DNA of 64,000 nucleotides from Siphonodentalium dalli (taxonomy: Eukaryota > Mollusca > Scaphopoda > Gadilida > Siphonodentaliidae), in contig CP136061.1 in assembly GCA_032622095.1 (NCBI GenBank), forward strand, positions 3,958,005-4,022,004. Reading direction: 5' to 3'. This document shows, piece after piece, positions 1 through 64,000 of this stretch. A program made the translations under genes and the position numbers. The notes under the pieces are model-generated. The model saw only the letters and a program-made list of their open reading frames with translations, made no database searches and had not been told where the DNA came from. How positions within the stretch are numbered: position 1 is the first letter of the stretch; each line of letters opens with the position of its first letter.

Positions 1-146
1 TTCTTAGGTGGATCTCTAGAATACATTCCATTAAGATTTTGCAGGAATCTGTAGACCCATCTCGTCTTACCAGAACCAGTTGGTCCGGTGATGCAAATAC
101 TAGAACAAGGTTCAAATGGTATGGAGCTATGGTTAATTGGACCCAT
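1..146 (-). CDS. P-loop ATPase N-terminus, virus-derived-element type (partial, runs off window)
   Basis: The minus strand is open from an ATG at 144-146 to the window edge (48 codons). A Walker A motif, GPTGSGKTRW, lies near residues 22-31 after a short hydrophobic strand (SICITG). It is followed by a helix (VYRFLQNLNGMY) and then DPPK. A P-loop this close to the N-terminus, followed by a P-P-K stretch, is the layout I know from FtsK/HerA-like (A32-type) packaging ATPases of Polinton/adintovirus-like elements that are common in invertebrate genomes. The family call is inference because Walker B is outside the window. A TATA-like box lies about 50 bp upstream, which suits an intronless gene. 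Other P-loop families (DNA/RNA helicase, AAA) remain possible. No stop or frameshift is visible in this part. Confidence 0.5.
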   Translation of the reverse strand, partial: MGPINHSSIPFEPCSSICITGPTGSGKTRWVYRFLQNLNGMYSRDPPK

Positions 147-192
147 TTTTTTTTTGTGTTCACTGTGTCCTATTTATTAGTAGCTATACAGT

Positions 193-200
193 TCTTATAT
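193..200 (-). promoter_or_regulatory. TATA-like box upstream of the ATPase start
   Basis: Read on the minus strand this is TATATAAG, 47 bases upstream of the ATPase ATG. The A-rich leader just before the ATG is typical of a short 5' UTR. A related block, acagttcttataacatcat, recurs at 282-300, so the box may be part of a small repeat and not a dedicated promoter. Confidence 0.35.
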
Positions 201-420
201 ACATCATAAGTAAACATTTGTTATGGCTGTTGTAAATGAATTACCAGGATGACACTGCAAGCTATAATATTATAAAAACCTACAGTTCTTATAACATCAT
301 TGGTTTTGGTAAGTGATGTGAAGGTGTTTGGTGGATGTTGGGGGTTGGGTGTGGGCTGGTATTATCACGTTGGTCTGTGATTGAGTGTACAAAATCTCTT
401 GTCAAGTGAACACCTGCACA

Positions 421-901
421 TTATGTATTTTCTAAACATCGAACATGTCTGAACCTATCATTGGTACAATAGCAGTGATATAATGTTACATCATCGGTGC
501 TACCTGTAGTTTCGGTATATGATCGTAAGTGTGACTGGAGTGATAAGTGGTTATTACGTAATGTTGTTATAACAATGTCATCAAAGCAATTTCTATAATT
601 GAGTGTCCTGGACGTATGCATGTTTTTGGCTAACTAATTATCGTGTGAATGACACAGTTTATCAACCTAAATTGATACTAACCCGTTTGTTCAGACATTA
701 AATCGATATGTTTTCTGAATAGCATATAACTGTGAACGGGGAAATAATATAATTCATTTGGTAAAGCAAAGGTGTGAAAGACACATTGTTACCACCAATG
801 TCGCGTGTGTGATTGCGTGTACAGCGAATATGACAATTCAGTCTGGAGGGTTGTAATTTCACATTACAATTTTCGACCGTTAGAGATTCAACATAGTACA
901 T
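421..901 (-). other. Two consecutive small frames of unknown nature upstream of the ATPase
   Basis: Two minus-strand frames, 698-901 (67 codons) and 421-621 (66 codons), lie in order upstream of the ATPase on the same strand. The first has two cysteines in a CHIRC pair and a V-S-F-x-P-L-L stretch. The second contains NYRNCFDDIV and TTGSTDDV. They are separated by about 75 bp with stops in every frame. Their order and strand would fit decayed pieces of a gene from the same virus-like element, perhaps a structural gene, but I cannot establish homology by eye. They could equally be chance frames. No splice sites stand out. Confidence 0.2.
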
Positions 902-1735
902 CTCAATACTTCCAATAATTCACGATAATACACACCTGTCATATGGGATAGAGAGAGAGTGTAAAGAATAAACGCTCTTTATTATTTATGTAAAAGTAAT
1001 GGTGTCTATTTTCAGGTATGACAATTATATGAACTGCGTCCGATAAAACACTGGAATGTATGCATTCATATCGATGGTCACAATGTCCAATAAAGCTATT
1101 TCTAAACATCGATTAATAAATACATTGAAACATTGGTTGAACAAAAAAAATAGTGAAAGATATTACGCGCAAATAATTTAAGATTCGACATTTTTTTAAT
1201 ATCGAGATTATCAGAAACCGAAAACTCGTTATAAATTTTTTATTTAAACTTTTTTTTTAGAGAAATAATTTTGGAGGGTTTTGAAATTTTTTCTTTTTTG
1301 AAATTTTGGGGTTTTAAAATTTTTTGGAAGTTTTGGGATTTTGAAATTTTTTGGAAAAAATAATTTTTTTAATTTTTTTAATTTTTTTTTGGGTTTTGAT
1401 ATTTTGGGAATATTTTAGTACAACCAATTTTAGACCCACAAATTCTATTTTTAGATGTGGGGGTAACGAGGCGCCTATTCTTCTTGTGTCTGTGATAACA
1501 CCATTTATACATAGCGTGCTTTAATTGCAAATAAAAAAACTCACAATTATGCAAATTAGCAAACACCACAGTTCGCGGTTGTTATGAAACAGTGGGGTTT
1601 ATAAAAACAGTGTTTTTCGAAATTATCAGAGAGCTTTCAGAGAATCTCTGCGCGGTGAGTTCTTCGTAGTTCTATGTTTACTGGTAACAGCTGAGCGGTC
1701 AATAACTGAGGCAATGTTACCCTCGAGGGTAATAT
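902..1735. other. AT-rich DNA without a recognisable gene
   Basis: At 1180-1420 there is a T-rich low-complexity tract (repeated ttttggaa/ttttgaaa words) of the same kind as the tract inside the arms of the palindromic element at 25980 and 32830. The rest shows no gene. Confidence 0.6.
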
Positions 1736-1963
1736 GGTGATTTATCGCCCGCCATGTGACGCACTCTCAGCCAATCAGAAGAGAGGAAAATGGGATGAAG
1801 GATAACAAGGTGATTTATCGCCCGCCATGTGACGCACTCTCAGCCAATCAGAAGAGAGGAAAATGGGATGAAATGTGATGAAGGATAACAAGGTGATTTA
1901 TCGCCCGCCATGTGACGCACTCTCAGCCAATCAGAAGAGAGGAAAATGGGATGAAGGATAACA
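1736..1963. repeat. Three tandem copies of a 73-82 bp unit
   Basis: Copies begin at 1736, 1809 and 1891, each with ggtgatttatcgcccgcc. Each copy contains a CCAAT word (agccaatcag) and a TGACG word (catgtgacgcac). The middle copy carries an extra 9 bp (aatgtgatg). The copies are otherwise nearly identical, so the expansion is recent. Three regularly spaced CCAAT/CRE-like sites could act as a promoter-proximal element, but no gene start is visible next to it. Confidence 0.85.
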
Positions 1964-1966
1964 ATT

Positions 1967-2885
1967 CCTGTTATTAAACGAACGTTTAATATCACAATTT
2001 ATAGAATGGGTTTAGTGAATGGAATAACGGTAGGTTCATGTAATAAATAAAGAGTTGCATTACGTATAGGGATTTCATCATAGGCCTATAACATTCACCT
2101 CACAATTATAATGCTGCATCTGCACATACAGTGTTTTGGTCAATGCATTAAATATAGCACCTTAATATACTGGGAAGTATGTCAGTGAATGACAGTGATT
2201 GTTTGATTGCTTATGTGTGGTATATCATCCTATACAGAATAAAATGTTTTTGGTAACCAGTGACTGGTGTAAAAGCTCAGAGGGAAAGATGATATTTGAA
2301 AATATTTTGTTATAATTTTATACTGTTGATACTTTTGCGGATTTACATTTTGTCATTCAAAATGGGTTTATGTTTTATGTATGTAGCCTTGTATAAGCCT
2401 GCTGGTACATGCTTATTGACCTGAATTGACTAGCATAAATACTGAGAAAGAATGACGATTGATAAGTGCTACATGAAGTACATGTAATAGTATTGACAGT
2501 GAAGTACATGTAGTAGTATTGACAATGGAATATTGGCTCAATATATCACTAAAACATGTCCCTTTGAAATGAAATGATATACGTTGTTGTTTGAATTACA
2601 TATACACGTGTAGCTTAACAAAATCAACCAACTCAATAGCTACACGTCTGGGCTGCATGAACCTGTATAATAAAATCATGAGCGTCCAACCCCGTGATGC
2701 ATACATTGTTCTCTGGTCACTAATATGGGCATATCATACTCAGAAATGATGCAACAGGTAATCACAGTACAAAACTAAGTGATACAATTCCAATAGCTTA
2801 ATGCTCCCTAACTAATCTTTGATAAATGTTGAGTGGGCAAAATTTGCATCGCACAGTTTTTCCGACCTCGAACAACCCACTCACC
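1967..2885. other. No recognisable gene
   Basis: AT-rich sequence. The only repeat seen is a short duplication around 2474-2525 (acatgtaatagtattgacag and its neighbour). Confidence 0.5.
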
Positions 2886-2889
2886 CTTA

Positions 2890-5426
2890 CTGGTCCGAAT
2901 CGGCATCTCTTGTTTAGACTAGGTTTTATTCTAGACCAGGTTTAACTCCAGTTTAAACTAGGTTTAAGTAGGATTTAAACTTGGTTTTACTGTAGTTAAA
3001 CTAGGTTTTATGGGAGTGAAACTGGGTTTTAGTGTAGTTAAACCCAGTTTTGTGATTAACTCAGTTTAAGTCTGTGGAATTCGATCTCAATTGAAACTAG
3101 GTTTTATTGACGTGATAAAGATATGGTAATATTACTAATTGTTAGTGGTGAATTGGCTATATAATCAGCAGTATAAGCTTAGGTATATATGATTTATGCG
3201 TACCATACGTCTCGTCTCGAAAATATACCATTAAATATACTTTGAAAAAACATCAAAGTTAAACCACCCTACCCCAGGTTTGACTAAAACCTAGTTTTTT
3301 GGGTTTAATTATTCGGCCGATTTTTTCCGACCAGTATTGATGTTGTTTCTTCGCGTATATGGGAGTGTTTATTTTGAATTGGGGGAGGCGTTTATGCCCG
3401 GGCGTTTGTCACTCAATGTACATGCAGAAGAGTCTTAGTGGAATTCGGGGAGGCGATGTCGGTACTTATGAGATAAATTCTAACAAAATATGTGCCAGTG
3501 TGATGGATGATTTCTTGCTATATATTATGTCTGTTTGCAATTCGCTCGTTCGGATGTCGGTTTGGCGGCTGAGAGCATGGCGGGATCGGGCTGATCAGAT
3601 TGACACGTTAGACACGAACATGACTTTTGAAACTGATTCCTTATTCACAAAAAGGTCTCTTTCGGTCAATTGACGCATGGGTTGGTGGCCCGCCCAAATA
3701 CCCATCAGAGACACCCCAGCCTTCACCCGGGGGAGGGTAACGGCCACACTGAGGGGGGTGGAGTATGGACTATTTTGGAGAACTGTAAGGATTTCGGCCA
3801 ATTTTATGGTATGGGTGGGTGGCTCGCCCCAAATAACCCATAGAAACACCCCACCCCTCACATCCGGGGGGCGGGGGTACCACCGAGGGGGTGAACGTGG
3901 GATATGGACCATTTTCGAAACTGGTAAGGATTTCGGCCAATTGACGGCATGGATGGATGGCCCGCTCAAATGTCCCATAGAAACAGCCCACCCCTGAACG
4001 CTGGGGGAACCACCCCCGGAGGTGAAAATGGTGTATGGACCATTTTCGAGAACGGTAAGGATTTCGGTCAATTTGACGTCAGCAGTGTGGGTAGCCCACT
4101 CCAACTAACCCCTAGAAACACCCGAGGGGGTGAAATGGGGTATGGTCCATTTTCGAGAACGGTGGGTGGCACATCCCAAAATGCCCCCCATAGAAACACC
4201 CCAACCCCCACCGGACCCCATTTTCACTCGCTCGGGTAGAACCACCCCGGTGAGGGTGTGGCTGTTTCTATAGACTATATTTGAGGGCGGGCCGCCCACC
4301 AATGACGTCATGTTGGCCGAAATCCTTACCGTTCTCGATAACGGTCCATACCCCATTCCGACACCCGGTGAGGGGTGGGGGTGTTTCTATGGGGTATTTG
4401 GGGCGGGCCACCTACACATACCGTAATATAGACCAACAGAGGCATGTTTTTGCGAATAATGAATAAAATGCTCCATACCCCATTTTCACCCCAGCAGGGT
4501 GGTACCCTCCAGGGATGAGGGTAGGGTGTCTATATGGGATATTTGGAGCGGGCCACACACCCCTGTCGTCAAATTGGCCGAAATCGTTCTCGAACATGGT
4601 TCATATCCCATCTTCATCCCTTGGTGGTAACCCACCCCACCCCCGCCGGATGTGAGGGGTGTGGTGTTTATATGGGTTATTTGAGGTACTCTTCCCCGGG
4701 GGTGAGGGTTGGGTGTATCTATTCGGTATTTGGGCGTACCGAATTTCCACCTCCTCTGATGGCACCCCCCCCCCGGTGAGGGGTGGGTAGGGGGTGGTTC
4801 TATGGTGTATTTTGATCGTGCCACCCACTCCTGCAGCCAAATTAATTAGCCTAAATCCTTACCGCTCTCGAAAATGGTCTATACCCCTGTTATCCCGGGT
4901 GAGGGGTGATGTTTCTATCGGATATTTTGGGCGAGTCACCCATTCATGCCGTCAAATTCGCCGAAATCCTTCCCGTTCTCAAAAATGGTCCATACCCCAT
5001 TTTCACCCGTCCGGATGGTACCCCCGGGGTGGTGGTGTTTCTATGGGGTATTTGTGGCGGGGCCCCACCCATAGCCTCAATAGATATTTTTGAGTTCCAA
5101 AAGTCATGTTCGTCCATGATATTAGATAATATCTAACCGATATACAACAGACCGTGCATTCGTCGTGATTTCTCAAAGCGCACGGGTTATTCCCCTGATT
5201 AGGACACCAGGTCGCGTGACCAGACAATGCATTGACAAGTAGCGATAATAAACAGACAGACCACGCCTCCTATCCTTGCAATTGGACAAGTGTGGCCCAC
5301 AGGTAACGCAATCGACCAAATCTATGTCGTCCCAGCGGTGGAGAAAAACTTGGTTTTACTACTAAAACCCAGTTTAAACTGGTAGTTTAAACTAGGTCTA
5401 AACTGGAGATGCCGATTCGGACCACT
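2890..5426. mobile_element. Element with matching inverted ends and an internal opposed minisatellite
   Basis: The ends are inverted repeats: 2892-2909 reads ggtccgaatcggcatctc, and its exact reverse complement lies at 5406-5423. Both are followed inward by related aaactaggtttta words (2920-3110 and 5340-5400). The right end reads CAGTGG outward-in, which is hAT-like, but no matching 8-bp target duplication was found, so the class is open. Between the ends lies mostly a GC-rich minisatellite in two opposed halves. No transposase-like frame is present, so it looks non-autonomous. Confidence 0.55.
3660..5075. repeat. GC-rich ~150 bp minisatellite in inverted halves
   Basis: Units contain tggccgaaatccttaccg, a C/G-run spacer, and gtttctatggggtatttggg. 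From 3660 to about 4250 the units are in reverse orientation (aaggatttcggccaat), and from about 4290 to 5075 in forward orientation (ggccgaaatccttaccg), so the block is a quasi-palindrome. Units are degenerate and vary in length. Many overlapping frames of 60-170 codons on both strands come only from this repeat and are not listed as genes. Confidence 0.8.
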
Positions 5427-5940
5427 GTGTCTGCACCTTATCTGCAGACCCCCCCCCCCAGCCTATACGTAATTTCTTCTTTAGATAGCCAGGAAGTGTC
5501 TGGTGCATGGGTTTCTGAAGTTATGGAAGCGGCCTGGGTATTTTTATGCTGTTGAATTTTGTGCAGTGATGGTGTAGTTGTGGAAATGTAATAGTATCAT
5601 TTTTTTTAAATACCGAAAAATAAATGAACCCTAAAATCTAAAATATGAATAATTTAAGCTGACCATGTATTTTTAATACTCTTGAATTCTGTAACTTTTG
5701 CAAATAATCTGCACTTGTGTAAATTTGTTAGACATCTCTGAATGATTAGATATTTTGATCTCAATAATTATTATCTAAAAAATAAATTAATTAATTCACG
5801 CGCCAGCGGTGCACTTGTTCAGTTTTCTTAGGACAAATATCACTAATTTGGTATAAAATCGGATGGAACATTTAAAGTGAGGTTGTGGACGATAAAGCTG
5901 AATCCTTTCACATAAACAAAGTGGGAAGGTCCTTTAAATA
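5427..5940. other. No recognisable gene
   Basis: A C-run occurs at 5450-5460 and the rest is AT-rich. A possible minus-strand acceptor occurs near 5520, but the short frame behind it matches nothing I know. Confidence 0.4.
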
Positions 5941-6099
5941 TTATCTATATCTATATTATTTTGCGAATGTCTGTCTGTCTGTCTGTGTTCTATAGAAATT
6001 CACAGGGGACCATTTAGATCGCACCGAAGGGGTTTACTAGGGGTGACTTTTTTTCGAGAAAGATACTGGTGAGGGTTAGGATCTTCTCAAGTGACGCCG

Positions 6100-8050
6100 T
6101 TGTTGTCAGGGGCAGAAAGGGGGAGGGGCAGAAAAAATAAATTCGCCGATTGCCACGAAACTTATATGTAATCATCCCCACGATATAAGGAATATGATGG
6201 TGTGGTTTAAATATGTCAAGAGTGGCGCCTTTCGTGTCAGGGGTGGCCGGAAGGGGAGGGGGGTACCAAAATTCATAAACTAAGTTTAGCGCCGAGGGAC
6301 CATCTAGATGGCACCAAACGGTCTACTAGGGATAACTTTTTACGAGAAAGATAATGGTGCGGGTTAGAATTTTCTAAAGTGACGCCGTTGTCATGGGCAG
6401 AAAATGGGAGGGGTAGAATTTGTTTTTACCGCCGATTGCCACGAAACCTTTATATAATCATTCCCATGATATGGGGAATATAATGGTGTTATTTAAATAT
6501 GTCAAACGTGGCGCCATTCGCGTCATGGGTGCACGGAAGGCGAGAGTGGCACAGAAATTGATAAAACTAATTTTAACGCCGATTTCCACCAAATTGATAT
6601 ATATTCTTCTCCATGATACAAGGAATCTAATTGTGCGATTTAAAGACTCCAAATTGCTGTCGTTTGGATGAAAGATTGTGGGAGGTGCACTCAATTTTAT
6701 AATAATGTGTTTAGTCGCCGATTGCCACCACACTTATACAATATCATCCCCATGGTATGAGGAGTCTAATGGTGTGGCTTAAATCTGTCCAAGGTGGCAC
6801 CATGTGAGCCTGGGTTGAACTGAAAGGCAGAGGGGCACCAAAATTGATACGCAATAATTTTAGTGCCAATTTCCACCAAGAGTGATACGCATTCTTATCC
6901 ATAATACGAGGAGTCTGATCGTGTGATTTAAGACGCCATGTTGGTGCTGTTTGGTGAGAGATGGGGGTTAGTGGGCGCTAAATTTGATCAAAATTGGTTT
7001 ATCAATAATCATCTCCATGATATCAGGACTATAATTGTGTGGTTTAAGGATGTCACAAGCTGTCACAAGTGGGGCCATTCGAGTCAGGATGCATTGAGGT
7101 GAGAGGAACACAAAAAGATGAACAATCTGTTTAGCGCTGATTTCCACCAGATTTATACATATTCTCCGTGATACGAGAACACTAATCGTGTGGTTTAGAT
7201 ACGTCAATTGGTGCCGTTTGGATGAGAGATATGGGGGCCATAAATTTGATTCGAATTTGTATACTCGCCAATTTTATACAAAAACTTATACAAAATCATT
7301 AACACGATATTATGAGTCTAATGGGTGGCTTAAAGCTGTCATAAAGGGGTGCAACAACATTGATAAAATAATTTTAGCGCCAATTTCCACCAAATTGATA
7401 CACATTCTTATCCATGATACGAGAAATCAAATCATGTGATTTAAAGACGCTATATTGGTTCTGTTTGTGTGAGAGGTGCTGATGGTGTGGGTGTGGGACG
7501 GGCACAACATTTGATAAAAACAATTGTTTTTGTCGCCGATTAGCACCAAACTTATAAATATTTATCTCCGTGATATCAGGAGTCTAATTGTGTGGTTTAA
7601 AGATGTCAAAAGTGGTGCCATTCGAGACAGGGGTACACAGAGGGTGAGAGAGACACAAAAATAGATAAACAATATGTTTAGCGCCGATTTCCACCAGACT
7701 GATACATATTCCTCTCCGTGATACGAGGAATCTAATCGTGTGATTTAAATACGCCAAATTGGTACCGTTTGGGTGAGAGATATGGGGGCGCTAAATTTGA
7801 TACGAATTTGTATACTCGCCAATTTTCAACAATTTTATATATATTCATCTCCATAATGAGTCTAAGTTTGTGGTTTAATGATGTCAAATGTGGCGCCACT
7901 TGGGTCCGAAATAGGGACGGTCGGGTGACCACAACTGATAGAAATATGTTTAGTGTGATTAACATCAAATTCATACACGTTCTTCTCAAATGATACGAGG
8001 AATCAAATCGTGCGTGTAAAAAACGTCACATTTGGTGCCTAGATATATTT
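6100..8050 (+). repeat. Degenerate tandem array, unit about 150-170 bp, two alternating forms
   Basis: Core words recur in order: cgccgatttccaccaaa, a tccatgatatgaggaatctaa-like block, tgtggtttaaagatgtc, then gtggcgccattcg. Units alternate between a form ending in atttgataaa and one ending in atgggggcgctaaatttgat, giving a dimeric periodicity of roughly 330 bp. Divergence between units is high. Frames of 60-90 codons here are repeat shadows. Confidence 0.75.
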
Positions 8051-8221
8051 GCGTTCTAACAGTGTCAACTTTTTACGAGGAAGATAACGGTGCATGTTAA
8101 AATATTAGAATAGCTCATGTTAATATTATTACACAATTGAGTCTGCCCCATTCAATATAGTTTCCACACAAAAGTTACAAGAGATATGGAAATGTATAGA
8201 AGGCCTGTTCAACAATAGTGG

Positions 8222-8494
8222 TCACAGCGTGCCGTCAAGTGTAATTTCTTCTGAGATAAAAGAAAACGGAGTCAGTGGCACGTGACTTTTCAGGATCCTC
8301 CAATACTGACATCTGACAAGGTTATATATCTGCCCAATATACAGAGGATATCTGTCATGTTTTAGAACAGACTCATCGCCTAACATAAACAACTCAAAAT
8401 CTCGCTCTGTGTCGGGCACATGTAGCTGATATAGCAACATTTCTTTTAAACCGAGAAAAATAGCCAGTATATAGCACAATGAACGGAAGAGCAC
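8222..8494 (-). pseudogene. Gene-fragment-like frame inside the Helitron-like element
   Basis: A 90-codon minus-strand frame with a balanced amino-acid composition (for example YQLHVPDTERDFELFMLGDE), unlike the repeat-derived frames nearby. Splice-like words flank it (ccag upstream on the minus strand). A degraded, stop-ridden version of the same sequence lies in the opposite orientation at 15100-15360, with the C-terminal part still readable. It may be an exon captured by a Helitron-like element and copied with it, or a decayed element protein. I do not recognise the family. Confidence 0.35.
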
Positions 8495-8523
8495 CTGGAC
8501 ATTTCTTTAAAACATCTGTATCT

Positions 8524-9301
8524 TCATGGAGATATGATAACCAGGTTTCCTCAAAAAGGTTTAGTCAAACACACTAGATTGATTGATACATCTCTATGTA
8601 AAACCGTCGTCTTTTTATTTTTGTTTTATGGTTTATGCCAAATGGCAAAGGTGATGTCAAGGCCTAGTAATCTACAAACTGGGTGGACTGCACCACACCG
8701 ACCCCACGGACTAGCAGGAAAAAACTAGTATGGAAGATCGACTGGTAACCGAGGGCTAACCCTCGGCTATCTATAAGTCAACAAAGGATATAGAATAGTA
8801 AAATGACTGATAATTCTGTCGATATAAATATAATTTTTCACGTGATACGTGCATAAAACGGGTGTGTGTATATCATGATGGAAAAGGAACGTAGCTGTAA
8901 AGCATATTAAAGATCTGGGGTTGGTTTATGGTTCTGTTGCCCAATTTGTACAGATACAGGTTTCCCCGTCCGTCATGATATAAGATTTGTGAGGCATGAT
9001 CCAGGAGCGGTTTACAGAAATTTGGAAAACATTTTGAACGTACATACCAAAGTAAAGTTGAATAGCCAAAATAGATAATTTTGAACTTTAACAAAGAGTT
9101 CCCACATTTTGGAAAGGTTGAATTGACACCGGAAGCGTCATCAGTTGCTAGCGCTTGATTCATGACTTCCTAAACGGTTGCCATGTTTATCCTTTTCGGC
9201 ACTTGGAGATATGATAACCAGGTTCCCTCAAAAAGGTTTAGTCAAACACACTAGATTGATTGATACATCTCTATGTAAAACCGTCGTCTTTTTATTTTTG
9301 C
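8524..9301. repeat. Duplicated ~98 bp segment (8524-8622 and 9205-9301)
   Basis: Both copies run from catggagatatgataaccag (second copy cttggagatatgataacc) to cgtcgtctttttatttttg with few differences. A reversed relative lies near 15000-15070. The two copies bracket a segment that holds the frame at 8873-9163, as if that piece had been inserted or duplicated. Confidence 0.8.
8873..9163 (-). pseudogene. Second gene-fragment-like frame within the Helitron-like element
   Basis: A 96-codon minus-strand frame starting at an ATG at 9163. The first 39 codons end at a good donor-like word (TTACTTTG|gtatgtacg). The C-terminal part contains YHDGRGNLYLYKLGNR. The low-complexity bias of neighbouring frames is absent. 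A captured exon is plausible, but the family is not recognised and it has no counterpart in the reversed copy at 14.6-15.4 kb. Confidence 0.25.
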
Positions 9302-9680
9302 GAACTAATGTGTTTATGATGTTCATGTTATAACGTCTGAAGTATATACAGTTGTAAATAAATAAATAGCTCTGTATTGGTGGGATGGATTAATCGCGAT
9401 AAACAAAATGACAATCGCTCGGATCCAACAAGGTGAGCTACTACTTATATTCTGGGTGTAAGCATCATGTTTTGTGATGCATTTTGGATATATGAATTAT
9501 GAGAATATGTGTAACGCTTTGAACAAGAGTATCCTCTATTCCCACCATATATCCACAATATGCAGAGGGTTTCACATCACTTTGATCTGGGCAACGCCGG
9601 GTAATCCTGCTAGTATATTATAAAGGTAAGCTAAGGAAGTGGATGGAAACACATGGGTATACCTTACTACGTCTACTCAC

Positions 9681-9859
9681 TGTTAAAATTGGCAGCAGTC
9701 GTTCCTTTGGCGTATTGGAACTGTGGTGCGACTTGCACTTGATCGAAAATACAGTACAGTGAAGAACTGAACTCGACGATTGACATCCAAATCCGGTCAC
9801 CTGGACATCCCTTCCACTTCGCTATGTGGAAATCACGTGGAAAGTTACTTTGGTGGAGT
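9681..9859 (-). CDS. Exon 3 of a secreted-protein gene of unknown function
   Basis: The acceptor is aatttcag|A at 9860/9859 and the donor is AACA|gtgagt at 9681/9680. The 179-nt exon starts with one base that completes the split serine codon left by exon 2 (TC|A) and ends in phase 1. It encodes about 59 residues, including KWKGCPGDRIWMSIVEF and two further cysteine-side hydrophobic strands. A stop-free frame of exactly the required phase, bounded by consensus splice sites, is the evidence that it belongs with exons 1 and 2. Exon 4 should follow at lower coordinates. I did not find it; the Helitron-like element begins only 67 bp away, so the gene may continue beyond the element, leave the window, or be broken. 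Confidence 0.65.
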
Positions 9860-9957
9860 CTGAAATTCCATCACAGAGCTTATTCTATTATTTCACAGAA
9901 AATATGTAGCAACACATTGTTAGATAAACGTTAAAATACACACCCTATATTCACTTT

Positions 9958-10207
9958 AATATGTTTTGCCATATCAATAATCATATCTACGTGTATTAAT
10001 TTGCTTAAGTAATTTCAGTAGTCCTGCCCCACCCAAAAGTTATTTGAGTGACTGATGAATGTGATAATACTAATCGAGACGCAATATGTTTTGCCATATA
10101 AATAATCCTATCTACATGTATTAATTTGCTTAAGTAATTTCAGTAGTCCTGCCCCACCCAGAAGTTATTTTAGTGACTGATGAATGTGATAATACAAATC
10201 GAGACGC
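9958..10207. repeat. Tandem duplication, 125-bp unit, two copies
   Basis: Both copies begin aatatgttttgccatat (9958 and 10083) and end near aatcgagacgca. They differ at only a few bases, so the duplication is recent. It lies in intron 2 of the three-exon gene. Confidence 0.9.
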
Positions 10208-10499
10208 AAGTGTTGAGTTAGGACAACGGGAAATGTATAGGACACATTTCGGAAAGTATCATGTGTTCCATGTGTTTATATTAAATGTATAATAACTCTC
10301 CTCCAATTGTTTGAAAAGCTAACCACATAGAGGCAGGGCGATGGAACAAAACTCCTCTGTCTGACATCAAATTCCAGTTTTGTAAAATGAATGTTTTTGG
10401 TGATGAATACCGTGTATTACATTAATTTATTCCACACCATTGACGTGAGACACATGTGATGGACATAGACAGAACACAACTTGCATCATAATCTCGAAT

Positions 10500-11060
10500 A
10501 TTATATTGAACTTGTTGCGGACGGCGCAGTTACATTTCGCTGAGCTACGCTGGCGCGTAATATATCCTTTCGCCATCCGCAACTCATTCGATATAAGAGT
10601 TCGATTAAGATGCGCGTGTTCTGTATATGTCCATTAATATTCCACAGCAGAAAATTGTACATCAAGAAATCTCACTGGAATTTCGATAATCAGCGAATAG
10701 TTACCATTCTTCTTTCAAATAACAAACCAAATATAATTCGAAAGTCGTGTACATATTGAATACCTCCATTGTTGCTGGGCGAATCAAATTTAGCCACTAG
10801 TGGTTTGTGGTTTTAAAGACATATTATGGACTTGTTCGGGTACGTGAAACTGATAAGTTAGTATTCAGGCGTCATGCCAACTGGGGGAATGCAACATTCT
10901 ACTAACATAACCCATAACCAAAAATCTGAAACAAATCGACCACACTACTCCATAGAAAACATCGTCCGAACTACGCTCAAATGTAAATATTTACTTCTCG
11001 ATTTGGGACGCCACTATCGGAGATAAACTTACGAAACTGATTTTGCCGTCGAGAGTCACC
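10500..11060. repeat. Interspersed repeat with palindromic part; reversed copy at 42590-42830
   Basis: At 10505-10605 the words gaacttgttgcgga and tccgcaactcattc form an imperfect hairpin. At 10815-11045 the sequence (tattatggacttgttcgggt, tccatagaaaacatcgtccg, gatgtaaatattt-like words) matches the reverse complement of 42600-42780. It has no coding frame and resembles a non-autonomous DNA transposon relic. Confidence 0.6.
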
Positions 11061-11279
11061 GCATTTCATTAATATATAAGAATGACAGTATGTGTTGTCG
11101 ATTTGGATATAATATTTATAACATATAACTACTTTGGGGAATATTATTCACCATTTCTATTTGATCACCCTACTGGAGTCTTTCACATAACTTTAACCAC
11201 ACGTCTTTGGCGAGAAGTTTTAACGACGAACTATTGACGAATGATTAAATATAGAATATACGCATAGTGTTTCTGAATA

Positions 11280-11750
11280 ACAAATTTAATCCACGAGTTG
11301 GATTGGCGATGTACATGCACCACGAGCTTCAGCGAGTTGTGTAAATCGCCAATCCCACGAGTAGGCACGTTTAATCAACAAGTGTCGATTAAATGTAAAA
11401 TTTAAACAGATGGCTTTATTTATATAGTAAGATAGGCGATCATGGTATAAACAGATTTATTTAAATTTCCCACCATTTTTTGCTCGTATACCGGTCATGG
11501 TGTAAAATATATACCCATTTGTGTCGGGGTGAATCAAATTTACACCACTCGTGATTGTGTGGATATAATCACCTGTTGATTAAACGTGCCTACTGTTGAT
11601 TAAACTTCGCAGAGTGGATTAAACTTTCGCCATACAATTTGAGCGGAAAAGTGTTTATCCATCGCATTGTAAAGATCGTGCCATAAACTTCGCAGAGTGG
11701 ATTAAACTTTCTCCATACAATTTGAACGGAAAAGTGTTTATCATTTTACT
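11280..11750. repeat. Palindromic and tandem short repeats around ttaatcaac/gtttaatc words
   Basis: At 11290-11370 gattggcgatgtaca and tgtaaatcgccaatcc form a hairpin around the centre. At 11600-11745 a segment with cttcgcagagtggattaaac and gaaaagtgtttatc occurs twice. No coding frame. Confidence 0.6.
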
Positions 11751-11824
11751 TCCGCATTTCGAAACGAAAACAGAATTAAATCACATTAAACGCATTTTTT
11801 CGATCTAGCAGTTTTCGAGTATAT

Positions 11825-11910
11825 AACACATACAAACATACATACATGCATACGTACGTACACTGATACATACATACATACATACAGACAGACAGACATA
11901 CAGACAGAAG
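11825..11910. repeat. Tetranucleotide microsatellite (CATA)n / (CAGA)n
   Basis: Imperfect catacatacata followed by cagacagacagacata. A 61-codon minus frame here is a repeat shadow. Confidence 0.9.
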
Positions 11911-11929
11911 TTCCAAAATATATAATAGA

Positions 11930-12045
11930 TAGTGTGCTAAATTTAGCACAACACTACACAATATACATTCTCGACCAATCAGAAGGCGCCATTTCTGGGT
12001 GAGGTGAAATATATATATTATAATATATATATATAATTATATCTT
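11930..12045. repeat. Interspersed repeat; reversed relative at 49240-49400
   Basis: gtgctaaatttagcac, gaccaatcagaaggcgcc and aggtgaaatatata recur in reverse complement at 49255-49385. An AT dinucleotide tract follows at 12010-12040. gtgctaaatttagcac is itself a perfect 16-bp palindrome. Confidence 0.7.
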
Positions 12046-12079
12046 CATTTCAGTAACCGGATAGTATGAATTAACTTAC

Positions 12080-12249
12080 GATCCATCCGCTCCAAACCAA
12101 CCATAACCTGACACGTCGGATTGGGGTAGGTCTGTCCAGCTGCTGGATCTTAGGTTATCTATAGTGAACCATTCCATTCGATTGGCCGTACTGGCATCAA
12201 ACAACATCCAAGCGACAATATCCCCGCTCGTGTAAAGAACCACGGCTGC
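12080..12249 (-). CDS. Exon 2 of a secreted-protein gene of unknown function
   Basis: The acceptor is attattgcag|GCA (12250/12249) and the donor is GGATC|gtaagt (12080/12079). The 170-nt exon is open in phase 0 and ends in phase 2. It encodes a tryptophan-rich segment (TSGDIVAWMLFDAST, then WFTIDNLRSSSW, then GYGWFGADG). Phase 0 entry matches the phase 0 exit of exon 1 at 33848, and phase 2 exit matches the entry of exon 3 at 9859. The pattern resembles lineage-expanded secreted proteins of invertebrates that I cannot name. No stop or frameshift is present. Intron 1 would be 21.6 kb. Confidence 0.7.
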
Positions 12250-12259
12250 CTGCAATAAT

Positions 12260-12955
12260 TATGAGATTGGAGTGACTGATATGCCTCATATACGTCATCT
12301 GTCCGATAGTTCATAAGTTAGTTATAATTATAGCCTGGTGTGTTTCCGTATATCTAGGAAATCTTCCTTTCCCCAGTGATTGTAACTGCTAGGGTTAAAT
12401 GTATAAGTAAGCACAATGTGTGAGAGATAAGAATAATATAGCATAAGAACATACAAGCATAATTAACAAGATCTTATTCTTAATTGGTTATGACTGGTAG
12501 TAATCATAGTCGAGGGATGGTCAAATCGGTATCATGCTATCCTAAACAATAGTATGATACACTCTTGGAATAACTACTCGTGTCTAAGAGATAGAGACGG
12601 ACTCTTGCTTGAACCTCGATACCACAAACATCTCTGTGATCCTATGTATTGTCCCACTGACAAAACACGTTATTGAAATAAAAAAGTTATAAAACCACTG
12701 GACTCTTGATTGTTCCCACATGGCCATCGTCACATTTACCACTGGATTGGATCCCAGAATGATAGAATAGTGCGTATATTTCCTTTTATTTAGTGTAGAA
12801 CACACATAACAAGTGTAAAATGCGAATTTCCAACCATATTCACTATTAGAAGAGTAGCAAACTCCAAGATGGCATCCAATATGGCATACACACCTCCAGT
12901 TTTAACACGGATTGCGGAAACCCTTCGGTTTAAACCCGTTTGACAGCTAAAATCA
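12260..12955. other. Intron 1, no recognisable feature
   Basis: Ordinary AT-rich sequence between exon 2 and the 13-bp minisatellite. Nothing coding was recognised. Confidence 0.5.
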
Positions 12956-12959
12956 TAGT

Positions 12960-13885
12960 TTGAATCCGAGAGTGCACCAGGGATGTGGCAATGGTAACAT
13001 GTAACGGTAATGTGTAATGGTAATGTGTATTGGTAATGTTTTGTGGTAATGTGTAATGGTAATGTGTAAGGTATTGAATAGTGGTAATGTGTAGTGTTAT
13101 GTGTGATGGTATTGTGTAGTTGTAAGGATTAATCGTAATGTGTAATGATGTGTAGTGGTAATGTGTAATGATAATGTGTAATGGTAATGTGCAATTGTAA
13201 TGTGTAGTAGTAATATGTGGTGGTAACGTGTAATGATAATGTGTATTTGCAATGTGTAATGACAATATGTAATGATAATGTGTAGTGGTAATGTGTAATG
13301 GTACTGGGTAGTGGCAATGTGTAGTCGATATGTGTAGTGGTAATGTGAAGTGGTAATGGTAATGCGTAGTGGTAATGTGTAGTGGTAATGTGTAGTTGTA
13401 ATGGTAATGTGTAGTGGTAATGTGTAGTGGTAATATATAGTGGTAATTTGTAGTGTTAATATGTAATGGCAATGTGTAGTTGTAATGGTAATGTGTAGTA
13501 ACAATGTGAAGTGGTAATGTGTAATGATAATGTGTTGTGGTAGTGTGCAATGGTAATGTGTGGTGGTAATGTTCAGTGGTAATGTGTAATGGTAGTGTGT
13601 GATGGTAATGTGTAGTGTTAATGTGTAGTGGTAATGTGTAATGGTAATGTGTAGTGGTAATATATAGTGGTAACACAAGTGAAATGTGTAGTGGTAATGT
13701 GTAAAGGTAATGCGTAGTGGTAATGTGTAGTGGTATAGTGTAGTGATAATGTGTAGTGGTAATATGTAGTGGTAATGTGGAGTGATAATGTGTAATGGTA
13801 ATGTGTAATGGTAATGTGTAGTGGTAATGGGTAATGATACTGTGTAGTGGTAATGTGTAGTGGTAATATGTAATTGTAATGTGTA
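12960..13885. repeat. 13-bp minisatellite (taatgtgtagtgg), about 70 copies
   Basis: The unit is taatgtgtagtgg with frequent g/a, g/t and single-base length changes. Because 3 x 13 = 39 nt, the minus strand has long open frames (up to 417 codons, rich in T-H-Y-H-Y-T-L-P-L-H). These are a by-product of the repeat and are not annotated as genes. Confidence 0.95.
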
Positions 13886-13929
13886 GTGGTGAACTTAACG
13901 TTTTCTCAAGTAATAACAAGTAATTTGTA

Positions 13930-14350
13930 ATAGTGTTGTTGTTGTTGATTACGACGATTATGAAGATGATGATTATGATGATGATTATGATGATGTTGAT
14001 GATGATGATGATAATAATGCTGATTATGATGGTGATCATGATGCTACTGCTGATGATGGTGAGAAGACGATGTTGATGATGATGACGATGATGACGATCA
14101 TCATGCTGGTTATGATAATGATGATGACGGTAGTGGCGAGACGACGATGATGGTGTTGGCGATGATGTTGACGGTGATGCCATTGAGGATGATGGATGAT
14201 GATGTTGACGATGATGACGGCGAGGATGACCACGCTGATGATTATTATGATGATGATGAAGATGATGATTATGGGGATGTTGATGAGGAAGATAACGATA
14301 ACGATGACGACGACGACGATGACGATGATGATGATGATGATGATGATATA
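13930..14350. repeat. GAT/GAC trinucleotide microsatellite
   Basis: Long imperfect gatgatgat array with gac and tat interruptions, abutting the 13-bp minisatellite. The acidic (poly-D) plus frame at 14147-14422 and its methionine-rich shadow are repeat-derived. Confidence 0.95.
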
Positions 14351-14563
14351 TACGCTGGTGATCCTACAGCATTATTATATGTAAATAGTGTAAATATGTT
14401 TGTCAACTCTGACGTTTGTTAACTCATGATTTAGTTCATTAAAGCATTCAGTCATTTTTTTTGCATTAATGCAATTCAAAGTAATTTACTTCACAACAAG
14501 TCATGTTACTTTTGCGTTAATTTCTTAAATACATTATCAAATACTAGCATGGTTACCCGGCGT

Positions 14564-15420
14564 TGCCCAGGTTACTAGCAAGGTTACGCGGCGTTGTCCA
14601 GGTTACTAGCTTGGTTACGCGGCGTTGTCCAGGTTAAAGTGATGTGAAACCATCTGCTGTAGATATTTGGCGGGCATAGAAGATACTCTTGCTCAAAGTA
14701 TTACACGTATTCTCATAAATTGTATATCCAAATGGCACCACAAAACATCATTTTTATACATTGATTATAAGTAGCGCATAACCCATCTTGTCGTCACACC
14801 CCAACAAAAGGATTTATTTACTTACAAAGTTCTGCTCGTACATAAGACGTTATAATGTTTTTATTCGTACAGTCGACGTGATTAAATTGACGTTTGTTTG
14901 TATTTTTTAATTATTTTGTATTGGGACTCTAACAGGAACACCATGAATACATTAGTTTATAAAAATAATATACGACAATTGGGTTTTAAATAGAGATGTA
15001 TAAATCAATCTAGTGGGTTAGACTAAGATTCTGAGGTCAACTGGTTATCATATCTCCATGAAGATACAGACATTTTACAAAATATGTCCAGGTGCTCATC
15101 TGTTCGTGGTGCTATTCTGGCTAATTATTCTCATTTTAAAATAAATGTTCTTATATATCAGCTACATGTGCCCGACACAGATTTTACGTTGTGTATGTTA
15201 AGCTATGAGTCTGTTCTAATAAAATGAAAGAAACCCATGTAACGGGCAGATGTACCCTTGTCAGATGCCAGTGTTGGAGGATCCTGAAAAGTCATGTGCT
15301 ACTGTGTTTTATTTTACGTTATCTCAGAAAAACTATATTTGATTGCACACTGTGACCAATATTTCAATAGGCCTTCTATACATTTCCACATTTCTTGACA
15401 AATTGTATCTTTTTTGTGGA
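14564..15420 (-). mobile_element. Helitron-like right end, reversed, with relic of the 8.2 kb frame
   Basis: On the minus strand the sequence ends gttgcccagg..., with three tandem copies of the terminal GC block (ggttacccggcgttgcc, then two of ggttacgcggcgttgtcc) and CTAG words between them at 14566-14640. Further in, 15000-15400 is the reverse complement of 8160-8600 at clearly reduced identity, including the frame at 8222-8494 now broken by stops. The matching left end was not found. Triplication of the terminal hairpin is unusual. Confidence 0.5.
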
Positions 15421-17510
15421 ACATATCTTTGAATGAAGAGACTCTCAATTACGTTATAGTACATGCACCATTCTAACATGTCATCATATTGTGATTCAAT
15501 GTCCCTCATCTTGCCAGAATATATGTATCTGTTTAATAGAATGAAAAATATAATTTTAGTGCTTTCTTCTATTTATCTGTTTTTGCGAGTTCAGTATATG
15601 CACTGATTCCAGGCCCCATATAAATATGAGTTGAGAACATATAATTGTTTAAACGGAACGAATAATGGATGAAAACAGTCGCCAGGCAATCATCATTCAT
15701 TGCTAGATCCCTTAATTTGACCCCCCCCCCCCCCACCTGCAAAACAATAATAAAATGCTATTTTTGATTGATCTGTTCATTTCTGATATATCTGTTTATT
15801 TGCAAGCTAATATATAAAATATTAACAAAATACCAAACACAATTTTATTATTGCACGGGAGCAGAATGACATAGCTAGCCGTCTTCCTGCTGCCCTGGGT
15901 GATAGGTTGAATATGAATCTAGGATGACGCATTTACAATTTTTGCACAGACTACTTGATATTTGGATGGCCGGTTGGTGAATGATTTAATATGCTATATG
16001 GGCATTTTAATCGAGACTGAGTTGAAATTTTATCAATGATGTATTGTAATAGTTGATATTTTAGACACGTTCGAAATATTGTAACAAAATTAGTGGAGTG
16101 GTTGCGACAGACCTGTATCACATTCACGAACAACGCCGTGCATGTGACACGTGGCTATCTATGATGTCCAGAGTGATAACTGGAGAACATAATAATAGAG
16201 TTCAAAAGTTAATATACTCAGATGATGGAGTTAAGTGGCGTTTTGCCTACAACAAATATAGCATAATTCGGTTTCACTTGTAACCGATTGAGAATATATT
16301 CCTATTGGTTTCAAAGATTTCACACTTTTTGAATGTGTAATTAAATTAACATTTTTTTATTTTGGAATTAACTGAATTCCACACTTTTGGAAAAAACATG
16401 TTCTATGCTTATTGCTCTTTGTTTTATCCGCCTGTCTAGTGTTAACACAGAGAGAATATGTGAGTATCTTCTTAAACGATTCATGCCCGGTTAGTGGTGT
16501 CTCATGTTCTCATTTTCCAAACAACATTGTGCGAGAGGAGCTACCAACGCCGTGTATCTCCGACACCGGAAATTGCGATTAATTTTGCAAATTTTGTCGT
16601 TTTGATAGTATACCATCGTTAGAATTTCATCAATTTCATTTATAATGCGTAATAATTTTGGCAAAGTCTCTCGCTGAATAAGTTCGTCATACAATGGCCT
16701 TGGTGGATTATCGAGGATGAGTTGAGAAGTTTAACGTTCGCCGAGCAATGATTAATGATAATTACGTCCCTGCACGAGAAAATATCAATCATTCGATCTA
16801 AAACTCTCTTTATTTAATACACAATTAAAGTTTTCTCGAAACATCAATGTGTTTCTAAATAGATTATATCAATAAAGAACGGGTGGGATTTTGTTGTGTC
16901 ATTGTTAGCGCATTCGCTAACAAATCAAACTTAAACGTTGTATGCTAGTGTACGGCAAATTGCAAATGACAGTATATTTACTGTCGTGCGAACTGGGGCT
17001 GTCGCCACCCACAAATAAAGAAATAAACAACTGTGTAGCACAGAGATCGACAAATACTGTGTTGTTTTCCTGAAAAATACAACTAAACTATATAAATACG
17101 ATGGATTGACTGAATTTAATATGAAATAACTTGTGCCAGATCCCCTTGCAGTAATTCGCCGCAATAAAATATGTTTAACTTAAGCCTAGCTGCACCAGGT
17201 CTTGCTTTTAAAGAGGGAAATTGCTCCAACTTGACTTGAAACATATTGGATATGCTTAATATATACAAAAGGGATTAGGGCACACATTTTTGCAAATATG
17301 AAGCCCCTTCCCAGATGTCACAGCTCCCATCGGAACTCCTGAAATTAAAATAAGGAGGACATTTATTGTTCTACTGTGTTCCCCGGCTTGGTTTCTCTCA
17401 CTTAACATTTCAATAACTACGTACTATTTTGCCTTCATATTATAGGTGTTGGTCAACTTTAATTGTGACAATAATCCTATGATAAAACAAACAAAATATA
17501 AAATATAATT
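15421..17510. other. Intron 1, no recognisable gene
   Basis: Contains a C14 tract (15720-15733). At 16545-16580 a block (ccgtgtatctccgacaccgg) is related in reverse complement to 18776-18805. No supported coding frame. Confidence 0.5.
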
Positions 17511-17514
17511 ATAT

Positions 17515-17850
17515 ATATCTATGTTTGCGAATGTCTGTCTGTCCGTTATAGAAATTAAGTGGGCACCATCTAGATGGCACCAAAGGGGTCTAACATGTGT
17601 ATCATTTCACGAGCAAGATAATCATGCAAATTAAACATTTCTGAAGTGACTCTGTCTGTATCAGGGACATAAACAGTGGAGGGGCAACACAATCGTTGGT
17701 TTTGTTGTCGCCGATTTCCACCAAACATCTGCATGTCCATGATATGAGAAGTCTCCTTGATATGAGGAATCTAATCCCCATGATATGAGGAATCTAATAG
17801 TGTGGGTTAAAGACCCTGAATTGTTGCCGTTTTAATCAGGGATCGGGATT
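17515..17850 (+). mobile_element. Helitron-like left-end fragment
   Basis: tctatgtttgcgaatgtctg then tctgtccgttatagaaatta and accatctagatggcaccaaa match the left end at 5960. One and a half internal repeat units follow (cgccgatttccaccaaac, ccatgatatgaggaatctaa). Truncated and without a right end. Confidence 0.5.
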
Positions 17851-18774
17851 TCTCATTTCAGCGAGATATCGTTCATATGTTAAAGATATACTCTTATTAT
17901 TTCTAAGGACCCAATAAATCCTTCAATTAGTTGGCATCACAGTTTATTCTGCATCTATAAAACAATTATCGGTGTGTGGTTTCTAACCAGTTGTTCTGTT
18001 GTATGAAGCAAAACTAATATTTCATTCAGACATTAGTTAATGGGAGGTCTGTAATCGTGAATGCCCATTTCAATGATTGACGTTTCGGGGAAATTGTTTC
18101 ATAACCATCACAAAATTATGTATTGAAATTCAAAGTGTAACTTTACACTTATCATGTTGACTATCTTTCGGGTAGATAATCAGACCTGGTGTCATTTTAA
18201 CGCACACAATAGGCACCATTCAATGGACGTGTATAAGCGGTGTGCTGATGAGCTGGGAATCAACATAATGATAATTAATGGCTCCTATTTTGAGTCAATG
18301 ATTTGCCTGTAATTGGCCGATATTTATGTCGACTTTCAATTTGCCATACACTAACAAATCAGGCGAATTTTAATAGACAGTGCTCCTGTAATTTTCCTTA
18401 CACCAGATAATTCTCTTTTTCGGCCATAATTTTAATAATCAGCAGAAAAACTCAGGTTTGGTGCTATAGAAGCCATTGTGGAACTTTCGTGTGTCGCGTG
18501 TAAAGCAATATTCAAACACCCATACGTTTTAAGTATAAGATATTCGGTATATACTAGACAAAGTTACAGACGATCCGTGGAATATCACATAATAATCGTG
18601 ATTTCTCAGTACGTACTTTATCGACAGGATTTATAGATAGTAGATGTTAGAAGTATAGTATACTTGGGAATTGTTCCGAGTGGTTTGATATTCCTAACTT
18701 GTTCTCGTTTTTAGATATCATTAACATTATGTTAAGAATGTCTAAATTTAATGTAAACAAACGCAAAATTCCTG
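17851..18774. other. Intron 1, no recognisable feature
   Basis: AT-rich sequence in which nothing coding or repetitive was recognised. Confidence 0.45.
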
Positions 18775-21700
18775 CGCAATTTCCGGTGTCGGATATACAC
18801 GGTGATCAAGCGGCGTGTTATCGAGTCTTTTAAGCCCCCAATTGATTACAATGACGGGGGGTTCTAAATAGCACAAGAAGCATGACAGAACAATCAGTAC
18901 GGCTAGTGGTTTTTCATATTCCAAACAATATCTATAGTGACATTTTCTCTTCAATTGATTTCTCTGAGGACGGGACTTTCTCGACTGAACAGGGCAAGCA
19001 GCATCTCACAACTTCTTTCTAGGGCGCAATTGGGAGTCTGTGAGATAAAATTGCGACTCAGATGAATCTTTGGTCACAGAAAAGAAACCCGCAATAGGGT
19101 GATTGTATTTTGGTTTCTTTCGGTGTATATTCAACGAGTATCGTAAGCCATCAACATCGTTAACATTTACTTATTTGTCGAACAATCTCCGGCGTCAGCA
19201 GCTATCAATTGGTATGTTCTCGGTGCGTTTAAGGCTTTAATTTATTCCACAGAGGTCGAGAGTTTCTCGTCTGAATAGCACAGTATAGCACGACCGAACA
19301 TAGTTTAAGTTAATCAGAATTAGAGGAGTTTCATTTTCTAGACAATTTTGTGCGTCAATACAGTCATATCAAGTGACGTGCGTCAATACAGTCATATCAA
19401 GTGACGTGCATCAATACAGTCATATCAAGTGACGTGCATCAATACAGTCATATCAAGTGACGTGCATCAATACAGTCATATCAAGTGACGTGCATCAATA
19501 CAGTCATATCAAGTGACGTTCGTCAATACAGTCATATCAAGTGACGTGCGCCAATACAGTCATATCAAGTGACGTGCATCAATACAGTCATATCAAGTGA
19601 CGTGCATCAATACAGTCATATCAAGTGACGTGCATCAATACAGTCATATCAAGTGACGTGCATCAATACAGTCATATCAAGTGACGTGCATCAATACAGT
19701 CATATCAAGTGACGTGCATCAATACAGTCATATCAAGTGACGTGCATCAATACAGTCATATCAAGTGACGTGCATCAATACAGTCATATCAAGTGACGTG
19801 CATCAATACAGTCATATCAAGTGACGTGCATCAATACAGTCATATCAAGTGACGTGCATCAATACAGTCATATCAAGTGACGTGCATCAATACAGTCATA
19901 TCAAGTGACGTGCATCAATACAGTCATATCAAGTGACGTGCATCAATACAGTCATATCAAGTGACGTGCATCAATACAGTCATATCAAGTGACGTGCATC
20001 AATACAGTCATATCAAGTGACGTTCGTCAATACAGTCATATCAAGTGACGTGCGTCAATACAGTCATATCAAGTGACGTGCGCCAATACAGTCATATCAA
20101 GTGACGTGCATCAATACAGTCATATCAAGTGACGTGCATCAATACAGTCATATCAAGTGACGTGCATCAATACAGTCATATCAAGTGACGTACATCAATA
20201 CAGTCATATCAAGTGACGTGCATCAATACAGTCATATCAAGTGACGTGCATCAATACAGTCATATCAAGTGACGTGCATCAATACAGTCATATCAAGTGA
20301 CGTGCGCCTATACAGTCATATCAAGTGACGTTCGTCAATACAGTCATATCAAGTGACGTTCGTCAATACAGTCATATCAAGTGACGTGCATCAATACAGT
20401 CATATCAAGTGACGTGCGCCTATACAGTCATATCAAGTGACGTTCGTCAATACAGTCATATCAAGTGACGTTCGTCAATACAGTCATATCAAGTGACGTG
20501 CATCAATACAGTCATATCAAGTGACGTGCGTCAATACAGTCATATCAAGTGACGTGCATCAATACAGTCATATCAAGTGACGTGCATCAATACAGTCATA
20601 TCAAGTGACGTGCATCAATACAGTCATATCAAGTGACGTGCATCAATACAGTCATATCAAGTGACGTGCATCAATACAGTCATATCAAGTGACGTGCATC
20701 AATACAGTCATATCAAGTGACGTGCATCAATACAGTCATATCAAGTGACGTGCATCAATACAGTCATATCAAGTGACGTGCATCAATACAGTCATATCAA
20801 GTGACGTGCATCAATACAGTCATATCAAGTGACGTGCGCCTATACAGTCATATCAAGTGACGTTCGTCAATACAGTCATATCAAGTGACGTGCATCAATA
20901 CAGTCATATCAAGTGACGTGCATCAATACAGTCATATCAAGTGACGTTCGTCAATACAGTCATATCAAGTGACGTGCATCAATACAGTCATATCAAGTGA
21001 CGTGCGCCTATACAGTCATATCAAGTGACGTTCGTCAATACAGTCATATCAAGTGACGTGCATCAATACAGTCATATCAAGTGACGTGCATCAATACAGT
21101 CATATCAAGTGACGTTCGTCAATACAGTCATATCAAGTGACGTGCATCAATACAGTCATATCAAGTGACGTGCGCCAATACAGTCATATCAAGTGACGTG
21201 CGCCAATACAGTCATATCAAGTGACGTGCGCCAATAGTCATATCAAGTGACGTTCGTCAATACAGTCATATCAAGTGACGTGCATCAATACAGTCATATC
21301 AAGTGACGTGCATCAATACAGTCATATCAAGTGACGTGCGCCAATAGTCATATCAAGTGACGTGCGTCAATACAGTCATATCAAGTGACGTGCGCCAATA
21401 CAGTCATATCAAGTGACGTGCATCAATACAGTCATATCAAGTGACGTGCGCCAATACAGTCATATCAAGTGACGTGCGCCAATACAGTCATATCAAGTGA
21501 CGTGCGTCAATACAGTCATATCAAGTGACGTGCATCAATACAGTCATATCAAGTGACGTGCGCCAATACAGTCATATCACGTGACGTTCGTCAATACAGT
21601 CATATCACGTGACGTTCGTCAATACAGTCATATCAAGTGACGTGCGCCAATAGTCATATCAAGTGACGTGCGCCAATACAGTCATATCAAGTGACGTTCG

Positions 21701-23900
21701 TCAATACAGTCATATCAAGTGACGTTCGTCAATACAGTCATATCAAGTGACGTGCGCCAATAGTCATATCAAGTGACGTGCATCAATACAGTCATATCAA
21801 GTGACGTGCATCAATACAGTCATATCAAGTGACGTGCGCCAATAGTCATATCAAGTGACGTGCGTCAATACAGTCATATCAAGTGACGTGCATCAATACA
21901 GTCATATCAAGTGACGTGCATCAATACAGTCATATCAAGTGACGTGCGTCAATACAGTCATATCAAGTGACGTGCATCAATACAGTCATATCAAGTGACG
22001 TGCGCCAATAGTCATATCAAGTGACGTGCGCCAATACAGTCATATCAAGTGACGTTCGTCAATACAGTCATATCAAGTGACGTTCGTCAATACAGTCATA
22101 TCAAGTGACGTGCGCCAATAGTCATATCAAGTGACGTGCATCAATACAGTCATATCAAGTGACGTGCATCAATACAGTCATATCAAGTGACGTGCGCCAA
22201 TAGTCATATCAAGTGACGTGCGTCAATACAGTCATATCAAGTGACGTGCATCAATACAGTCATATCAAGTGACGTGCATCAATACAGTCATATCAAGTGA
22301 CGTGCGTCAATACAGTCATATCAAGTGACGTGCATCAATACAGTCATATCAAGTGACGTGCGCCAATAGTCATATCAAGTGACGTGCGCCAATACAGTCA
22401 TATCAAGTGACGTTCGTCAATACAGTCATATCAAGTGACGTTCGTCAATACAGTCATATCAAGTGACGTGCGCCAATAGTCATATCAAGTGACGTGCATC
22501 AATACAGTCATATCAAGTGACGTTCGTCAATACAGTCATATCAAGTGACGTTCGTCAATACAGTCATATCAAGTGACGTGCATCAATACAGTCATATCAA
22601 GTGACGTGCATCAATACAGTCATATCAAGTGACGTGCGCCAATACAGTCATATCAAGTGACGTGCATCAATACAGTCATATCAAGTGACGTGCATCAATA
22701 CAGTCATATCAAGTGACGTGCATCAATACAGTCATATCAAGTGACGTGCATCAATACAGTCATATCAAGTGACGTGCGTCAATACAGTCATATCAAGTGA
22801 CGTGCATCAATACAGTCATATCAAGTGACGTGCATCAATACAGTCATATCAAGTGACGTGCGCCAATACAGTCATATCAAGTGACGTGCATCAATACAGT
22901 CATATCAAGTGACGTGCATCAATACAGTCATATCAAGTGACATGCGCCAATACAGTCATATCAAGTGACGTGCGCCAATACAGTCATATCAAGTGACGTG
23001 CATCAATACAGTCATATCAAGTGACGTGCGTCAATACAGTCATATCAAGTGACGTGCATCAATACAGTCATATCAAGTGACGTGCATCAATACAGTCATA
23101 TCAAGTGACGTGCATCAATACAGTCATATCAAGTGACGTGCGCCAATACAGTCATATCAAGTGACGTGCGCCAATACAGTCATATCAAGTGACGTGCATC
23201 AATACAGTCATATCAAGTGACGTGCGTCAATACAGTCATATCAAGTGACGTTCGTCAATACAGTCATATCAAGTGACGTGCATCAATACAGTCATATCAA
23301 GTGACGTGCATCAATACAGTCATATCAAGTGACGTGCGCCAATACAGTCATATCAAGTGACGTGCGCCAATACAGTCATATCAAGTGACGTGCATCAATA
23401 CAGTCATATCAAGTGACGTGCGCCAATAGTCATACCAAGTGACGTATTCTCGAGACTGTTAAGCCACACAATTGATTCCACTGAGGACAAGAGTTTCTTG
23501 GCTGAATAGAGCAAGATGCACCACTCAACTTCTTCCTAAGGAGTCAATATGAGATATAGCTCTGACTCGAGTCTTTTGCACAAAGAACAGAATTTCGCAA
23601 TAAAGTGGTTGTGTTTGTGTTTTACATGAATGCATGGTATTTCAGTGTAAGTTGGACGAGTATCGTAAGCCATCACTGTCATGTGATGAGTACCAATTGG
23701 TCAGAAATCAATGGTTAACAGTGTTTTATTATTCGAACAATCTCTGACGTGGGTTCCCTGCCACCATCTCTCGCGTCAGCAGCTATCAAGTGTATGATAT
23801 ACTCCCGAGACAATTGCGGCCCCAATTGATTCCACTGAAAACGGAAGTTTCACGGCTCAATATATAGAGCAAGGAGCACAACATAAGTCCATTGATTGTT
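18775..23900. repeat. Degenerate ~440 bp repeat units flanking a 28-bp satellite
   Basis: Words such as aattgattccactgaggac, gagtatcgtaagccatca, gaacaatctc and gcgtcagcagctatcaa recur in the same order at 18780-18990, 19000-19345, 23455-23800 and 23800-23890. The 28-bp array (19351-23449) sits within one such unit, so the satellite appears to have expanded inside an older, longer tandem repeat. Confidence 0.7.
19351..23449. repeat. 28-bp satellite array, roughly 145 copies, with higher-order structure
   Basis: The invariant core is caatacagtcatatcaagtg, followed by acgt and a 4-base variable block: gcat, gcgt, ttcg(t) or gcgc. A 26-bp variant lacks two bases (caatagtc for caatacagtc). Each unit carries a TGACGT word. 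In the right half the variants repeat in a fixed order: 21663-22020 and 22021-22378 are the same 13-unit, 358-bp block, and a third copy starts at 22379 before breaking down. Two units at about 21575-21610 contain cacgtgacg. No unique spacers occur, so this is not CRISPR-like. It lies in intron 1 of the three-exon gene. Confidence 0.95.
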
Positions 23901-23974
23901 ATGTTTATTACACACTTTCTACCTTTAATATTCGCCAATGTTAAGAGATAAGAGATAACAGATTGTATGTGACC

Positions 23975-24370
23975 AAATAGTCCCTGATCAGTCCTTGATT
24001 AGTCCCTTGTTAGTCCCGATTAGTCCCTGTTTAGTCCCTGTTTAGTCTCTGATTAGTCCCTGAATAGCCCTGAATAGTCCTGGTTAGTTCCTGTATAGTC
24101 CCTGATTAGTCCTGATTAGTCCCTGCTTATTCTCTGGTTAGTCCCTGTATAGTCCCTGTATAGTCCCTGATTAGTCCATGATTAGTCCCTGAATAGTCCC
24201 TGATTAGTCCTGATTAATCCCTAAATAGTCACTGAATAGTCCCTGAATAGTCCTGAGTAGTCCCTGATTAGTCCCAGAGTAGTCCTGATTAGTCCCGGAA
24301 TAGTCCCTGATTAATCCCCGATTAGTCCCTGATCAGTCCCTGATTATTCCCCGATTAGTCCTGATTAGCT
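23975..24370. repeat. Irregular 10-14 bp repeat (tagtccctgat)
   Basis: About 30 copies of tagtccctg followed by att, aat or tat, with variable length. It has no coding frame. Confidence 0.9.
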
Positions 24371-25231
24371 AATTATTCAGTGCTGAGCTCCATATTTTAG
24401 TTGCATGGATGAACACGTCATTTCAATACTTGTGATGTAATGTTTCCACTTGACTTACTGTTTTGACATTGAGACTGCAAATACTAGATATAGACGTCCT
24501 ACTAGAGCTCACCCATCACACCCTCAGAATGTATATTTCAAAGTGGTCTATATGGATGTTCGGAAGATACTATAATTATGACTTGAGAGTTAAAATACTT
24601 TGCAGACGTGTACATATCTATATTGGCAGTGATTTGGACATTCCCATTTTGACAGTTCAAACGAGTACTTCGTGTTCGAGAATGTCAACATAAATAGTTC
24701 CGACATGGGGCGGAGTTAGGAGCTGTCAAAATGCGCGTTACTGGTATGTGATCCGTGGCGCAATTCACACGTGTGACATTACCACTTTTAATTTACCGAG
24801 AAAACCTTATAAATCCAGTCTGTTCTCGTGAAAATAAGCACAATACGGGATCATTTTATAATTGCGCGAAATTAGCTCATATTGGTATTATTATAAAACT
24901 CAAATACGCTCTATATGGGCCTAAACGTTGGTTATTAAAGCAATTTCAATATGGAATAAGCAGTATTGTGCTTATTTTCACGAGATCAGGTTGGAAAATA
25001 ACACGAATAAGCCAATTCACGACTTACCAGACGTACACACTTGATTATGTGTTTTCACTGCGGCCCGCGCCATCCAACGGAGTATAAGGGTATATTCTTC
25101 CACTATTGGCTTATTTCAGAATCAAATAAATCCAATATGGACATATGTGAATAATTAGCTCTAATTTACACGAGGATATGTTGATAAATGACTTATAATT
25201 ATGGGTGCAATAAAATTATAAAAAATATAGT
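24371..25231. other. Intron 1 segment with a 23-bp inverted repeat pair
   Basis: 24824-24846 (tctcgtgaaaataagcacaa...) and 24963-24985 are exact reverse complements, 116 bp apart, and could form a foldback or be the ends of a small MITE. The 110-codon plus frame at 24755-25087 spans this inverted repeat and has no recognisable domain, so I do not call it a gene. Confidence 0.5.
25226..25231. repeat. Target-site duplication TATAGT, left copy
   Basis: It abuts the first base of the left arm, and the identical hexamer abuts the last base of the right arm at 33733-33738. Arm homology stops exactly at these positions, so the boundary is not arbitrary. Confidence 0.8.
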
Positions 25232-25559
25232 TGATGATATACCGCCCAGTTGGGGGCAGTCTAGACAGTTTGACCTATATTCTCTGCAGGACCCCAGTTG
25301 GGGGCAGTCTAGACAGTTTGACCTATAATCTCTGCAGTTGGTGTCAGTCTATGCAGTTTGACCTAGGTCATCATAGGTCATGACCTACTTTCTCACTAAT
25401 TTACATAATCCTAGGTCATCATATGTCATGACCTATTTGAGGTCATGTGCTAGATGATCTGTAGGGCACCGCTTTCGGTCCACCCGCGTATAATGAACGG
25501 AATATTATCTACATGTATATTACGTGAGGACCTTGATGAACAGGAGGTAGCTTCAGTCT

Positions 25560-25945
25560 TGAATGTTAAAGTGACATTCGGTACTCATAATGTGAATTTA
25601 AAAGGAAACTAGGCACCCACTGTAGATGATTGTTAAAGTGACACTAGGCACTCACTGTGGATGATTGTTAAAGTGACACTCGGCACTCACTGTGGATGAT
25701 TGTTAAAGGGACACTCGGTATTCATAAAGTGAATTTAAAAAAGGAAACTAGGCACCCACTGTAGATGATTGTTAAAGTGACACTGGGCACTCACTGTGGA
25801 TGATTGTTAAAGTGACACTCGGCACTCACTGTGGATGATTGTTAAAGGGACACTCGGTACTCATAAAGTGAATTTAAAGGGACATTAGGCACTCACTGTG
25901 GATGACTGTTAAGGTGACACACGGCACACAATGTTAAAGTGACAC
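25560..25945. repeat. Subterminal tandem repeats, left arm
   Basis: About seven copies of a 40-odd-bp unit: gttaaagtgacactcggcac then tcactgtggatgat. A second form has tcataaagtgaatttaaa. The mirror copy is at 33040-33410. Subterminal tandem repeats are usual in Polinton-type termini, which is supportive but not specific. Confidence 0.85.
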
Positions 25946-25979
25946 TCGCAGTGAAAAACTTTATTCTTTTTAAAAAAAT

Positions 25980-26100
25980 GAAAAATTTCCAAAATTTCCA
26001 AAATTTCCAAAATTCAAAAAACTCAAAAATTTCAAAAACTTCAAAAATTTCAAAAATTTCAAAAAATTTCAAAAATTTCAAAAAACAAAATCAAAATCGA
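25980..26100. repeat. A-rich (aaatttcaaa)n tract, left arm
   Basis: aaaaatttcaaaaatttcaa type tract; its mirror lies at 32825-33010 and is longer there. Phe/Leu- or Lys/Asn-rich frames across it are artefacts. Confidence 0.9.
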
Positions 26101-26104
26101 GAAA

Positions 26105-26825
26105 AGATTAAATAGAGGAGAGGGGAAAGACCAACTGAGCAAGTGAGGAGATGGGGAAAAGAGCAAATGGGCAAGTGAGGAGAGGGAAAGAGGAAGTGAG
26201 CAAGTGAAAAAGAGCAAATGAGCAAGCGAGGAGAGGGAAAAGAGCAAGTGAAAAAGAGCAAAAGAGCAAACCACCAAGGGAAAAAGAGCAAGTGAGCAAG
26301 GGAAAAAGAGCAAAAGAGCAAGGGGAAAAGAGCAAGTGAGCAAGTGAGGAGAGGGAAAAAGAGCAAGTGAGGAGAGGTAAAAGAGCAAGTGAGCAAGTGA
26401 GGAGAGGGGGAAAAGAGCAAGTGAGCATGTGGGGAGGGGAATAAGAGCAAGTGAGCAAGTGAGGTGGGGAAAAAAGAAAAGAGCAAATTAACAAGTGAGG
26501 AGAGGGCAAAAGAGCAAGTGAGCAAGTGCAAAAGAGCAAACGACCAAGGGTAAAAGAGCAAGTGAGCAAGAAGAAAAGAGCAAGGGTAAAGAGCGAGTGA
26601 GCAAGTGAGGAGAGGGAAAAAGAGCAAGTGAGAAGATGGAAAAAGAGCAAGTGAGGAGAGGGAAAAAAGAGCAAGTGAGCATGTGGGGAGAGGGAACAAG
26701 AACAATTGAGCAAGTGAGGTGAGGGAAAAAGAGCAAGTGAGGAGAGGGAATAAGAGCAAGTGAGCAAGTGAGGTGAGGGAAAAAGAGTGAGTGAGCAAAT
26801 GAGGAGAAGGAAAAAGAGCAAGTCA
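26105..26825. repeat. gagcaagtgaggagaggg minisatellite, left arm
   Basis: About 700 bp of gagcaagtgagcaagtgagg and agagggaaaaa words. The same repeat lies reversed in the right arm (32085-32815) and in the central spacer. Frames of 110-245 codons on the minus strand (Leu/Ser/Phe-rich) are repeat artefacts. Confidence 0.95.
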
Positions 26826-26888
26826 ACCATCTTGGCTACCACCCCAATATGAATATATAACGAAGTCGATAATAACAGTTTGATGAAG

Positions 26889-26894
26889 TTTATT
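26889..26894 (-). terminator. Poly(A) signal AATAAA for left zinc-finger gene
   Basis: AATAAA on the minus strand a few bases after the stop codon. An exact counterpart lies at 32014-32019 in the right arm. Confidence 0.6.
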
Positions 26895-26899
26895 AAAAT

Positions 26900-27655
26900 T
26901 TAATCATCGTCTGACTCTTTAACCTTTAGATTTATTTCCAAGAGTTTCTTGAATTTTCTCATGGCTTCATCCGCAGCCCATTCATTATTATATCCGAGTT
27001 TTGTCAGCTTGACCATTTTCTTCATGATAGTGTTATGTATGGGCGATGTTTTCAATCGATGCTGGTATTCTATCAATCGTCTGTAACTTTTGAGAAAGAG
27101 TTCAAAATCTGTGTCGATGCATTCTAGTTGAGCTTTTTCCTCGGCCTCTTCTTCCGGCATGCTCTCTTCTTTCATTAATTGATCAACTTTATCTGACCAC
27201 TCTTCCATCGCTTCCGTACCGTTTCTAACGAGTTGAAACATACTTTTGAATGTATCCATCTCGTTGACACATTTCGCAGCTTTCTTACAGCCGATTACCG
27301 CACTACTACCGGCGAAGCTATTATCTGACGAATCTGATATCATTTCCTGTTCATCTTCGTCGGAATCTATATCCGTCTCTAGATCATACTCAGCATCTTC
27401 GTATTGACTGAATACATCGTTCTTCGACGGTGTTCCTGATATAACTCCGTGTTTACCATTCTTAGCTGATATCATTTCCCGTTCATCTTCATCCGAATCT
27501 ATATCCGTTTCTCGATCATACGCATTATCTTTGTATCGACCGAAGGTATCGTTATTCGATGATGTTCCTGACATAACTCCGTGTTTACTATTCTTATGTC
27601 TTTGTAGATTGTAGTTCGTCGATAATATCTTCCCGCACAAATGGCACCCGTGCAT
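26900..27655 (-). CDS. C2H2 zinc-finger protein, left-arm copy (251 aa)
   Basis: Intronless 251-codon gene. Residues 4-25 form one C2H2 finger (C4, C7, H20, H25). Residues about 24-66 and 67-109 are a tandem internal duplication, each ending in an acidic patch (TDIDSDEDE). Residues 125-251 are predicted helical and charged (KVDQLMKEESMPEEEAEEKA; later SPIHNTIMKKM). The single finger plus acidic linker plus helical tail resembles small DNA-binding proteins that recur in virus-like elements of invertebrates, from memory only. The start ATG is the first after a TATA module about 70 bp upstream, and AATAAA follows the stop. The right-arm copy differs at only four residues. A regulatory or DNA-packaging role is possible but unproven. 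Confidence 0.8.
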   Translation of the reverse strand: MHGCHLCGKILSTNYNLQRHKNSKHGVMSGTSSNNDTFGRYKDNAYDRETDIDSDEDEREMISAKNGKHGVISGTPSKNDVFSQYEDAEYDLETDIDSDEDEQEMISDSSDNSFAGSSAVIGCKKAAKCVNEMDTFKSMFQLVRNGTEAMEEWSDKVDQLMKEESMPEEEAEEKAQLECIDTDFELFLKSYRRLIEYQHRLKTSPIHNTIMKKMVKLTKLGYNNEWAADEAMRKFKKLLEINLKVKESDDD

Positions 27656-27702
27656 TGTCTCGAATTATGGGAAGAACTATCGTCCTTATACGAGCGAAAA
27701 GA

Positions 27703-27774
27703 TGAGCGAATATGGTGTGGTATTATAAACTCACGCGTTCGTACTTCTATTTTTCGTTTAGAGTTGTTGTTCTC
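27703..27774 (-). promoter_or_regulatory. TATA promoter module before left zinc-finger gene
   Basis: On the minus strand: gaacaacaactctaaacg, then aaaaatagaagtacgaacg, then cgtgagtttataatacc. The same module precedes the PC4-like gene and both right-arm genes. TATA lies about 70 bp before the ATG. Confidence 0.7.
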
Positions 27775-27925
27775 AGGTAAAAACAAATTGGCGGCCCCCT
27801 GTCACCGTCCTTGGTAGGGATTGATTAATCGAGTGATAATTTAATGAGCGTTTGTATATGACGCGTATAAGGTCAAATGAATAACGAACGTACGTACATG
27901 AATTATTATTTAATCAAAATTTCAT

Positions 27926-28485
27926 CTAATTGCCCGTGCAACACGTATCGCATAGCATATACGATTCTTGATTGTCGTGACTGAACGAGCACGGTGTGAA
28001 CTCAGTCCAGTCGGGTATTGTCTCTGAAATGTCACTCTTTAGTTCACATAAATTCTGGAATTCTTGAACAGTCAAACAGATTCCACGTTTCGACGGTTTC
28101 ATCACGTCTTCCATAGTTTTATAATAGTCTCGTATATGCACCATCTGAAAATATTGACTATAGCATAAAAATGTCTTATTCCCGATATGAAATTCAGCAG
28201 ATTTCCCCTCTGTTATAGCCGAGTGCATATCACCAGTGAATGAGCAAAAGTTATACCAGCGATTCTTGTCCATAGACATTCCTTTAAGTCCCGGATATAA
28301 TCCATCAACCCAACTACGTATATCAATACGTATTTTGCCTTTAAATTCGCTGACATTTGCGAAAATTTGACTCCCCCAGTTGATGGCTGAAATTTTTTCC
28401 TTCCATATCTTAAGGTTTCTGCAGTAATGAATATATTGTGTAATGAACTCGCGTTTATTCTAATTTTCAACCAATCAAAATGCAT
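27926..28485 (-). CDS. PC4/p15-like coactivator domain protein, left-arm copy
   Basis: Mirror of 30423-30982 and identical in the translated parts. The main frame ends at 27926 and is open back to about 28459. It carries two PC4-like units: one around FKGKIRIDIRSW...LKGMSMDKNRW, and a second around VHIRDYYK...MKPSKRGICLT. The tail has a cysteine cluster (LCDTCC). The only in-frame ATG (28279) would cut the first unit in half. See the right-arm entry for the start and frame question. Confidence 0.75.
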
Positions 28486-28525
28486 AATATTAACGTGTTC
28501 CAGACACGTTTCATTTCTAATTCTA

Positions 28526-28597
28526 GAGAATGCGGTGCGGTATTATATAAACTCGACGCGTCCGTACCTCTATTTTTCTTTTAGAGTTATTGTTCTT
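28526..28597 (-). promoter_or_regulatory. TATA promoter module before left PC4-like gene
   Basis: On the minus strand aagaacaataactctaaaag, then aaaaatagaggtacggacg, then gagtttatataataccg. It is nearly identical to the modules at 27703-27774, 30311-30382 and 31134-31205, and a GC-rich block lies just upstream (ggggccgcgc). Confidence 0.75.
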
Positions 28598-28691
28598 ATT
28601 TTAAAAAATAATTGGCGTGCGCGGCCCCCTCCCCTCCCCTTTTTCGGTGTGGGGTTTTCTTTCGTAAGGGGGGGGTCGTCCGTCGAAAAAA

Positions 28692-30217
28692 CAAAAAGAT
28701 TATTTTTTAAGACTCTTTTTGCTCAGTTGCTGTTTCCCCCTCTCCCCTATTGCTTACTTGCTCTTTCCCCTATCCTCACTTGCTCATTTTCTACTTCACA
28801 TATTGCTCACTTGCTCAGTTGCTCTTTTTCCCCTATTGCTCAGTTGTTCTTTTTCCTCCCCTATTGCTCACTTGCTCTATTCCCATCTCCTCACTTGCTC
28901 ATTCCCTATTGCTCACTTGCTCTCCTCTCCTCCCCTATTGCTCACTTTCTTTTTCCCCTCCCCATATTGCTCACTTGCTCTTTTTCCCTCCCCCCTATTG
29001 CTCCTCAGTTGTTGTTCTTCCCTCCCCTATTGCTCACTTGCTCTATTCCCCTCTCCTCACTTGCTCATTCCCCTATTGCTCACTTGCCATTCTTCCCCCC
29101 TCCCCTATTGCTCACTTGCTTTTTTCCCTCCCCATATTGCTCACTTGCTCTTTTCCCCTCTCCCCCTATTGCGCACTTGCTCTTTTTCCCTCTCCCCCTA
29201 TTCACACAGTTGCTCTCCTTCCCTCCCCTATTGCTAAATTGTTCTCTTTCACCTCTCCTTACTTGCTCAGTTGCTCTTTTCTCCTCCATTATTGCTCACT
29301 TGCTCTTTTCCCTCTTCTCACTTGCTCTGTTCCCTATTGCTCAGTTGTTCTTCTTCCCCTCCCCTATTGCGCACTTGTTCTATCCCCCCCCCCACTTGCA
29401 CATTCCCCTGTTCACTTGATTTTCTTCCTCTTCCCTATTGCTCACTTGCTTTTTTTTCTTCTCCTACCCATATTGCTCACTTGCTCTTTTTTCCTCGCAT
29501 CACTTGCTCTGTTCCCACATTGATCAGTTGCTCTTCTTCCCCTCCCCTATTGCTCAGTTGCTCTTTATTTCCCTATTGCTCAGTTGTGCTTCTTCCCTCA
29601 CCCTTTTGCTCACTTGTTCTTCTTCCCCTCCCCTATTGCTCACTTGCTCTTTTTCCCTTTCTTCACTTGCTCAGTTGCTCTTTATTTCCCTATTGCTCAG
29701 TTGTGCTTCTTCCCTCACCCTTTTGCTCACTTGGTCTTATTCCTCTCCCCTATTGCTCACTTGCTCTTTTTCCCTCTCATCACTTGCTCAGTTGCTCTTT
29801 TCCCTCTCCCATGATGTTTTTTCCCTATTGCTACGTTTCTCTTCTTCCCCCTCCCCTATTGCTCATTTGCTCTTGTTTTACTCTCCTCACTTGCTTAGTT
29901 GTTTTTTTTTTGCCCCTCCTTACTTGCTCAGTTGCTCTTCCCCCTCACTACTATCGCTCACTTGGTCTTCTTCCCTATCCTCAATGCTGAGTTGTTCTTT
30001 TTTCCCTATTGCTCAGTTTCTCTTCTTCCCCCTCCCCTATTGCTCATTTGCTCTTTTTTACTCTCCTCACTTGCTTAGTTGCTTTTTTTCCCCTCCTCAC
30101 TTGCTCAGTTGCTCTTCCCCCTCACTACTATTGCTCACTTGCTCGTTTTCCCTCACCTCTATTACTCAATTGCACTTTTTCCCTCTCCCCTATTGCTCAC
30201 TTGCTCCTTTTCCCTTA
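28692..30217. repeat. Central pyrimidine-rich spacer of the palindromic element
   Basis: About 1.5 kb of cctattgctcacttgctctt and tccctctcc words. The orientation matches the right arm only, so the spacer is not itself palindromic. Long Leu/Ser/Phe/Cys-rich plus frames (up to 330 codons) are repeat artefacts. The two PC4 promoters lie just outside its edges, both firing away from it. Confidence 0.95.
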
Positions 30218-30310
30218 TTTTTTCGACGGACGATCCCCCCTTACGAAAGAAAACCCCACACCGAAAAAGGGGAGGGGAGGGGGCCGCGCGCGCCATTTAT
30301 TTTGTTAAAT

Positions 30311-30382
30311 AAGAACAATAACTCTAAAAGAAAAATAGAGGTACGGACGCGTCGAGTTTATATAATACCGCACCGCATTCTC
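30311..30382 (+). promoter_or_regulatory. TATA promoter module before right PC4-like gene
   Basis: aagaacaataactctaaaag, aaaatagaggtacggacg, gagtttatataataccg. The TATA (tttatataat, about 30357-30366) is 60 bp before the first long-frame ATG at 30423. Confidence 0.75.
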
Positions 30383-30422
30383 TAGAATTAGAAATGAAAC
30401 GTGTCTGGAACACGTTAATATT

Positions 30423-30982
30423 ATGCATTTTGATTGGTTGAAAATTAGAATAAACGCGAGTTCATTACACAATATATTCATTACTGCAGAAACCTTAAGA
30501 TATGGAAGGAAAAAATTTCAGCCATCAACTGGGGGAGTCAAATTTTCGCAAATGTCAGCGAATTTAAAGGCAAAATACGTATTGATATACGTAGTTGGGT
30601 TGATGGATTATATCCGGGACTTAAAGGAATGTCTATGGACAAGAATCGCTGGTATAACTTTTGCTCATTCACTGGTGATATGCACTCGGCTATAACAGAG
30701 GGGAAATCTGCTGAATTTCATATCGGGAATAAGACATTTTTATGCTATAGTCAATATTTTCAGATGGTGCATATACGAGACTATTATAAAACTATGGAAG
30801 ACGTGATGAAACCGTCGAAACGTGGAATCTGTTTGACTGTTCAAGAATTCCAGAATTTATGTGAACTAAAGAGTGACATTTCAGAGACAATACCCGACTG
30901 GACTGAGTTCACACCGTGCTCGTTCAGTCACGACAATCAAGAATCGTATATGCTATGCGATACGTGTTGCACGGGCAATTAG
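30423..30982 (+). CDS. PC4/p15-like coactivator domain protein, right-arm copy (apparent -1 frame change)
   Basis: The PC4 frame is open from 30449 to the stop at 30980-30982. Unit 1 (codons from about 30551) has FKGKIRIDIRSW and LKGMSMDKNRW; unit 2 (about 30731-30910) has VHIRDYYK, MKPSKRGICLT and a final helix. This order (K-x-K beta strand, D/H-I-R, then K-P-x-x-K-G-I-x-L, then helix) is the PC4 single-stranded-DNA-binding fold. The tail has C97, C110, C113 and C114 (numbered from the ATG at 30629). No ATG lies upstream in frame except inside unit 1. An ATG at 30423 in another frame reads 30 codons to an A6 run at about 30511-30516, where a -1 shift would enter the PC4 frame. Both arms share this, so it is ancestral. 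A programmed slip, a non-AUG start or a short spliced leader are all possible. Confidence 0.75.
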
Positions 30983-31133
30983 ATGAAATTTTGATTAAAT
31001 AATAATTCATGTACGTACGTTCGTTATTCATTTGACCTTATACGTGTCATATACAAACGCTCATTAAATTATCACTCGATTAATCAATCCCTACCAAGGA
31101 CGGTGACAGGGGGCCGCCAATTTGTTTTTACCT

Positions 31134-31205
31134 AAGAACAACAACTCTAAACGAAAAATAGAGGTACGAACGCGTGAGTTTATAATACCACACCATATTC
31201 GCTCA
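31134..31205 (+). promoter_or_regulatory. TATA promoter module before right zinc-finger gene
   Basis: aagaacaacaactctaaacg, aaaaatagaggtacgaacg, cgtgagtttataataccac. It corresponds base by base to the PC4 module at 30311, with three short differences. Upstream a GGGGCCGCC block also matches. Confidence 0.75.
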
Positions 31206-31252
31206 TCTTTTCGCTCGTATAAGGACGATAGTTCTTCCCATAATTCGAGACA

Positions 31253-32008
31253 ATGCACGGGTGCCATTTGTGCGGGAAGATATTATCGACGAACTACAAT
31301 CTACAAAGACATAAGAATAGTAAACACGGAGTTATGTCAGGAACATCATCGAATAACGATACCTTCGGTCGGTACGAAGATAATGCGTATGATCGAGAAA
31401 CGGATATAGATTCGGATGAAGATGAACGGGAAATGATATCAGCTAAGAATGGTAAACACGGAGTTATATCAGGAACACCGTCGAAGAACGATGTATTCAG
31501 TCAATACGAAGATGCTGAGTATGATCTAGAAACGGATATAGATTCCGACGAAGATGAACAGGAAATGATATCAGATTCGTCAGATAATAGCTTCGCCGGT
31601 AGTAGTGCGGTAATCGGCTGTAAGAAAGCTGCGAAATGTGTCAACGAGATGGATACATTCAAAAGTATGTTTCAACTCGTTAGCAACGGTGCGGAAGCGA
31701 TGGAAGAGTGGTCAGATAAAGTTGATCAATTAATGAAAGAAGAGAGCATGCCGGAAGAAGAGGCCGAGGAAAAAGCTCAACTAGAATGCATCGACACAGA
31801 TTTTGAACTCTTTCTCAAAAGTTACAGACGATTGATAGAATACCAGCATCGATTGAAAACATCGCCCATACATAACACTATCATGAAGAAAATGGTCAAA
31901 CTGACAAAACTCGGATATAATAATGAATGGGCTGCGGATGAAGCCATGAGAAAATTCAAGAAACTCTTGGAAATAAATCTAAAGGTTGAAGAGTCAGACG
32001 ATGATTAA
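31253..32008 (+). CDS. C2H2 zinc-finger protein, right-arm copy (251 aa)
   Basis: Mirror of 26900-27655: finger at residues 4-25, two acidic repeats, and a charged helical C-terminal half. It differs from the left copy at four positions (K to E near residue 42, R to S and T to A in the middle, K to E near the end), and both frames are intact. An upstream overlapping frame (31122-31409) is a shadow through the promoter. Both copies being open suggests recent origin or continuing selection or conversion between arms. Confidence 0.8.
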   Translation: MHGCHLCGKILSTNYNLQRHKNSKHGVMSGTSSNNDTFGRYEDNAYDRETDIDSDEDEREMISAKNGKHGVISGTPSKNDVFSQYEDAEYDLETDIDSDEDEQEMISDSSDNSFAGSSAVIGCKKAAKCVNEMDTFKSMFQLVSNGAEAMEEWSDKVDQLMKEESMPEEEAEEKAQLECIDTDFELFLKSYRRLIEYQHRLKTSPIHNTIMKKMVKLTKLGYNNEWAADEAMRKFKKLLEINLKVEESDDD

Positions 32009-32013
32009 ATTTT

Positions 32014-32019
32014 AATAAA
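32014..32019 (+). terminator. Poly(A) signal AATAAA for right zinc-finger gene
   Basis: AATAAA five bases after the TAA stop. Confidence 0.6.
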
Positions 32020-32084
32020 CTTCATCAAACTGTTATTATCGACTTCGTTATATATTCATATTGGGGTGGTAGCCAAGATGGTTG

Positions 32085-32815
32085 ACTTGCTCTTTTTCCT
32101 TCTCCTCATTTGCTCACTCACTCTTTTTCCCTCACCTCACTTGCTCACTTGCTCTTATTCCCTCTCCTCACTTGCTCTTTTTCCCTCACATCACTTGCTC
32201 ACTTGCTCTTATTCCCACTCCCCACATGCTCACTTGCTCTTTTTCCCCTCTCATCACTTGCTCACTTGCTCTTTTTCCCTCTTCTCACTTGCTCTTTTTC
32301 CCTCTCCTCACTTGCTCACTCGCTCTTTATCCTTGCTCTTTTGCTCTTTTCCTCTTGCTCACTTGCTCTTTTTCCCTTGGTCGTTTGCTCTTTTGCACTT
32401 GCTCACTTGTTCATTTGCCCTCTCTTCACTTGCTAATTTGCTCTTTTCTTTTTTCCTCACCTCACTTGCTCATTTGCTCTTATTCCCCCTCCCCACATGC
32501 TCACTTGCTATTTTCCCCATCTCCTCACTTGCTCACTTGCTCTTTTCCCTCTCCTCACTTGCTCTTTTCCCCTCTCCTCGCTTGCTCACTTGCTCTTTTC
32601 CCCTTGCTCTTTTGCTCTTTTTCCCTTGCTCACTTGCTATTTTTCCCTTGGTCGTTTGCTCTTTTGCTCTTTTTCACTTGCTCTTTTCCCTCTCCTCACT
32701 TGCTCATTTGCTCTTTTTCACTTGCCCACTTCCTCTTTCCCTCTTCCCACTTGCCCATTTGCTCTTTTCCCCATCTCCTCACTTGCTCAGTTGGTCTTTC
32801 CCCCTCTCCTCTATT
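32085..32815. repeat. cttgctcacttgctctt minisatellite, right arm
   Basis: Mirror of 26105-26825. The order of variant units differs between arms, so the arrays have evolved separately while the genes stayed almost identical. Frames of 108-300 codons here are artefacts. Confidence 0.95.
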
Positions 32816-32824
32816 TAATCTTTT

Positions 32825-33015
32825 CTCGATTTTGATTTTGTTTTTTGAAATTTTTGAAATTTTTGAAATTTTTGAAATTTTTGAAATTTTTGAGTTTTTT
32901 GAACTTTTTGAACTTTTTGAATTTTTTGAATTTTTTGAAATTTTTGAAATTTTTGAAATTTTTGAGTTTTTTGAAGTTTTTTGAATTTTGGAAATTTTGG
33001 AAATTTTTCATATTT
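32825..33015. repeat. (tttttgaaat)n tract, right arm
   Basis: Mirror of 25980-26100 but expanded. Confidence 0.9.
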
Positions 33016-33039
33016 TTTAAAAGAATAAAGTTTTTCACT

Positions 33040-33410
33040 GCGAGTGTCACTTTAACATTCATCCACAGTGAGTGCCTAATGTCCCTTTAAATTCACTTTA
33101 TGAGTACCGAGTGTCCCTTTAACAATCATCCACAGTGAGTGCCGAGTGTCACTTTAACAATCATCCACAGTGAGTGCCTAGTGTCACTTTAACAATCATC
33201 TACAGTGGGTGCCTAGTTTCCTTTTTTAAATTCACTTTATGAATACCGAGTGTCCCTTTAACAATCATCCACAGTGAGTGCCGAGTGTCACTTTAACAAT
33301 CATCCACAGTGAGTGCCTAGTGTCACTTTAACAATCATCTACAGTGGGTGCCTAGTTTCCTTTTAAATTCACATTATGAGTACCGAATGTCACTTTAACA
33401 TTCAAGACTG
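33040..33410. repeat. Subterminal tandem repeats, right arm
   Basis: atccacagtgagtgccgagt, gtcactttaacaatc units, mirror of 25560-25945. Confidence 0.85.
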
Positions 33411-33732
33411 AAGCTACCTCCTGTTCATCAAGGTCCTCACGTAATATACATGTAGATAATATTCCGTTCATTATACGCGGGTGGACCGAAAGCGGTGCCC
33501 TACAGATCATCTAGCACATGACCTCAAATAGGTCATGACATATGATGACCTAGGATTATGTAAATTAGTGAGAAAGTAGGTCATGACCTATGATGACCTA
33601 GGTCAAACTGCATAGACTGACACCAACTGCAGAGATTATAGGTCAAACTGTCTAGACTGCCCCCAACTGGGGTCCTGCAGAGAATATAGGTCAAACTGTC
33701 TAGACTGCCCCCAACTGGGCGGTATATCATCA

Positions 33733-33738
33733 TATAGT
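33733..33738. repeat. Target-site duplication TATAGT, right copy
   Basis: It directly follows the terminal GGTATATCATCA of the right arm and is identical to 25226-25231. Confidence 0.8.
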
Positions 33739-33847
33739 TATCTGGATCCCAGAACCGACCAGAATATGACACATGTCAAGAGAAAATCAGTATAGGTATA
33801 ATTTGATTTTTCGAATCACAATGGGCCTGTAGCATTCTACTCATTAC

Positions 33848-34036
33848 CTCAGTCACTGAAGATCGAGAGATCCATTCGTTGACCTTTGAACTTCTGTAGA
33901 CTCTATCACATCCGGGTCCTGTGCAAATTATGGAATCGTTTCTCCAGGCGTCAAGGACATTGATGGCCGTTCCCATACGAACGCCGAACACCAACTCAAA
34001 CGCATGATCTATAACAAGTATCAGTAGCAGTATCAT
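33848..34036 (-). CDS. Exon 1 of a secreted-protein gene (signal peptide)
   Basis: ATG at 34036, donor GTGACTGAG|gtaatg at 33848/33847, phase 0, 63 codons. The first ~18 residues (MILLLILVIDHAFELVFG) form a signal-peptide-like hydrophobic stretch. They are followed by DAWRNDS and a conserved-looking CTGPGCDRVYRSS with two cysteines. Exon 2 at 12249 and exon 3 at 9859 continue it with matching phases. The product would be a small extracellular protein of at least 178 residues with few cysteines and many tryptophans. Function unknown; I recall similar proteins only as uncharacterised invertebrate families. The frame reads on past the donor for 23 codons, so a single-exon reading cannot be fully excluded. 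A tttatagg word at about 34075 could be a TATA box. Confidence 0.65.
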
Positions 34037-34387
34037 AACAAGAAATATGTTGTGTTATAAAATAAAATAATGTTGCCTATAAATTAGCGGGTAATTACCG
34101 AAACTTGTATATCATGGCATAACTCTCTTAGAAGCCACAATGAAATATGATTTCGTTATTTCACTATAGCTTTTGTTATTGCACTGTAGCTTTACGCGAG
34201 CGAGAATCAATTCGCCCAGTACATATATACCGGACTCCTACCTGTTATATGAACACATTTGGGTCAACCAGTTGTTTCTTTCCGGGTATTGATCAATTTG
34301 TTGTGCAATTAATACAAAAGTGAAAATGCTGCATACTTTAGCAACTCTGAGCATTAATAAGGTGTATATAATAAACATAATACATAG

Positions 34388-34514
34388 TTTTTGTTTGAAT
34401 ACCTGAAACATCTCATTCATGTCTGGAATGAAATATCGAATTTTCACTCGCGCTCGTGAAAATTCGATATTTCTTTCCAGAAACTCATGAGATATTTAGG
34501 TACTCAAACAAAAA
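34388..34514. repeat. Hairpin, arms about 60 bp
   Basis: tttttgtttgaatacct...gaaatatcgaattttcac, an 8-base centre (tcgcgctc), then the reverse complement with few mismatches. The 69-codon minus frame across it is not a gene. Confidence 0.85.
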
Positions 34515-34733
34515 TTGTAGGTATTAAGCTACGCTGAGCATATCATTTATTGTTTTCGTTATCTGCTTCTTGTGACAGTCTGGGCTTGTCGTATTCGCCG
34601 AGACACTGACTCGGGAAGCCTGTAAATACTCAACATCAACGAAGTTCTTTTCTGATACCATATATCTCGTCCCAAAGTAACTGTTCAACATAATTCAGCA
34701 ATGTGGTATAGCAACTAAGCGTTTCGATAACTT

Positions 34734-34889
34734 ACTTTAAACAAACTCGAGAAAGGACTGAAAATTGATTTAGTGTATAATCGTCTCAGTTTAGTAATCA
34801 ACGCACTTCCCACTTTAAACAAACTCTAGAAAGGACTGAAAATTGATTTAGTGTATAATCGTCTCAGTTTAGTAATCAACGCACTTCCC
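34734..34889. repeat. 78-bp tandem duplication
   Basis: Two copies starting actttaaacaaactc at 34734 and 34812, nearly identical (cgag versus ctag near the start). Confidence 0.9.
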
Positions 34890-36625
34890 ACTTATTGACC
34901 TACACCCCCACACAACGACCAGTTATGTAGTATGGATGAACTGTGTGCATTACCTTCTAGAGCAGTATACAGTCTGGCAATTGCCTAACAAATATTATGA
35001 ACATTTATGAAACTAACCACTCTCCACAAAATCACGATATTTTGGAACCCTGCTCTGATACCATGCAGTTGGGATGTACAGAACAACCACATAAACTCCA
35101 TCAAATACTGGCTCGCAAATCAGCCATAACCCATATAGCAATGAGCCATGGGGGCCATTACAAAATCCTACACAAAGAACCATAATATCGCAAATCATTT
35201 ACGTAGATATGTTCAGCTGTCATTATTCAGCTGTCATCTTGTTATGGGTCAGACGCACGTTTTTCCAAAAATTTCCACAACGGATTTTATCACAATTTCT
35301 TTGTGAAATTTGGTACAAGCGATTATTGTGGCACAATAAAATGTTACTGTTTTCGGGTACCAAGAATTTCTGTAAAATAGAATTTTTTTCAAAAGTGCAG
35401 TTCATATATCCATGATATCATAATATAAAGATCATGGGGTGACTTAATTATTCTTGGTTCGTGAAATTTAATTATTATTTTCATTTAGAAAGGCAACTAC
35501 CCATAAATAATTTTCTATATTTGAGAATGTTCATGTCATGCCTGTTGATCATTGAAAAATTGGGATGAGATGGGTTCTGGGTCATGGGTTCACAGCCAAG
35601 TTAAAGTTGACCACCAATCTCTTAACACCGTTGTCTAATTCCAGTTGATTGTCCCCTGCTTGAGTGGAACACACTGCATGTCCACATTTGTTTTCATTGT
35701 GCTGGAATATTTGTGACTGCTTTATTCTTCATTATAATAATAGGGGTAAGGTGATATATTATGCAATAAAAAATCTACTCAACATTATGATGCAAATGAA
35801 GCCTCCTTTCATAGAGCCAAGTCAATAAGCTATTTGGTGATTGGAGTGTTGTGAGAAATTATTAATTACTCTAGTAGTTCTTGTTACCGAAAGGAACCAA
35901 AAAAAGAAATAATCTTTTCAACATCTCAAATATATTAAAATCAATTGTTTTTGTCGTATTTTAATAACTGCTCAGATTCTACATACAATGAAGATGATGA
36001 TATGTGGAATTCAAGATCTTTCGCAAGATAGATCAGAGAAACTCTTTGTTGAAAATCGCTTGCCATTTTTGGCTGGATTTATGTAAAACGTTCGTTCCTA
36101 TTATTGTGTGTGTGCTAAATTGTTTTGTATTGAAGAAGACGCACATGATTTGATAACGAAATATACTTAATCGCGGTTCACGATTAGATAGTGATTGATA
36201 TTAAATCATAATAACACGTTGTACGCGAGGTTGGGATTGAGGCTGGGATTATTGCCGAAAGAACGGAGATGTTTAAAGAAGTGTTTTTAAAGAGAGTTCT
36301 CCTAATTATAACCTCAACACACCCACCAACTGAGAGAGTGCGTAGGCGAGAAGCACCAGGGATGGTCGAAAGGATCGAGTGATCTTCTCATTCACCCCAA
36401 CCCCACCAACCCAATAGGAGATTTTGACTTATATTTGACGAAAATTGGTAAATGGTGGTGTTGTAAATTATCTCAGTTATTTCCTCAAAGTATGTTCAAT
36501 AGAGTTATCATCCTTCCAATTAACTCAGGATACTTATTTCGAAATGGAATCCTAACCTCCCTCGCATGTCACCTGTTACACTGTGTTTGAATATCAATCG
36601 CTATCAAATCGTGAACTAATCGTCT
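34890..36625. other. No recognisable gene
   Basis: AT-rich, with no frame or repeat I can support. Confidence 0.45.
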
Positions 36626-36629
36626 ATTG

Positions 36630-37620
36630 TTTATATTTGCGAATGTCTGTTGTCCGTGTTCTATATGACTTAACTGGGAACCATAGGGATTTAACAGGTG
36701 TAAATTGTTACGAGGAAGATAATGATGGAGGTTATAATTTTCTAAAGTAACGCTGTTGTGTCAGGAACAGAAAAGTGGAGGGGCAACACAATCGATTTTT
36801 TTTTGTCGCCGATTTCCATCAAACTTATACATAATCATATCCATGATATGAGGATTACAATGGTGTGGTTTTAAGATGCCAACAGTGGCGCCGCTCGAGT
36901 CAGGGTTGTGTGAGTGGAAGGGACCCAAATTGATTTTTTGCGCCGATTTCCATCAAATTGATACATAATCTTCTCCACAATATAATCGTGCGTTTTAGAA
37001 GACTGATTGTGCAGTTTAAAGATGACACGAGTGCCACTGTTTCCGATTTCCACCAAATTGATTCATATTCTTCTCCCAGATACGATATATCTAATGTTGT
37101 CGCTGATTTCCATGAAACATGTAGTTATATTTATGACTCAAATTTGTATCCGTCGGACATAGGGATGGGATGGATGGAGGAGCACTTAAATTGATAAAAC
37201 TCTTGATCCCGACTTCTCTCCGAAATTGTATAAAGACGTAAGAAACATATAAGAAACCGATTGGTGTAGTTTACATTTTCCGACGTGGCAACATTCGAGC
37301 CAGGCTTGTGGATCAGGGGGGGGTTGCACAATGTTGATAAATATCCGTTTTTACTGTTGGCGTCTTGGCGGTACGTTGAATCAATGGTGTGGTTTAAAGT
37401 TCCCAAAAACGTGGTGCAATCCAAGTTAGAAATAGAGGTCGGGTAAGGGGCACCAACACTGCTCAAAATTGTCGCCGACTTCACTAAACTTTGCTATATA
37501 TGGTCATCTCCATGATGCCACATATTTATATAATGACATAGTTTAAACTATATAAGTGACGCCATCCGTGTCAAGGTTGTGAGTTTGGTCGGGGCACAAT
37601 AAATGTTATGGATATATACG
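36630..37620 (+). mobile_element. Helitron-like left end with internal repeat units
   Basis: tttatatttgcgaatgtctg then tccgtgttctatat match the left ends at 5945 and 17515. About five internal units follow (cgccgatttccatcaaac, tccatgatatgaggattaca, tgtggtttt). No clear right end. A weak ccgggctacactgggcaacc block at 42169 could be a relic of the family. Confidence 0.5.
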
Positions 37621-37702
37621 GGATAATCATCAGCGTTGATAAATTTATTCAGCCAAGTTATTATCTACATTTGTTAACCAAATAGAACTCATATATAGAG
37701 GA

Positions 37703-37841
37703 TCTCAAACGAGTTACTATTTTATACGGAATTTATCAACCGAGTTCACTAAATTCGATTTGAGCCGAGGTTTACCGAGGCTCAAATAGAATTTAGTGGA
37801 CGAGGTTGATAAATTACGTATAAAATAGAACGAGTTTGAGA
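37703..37841. repeat. Hairpin, arms about 60 bp
   Basis: tctcaaacgagttactattt ... ctaaattcgatttgagcc, a centre gaggtttaccgag, then the reverse complement with small gaps, ending gttttgaga-like (cgagtttgaga). Confidence 0.8.
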
Positions 37842-38027
37842 TGCTTTTTATCACATGATCATATAATCGCTAAAATTTTATCGAAAACAACAATTAACTG
37901 CAGCCAGCGATCATTGTCCCAAAGAGCAGCGTGACGTCATTGCATGCGACGATATTACACGTGTCTATTACGCTCGAATATTACATCGGAAAATAGTGCT
38001 AATCATGTGATAAAACAAAGTTTGGTT

Positions 38028-38668
38028 GCTATTTAACCCGCCGGGATACGCCGGACAAGCCTGGTATATAGTATAATTATGTCATCCTATTTAACCCGCC
38101 GGGATACGCCGGACAAGTCTGATATATATTATAAATATGTCATCCTATTTAACCCGCTGGGATACGCCGGACAAGCCTGGTATATAGTATAATTATGTCA
38201 TCCTATTTAACCCGCTGGGATACGCCGGACAAGCCTGATATATAGGATAATTATGTCATCCCATTTAACCCGCTGGGATACGCCGGACAAGCCTGATATA
38301 TAGGATAATTATGTCATCCTATTTAACCCGCTGGGATACGCCGGACAAGTCTGATATATAGTATAATTAAGTTTGGTTCCTATTTAACCCACTGGGATAC
38401 GCCGGACAAGCCTGATATATAGTATAATTAAGTTTGGTTCATATTTAACCCGCTGGGATACGCCGGACAAGCCTGATATATATTAAGTTTGGTTCCTATT
38501 TAACCCGCTGCATGGTATACGCCGGACAAGCCTGGTATATAGTATACTTATGTCATCCTATTTAACCCACCGGGATATGCCGGACAAGCCTGGTATATAG
38601 TATAATTATGTCATCCTATTTAACCCGCCGGGATATGCCGGACAAGTCTATAGTATAATTATGTCATC
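38028..38668. repeat. 58-bp satellite, about 11 copies
   Basis: The unit starts ctatttaacccgccgggata and continues cgccggacaagcctgg, tatatagtataattatgtca. Copies at about 38365-38510 swap the tatgtcat end for aagtttggtt, the same words that precede the first copy at 38018, so part of the array was re-amplified from the boundary. Confidence 0.95.
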
Positions 38669-39260
38669 AGGCACGCATACACCACGAAAATGACGTCAAG
38701 TATAAACAAGGCGCAGACTTTTATTGCTGGTATCAGACCCCGACCAAACAGCATCTACTTTGAAATACGCACATAGCTTTTAACAGCAAGCCAGAGTCAT
38801 AAACAGTAACTGTCAACAGTTGACGCCGTGAGTGCTTTCAAAAAGAACCACTTGCTGTGATCAATTGTATCGATTTACACATAAACTGTGACCGCGCAAA
38901 CACTTTCTGAGTACCGTGTCGACATTTTCGAGCGAGTGATACGTGTCTTAATCCACAACAAGGCATTGGACGCTGTCGGTACTTCCTGTTCACGATAACT
39001 TTTTGTTGGTCAGCGATTTTTTTAGATCATTTAAATGCCTTCCTAAAAATGCTCATGTTTGTGTAATAAAATGTCATCTCTCTGTGTTTGAGTCAGGTGG
39101 GCTCCAATTTAATATTCCGGTGGATCCCATGAATCAACTATATATCTACGTCCGCTATGGCAAACTTATATATAGACATCTCCATGATATGCATGGGCAA
39201 ATTAGGGTGTGGTTTAAAGACACATAAGTCCATATGTCAGGGATGGGAAGGTATGCAAAC
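38669..39260. other. No recognisable gene; short repeat scrap at 39165-39225
   Basis: tctccatgatatgcatgg and gtgtggtttaaagacac are a scrap of the Helitron-associated repeat. The rest shows nothing. Confidence 0.45.
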
Positions 39261-41863
39261 TTATAGAAATAAATGTTTTGGTCGTCGAATTCCACCAAAC
39301 TGATATATATATAGATTTGATTGTTCGTCATTGATCCTGGAATAATTATTTAAGGAATTAACATTGTTGTGTCCGGAAATCTGCACAATCTGTGTTGGTG
39401 GAATTCCTTCATCATTCAGGGTCTGTACTAAGTGTTTCCTGACGCTGTATGGAGTTGGTCGCTTGTCACTTACAATATCTGCATCTGCCAACATATTCTT
39501 CATGATCCCGTATAAAGAGTTAATACCAAGGGCGTTCCTTTTGTACCAATCACCCCGCATCCATTCTTGGTGATTCACAGCGAGGAAGAAGGGGCTGTCA
39601 GCTTGGCACATGTCGATCTGTCGTTTAGCCGCATATAGTTCGTAGAGAGAAACAGGATCACGGGTTGAATCATCCAGGGAATAGGCTCGTTGTATGGTTT
39701 GGCTAATCTCTCGTGGATTACTGACAGTCCTCGTTTTTGTGTTACGCTCTTGGCTGTAAACAAGGTATTTATGACCAGTCTCGTCAACTTTTAGCTCAAT
39801 ATCTCCCCATCGTAATGCATGAGTCTCGGTTCCTGTTCTCATTCCGAAATATAAGGCGCACACCACTGGGGAGGATCTATTCCTCGAAATGTGGTGCTCT
39901 CCCGAGCAATATTTACGTGCTTAGCGAGCAACTATTCCGGTGTTCTGTCACATTTTGCTCATTGTGCGACAGAGATGACATGCGTGGGTAATAAACACGC
40001 ATGTTAGTAATGTTTTAAACGCAAATATTGGACGAATGTATACGGGATGGACGTGGCAAAGAAGGTGAGTAATATATGTTGTAATATTATGCTACTATAT
40101 TAGCATTCTGCCCAGTAATATAAATAAATTACTCGATATTTTGCGTTTTTTTGGAAATTCGTCACTTCAACGGCGTATTACCGACTTAATACTGAATACT
40201 GTGTATTGTAACTTTGAATGCCTGTTCCTCAATACATTCCTGAAGTCAATGCAACATGAAAATATCATTAATAACATACCAAATCGAAGAAAACGACCAT
40301 AAAATAGGTCTACATGTGTATTCCGGTGGTTTACTGAGTCTTTGTGTGTTGAATAATCGTTATTCCGGTGCTGAAATCCTACTAAAACGACCTCGTATAA
40401 AGCCACATTGGTGATTATTTGTTCAGAAATGATAATACACGCCATGCCGGGATACAAATGAAGTAGCTCACCCGTTCTGTAGTTAATATAAAGTCAATTA
40501 TTTTGACAATGCGCTTATGCTCACAAAATAGTCAACTTAATAAACTATATATAATATATTACATACTATTTGTGAACACTTGTGCAACAGTTTCTGTTGG
40601 GGATATAACAAGGATAATGACCTATTAATTGCCATAAACCAACCAACTATGTCACATTCCGATTGGCCACAATTACAGTTACACAATAAAAATACGTTCG
40701 ACAATCATTTACTGAACAAGAATTGAGCGTTTGTTATCAGTTATATCCAATAGAACACATGGAAATAATTATAGATTACATAGTTCATTCATATACTCGC
40801 CATTGCGTTTGCTACCCCTGAAATACGTGATTAAACGAACAAAGTATGCCTTTATGGACGTATATGCAACGCAAAATAACATATTAAGTTTATTACCTCC
40901 TAACCAACGCAAAATATTTAGTATTTATTCGCTTTTTTGCTTGTTATAGCACAATACATGATCCTGAGGAGAGCACTTGACTATTGGGAGAGCACTGAGC
41001 ACTCTGTAAAGTATCGGAATATAATTATAAAATGTCGATTTACGGGCATTCCTATGGGATTTCTTACATTTTCTCGCATATCAATGTGAACATCAATATA
41101 AATAATCCATTGGTTAAAAGATACCTGCGATATACTTACATAATCTGTAATTTTTCTTCACTTTTGTGCGGCGAAAATAAAAAATCCCCAGTAAAGCACC
41201 GGAATGTCACGATAAAAATTGCTCAAAAAATTGGTAGAGCACCACATTTTAAGGAATAGATCCTCCCCAGTGGCGCACACCAGCCACATAGAATTATGAA
41301 GTGACTTTGGATATGTAGGTTCCAGAACTCCTTTCTCGTACATGATGTCCATATCCATGTTAGAAATTGGATCCGCCGCCATTGGCTTGTTGTCTTTACC
41401 TTGTGATTTTAAGTGTTTTTGTTTGTTCTTTGATGTTATTTTTAGCTTCGAAATAGATATATATCAAATGAGGATAGAAATGCTCGTAAACTCACAGGTT
41501 CATATTCTGATCCATCCTGTTTTCTGACGGAATGACAAAATTGCACCAGTATTCACACAGCTCCTACGGCGGGATAAATTCCAGTTTCCTTGTTTCGCCG
41601 CTACTTTTGAGAAATGTCAGCAGCAAATTCACATCATAGGCCGTTTAACGAGCAGTGTTGACATTTTGTTGTGTCTCGATGAACGCCTGGACATAACCGG
41701 GCAAATCCTCGACGAATCGGGAAACGACGGCTGACACGATCGAAGTAGCGGGTTCCGTGGGTGCTTCATGTGTTGTGTTGCCAGCAGTATGACCAAGGGA
41801 AATGTGTTCCAGTTCATCGTCTGACAAAGTATCCATCCATAAATCTTGCATTGCCATTTTCAT
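39261..41863 (-). pseudogene. Crypton/KIAA1958-like tyrosine recombinase gene, broken
   Basis: The catalytic part is at 39261-39863: the first catalytic Arg in GMRTGTETHALRWGD, a hairpin Lys in NTKTR, YSVRKHLVQTL (the H of HxxR is Y), GHNN, and the tyrosine in NNYSR. Upstream pieces in order on the minus strand are 41273-41440 (ADPISNMDMDIMYEKGVLEP, PKSLHNSMWLVCA), 41455-41580 (YEPVSLRAFLSSFD) and 41585-41863 (N-terminus with FVEDLPGYVQAFIETQQN). The layout matches tyrosine recombinases with a DUF3504-like C-terminus. Breaks: two in-frame stops (TAA at about 41647, TAG at about 41575), at least two frame changes, and a MITE at 39864-41272. The C-terminal end runs into a dispersed repeat. It is certainly inactive. 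Confidence 0.75.
39864..41272. mobile_element. hAT-type MITE (1.4 kb) inserted in the recombinase pseudogene
   Basis: The terminal inverted repeats begin CACTGGGGAGGATCTATTCC (39864) and its exact complement ends at 41272. Similarity continues for about 38 bp (aaatgtggtgctct). An 8-bp target duplication GCGCACAC flanks it (39856-39863 and 41273-41280). Eight-bp duplications and CA..TG ends fit the hAT superfamily. Removing the insert would bring the two recombinase pieces into the same reading frame at a shared V-C-A, which independently confirms the boundaries. There is no transposase frame inside. Confidence 0.85.
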
Positions 41864-42585
41864 TCCGGCAGACTACCAAAAACAAACGGAAGTAAACCTT
41901 GGCATCGACCTTGGCATTCCCAGATGGGCAACAACTCTAAACGCGAAGTGAGAGTAAATTCCGATTATTTCGGCTTTGTAGTCCGGTTCATTCAGGCGCA
42001 ATAATACCAGTGAGATATCGATATCTCACTAGTTGGATATCGCTTATATCTCACTGCTAACACCTTATAAATAATGGGCAAGTATATAATAAATAGATAA
42101 ATAGTCATATCCGTGATAAATGTGTGGTTTAAAGATACTCGACTGGCATCGTCAATGTTACATATATACCCGGGCTACACTGGGCAACCCTGCTATTGTG
42201 TTATATATATTACCATCTGTTCCTTTCGGCAAGCATGTCGTACCACCCGTTTTTGTCCCGCTTCTGGCAAAGATGGCACCTCTATCGCACTTGTTCTGGC
42301 TTCTTAGATCTTCATCCTAATAAAAACACGACGTACATGTACATGTGTATATACCATAATTGCATATGGGTTTTATTTTGCGTGTATAACACCTATTTTG
42401 TAAAATTCTGCTTTACACTCAATACTGCGGGTATAGAACTGGGGGAAAACTATTAAGTTCGGGGTATATATTTCGACTGCATGTCGAAACACTTCTGTAG
42501 GGTAATCAGATAGAACTTGAGAATAATCTTGCTCAAAGTAGTTATTTGTTACGAATATTAATTAAATTAAATGACTCCAGATGAC
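41864..42585. other. No supported gene
   Basis: At 42105-42230 repeat scraps of the Helitron-associated family occur (catatccgtgataaatgtgt, ctgggcaaccctgctatt). Three overlapping plus frames at 42113-42456 are not convincing. Confidence 0.45.
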
Positions 42586-42589
42586 GAAA

Positions 42590-42830
42590 TAATTTGTGTT
42601 AGATTGCCGCCGATAGTTGCGTACCGAAACGAGATGTAAATATTTACAATTTGGCGTAGTTCAGGCGATATTTTCTATGGAGTGGTATGGTCGATTTCTA
42701 CATTCCCCAGGTTGGCATAGCGCCTGAGTACAAACTTATCGATTTCACGCACCCGAACAAGTCCATAATATGTCTTTAATCGGTAATATTTTATCGAATG
42801 AGTTGCAGAAGTTGTGTTCTGTATTTATTT
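42590..42830. repeat. Reversed copy of the 10.5-11.06 kb interspersed repeat
   Basis: gatgtaaatatttac, tctatggagtggtatggtcg, cacccgaacaagtccataat match 10815-11045 in reverse complement. Copies have diverged, with indels. Confidence 0.7.
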
Positions 42831-45800
42831 TACACCATCGTGTACGATATGTTCAATCCATGACTGCCACCTTCATTGATACTATAGCTGCCTGTATTGT
42901 GCGTTAAGTGCGTGAAGAATAACAAGTAATGATCGGGGCATAGCCCGAAGCGGACCGTTGCTACGTCATCTTACTTGGCGACAACGTCAACAATATAAGA
43001 GTAATGCAGCTATGCAATTTTGATGTGGCAGTGAACACATTATTTTTTTAATTGTTGTGATTATTAAACAGAGATAGAAAACTTCGTTTATGTATGGGTT
43101 TGTTATAGAAGTTTGAAGATGGTTATTATATAGGGCAGATTTTGATTGGTTCAAACCACGTGAGTGTAGCAGGTAGCAGGGTCAAGAAAGTTCCAGGAAA
43201 GCTAGTATGGTACGTGGGTAAACGGAGGGGTGGCAACGCCGACGTTATACTTTATCAGAACTGGAGTTGCTTCTCTATTAAACTCAATAATGTAGATGTC
43301 ACAACATAGTTATGTTCAAGGGCGAACAGAGGGTTGGTGAATGACAACAGAGAACAACCATCATGATGTTTGAACAAAGTAATCCGATATTAACAAATGT
43401 AGAACAATTTTACTTGTTATTGTGAGTTGCGACAGCTAAGTGTGCATCCGTGGTCCTTGTAAATGTGTTCGAGCCACACTCGAAAACACCCATCGATCTC
43501 TTAATGCACTAATTGTTTACGATTGCCACTTGAGTAAATTGCAACGCATTCTTCCTAACAGAATAATGGTATGATAATTGGTATTTCACAATACAAAATT
43601 ACTAAATGCATAACACTAAGAGCATTGTTAAATATCGATGACCCCCGGATCACCGTTAACACAAAATCGCGATGAATCATAATGATCCGCACCATCAAGA
43701 GTTGGGGAGCCCCGACCGAGCTTAAGTCAACCGGCCGGCATTGCACCCTCTTCCGAGCGTTGAGTCCGTAGTATAAGCCCTGGATACAACAGACTAAGGC
43801 AACGGAGTACATACAAGCACTAACTATGACACTAGTTTACAAGAAGTCACTACATAAAACGTTATCAACAAAGTTAAATACGCACAACTCCAATTGTAAA
43901 CAAGGTAAGTCTTCACAGCCGGTCCTGTTTTGGAATGGGGGGGGGGGCTTCGCTCCTTGCTACGGTTGCATGCACCCCTTACACAACATGCAAACATCTA
44001 CTTACTATAAAACACTCACAACCCAAACCCAATACACGCTCTTCGGCGGCATTATAGCATACAAACGTGGGTTGTAGGAAAGGGCTTTACAGCTCTTTCA
44101 AATCTTCCCTGGGGATCATCCCAAACTCCAAACTCCTAATTATCCACAGTGGGCCTTTTTTTGTAATCTGATACAGCCTTCAATAAGTTCTGTTTTCCAG
44201 AACAGAATATATGTGAACTCTGGGCTGTAAACGTTAGTTTCAATATAATTTGGATATTTCTGGAATTTTAAACCTGTCTTTAATTTTTTTGCACCTCTCT
44301 TTCTTTCTGACATAACGTTGCACAAATGTATTCAAATGTTTTATAGAAATACTGACGTTGATGAAGCAATTACTTCCGGGAAGAGATAAATCACCTTTTT
44401 ACTTAGTTATTTTTACATTTTCATATAAACTTGTTAATCGTTATATTTTGTGTTACGTGTCGGAGCAGGGCAAGCCTAGGTGGCCAGCACTTGTGCCCTA
44501 ATCCATATTGTCTTATATTGGCGATAAAAATATACTTAACTAAACATTAGTAGGTTCACCCGGTGTTCAGTGTTTTATTTATCGCACATTATTTACATAC
44601 TGATATTGTATACAAGGTATTGCATATATTTTATGCATGTTACACAATAAGGGTACGTTCATACGCTGGTAAAATTGCATTGCAAACTGCAAAAATGCCA
44701 TGCCCGATGGTCATTTTGTTAGCTGGCATTTTTGCAGGCTGCCGACTAGCTCGTGCTCCTTCGTGGCTGGCTGACAACAATCAACGACGATTTAGGATAG
44801 CGGCGTCTACCCCTTTGCCGGTGCCCACAAAACGAGGCCACTGAAAATAATCACAAGTATCCGTGTTGTCCTTTATTAGAATTGTGTATCGAGGAGAGGC
44901 ATTGGTAGAACAGTTTGTTCTCAGCTATTCATATACATGTATTCACAAGGAATCTCATGACGCGGTATAAAGAGTTCCGAAAGTGGTACTTTTCAGAAAT
45001 GTTGGAGACAGAGGAAGGGGGCTGGCAAAATTGACACAAACAGTGTCGCCAACTTCACCATATATGATTTATGGAGGCACGGACTCAGTATGGGTATTCG
45101 TTGTTTCAAATGTGCTTAATTCAATGAACTTGAAAAATTTCTCATTTATTGTCGACATTGCCACGTATCGGTCGGAATGGCACATTGAGATGTCCAGATA
45201 GCACAATCAGTTAATATATATATATGAACATTTTGAAGTATTTTCATAAACCTATTTCAATCAAGGCAATATTTACCACCAGGGACGTGTGTCAGGGGTG
45301 GTTCCCCAAAGTACAACAGTTGGACATTTCATGCATGACACAACATTAGTTGGAAATTTCCGAGTAAATGGTGTGAATTTTATGCTGCATGATAATTTGA
45401 TATATACCAGACAGTAATAAGTGTCATATTTGTTGTTTTTATACCAAATTTTTGTACTGAAATGTAGCTATCAGCTGAGAGTTATCAACCATATAGGTGG
45501 TGTTACGATGGAAATTTCCAATAGTTGGAAACTTTGATAATACAGATTCAGATTAAATATTGTATGTATGTTACAAGGGTGACTTTACATGCATCCAGTG
45601 GTAATTATTTTGGAGTAAATTGCCAATCAAGGATGTTAGGTTAGGACTTTCCACCGACAGTTTGACAGCTTGTCGTGCCAGTTATAAAACACCAATACAA
45701 GGCGGGTACCAATGGGATTTCTCGAAAGTCGTCGGGTTTCTTCGTTGAGCTAAGTGTGCGGGCGCGGTCATTATAAAACACATTCCAACAAACCAATGGT

Positions 45801-46325
45801 TGCTACGGTGCTGCTGATATTATCAACACAATCATGCTGAAAGGTGTACAAATCAATAACTCTCCCGTCATCGCAAGTTGTGGAAATTCTTGATATGTAA
45901 TATCTTATCAACATTTTTAACATGGACCTGGCTATAGAGGACTCTGTGGGTGATGTCCTTTACCACATTATGTATTTCCAACTGCACCCAGACCCAAATG
46001 TCCTAGTTCGGGAAATTCAATTTACAGACGGCAAATATTCAAACTTGTTACCTTCTGTGGTTGGAAATATTCATTTCAGTTCACAAATTTGGCCGAAAGT
46101 AGGAAAATATTCAACTTTTGGTATAAAGACAACAATGAAATGTTCACACTAAACAATGGTTGGGAAAACAAACTATCACAGAAATTTCATTTTTTTTATC
46201 TTTAAATATTTATCCAACGTTATTGACCAACGGTGTGTGACACATACCCCCTATTCGGCCTCCACCCATCACCCCACCCAGCAGACACGACCTTCATTTT
46301 AAAACTGTTGTGCGCCTGGGATCGA
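42831..46325. other. No supported gene; small inverted repeats
   Basis: A foldback at 44689-44737 (tgcaaaaatgcca ... tggcatttttgca). A G10 tract at 43937-43947. Frames at 43555-43812 (minus), 44563-44844 and 45922-46152 (plus) have no recognisable domain or splice context. Confidence 0.45.
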
Positions 46326-46327
46326 AA

Positions 46328-47120
46328 AATTATATGAATACTGAAACCAATGCTGCATCTACTATTTATAGATCAGCTGCTGAAGCGACGAGGAAGTGCA
46401 TTGCGCTGTTCTAATAATGGTAGATCAGTTCTGTGTCAATATTCGAACCAACGTTCAGACTGATAAGCAGCGCAACTCTCGGTGAAAGGATTCCTTTCTG
46501 TATGAACCATACCACGTGCTCTTTAAAAACCAGGTCATTCTTATAGGATTACATAGAGAAAAATACTTAATCTGGTGATTATATATTGTATAATATCTAA
46601 TCCCAACCACAGGAGACACACGTGCGGGATCACTACATTAAATCAAGATTGGTCTTGATATTATCGATGACTAATATTGACTAAATAATGGAGAAATTTT
46701 GAGAAGTGTTTTTAAAGATTTTAAATAAGAGAGATAATGCTACGAATACAGATACCAATGTTTCATCTATAGATCCGCTGCTGAAGCGACGAGGAAGTGC
46801 ATTGTGCTGTTCTGTGTCAATATTCGAACCCACGTTGTGACTGACACGCAGCGCAACTCTCGGTGATATGGCTTCCTATTTATATGAACCATACCACTTG
46901 CTCTTTAAAAACCAGGCCCTTCTTGTAGGATTACATAGAGAATAAATACTTAATCTGCTTATTAGATATTGTTTAATATCTAATCCCAACCACAGGGGAC
47001 ACACGTGCATGATCACTACATTAAATCAAGATTGATATTAGGGTTAATCAATGACTAATATTTACTAAATAACAGAAATTTTGAGAAGTGTTTTTAAAGA
47101 TTTTAAATAAGTGAGATAAT
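46328..47120. repeat. About 400-bp tandem duplication
   Basis: Shared words in order: gctgaagcgacgaggaagtg, gcgcaactctcggtga, ctctttaaaaaccaggtc/ccc, taatcccaaccacaggaga/gga, tcactacattaaatcaagat, gagaagtgtttttaaaga. The first copy has an extra ~15-bp insert (aataatggtagatcag). The 'aagtgtttttaaaga' end also occurs at 36275, so the unit is dispersed elsewhere. Confidence 0.85.
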
Positions 47121-47935
47121 TGAAGAATTGTTTTTAAATGACATGATTCCTGATTACATACCCTTCACCTGTATAGCTTTGAGTATCTTCCGAATGGTAG
47201 CCTAAGAAAAATTAACACATCTCACCCATTCCATAGACATAAAGCTATCCAATCCATTAACTTAAATATTTTCAATTTGATCATTCTCATATCTCACCTC
47301 TAGGTTTATCAAGGCCAACTCTTCGCCTGCATGGATTTGGTATTGATTGATTGGTTTTGAAACAATGACTCATCCATATTTTCCTACATAAGGAACGCTC
47401 TTTATTGGTCATATTTGCCCCTTTAAGACGTCTGAGGTCAACCCCATCTATATTGTTACACTCTACAGGTCAATTTATCTCCGTGTTTCAATTTCCACCG
47501 ACCATATTGTAACCATTTTGGGTATGTACTTAATTATTTAATTAAATCAAGTATTTTTTTAGTGCCAGTTTAAGACATCTGATGTCAACGGGGCCTATTT
47601 AATAAGATTAAGTGGGTGAAGTTACCCATATGTAAACATTTTCATTTCAGATGGTCCAGCCGTTTCTGTATAAACAATTAATTATTTATTACCGCCGGTA
47701 AAAGCTAATTGCAACAGCCCTTCAAGTGCGACGCTGTCTGACACTGGTAGTCCATTATATGACGTCGCATTAAGGAAGATTAAACGATTCAGACTGCATA
47801 ATCCATGATGGAATAACCAATCGTATGAATCGGCATCACACCGGTGATCTCCTTTAACGAATTGAGGGTTTCGTGGAGATCTGATGATAATTTGATTCAA
47901 TTCAATTCAATTCAGTTTATTCTGGTCGTCATGAT
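47121..47935. other. No recognisable gene
   Basis: AT-rich; no repeat or supported frame. Confidence 0.45.
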
Positions 47936-47937
47936 TA

Positions 47938-48690
47938 TACATTAGCTATCGTTGCACTATTATCAAGGCTGTTTAACATATTATCAAGGCTGTTTAACAT
48001 ATTATCAAGGCTGTTTAACATATTATCAAGGCTGTTTAACATATTATCAAGGCTGTTTAACATATTATCAAGGCTGTTTAACATATTATCAAGGCTGTTT
48101 AACATATTATCAAGGCTGTTTAACATATTATCAAGGCTGTTTAACATATTATCAAGGCTGTTTAACATATTATCAAGGCTGTTTAACATATTATCAAGGC
48201 TGTTTAACATATTATCAAGGCTGTTTAACATATTATCAAGGCTGTTTAACATATTATCAAGGCTGTTTAACATATTATCAAGGCTGTTTAACATATTATC
48301 AAGGCTGTTTAACATAACCTTAGATTTGTTCATGTATTTGATATTAATCACTATTATCAAGGCTGTTTAACATAACCTTAGATTTGTTCATGTATTTGAT
48401 ATTGATCAGCCATGGTTTGGGCTTCAACCATATCATAACTTCAGGAGGACTATTAGACATTAGCTATCGTTGCACTATTATCAAGGCTATTTAACATAAC
48501 CTTAGATTTGTTCATGTATTTGATATTGATCAGCCATGGTTTGGGCTTCAACCATATCATAACTTCAGGAGGACTATTAGACATTAGCTATCGTTGCACT
48601 ATTATCAAGGCTATTTAACATAACCTTAGATTTGTTCATGTATTTGATATTGATCAGCCATGGTTTGGACTTCAACCATATCATAACTTC
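47938..48690. repeat. Nested satellite: 123-bp units with an internal 21-bp expansion
   Basis: A larger unit (cattagctatcgttgcacta ... ttagatttgttcatgtattt ... cttcaggaggac) occurs at about 48460-48580 and 48583-48690, with partial copies before. In the first copy the 21-bp piece starting ttatcaaggctgtttaacat is amplified 17 times (47957-48316) without variation. Both strands stay open through it (7-residue repeats such as MLNSLDN); these frames are artefacts. Confidence 0.95.
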
Positions 48691-48699
48691 AGGACAATT

Positions 48700-49239
48700 A
48701 GACATATGCCTACTTTCAAACTGATTTATCACATTTTTAGTTCGTAAAAAACAATTTTGGCATGTGATGCAACAATATAAAAACATACGGTAACCTGAAA
48801 ATGTGTCAGTTAACTGCGATTTAGAAAAATGACTGTTTTAACCCTTATTTGAGCTGATACGAGTTCGTATGTTTCATTGGAAATTCAGACAAGAAGCAGC
48901 ATTACAAATAGGTTCAAAACGTATAGAGGTAGTCAGTTAACTTTTCTCACAAAATCATCAATTGCATGACAATTCTGGATTCATAGAAAGACAAGGACGT
49001 AATTTTGGCTGATTTGGACATCGAAGCACCATAGATCTGGCTTCATTTACAGAGGCCAATTCATCAAAATAACAAAAATCAGTATGTAAGCTTACATGGA
49101 ATTAAATCACTAGCCATAATAAGCATATTACAGATCCTGGTGTAATAAACATGATTAAATACTCATTTCTGTCAAAAATACTGTCTAAATATAGCATTTT
49201 GCGTGTATGGCCGATGGCCCCTAGGCGAGACTAAATAGT
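48700..49239. other. No recognisable gene
   Basis: Ordinary AT-rich sequence. Confidence 0.45.
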
Positions 49240-49400
49240 GTAACGAAATGCACCGTACATAATTGTATATATTTCACCTCAAATGGCGCCTTCTGATTGG
49301 TTGAGAGCTGTTTACTACACGGTGTAGTGTTGTGCTAAATTTATCACACTGCTATACTTGTATAGTAACGTGCTAAATTTAGCACACTACTATACTAAAC
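49240..49400. repeat. Reversed relative of the 11.93-12.02 kb repeat
   Basis: tatatttcacctcaaatggc, gccttctgattggttgagag and two gtgctaaatttatcacac/agcacac palindromes. Confidence 0.7.
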
Positions 49401-50429
49401 TCGCATGCAAAAAGCAAAGGTCAAAGATATACATAAAAGTGTCCCCCAATTTGCTAAGGCTTGTTCAATGAAATTAAAAGATTACTGTGAACCTTTTTAT
49501 TTCAAGTTAACGACGTTGACTTGCAAATTGGCAATATTCAGTTGAATTCACATTGGGTACAGTGTTAGGGGTTTCTTGCATTCAAAACAAAACATAATAC
49601 TGCGCGTTTCGATTTATTGAGATTACAGAGTGTGCTAATTTCAGGATCCGTATTGTCACCGTGTTTTATAGCGAGTTTGAGAGGTGATTGCTTACTATAA
49701 CCTTAAAACTGTTTGGCCAAATGAAATTTTCTTTAAACTTTTTCGAAAAAAAAACAGACAATTTGGACCAGGCTATGGTCTTACAATACCTGACTGCCTC
49801 GATATCAATTTGAAAAAGGGGTGACGTTGCTTAACGCGCCTGCGGCGCTTCAATAACAGGTCTGTTTCCCAACAGGTCTTAGACAGTGCCGTCCGCCTCC
49901 CCCAAGCCCACCCACCCTAAAAGTGATTTTTCCTATAGTGTTTTTGAAACGTGTCTCTTTGTGGTGTCATTCTTTTGGTATGATTTTTTACTAAATAACG
50001 GGTATGTTAGAGTTACATTTCTTTGAATTTTACAATCGAAACATATTCGCATGCGATGCTGAGTCACGCGGGACACGGCAAACTAAATCGCGCGCAAATT
50101 GGCTTGCGATTTTTCAGCATCCCACCCCATTTGGCATGCGATAGCGTTTGTACTAGGTGATTTGGACACCGACAGCGTGATTTTTATATAATTATCGCAT
50201 CTGCCATTTTCCTTCTGCCAAGGTTTGTATATATATAGAGGACGTTCGTTAAACCCACGCCCGCTTAGTTCATGGATGTATCGATCCTTCCAAAATACGC
50301 ACAAACAAGTTGGAGGTTCATATGAGCCATTTCCGCGCACAGTCACAGTTAGTTGTGTCCATGAAATCGGTGTGAGTATAATATACAAACACTGCCAAAA
50401 TGTTGAGTTTCATAAACATTTATACTTAC

Positions 50430-50735
50430 TTCCGAATGGAATTTTATCATATAAGTCCCCTTAAACTGTCCAATCGGAGACCCCAATACAAGTGTACATA
50501 ACCTGTCTCCGTACAAATGGCAAAATCTGGTTTGTACGTCGAATGTGTTCCCGGTACAGTTGCTATAGTAGAGACAGAGTTTATAACACCTCAGAATATT
50601 GGCCACCAATAAACTCAGAAAAGGTGTACCAACAGGCGTGCTGTCCTTAACAATTTCCGGAAATAAGTTGCTGCATATATTTTGACCCACAAGCATAAGA
50701 TAGATAAGAGTCAACAGTAGCCCCGTGTGATCCAT
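50430..50735 (-). CDS. Secreted PAN/apple-like protein, first exon
   Basis: ATG at 50735; the donor TTCGGAA|gtaagtat at 50430/50429 leaves phase 0 after 102 codons. Residues 1-21 are a signal peptide (LLLTLIYLMLVGQNIC). Residues about 45-82 hold the PAN/apple cysteine pattern: CYKLC, SNC seven residues on, then FCHLYG and LC. PAN/apple modules bind protein or carbohydrate outside the cell. The exon would be the N-terminal module of a longer secreted or membrane protein; later exons were not identified. Reading past the donor meets a stop after 26 codons. A diverged copy lies 1.9 kb upstream at 52401-52727, so this is a local gene-family duplication. Confidence 0.6.
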
Positions 50736-52289
50736 ATTCAGTCCGCTTGCTCTTCAATGCGATATGGTCTTACAAACTGCCGTAAATAAACTCAGTAGCT
50801 GTCAGAAAAACAGGCCTGCCTCTGCACTGTTTCGTTGAATATGTGTCGCTTATGTTAAATCCTGCCCGGGGCATTATCCGATATATAACGCGCTTCGGAT
50901 ACGATGGTGTGAATAATATATGCGAGCACCGTCCCCCAATGGATGCGTAGTAGACTATTTAAAATACTATTGTGTTGGCTACACTTTGTTGAACGATTTG
51001 GCATGATGTGCTTCAAAATCCAGATAATTATTCACCATGCACACACTCCAATCGCGCAGTTGCCCATTCAATAAAAATGAAATATGTAGTGACTTGTTAT
51101 CATTTCTAAGTGTTTCTTAGTTCAAACTTGGGTTGCTATAGTAATATTCTTGATAGGAAAGCACCGTGTGATTTTCATGTACCTGCACTCGTGAATCAGT
51201 ACACAATTCCAATCAATATATCAAAAATCCTCTTCGAGATCTGTGCTCGATGTTTCATAATCGAGCATATTCTGGGGGTACCCGATATCAGCAAATTCAG
51301 CAATTATCGTTTTTGTGTATGGTTAGGTATCGGCGTATTTCTTGCCAATTTGGGACAAAAACTTTCTGCAAATGATTACTCTTGCCACATGGATCACCAG
51401 TCGTCATATATCATTGCGCACAAAATCAAAATGGCGTCCAAAATTAATAAAATCGAATAACATTTAAATGTTGGGCAAAAGTGAATATATATTCCTATAA
51501 TAGTGAACATATGTTATCATTATGCGAGGAAGAATGCACGCAGAGTGTAAGAGAAACTTTTTATCATACATATAGATGTGTTAATTCTCTCTAATGTATC
51601 TCACGAGAGAGCAAGCGAATGCAGGTCCTCATATAACGATTAAATCTGGACTTTTGGGCGCCCAGAAACGGAAAACTAACGCAGTTTTATTTATATATAG
51701 ATATATGTATAATTAAATAGTTGTGATTTAATTGAGATGTATTTTATTATGTGACGTTTTCTAGAAGAAGAAATATATGTGCTCAGAGCAGTATCACAAA
51801 ATTTTACCGATCATCATTTATTTTGATATAAAACCTTTCAAAATCCACTGTTTTAGAACAGTATGAGATATAGTCACATATACTACTGGGTAAAATGTGT
51901 AGATACTGTTACACATGTCTCAACATAGTAGTCATAGTTGCCTCCGATCAAGTGATGAAACAGGCATATTTCGCTTTTATCACCAGAGTGCATGGTGTTT
52001 ACTATGAACACAATTTATCAAAACACAAATGAGTACCATATATTATAGTCAATAAATACTAAACTTGACCAAAATTGCCTATACTCTGTGGCAGAGACTG
52101 TGTTTATAGCTGGAAATAATATGTGGTTATATTCACCAAGGCCACATATACCCGAAAGGTACTACGATTTCTGCAACAGCGTAACCGCGTTTACCCTTTC
52201 TCCCGAATGTAACACATATATGCGGCATACTTTAGATCCTCGTCTATATGAGATAACATTGGCCTAACAATATACCTGAGCTTGATGTT

Positions 52290-52345
52290 AGCCAGTGCAT
52301 TCTCGTATATATGAGAGACTCGCAAATATAAGAGAATGCACTGGA
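52290..52345. repeat. Hairpin related to the piggyBac-type MITE at 62 kb
   Basis: gccagtgcattctcgtatat then its inverted partner (atataagagaatgcactgg). The same words form the two hairpins at 62090-62310, so this is probably a decayed fragment of that MITE family. Confidence 0.7.
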
Positions 52346-52400
52346 ACATTGTCTTTAATGCTGCACCAACATGGAAGGGTTAATTGGAGGAAATTTAACA

Positions 52401-52727
52401 CTATGAATCACTGTTACATGTACCTACATATAATTTTATCATATACGTTCCTTTGGCGGTTCCACCAGAAGTCCCCAGTTCGAGAGCATGTAGCGTGGTT
52501 CCGTACACGTAACAGACCCTAGTCTTTACATTGAACGTACTTCCAGTGCAATTACTATGATATAGACGAAGTTTGTAGCACCGCAGGATGTTCGGCGCCG
52601 ATATATTCAGAAAAGGTGTACCAACAGGTGTGATATCCTTGACAATTTCAGGGTATTTGCTTCCACATAGGTTTCCACGGACACACAGAACAAAGATTGT
52701 GAGTAGCAGTACCCGTGCGCAATCAAT
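52401..52727 (-). pseudogene. Decayed paralogue of the PAN/apple-like exon
   Basis: It aligns throughout with 50430-50735 (shared PEIVKD, TPVGTPFL, NILRCYK, SNCTG, GTYMIK). The start codon position is ATT instead of ATG. The second cysteine of CYKLC is Arg (CYKLR), and the FCHLYG position reads VCYVYG. The donor region is altered and the frame runs to a stop at 52401. The open frame is retained for about 108 codons, so inactivation is recent or the copy uses another first exon. Confidence 0.6.
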
Positions 52728-52942
52728 CTTCCTTGTGTGTTCAATCGACTATAAGATGCGCTATGCTATGTTGTTCGTGACTGTTGATTTTTTATTGTGC
52801 ATATCCTATATACCTGATATATGGCATTGTGTTCTCATGGGAGGCCCGCGGATACAGTGTTGTCGCATACTTATCGTAGTTCATAGATGTGTGAAGTCAC
52901 GTCGGCATTGGGGATTCATGGAGGCTTTCTCATGTGTTTCTG

Positions 52943-53444
52943 TTAAAGGCACGTGCGGCCTTTGTTGTCGAAAATATTCATATTTGTTCCAATCACGGTA
53001 AAAAGAAAAACATTAAAACGCATACAGTTTCGTTCATATATACCATGACCATCGCGTAAACAGCATGCTATCATCAAGAACCACTATATTTTACCTAAGC
53101 AAGAGTATGATTGTGTTACAGAAGACAGCAGAATGTTACTGGCTAATCACACATAAATGGCAGAAACGCTCTTTATTAATTCCATATCAGGAATTCACCA
53201 ACAAAGAACGCTCTTTATGTTTACCATCATAATATAAACAAACACCAGGAAAGTAACTTTTTATGCCTTTGTTTACATAACAATGATCAAACATATGTCA
53301 ATAACATACAGTTTATGCGATATTTCTTATTTGTATACGGACAAAGTCTGTCTACATTTTGATGTTCTTTCTGTTTGTGGCGGTTTTTGACGGGTGGAAA
53401 TATTTTCACAGGATACCCACCGCCAAGGCCAACCGTATCTTTAA
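52943..53444. mobile_element. TTAA-flanked MITE, copy 1
   Basis: TTAA at both ends (52943-52946, 53441-53444). Imperfect inverted ends: aggcacgtgcggcctt inward from the left and agatacggttggcctt inward from the right. About 500 bp, about 95% identical by eye to 59403-59905. TTAA duplication points to piggyBac-type mobilisation. No transposase. Confidence 0.65.
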
Positions 53445-53772
53445 ATGAATATTTCAGACAACTATATAGTATATATATATCGTCATGGGTATGGTCACGT
53501 ATTCAATTTCCTTGGGTGTTTTTCATAAATATCTAATTGACAACCTTACAAGAATATCTTTATTTTTTTGGTCCAATATTGTCGTGTTTTAACTATTTAC
53601 TCTGGCTACGCTCGTAAAGATCATATTCCACCCGTTCAAAACCTGGTGACACTTACTGTTTGATGCTCTGACCTGTTCTGACGGGGGACTTAAAACAATG
53701 AACAAACACCATAGTGACTATATTTCTGTGTTAACACAACCTTCATCTATCCTTGAAATATATTATAAAGTT

Positions 53773-53932
53773 ATTATACAATGTTGTGTACAGTATGTGT
53801 TTTCTTGTACGAGCCCAGGTAGTGGTGACAAGTCATATTGGACAAGACACGCAGGGTCGAGTCCAATATGACTTTTCACCACAACCTCGACGAGTACAAG
53901 AAAAACACATACTCTACACAACATTGTATAAT
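53773..53932. repeat. Long hairpin, arms about 70 bp
   Basis: attatacaatgttgtgtaca ... caagtcatattggac, a 15-base centre, then the reverse complement with few mismatches. A related half-hairpin lies at 54200-54245 (catactggactcga / gagtccaatgtga). Confidence 0.85.
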
Positions 53933-54874
53933 GACATTTGTATTATCCATCTGTATATGTTTATCCAAATTTTGGGAATAATAAATGTGTGGTTAAATTT
54001 GTCGGTACTTGATTCTCTATAAAAGTCTGTATTTGATCACCAGAAAGCATGATTCGGAAAAGTAGACACGGAAGTGAAAAAGAACTCAATGCTGTGAACC
54101 GTCAGCTAAATCTACCAGAGTATTGCGCGCGCATCACAATGTCACCGATTCGTTTGGCAACCGAGTTACTTCGTGACGTCACGGAGTCCCGATAACAAAA
54201 ATCATACTGGACTCGATTGACTTTCGGGAGTCCAATGTGACTTTTTCCCCGGGTTATCATGTGACGGCTTTTGCCCAATCAGGTATTAACTAAGAAATAT
54301 ATTACCTATACATTGTTTTCATAAACTTCCCTGTCACAACATCAAAAAGATCCCAGTTTTTTAATTGATGGAGTATGATTTCTACGGGCGGAGTCAGTGT
54401 AGAATTTCATGGCATGATCTGTGTATGTGGAAAAATGCATCAATTTATCTTGAAGCGACATCAAATATTTTCGACTCAATACGTACGTGGTAATTTCACT
54501 ATTGTGTCATGGTACAGATGTCAAAACAGGTCGACACGCATGAAATACTTTGATTCCATATGTTATTGAACATCCCATTCACGTGCATGCACGTGATATC
54601 AATAATACACACATAACACTAAACAATTGGTGTACGATACGCAAACGCTCCTCTCCCCTTGAATAATGACACAAACTTAAACGTGATGCGGATTGGTGTG
54701 GAAATCTACTTTTATTGCACCCTCCGGGTGTATAATCAGCTGGAGATTCTTGGTGTATATTGGTGGCATGGGGGTTTATTTATAGAAATGGGAATTTTTG
54801 GGACACAATAAACGTTGTAGTGCGTTGTAGTGAGTCACTTAAACATATTACTTGTCGTCGAACTCGTATTTTAT

Positions 54875-55400
54875 TTAATAGAAGAATGAGTCTATGTATA
54901 TTTTGAATTTATCGAGTGTTGGAGCCTCAACAGCGAAGTCTGGCAGGGACTTCCAGGTATTTACTACCCTCTGCGTGAAGAAATATTTTCCTATCTCATT
55001 GTTAACAGTGCGCACCTGTAGCTTTTTATTATGTCGTCTTGTTCTTCCTTGTGCATTTCTTTATAATATGTCACATGCATTGATATTGTAATGACCATTC
55101 AACAGTTTATATACCTCGATTAGATCTCCTCTAAATCTTCGATATTTTAAAGACATCAGATTGAGTCTTATCGTTCGGTCTCGGTAGCATAGAGTTTTGA
55201 TTTGAGGAACTAGTTTCGTTGCTTTTCTTTTTATTTTCTCTAACACAATGCTTGGATATTTGTGATGTGGGCTCCATGCAGAGTTTCATTATTCGATGAT
55301 AGGTCTGACCATGCTTATGTAGAGCGATCGGAAAGTATCGATGTCCAAGTTCGTGAAAGTTCTATTTACTTTGCCGATGATTTGAGAAGCTTTGTTTCAG
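54875..55400 (-). pseudogene. LINE (non-LTR retrotransposon) reverse transcriptase C-terminus, 5'-truncated
   Basis: Minus-strand reading in order: NRTFTNLDIDTFRSLYISMV, AWSPHHK, then LEKIKRKATKLVPQIK, LKYRRFRGDLIEVYKLLNG, and IGKYFFTQRVVNTWKSLPDF. This is the thumb/C-terminal region of CR1/Jockey-type reverse transcriptases. Two stops near 55285-55292 and one at 55061 break the frame. The final stop is at 54875-54877, followed by taaataaaata, which may be the element's 3' tail. It is truncated upstream of about 55400, as usual for LINE insertions. Confidence 0.8.
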
Positions 55401-57145
55401 GATATTGTAGGAAGGCTAATATGGCGGTGTCAAATTGAGCTATAGCGATGGATATCTCGCAGGATAACACATTTCAGGTGTTCGCGGGTGTGTATTCGCT
55501 AGATGTCGGATAGTTGCAGTATGGCACTAGTATGACCGCGTTAATTGCTTTCGATGTTTAGGTATGAACAATGGATGGGCCACTCATAAAGATGTTATGG
55601 CGGGAACACAATGCCTGCGATTAGTAGATTTTTTATCCGCATTTAGAGGCTTTCTGGTGTGGTGAATGAGAAACCTGCAGTAATAAGCTTTAGTTTTTTG
55701 TAATCATTTGAAGGGTTAGTTGTTTTAACGGATTTCTGAGGCGGTGCATTCATGTAACCAATATATTTTATATTATAATTTATATTTATACCTAATAATA
55801 TGATCTTGAGGGCGCTACCATTTCTGATTATGGTTTCCTTGTATCAGGTTGATTCAGGGGAAAGGGTCACGTATTTAAGCGGTGTACAGTGTGTGCGAGT
55901 ATATAGAATCATCTGGTATATTTGCTCTATATTCCAAAGGATAGGTTCAACGACGTGGTTTAACAATATTTAACCTGACCGTGTAAGCCAGTGCGTTTAG
56001 TAGAGTAGATTAAGTCAAATTTTTCAAGGAAATTGTTCAAATTGTGACACATATGTGCACATATGTACATATTCGCATACTTATTGATATTATATATGGA
56101 GCCACGCTGAAATTTACTTTAACCTATCTTTTAAGGGGTTTTTCGAATTTAAGGAGCATTTCGTAGTTATATAATTAATTAAATGTCGCAATTAATTACA
56201 ATGAAATATGCTATTTAAAAAGTAAGTATGACTCTGATAGATATAATGCCACATTTTATGGTCAAATTGGAACTCCCCGTCCAAGATGGGCGTCAAAATG
56301 GCAGCTGAAAGAGGACATTTGACATTTGTTCACTGATATCGTCTAGATCAGGTTCTGCTGTATGGAATTGGTTCGGAAATGTGACATTATTTGGTATTGT
56401 GCTAGTTAAGTGATCATTGGAGCAATGAAATTTGCCATTCGCGTGATCGCAGTCCCTTCCGTTCCTTCAATAATTTGATTATGAACTCGGTATAAAATTT
56501 CACAGAAAATCACCGTAAGGATTCTAGTCATATTTTAACAAGAAATTGACAGAACTGTGCAAACTAAGTGAGGTATACAATTACTTATGAATATTTGAAC
56601 TCAATGAAACAAAACTTGTCACTTTGTCTGAAAATGGCTGCCAAAATGGAGACCAAAACATGGAAAATGGTAAATATTGCCCCATCATGTCATGTAATCG
56701 CTTACAAGTTGTGATTAGCGAATACAATTGGCTATGGTGTCTTATATACATTTAATTCTAACATTTTCTGATGCGCAGTGGTTAAGTTTTACTAATGTAA
56801 CCACTGACATTACGAAAATTATTGGATTTTTATATCACAAACTTTACCTCAAAATCGGCAAAAATTTACTTTTCAAGGTTCGGACCATTTATTCAAGTAA
56901 ATTATATAATTTTTTTACATATATCCCTAGCAGTATTCTTTGTTCCCAAGCGTTAGCAAAACAATTGTAACTCACTTGGTTATTAACCATATTACTTAAT
57001 CCACTGACTACTATATGTTTCATTGTCGTTGTCCTGATTGGAAATTATGAATGTAATCTTTTCGACAGTCTGTAGTCGTCCTCATCTACAACAACATAAA
57101 GGACTCCATTAAAATGAATCGATACCTAGATTATTTGCCAGTCCA
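55401..57145. other. No supported gene
   Basis: No continuation of the LINE frame could be recognised above 55400. The plus frame at 56728-56970 lacks any known motif. Confidence 0.45.
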
Positions 57146-57149
57146 TTGA

Positions 57150-57395
57150 TCTAACCTCTTACTGAAAATACGAACATCCAACTACAACTTGACAGTAGAA
57201 AATAATAGATGGACAAAGGGAAAAGATGATAATGATTTAAACTGTGTTTTGTGCAGCAATAGTCCATGTGATGAGTACCATTTTTTAAATCATATGCCAA
57301 GAGCTGAAATATTTACGCGATTTATATATTCCAACGTGGCATGTGACACAACAAACATGTCATGCGACACACCTACCATGTCGCACAGAGGTTAG
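57150..57395 (+). pseudogene. Retroelement C-terminal scrap (zinc-knuckle-like)
   Basis: The open plus frame reads LLKIRTSNYNLTVENNRW, then CVLCSNSPCDEYHFLNHMP. A small C-x2-C..H motif after I-E-x-x-R-W-like residues is the pattern found at the C-terminus of some LINE ORF2 proteins. The usual terminal Cys is not evident, and nothing coding of the same element adjoins. A decayed fragment is most likely. Confidence 0.4.
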
Positions 57396-57400
57396 TTGGA

Positions 57401-58580
57401 TGGGGGTAGTACCCAGAAGATTCGGTTGATGGTTATGAGTACAATGGTGTTCAACGTGGTTTATGCTATACATTAGATGTCATTATAAATGGTAATTCAA
57501 CATGTCAGTCAAATACGTGCGTTCTTGTTCGTGGTCAGTTATGTTCAGTCATTATGGGTAGCTGGGAGTGACGTCACATCCTCGGGTGTACTCGAACCGG
57601 ATAACCGGTACCCTTCGGGACCTAATTCCGCTACATTCCCCCAAACTTTGAAAAGAAGGTCCTGAGGGAGAGGGTTGAAGAATTCGTCCATCCATCGTCA
57701 TTAGCCAGTCCAAGTTCCAACAATACTTCTGTTACGTCATAGGCCTCCGTGGGCTCGGTTGCAGAGTCTTGTCGTCGACGCATTGGATCCTGAACATCGG
57801 ATGACTGACGAACACTTGTAACTTGGTCGAAGAAGTCACCGTCATATGGATGGCGGATGAAGTGGAATTTTTCAGCACCTCGTATCATCCAACTACCATG
57901 CTGTAATATCTGGTAATGTCTTCGCCAATGTATCGGTCAAACGATTGTCTGGCCAGCTTGTTTCCATCGCCCAATGTCTTGGTTCCATGGGGTGACCAGT
58001 TAAGTTCTTGATCCGGAACACATGTCGTAGTTACAATAAGTTCCATCTGTCGAACGTATAGAGTTTGTCCGCTTTATGTATAATCTGGCCATGATGAATA
58101 GCTGCTGACATTCGTTTCTTGGTCCAATTGACCGATAACCATGGACTGGGTTCTACAGGTTATGTTTCGTGGAATATAGACATCAATGCTGAGTGAAAGA
58201 GAAACCGGCAACCGGCATTCTCAAAACAACATGCAAATGGTGGTTCATTGTCGGTGTAGTGCATCAGCTGGCCTGATATTCATTACCGGCAATGCAACCC
58301 CAATGTGTTGGATTCACTCATTGCTGCATTAACATTGCGAACAAGCATATAATTATGTTCAGGGAGTCATTGATGTACATTTCCATACTGGAACCCGTAT
58401 CTGGCGACAAGTAATGGTCTAAATAGTTTGCCATGTAGTCTGATCATGGCTGTGGATCTATTCATTGTCTGATTCGGACTTATTTGCCACCAGGATCCCA
58501 AGGCCATTGATCTGGAGAACCTGCTTTATTTCGGAGGGGGTGGTAACCAGAAGATTCGGTTGATAGTTATGAGTACAATG
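57401..58580. repeat. Direct repeats (~42 bp) bracketing a 1.1 kb segment
   Basis: gggggtagtacccagaagat and ttcggttgatggttatgagt at 57401-57445 recur at 58536-58580 with three changes. Between them the minus strand has alternating open stretches (for example 57631-57888, 85 codons, no motif; and a stretch reading through CVPDQELNWSPHGTKTLGDG at about 57930-58030), as in a decayed gene with frame changes. I do not recognise it. Confidence 0.4.
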
Positions 58581-59402
58581 AGATGAGTTTCTATGAAAAC
58601 GTCTTTAATCAAAATAAGAACGATAAATGTCAAACATAATAACATGGGGATAAATATATAGACACTGTAATTTATATGGAAAAATCTGAATATATGGAAA
58701 CAAAGTGTGCGACACAAGTTGCCACCATGCATGAGAACAGTCAAAATGATGTCGAAAAGCGGTGGTCTGTTGTTTAAACACTCCATCACCAGGTACATAA
58801 CTGACGACGATCCCAGTGAAATTTAGCATTTTACTTCAGACTTACACCTACACTTACATTCCACAACTGCTTACTCATGTACATAACTATAAATTTCAAA
58901 ATTAACCCTTTCGAAAACTCGCGGCCTATGCTTACGTTCCTAATTTCTAAATTTGTAACACCTAACTATGTACCACGCTCCCATGTTTTACTGAAACTAC
59001 CGGTATGGGACAATCATGAAACTTAAGAATATTTTAATACTCTACGTATAACTATTTCATTTATGATAGTGCGTGATTCTACGATACTGGTACGCATACT
59101 CTGTCATATGTATACCTATATTTTCCAAATTTCAAAACACCAGGCATACCTCTATTATGCTCCTGTTTTTAATTTTACTGACTATGGAATTGTCCAAGTG
59201 GCGCTTCGGAATGTGTACCTAGATAATGATCACCTTTGTCCATGTTACCGAAGACAGGTTTACCCTTGTATTCTGTGGTGTTCCCAGCCCCCCAGGATCT
59301 CTATATTTTACAACACAAGTTGCCACCATGCATGAGAACAGTCAAAATGATTTCGTCCATCGAATAGATGGATCTATTCCCTTTCAGTTATAATAAACAC
59401 TC
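58581..59402. other. No supported gene; 35-bp direct repeat
   Basis: acacaagttgccaccatgca tgagaacagtcaaaatgat occurs at 58713-58751 and 59311-59349. The second copy lies shortly before the second TTAA MITE. Confidence 0.5.
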
Positions 59403-59905
59403 TTAAAGGCACGTGAGGCCTTAGTTGTCGAAAATATTCATATTTGTTCCAATCACCGTAAACAGAAAAACATTAAAACGCATACAGTTTCGTTCATATA
59501 TACCATGACCATCGCGTAAACAGCATGTTATCATAAAGATTTACTATATTTTACCTAAGCAAGAGCCTGATTGTGTTACAGAAGACAGCACAATGCTGCT
59601 GGCTAATCACACACAAATGGCATAAACGCTCTTTATTCGTTCCATATCAGGAATTCACCAACAAAGAACGCTCTTTATGTTTACCATCATAATATAAACA
59701 AACACCAGAAAAGTTACTTTTTATGCTTTTGTTTACATAACAATGGTCAAATATATGCCAATAACATACTGTTTATGCGATATTTCTTATTTGTATACGG
59801 ACAAAGGCTGTCTACATTTTGTTGTTCTTTCTGTTTGTGGCGGTTTTTTGACGGGTGGAAATATTTTCACAGGATACCCACCGCCAAGGCCAACCGTACC
59901 TTTAA
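59403..59905. mobile_element. TTAA-flanked MITE, copy 2
   Basis: TTAA at 59403-59406 and 59902-59905; inverted ends aggcacgtgaggcctt and aggtacggttggcctt. Same orientation as copy 1. Confidence 0.65.
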
Positions 59906-62058
59906 GAAAGTACAATATTTATAACGGATGAAACTGTCCTAATGTTCATGTTTTATTTGCATTTATTGTCTAGGTCAACTTTAAATAGAATGTGAATATG
60001 GAGCGGCTCAATCGTTCAATATTTCCTTATTTACATGTGATATAGTGATGTTTTTATTCAATAACATTTCAGTATTTATTCCTATGGGGTGAAAATGGTT
60101 GGAAACTAAAAATTTAAATTGCAATTTGATTTGATTTGAATTGATTTTGATAACATCTGAACACATAAATACACTATCAAGCACACACACAACCAAACAC
60201 AATTTTACCGCACATAACTTCTACTCTACAATTTATAAATTACACATAAATAAATTAAGTCCATTGGGAGCCAGTCGGGTATTAGTACTGGTGGATTGAT
60301 ACTGAGTTGAGACCAGATGTCATCGGGGATAACATGAAAAAAGCGGACATAAGTCCATTTATTTCCATCATGGTAATCGATTTTACTAAAGTAATTATAA
60401 TCGTAATCGATTACATTTAAAAAAAATGTAATCAGTAATCGTAATCATAATCATGTATATCAAAAGTAATTGTAAACGTAATCGATTACATTGGCATGTA
60501 ATCGCCCGAACCCTGATGGACCCCACTAGGAATCATCTTGTGTTCTTTGATAAATTGTGCTCCCTCTTAACCCTTTCTGTAATGAATGGATTGTCCCATT
60601 CAATTCTAATTGTATATATTGGAATATTCTATTCTTCATTTGTGTTGATGTTCGGATACGATGAGCAGACGACGATTTATACATGAATTCCCATCCTTCA
60701 TTTTGGAATGGTCAGATAATAAGTGCAACAACAAACAGCCTCAGATGATGTGTTAAACTTATTATTTGAATAGCCCTACAAATGAAGAATTTGAAGCCAG
60801 TAACTACTCGTCAATTAGTATTCAGTTATCAAAGGGTTACGTCATTTTAGTATCCCTGAAATGAAAATGCATCTATGTATGCGATGTATTAAATAATCTT
60901 GGCTTTGTTACTTGAATTTCTAAGTATGACGCATTACCTGTTCATATTGATTACTGAACATCATTCTGATAATCTGAATCTCCATTTAAATCGGATAATC
61001 CATAGCACAGTTATAAAACATAAGTACGGTTGATGTATACCTTAGGATTGTTTCCAGTTTCTGCACTAATTGGACTCAAATAATGAGCTGCCGTCTCGCT
61101 GAATGACACAACAACCAAATTCTTCTGAACAGATCGATATTGGCGGCCATTTTATGTAAATTATATTGAAATCAGATGTAATTCGATATGAAATGAAATA
61201 CACCAATATACATGTCAAAACAATAGCACAGATGCATCACTTCTGCACATGATAAACCTCACATCGGAAACTTCATGTATGGCTGCCATATTGAAAGCCA
61301 TCTTTAATAATTACAAGTTCCCGAGGCTGCATAGTATCTCTGAGTTAGGATTTAGTCCTGTGTTGTTTGCTAGAGACGAACACTAACCGAATAAGCTACA
61401 GTATGTCTATGTAAACCAGAGATAGAGAACAGTTCGTCAATGTATGATCCGATGGTGCTTGTTATGCTTTGTAATGGGGGGGGGGTAAGGTTAGCGTTAG
61501 TGTGTCCATATGATTGGTCCCTAAAGCTAAACAATGTTTTATGTTCATTAATATGCCTAAAGTTAATTTTGTTAATAAAAAATCCCAAAATTTCTTTCTA
61601 GATGCGGAAATTCCACTTTTTTCGAGCAATACATAGCGATAGATGGCAATTTCTGTCTGCGTTGATGTTAAACTCAATTACAATGGCGGCATTTTTTTAA
61701 TTCTGTTTAGTCAATGTGAGGACAAATTTTCTCCCAAAATTTTAATAAAATAGTTTTTTCGGGGTCGCCACAATCATAATTTTGCATTCGTCCACCCGTA
61801 CGAAATGCGCCAGGTGCCATCTCACGGTTATTTAATAGAGACATACAAGTACTTACATAATCATAATAACGTTGACACATATGAACTTTTCCAGAAAGCA
61901 ACATATTCTAATACGAGAGGACATAATAATAATCTACAAAGCTACACATGAAAACCGTTAATAAGAACTTCGGAAAACACTTCTTCACGCAAGGCGTTGT
62001 GTAGTTCATTGGAACAAACTCCCCGATCACGTTGTCAATGCCACTTTACTGACATGGT
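59906..62058. other. No supported gene; taatcgatta-rich tract
   Basis: At 60370-60500 gtaatcgattac-type words repeat in both orientations. The rest is AT-rich with no recognisable frame. Confidence 0.5.
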
Positions 62059-62062
62059 TTAA

Positions 62063-62454
62063 CCCTTTACCCAACAGAAGGGCCCTGTGCCAATGCATTC
62101 TCTTATATATGCGAGTCGACCATAGGTCGCCTCGCATATATAAGAGAATGCATTGGCTTAACACATTAAAAATTATAAAATTGTTAAAGAATGTAAGAAA
62201 AAATGGTAAAAATTGTTAAAAAAATATTTTTTTTAGGCCAATGCATTCTCTTATATATGCGAGGCGACCTATTGTCGACTCGCATATATAAGAGAATGCA
62301 TTGGCACAGGGCATAACTGTAACTATCACAATGTGGTCAAGGAGCCGGTTCCAATGATATCCATATTTGTATGGTTCTATTGAGACAGACCGAAGATATT
62401 TTAGGCTGTTGAAGCTTTATTTGGCCGGTTTTGGCCGGTTTGTTGGGTAAAGGG
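62063..62454. mobile_element. piggyBac-type MITE built of nested hairpins
   Basis: TTAA duplications at 62059-62062 and 62455-62458; exact 14-bp inverted ends CCCTTTACCCAACA / TGTTGGGTAAAGGG. Inside, 62092-62158 and 62236-62306 are each near-perfect hairpins (gccaatgcattctcttatat plus complement), and the two are inverted relative to each other. CCY ends next to TTAA are the piggyBac signature. 392 bp, non-coding. Confidence 0.85.
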
Positions 62455-62576
62455 TTAAAACACAGCTAGCTATACTGTAAATTATACAGCCTGAAGTACC
62501 TGTATGATGACTGATTTATTGTGGCACTATATATAATCAATTTTTGTATATCGGAACCAAAAGTCAAATGATTTGT

Positions 62577-62673
62577 TCCGAAATATGATGATGATGATGA
62601 TCATCATCATCACCATCATGATGATGATGGCGGCGGCGCCGCCGACGACGACGACGACGACGATGATGATGAT
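62577..62673. repeat. Self-complementary trinucleotide microsatellite
   Basis: (atg)n then (atc)n, (atg)n, (gcg/gcc)n, (gac)n, (gat)n: a run of trinucleotides that can fold back on itself. Confidence 0.95.
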
Positions 62674-64000
62674 GATGAGATATTTCGAGGGCTCGTCCAG
62701 AGTTCGCGATTTTCCGACACCGAATTTGTGCCAGTTGTTTATTTTCCGACTCCGAATTCCAATTCTAAATACTCATTACCGATTTTCCAATTCCGGAATT
62801 GTACAAATTGTTTTCTCCGACTCCGAATTCCGAACTAGGATTCTATTATGTTTTACATTTGAGCTTTTCAAATCATGTGGTGCCTTTCACTCAATATATT
62901 GTTAACTTGTTGTAAAGTCAAGCCTCCATATCTTTCTGAGGACAGCTTATTTAGCGATATAACAATCATTCAGCACGCATAATTGTTACCTTTGTGTGAG
63001 TTATAACTTGTGACTCCTTGGAATTTGAATACATGTAACTCGTATTCGTTCCTCAACCATATTCTGATTACTATCATGTACTGCATGCACAGTGTACTCA
63101 ATATATAACACACCATCGAATCAAGGGTGTGTCATTCTTGTTACTAGTGTCTTTATTTAGACAGCCCATGCTCTTAAAAAGAACATACATATAGAAACCC
63201 GAATTATTAGGCCATTAAGCCCCTATTGAAATGTTGCATTACTCAAAACCAAATCCTATATAGTTGGAAATTGTATTAGAACAAATCCTATATGGTTGTA
63301 AATGTTATGGTCTCATCCCCCCCCCCCCCCAGTAGAACTCCCTAGGAACGTCCCTGGGTCCATGCAGGGTCAACTTATTATTTCCGAAATCTGTACCGGC
63401 CTATAATTGTAGACGGCCTGTCTAAAAACACAATCATACAAATATAGCCATACCAATCTACACACGTTAATAAATTATAGCAACCACACGCACGGCCTGT
63501 TAGGCCAATTTTGTTGTTTAGCTTAATGAAATCAGCGAAAACATCATGGCACGGGTCATGACGTCATTTACGTGATTTACATGCGCAATGTGATCGCCTG
63601 GGTGCAAGATTGTAGTAAGAAATGTGTTGAAAACAGCTAAGGTCAAGCTGGCTACCCAAACACCTTGCTGTAAAGCAGGGTACATGGTACTGAACGCACC
63701 AAAATGTGGCGAAAATTATCACTTCAGCGTTATGAGTAGTGGTACTGCGACAGAAAGTATCAGGTTACTACGAATCAGTCGGCTGGTTCGATTGTGGCAA
63801 GGTACAGCCTAATGCGCGAAATTCGGCAACAATATTATTGTCTAAGTATCTTTACTTCATGAAACATTTTAATGACAGATTTTGGTCTCAATATTGATAT
63901 AGGCCTAATTGCTTAATGAATGAAAAATGCTAACAAGCTAGTATCTGTCATTGTTTCTGTGACTCTCATGTCCTCGTATTTGCCCGCAATTAATGTCTCT
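62674..64000. other. No recognisable gene
   Basis: ttttccgactccgaattcc recurs three times at 62705-62835. A C14 tract lies at 63319-63332. The 62-codon plus frame at 63624-63812 has no motif or splice context. Confidence 0.5.

Follow-up and report, generated by a model that had tools for sequence, protein, structure and literature searches.

An 8.5-kb palindromic element was delimited in the 64-kb window (the whole stretch of DNA that was analysed), and this element is probably a non-autonomous, foldback-type cut-and-paste DNA transposon with long terminal inverted repeats (TIRs), for which the target duplication is most likely 8 bp and the transposase most likely of the Mutator superfamily. 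The foldback reading is supported by exact termini, each abutted by a copy of a direct repeat and set between unrelated flanks, and by long arms carrying subterminal tandem repeats about a centre that has no core. An initial annotation of the same DNA had proposed a head-to-head dimer or foldback derivative of a virus-like element, mobilised in trans; a mobile element of foldback form was upheld, as was mobilisation in trans, which is presumed because no transposase was seen in the element, whilst the virus-like (Polinton) parentage was not.

Ends of the element and the flanking direct repeat

The direct repeat ATATAGTT, a probable target duplication, was found at positions 25225-25232 and 33732-33739, and when all 8 bp are read as duplicated the element comprises 8499 bp (25233-33731). 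The termini had been annotated as exact, and TGATGATATACC and GGTATATCATCA do form an exact inverted match. The hexamer TATAGT, annotated as flanking the element on both sides (25226-25231 on the left), is also present, but it is not the full repeat, which runs to 8 bp.

Duplications of 8, 7 or 6 bp are all compatible with the sequence. Using a per-base match chance of 0.263 to weigh these lengths, the 8-bp reading, in which the termini become GATGATATACC and GGTATATCATC, requires one chance match (~0.26), namely the T/A pair at the termini by which the inverted repeat is lengthened, whilst the 6-bp reading requires two (~0.07). On the sequence, a target duplication of 8 bp would be favoured over one of 6 bp by only about 4 to 1, as a preference and not a proof. 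When pairs of random window sites were drawn, an abutting 8-mer was common to both in 178 of 2,000,000 trials and an abutting 6-mer in 831 of 2,000,000, both figures being inflated by the satellites of the window itself. With one copy known, the case for mobility rests on a single target duplication of uncertain length.

Inverted comparison of the two flanks (1 kb each) gave a score of 77.3, against 70.6-83.3 in 10 shuffles; the flanks thus have no inverted similarity, and the palindrome stops where the direct repeats start. The sequence GGTATATCATC was also present at position 2219, with no element sequence adjoining it by eye or by BLAST. A BLAST comparison of the element with the rest of the window returned 10 rows, eight of which fell in a simple-repeat stretch (1267-1419) and two of which were 22-bp matches at E 0.11. 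No Rfam match was obtained in 24500-34500 and no tRNA was found in the window. The general character of the window, together with a DUF3504 recombinase and a PAN-domain match that fell short of its cut-off, suggests an animal host.

Organisation of the arms and the centre

Global alignment of the left arm (25233-28692) with the right arm (30217-33731), of which it is an inverted copy, bore out the annotated arm lengths of 3460 and 3515 bp. Of 3440 ungapped positions 3392 matched, leaving 48 mismatches and 12 gaps, the largest of which was a length difference of 62 bp within an A/T-rich repeat. An inverted-repeat search recovered the arms piecemeal; blocks of 2083, 692, 318 and 153 nt, with 93-99% identity, were among the fragments.

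The possibility that the palindrome arose during assembly, as a fold-back chimera built from a single arm, was weighed against this alignment. Palindromes are prone to fold-back, and this one is known from the assembly alone; however, the arms have diverged by the mismatches and gaps given above, the flanks are distinct, a direct repeat abuts both ends, and the centre is not common to the arms. An artefact is therefore barely credible and was rejected, given the unrelated flanks, which themselves make a case against assembly fold-back, and the diverged arms. The palindrome is real.

From the end inwards, each arm consists of a 48-bp repeat, AGGTCA-type inverted motifs, 35/139-bp repeats, an A-rich run, a minisatellite, a zinc-finger gene and a PC4 gene, beyond which lies the CT-rich centre. 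The subterminal repeats of the left arm occupy 25245-25934, with the 48-bp repeat at 25245-25337 and the 35/139-bp arrays at 25560-25934. Mismatches between the arms were distributed unevenly along this layout: one was found in the outer 702 bp, four in the 180-bp A-rich run, 27 in the 709-bp GAGCAAGT-type minisatellite array (26115-26823 in the left arm), which is the most diverged segment, seven in the 756-bp finger gene, three in the 270 bp between the genes, none in the 534-bp PC4 frame and six in the innermost 233 bp. This uneven divergence, which is least at the outer ends and within the PC4 frame, would fit selection and patchy conversion alike, the mismatch counts being too small for a choice between the two.

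Between the arms lie about 1.5 kb of CT-rich tandem repeats (28693-30216) related to the arm arrays, in which no coding core was seen. The repeat families of the centre and of the right arm have units in common, in the same orientation, and the centre thus resembles an extra arm array rather than a unique core; as between a head-to-head dimer and arm expansion, an orientation like that of the right arm would fit a copied or expanded arm. Long inverted arms with internal tandem repeats about a variable middle, and a target duplication at exact ends, are what is looked for in a foldback element, and both were found here.

Genes within the arms

Each arm has two open frames that point outwards from the centre, in agreement with the two outwardly transcribed genes per arm of the initial annotation. 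In 1000 mononucleotide shuffles per gene, open frames never reached 250 or 175 codons.

The inner frame of each arm (27926-28459 on the minus strand; 30449-30982 on the plus strand) would encode 177 amino acids when read from stop to stop. Two stretches of this frame matched the PC4 domain in Pfam (E 2.2e-20; 72.3 bits against a cut-off of 25), placing it in that family, and its first and second halves matched a PC4 chain (E 7.8e-5) and another PC4 (p15) chain (E 8.1e-5) of the PDB, respectively. None of 178 codons differed between the left and right copies. There was no in-frame ATG ahead of the first PC4 domain, and an ATG-initiated reading begins within that domain; by eye, a short first exon spliced from near 30414 to 30493 is possible.

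The outer gene (26900-27655 on the minus strand; 31253-32008 on the plus strand) encodes a protein of 251 amino acids with one C2H2-like finger, the zf-C2H2 match (E 8e-4) being below the Pfam cut-off. Its right copy contains an in-frame 132-bp internal duplication, the source of an acidic repeat with 27 acidic and six basic residues in 91, whilst the C-terminus had no family match. The seven differences between the arms in this gene comprise three silent and four replacement changes.

Each gene copy is preceded by a promoter-like module. In the right arm these modules lie at 30291-30383 (PC4 gene; TATATAA at 30359) and 31115-31203 (finger gene; TATAATA at 31181), both on the plus strand, and the two are identical at 78 of 94 aligned columns (83%), each with a TATA motif. 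The left-arm modules, on the minus strand, have spans mirrored from the right arm, namely 28525-28617 for the PC4 gene and 27705-27793 for the finger gene, with the core motif at 28575 and 27752, respectively. This core motif, AAATAGA(A/G)GTACGNACGCGT, occurred four times in the 64-kb window, once ahead of each gene copy. Poly(A)-type hexamers start 12 bp past the stop of the right PC4 gene (ATTAAA, 30994) and 6 bp past that of the right finger gene (AATAAA, 32014). Such TATA- and poly(A)-type signals are weak alone because similar ones occur elsewhere in 30201-32100 (TATAAA at 30785 and TATAATA at 31916; AATAAA at 30449 and 31972; ATTAAA at 31063 and 32004). Taken together, the modules and poly(A)-type signals are signs in the sequence that these genes may be real transcription units.

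No transposase, polymerase, integrase, protease or capsid gene was seen among the listed open frames of the element. The Pfam scan covered the two gene frames and one overlapping 90-residue frame, other frames being judged by eye, and PC4 and C2H2 were the only sensible matches to the gene frames. The element could in principle be an undescribed autonomous kind, with the PC4 and finger proteins themselves as its mobility machinery, since these are its only recognisable genes, stand in two copies, have one promoter-like module in common and include identical PC4 frames. However, neither protein matched a nuclease, recombinase or transposase family in Pfam or NCBIfam (the latter returned no match for either), and the identity of the arms may stem from recent copying, which makes an autonomous element very unlikely. 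Structures predicted for the two proteins from single sequence, with mean pLDDT of 35.1 and 46.5, were too poor to use.

Searches of a protein database with a 117-residue PC4 frame gave no candidate; none of eight candidates for the 177-residue frame lay at E<=10, nor did any of 506 for the finger protein. Amongst viral contigs, the terminal 20-mer had no exact match and the two proteins gave 5 and 18 pattern matches, none confirmed, and there was likewise no match of the 20-mer in GTDB prokaryote contigs. These negative searches tell little, as animal genomes lie outside the viral and prokaryote collections and the animal share of the protein database is uncertain.

Relationship to Polintons

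The initial annotation had linked the element to the Polinton/Maverick group, of which it named subterminal tandem repeats and a 6-bp duplication as typical. A Polinton/Maverick or other virus-like element that had lost its core and kept long arms would accommodate TATAGT read as a 6-bp duplication, the outward-pointing genes, and the virus-like look of compact genes with a common promoter-like module and poly(A)-type signals. Against such an origin, none of the Polinton core genes (protein-primed polymerase B, integrase, protease, ATPase and capsid proteins) was seen in the listed frames, and the direct repeat reaches 8 bp, of which the 6 bp typical of Polintons are a subset. The viral contigs also contained no relative, with no match in the end-sequence scan and none confirmed in the protein scans.

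In a study of vertebrate Mavericks (PMC8097293), these elements were found by 5'-(AG)3 or (AGT)2 end motifs, have TIRs of 46-1447 bp and measure 12.7-24.6 kb when intact. The present element is alike in having terminal inverted repeats and 6 bp of flanking repeat, but differs in its 8.5-kb length, its much longer arms, its lack of visible core genes and its termini, which read TGATGAT or GATGAT; the comparison of ends covers vertebrate Mavericks. Polinton membership was rejected on the core genes, none of which was seen in the listed frames, and on the vertebrate end motif, whilst the length of the duplication, for which 8 bp is no worse a reading than 6, does not decide the matter, and descent from a virus-like element of any such kind is considered unlikely.

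Relationship to foldback transposons and the probable transposase

For the preferred foldback reading, close parallels were found in two elements described from other animals. Tetris of Drosophila virilis, placed in Mutator by its authors, has TIRs of up to 1735 bp and internal tandem repeats; its middle is variable and non-coding, and its duplications measure 8-10 bp (PMC4079207). It resembles the present element in its long modular TIRs, their internal tandem repeats, its variable middle and the failure to find a transposase; it differs in that its TIRs do not exceed 1735 bp and that it has no conserved open frames, whereas the arms here are 3.5 kb long with two genes each (PMC4079207). Tm1, a Mutator/Foldback family of root-knot nematodes, has composite TIRs and 8-10 bp duplications in 45 of 53 elements (PMC3169594). 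Composite TIRs are again a likeness, as is one member that carries a gene, Cg-1, but this gene lies between the TIRs and is not duplicated in them, and some copies encode a transposase (PMC3169594). Apparently complete genes within the arms are an unusual feature relative to the Tetris and Tm1 plan.

Since Tetris and Tm1 were assigned to Mutator and mostly have 8-10 bp duplications, the Mutator superfamily is a first guess, by analogy, for the missing transposase. Likenesses to other members are partial. Rehavkus elements and MULEs also have TIRs, with a minisatellite near the end in Rehavkus and duplications of 9 bp (Rehavkus) or 8-11 bp (MULEs), within which the 8 bp observed here, from one copy, would be possible; they differ in having a transposase, and Rehavkus TIRs measure 26-400 bp (PMC6446971). 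Pack-MULEs likewise carry genes or gene fragments on a TIR element moved in trans, but their gene-fragment cargo is located between the TIRs, whereas here apparently whole genes lie in the arms with their own promoter-like modules (PMC6431247, PMC3310237). Two points count against Mutator: a plant MULE study required a duplication of 9-11 bp (PMC3310237), and MULE TIRs, given as 14-500 bp in the text of a survey and as at least 640 bp for the top value in its table, are far shorter than the 3.5-kb arms described here (PMC6446971).

A foldback element of another cut-and-paste superfamily, such as P (Galileo-like), hAT or KDZ/Zisupton, has a smaller though still appreciable probability. Duplications of 8 bp are also made by hAT, P and other superfamilies, so that the repeat would suit P, hAT or KDZ/Zisupton equally well, and Galileo, in which the foldback form reportedly arose within the P superfamily, offers a precedent; on the other side, the GATGAT termini do not look like typical hAT or P ends, and no transposase was seen in the element that would point to any of these. 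Within the open-licence literature, the titles and abstract starts among the matches listed named no foldback whose arms each hold a copy of complete genes. Separate searches for a PC4-bearing transposon found none among the matches listed, in which 'pc4 domain' appeared in one paper, on an archaeon.

Proposed mechanism of mobilisation and maintenance

Under the preferred foldback reading, the outer 0.7 kb of each arm, with its tandem subterminal repeats, would be the binding region of a transposase encoded elsewhere, most likely a Mutator-superfamily one, which would cut at GATGATATACC. The arms may have grown to 3.5 kb, or an intervening core may have been lost, with the junction inside a minisatellite, and either event would have brought two complete-looking genes into the arms. 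Host RNA polymerase II would transcribe each gene outwards from its own copy of the TATA-containing module, and the transcripts would end at the poly(A) signal observed just past the stop. The tandem-PC4 protein may bind single strands, perhaps the opened DNA of the palindrome, whilst the finger protein, as a possible DNA binder, may control mobility or aid it. The length and near-identity of the arms would be maintained through recent copying or gene conversion, and the genes may be passengers, or else helpers that bind single strands and repeats.

Implications

A bolder reading, which we consider rather unlikely, is that the element represents a new group of animal mobile elements with arms that are gene-bearing by design, in which the tandem-PC4 and finger proteins, encoded twice behind one type of promoter, would serve as mobility or replication factors, perhaps stabilising the opened palindrome, and a transposase or full-length parent would reside elsewhere. 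The 200-bp end is now defined and can be used for tracing a parent element, and the attempt at classification carries the lesson that a target duplication needs to be measured on many copies before the Polinton label is applied. The tandem-PC4 protein, as a putative single-strand DNA binder, is a candidate helper in the movement or copying of a palindrome. For the foldbacks compared here, no genes are described inside the arms; intact-looking, co-regulated genes in both arms, if true, would show that foldback arms can be coding.

Additional features of the window

Inverted pairs of AGGTCA half-sites, which may be binding sites, lie close to both ends of the 8.5-kb palindromic element (25359-25435 and 33529-33605). 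The window also contains a further foldback-like structure at 3636-5084, with 131-bp tandem repeats (3660-4123) and downstream inverted copies of approximately 68-72% identity. An older inverted pair (8094-8605 and 14982-15487; 77% identity over 533 aligned columns) is possibly another long-TIR element, and encloses a 13-bp minisatellite at 12990-13890.

A 28-bp satellite occupies 19350-23445 (147 copies, 95% matches), and a 21-bp array lies at 47958-48316 (17 copies, 100% matches), the latter followed by a 124-bp repeat at 48349-48694 (99%). A 219-aa frame at 39261-39920 on the minus strand is, judging from its matches to DUF3504 (2.9e-11) and Phage_integrase (3.2e-10), a tyrosine recombinase of Crypton-like type.
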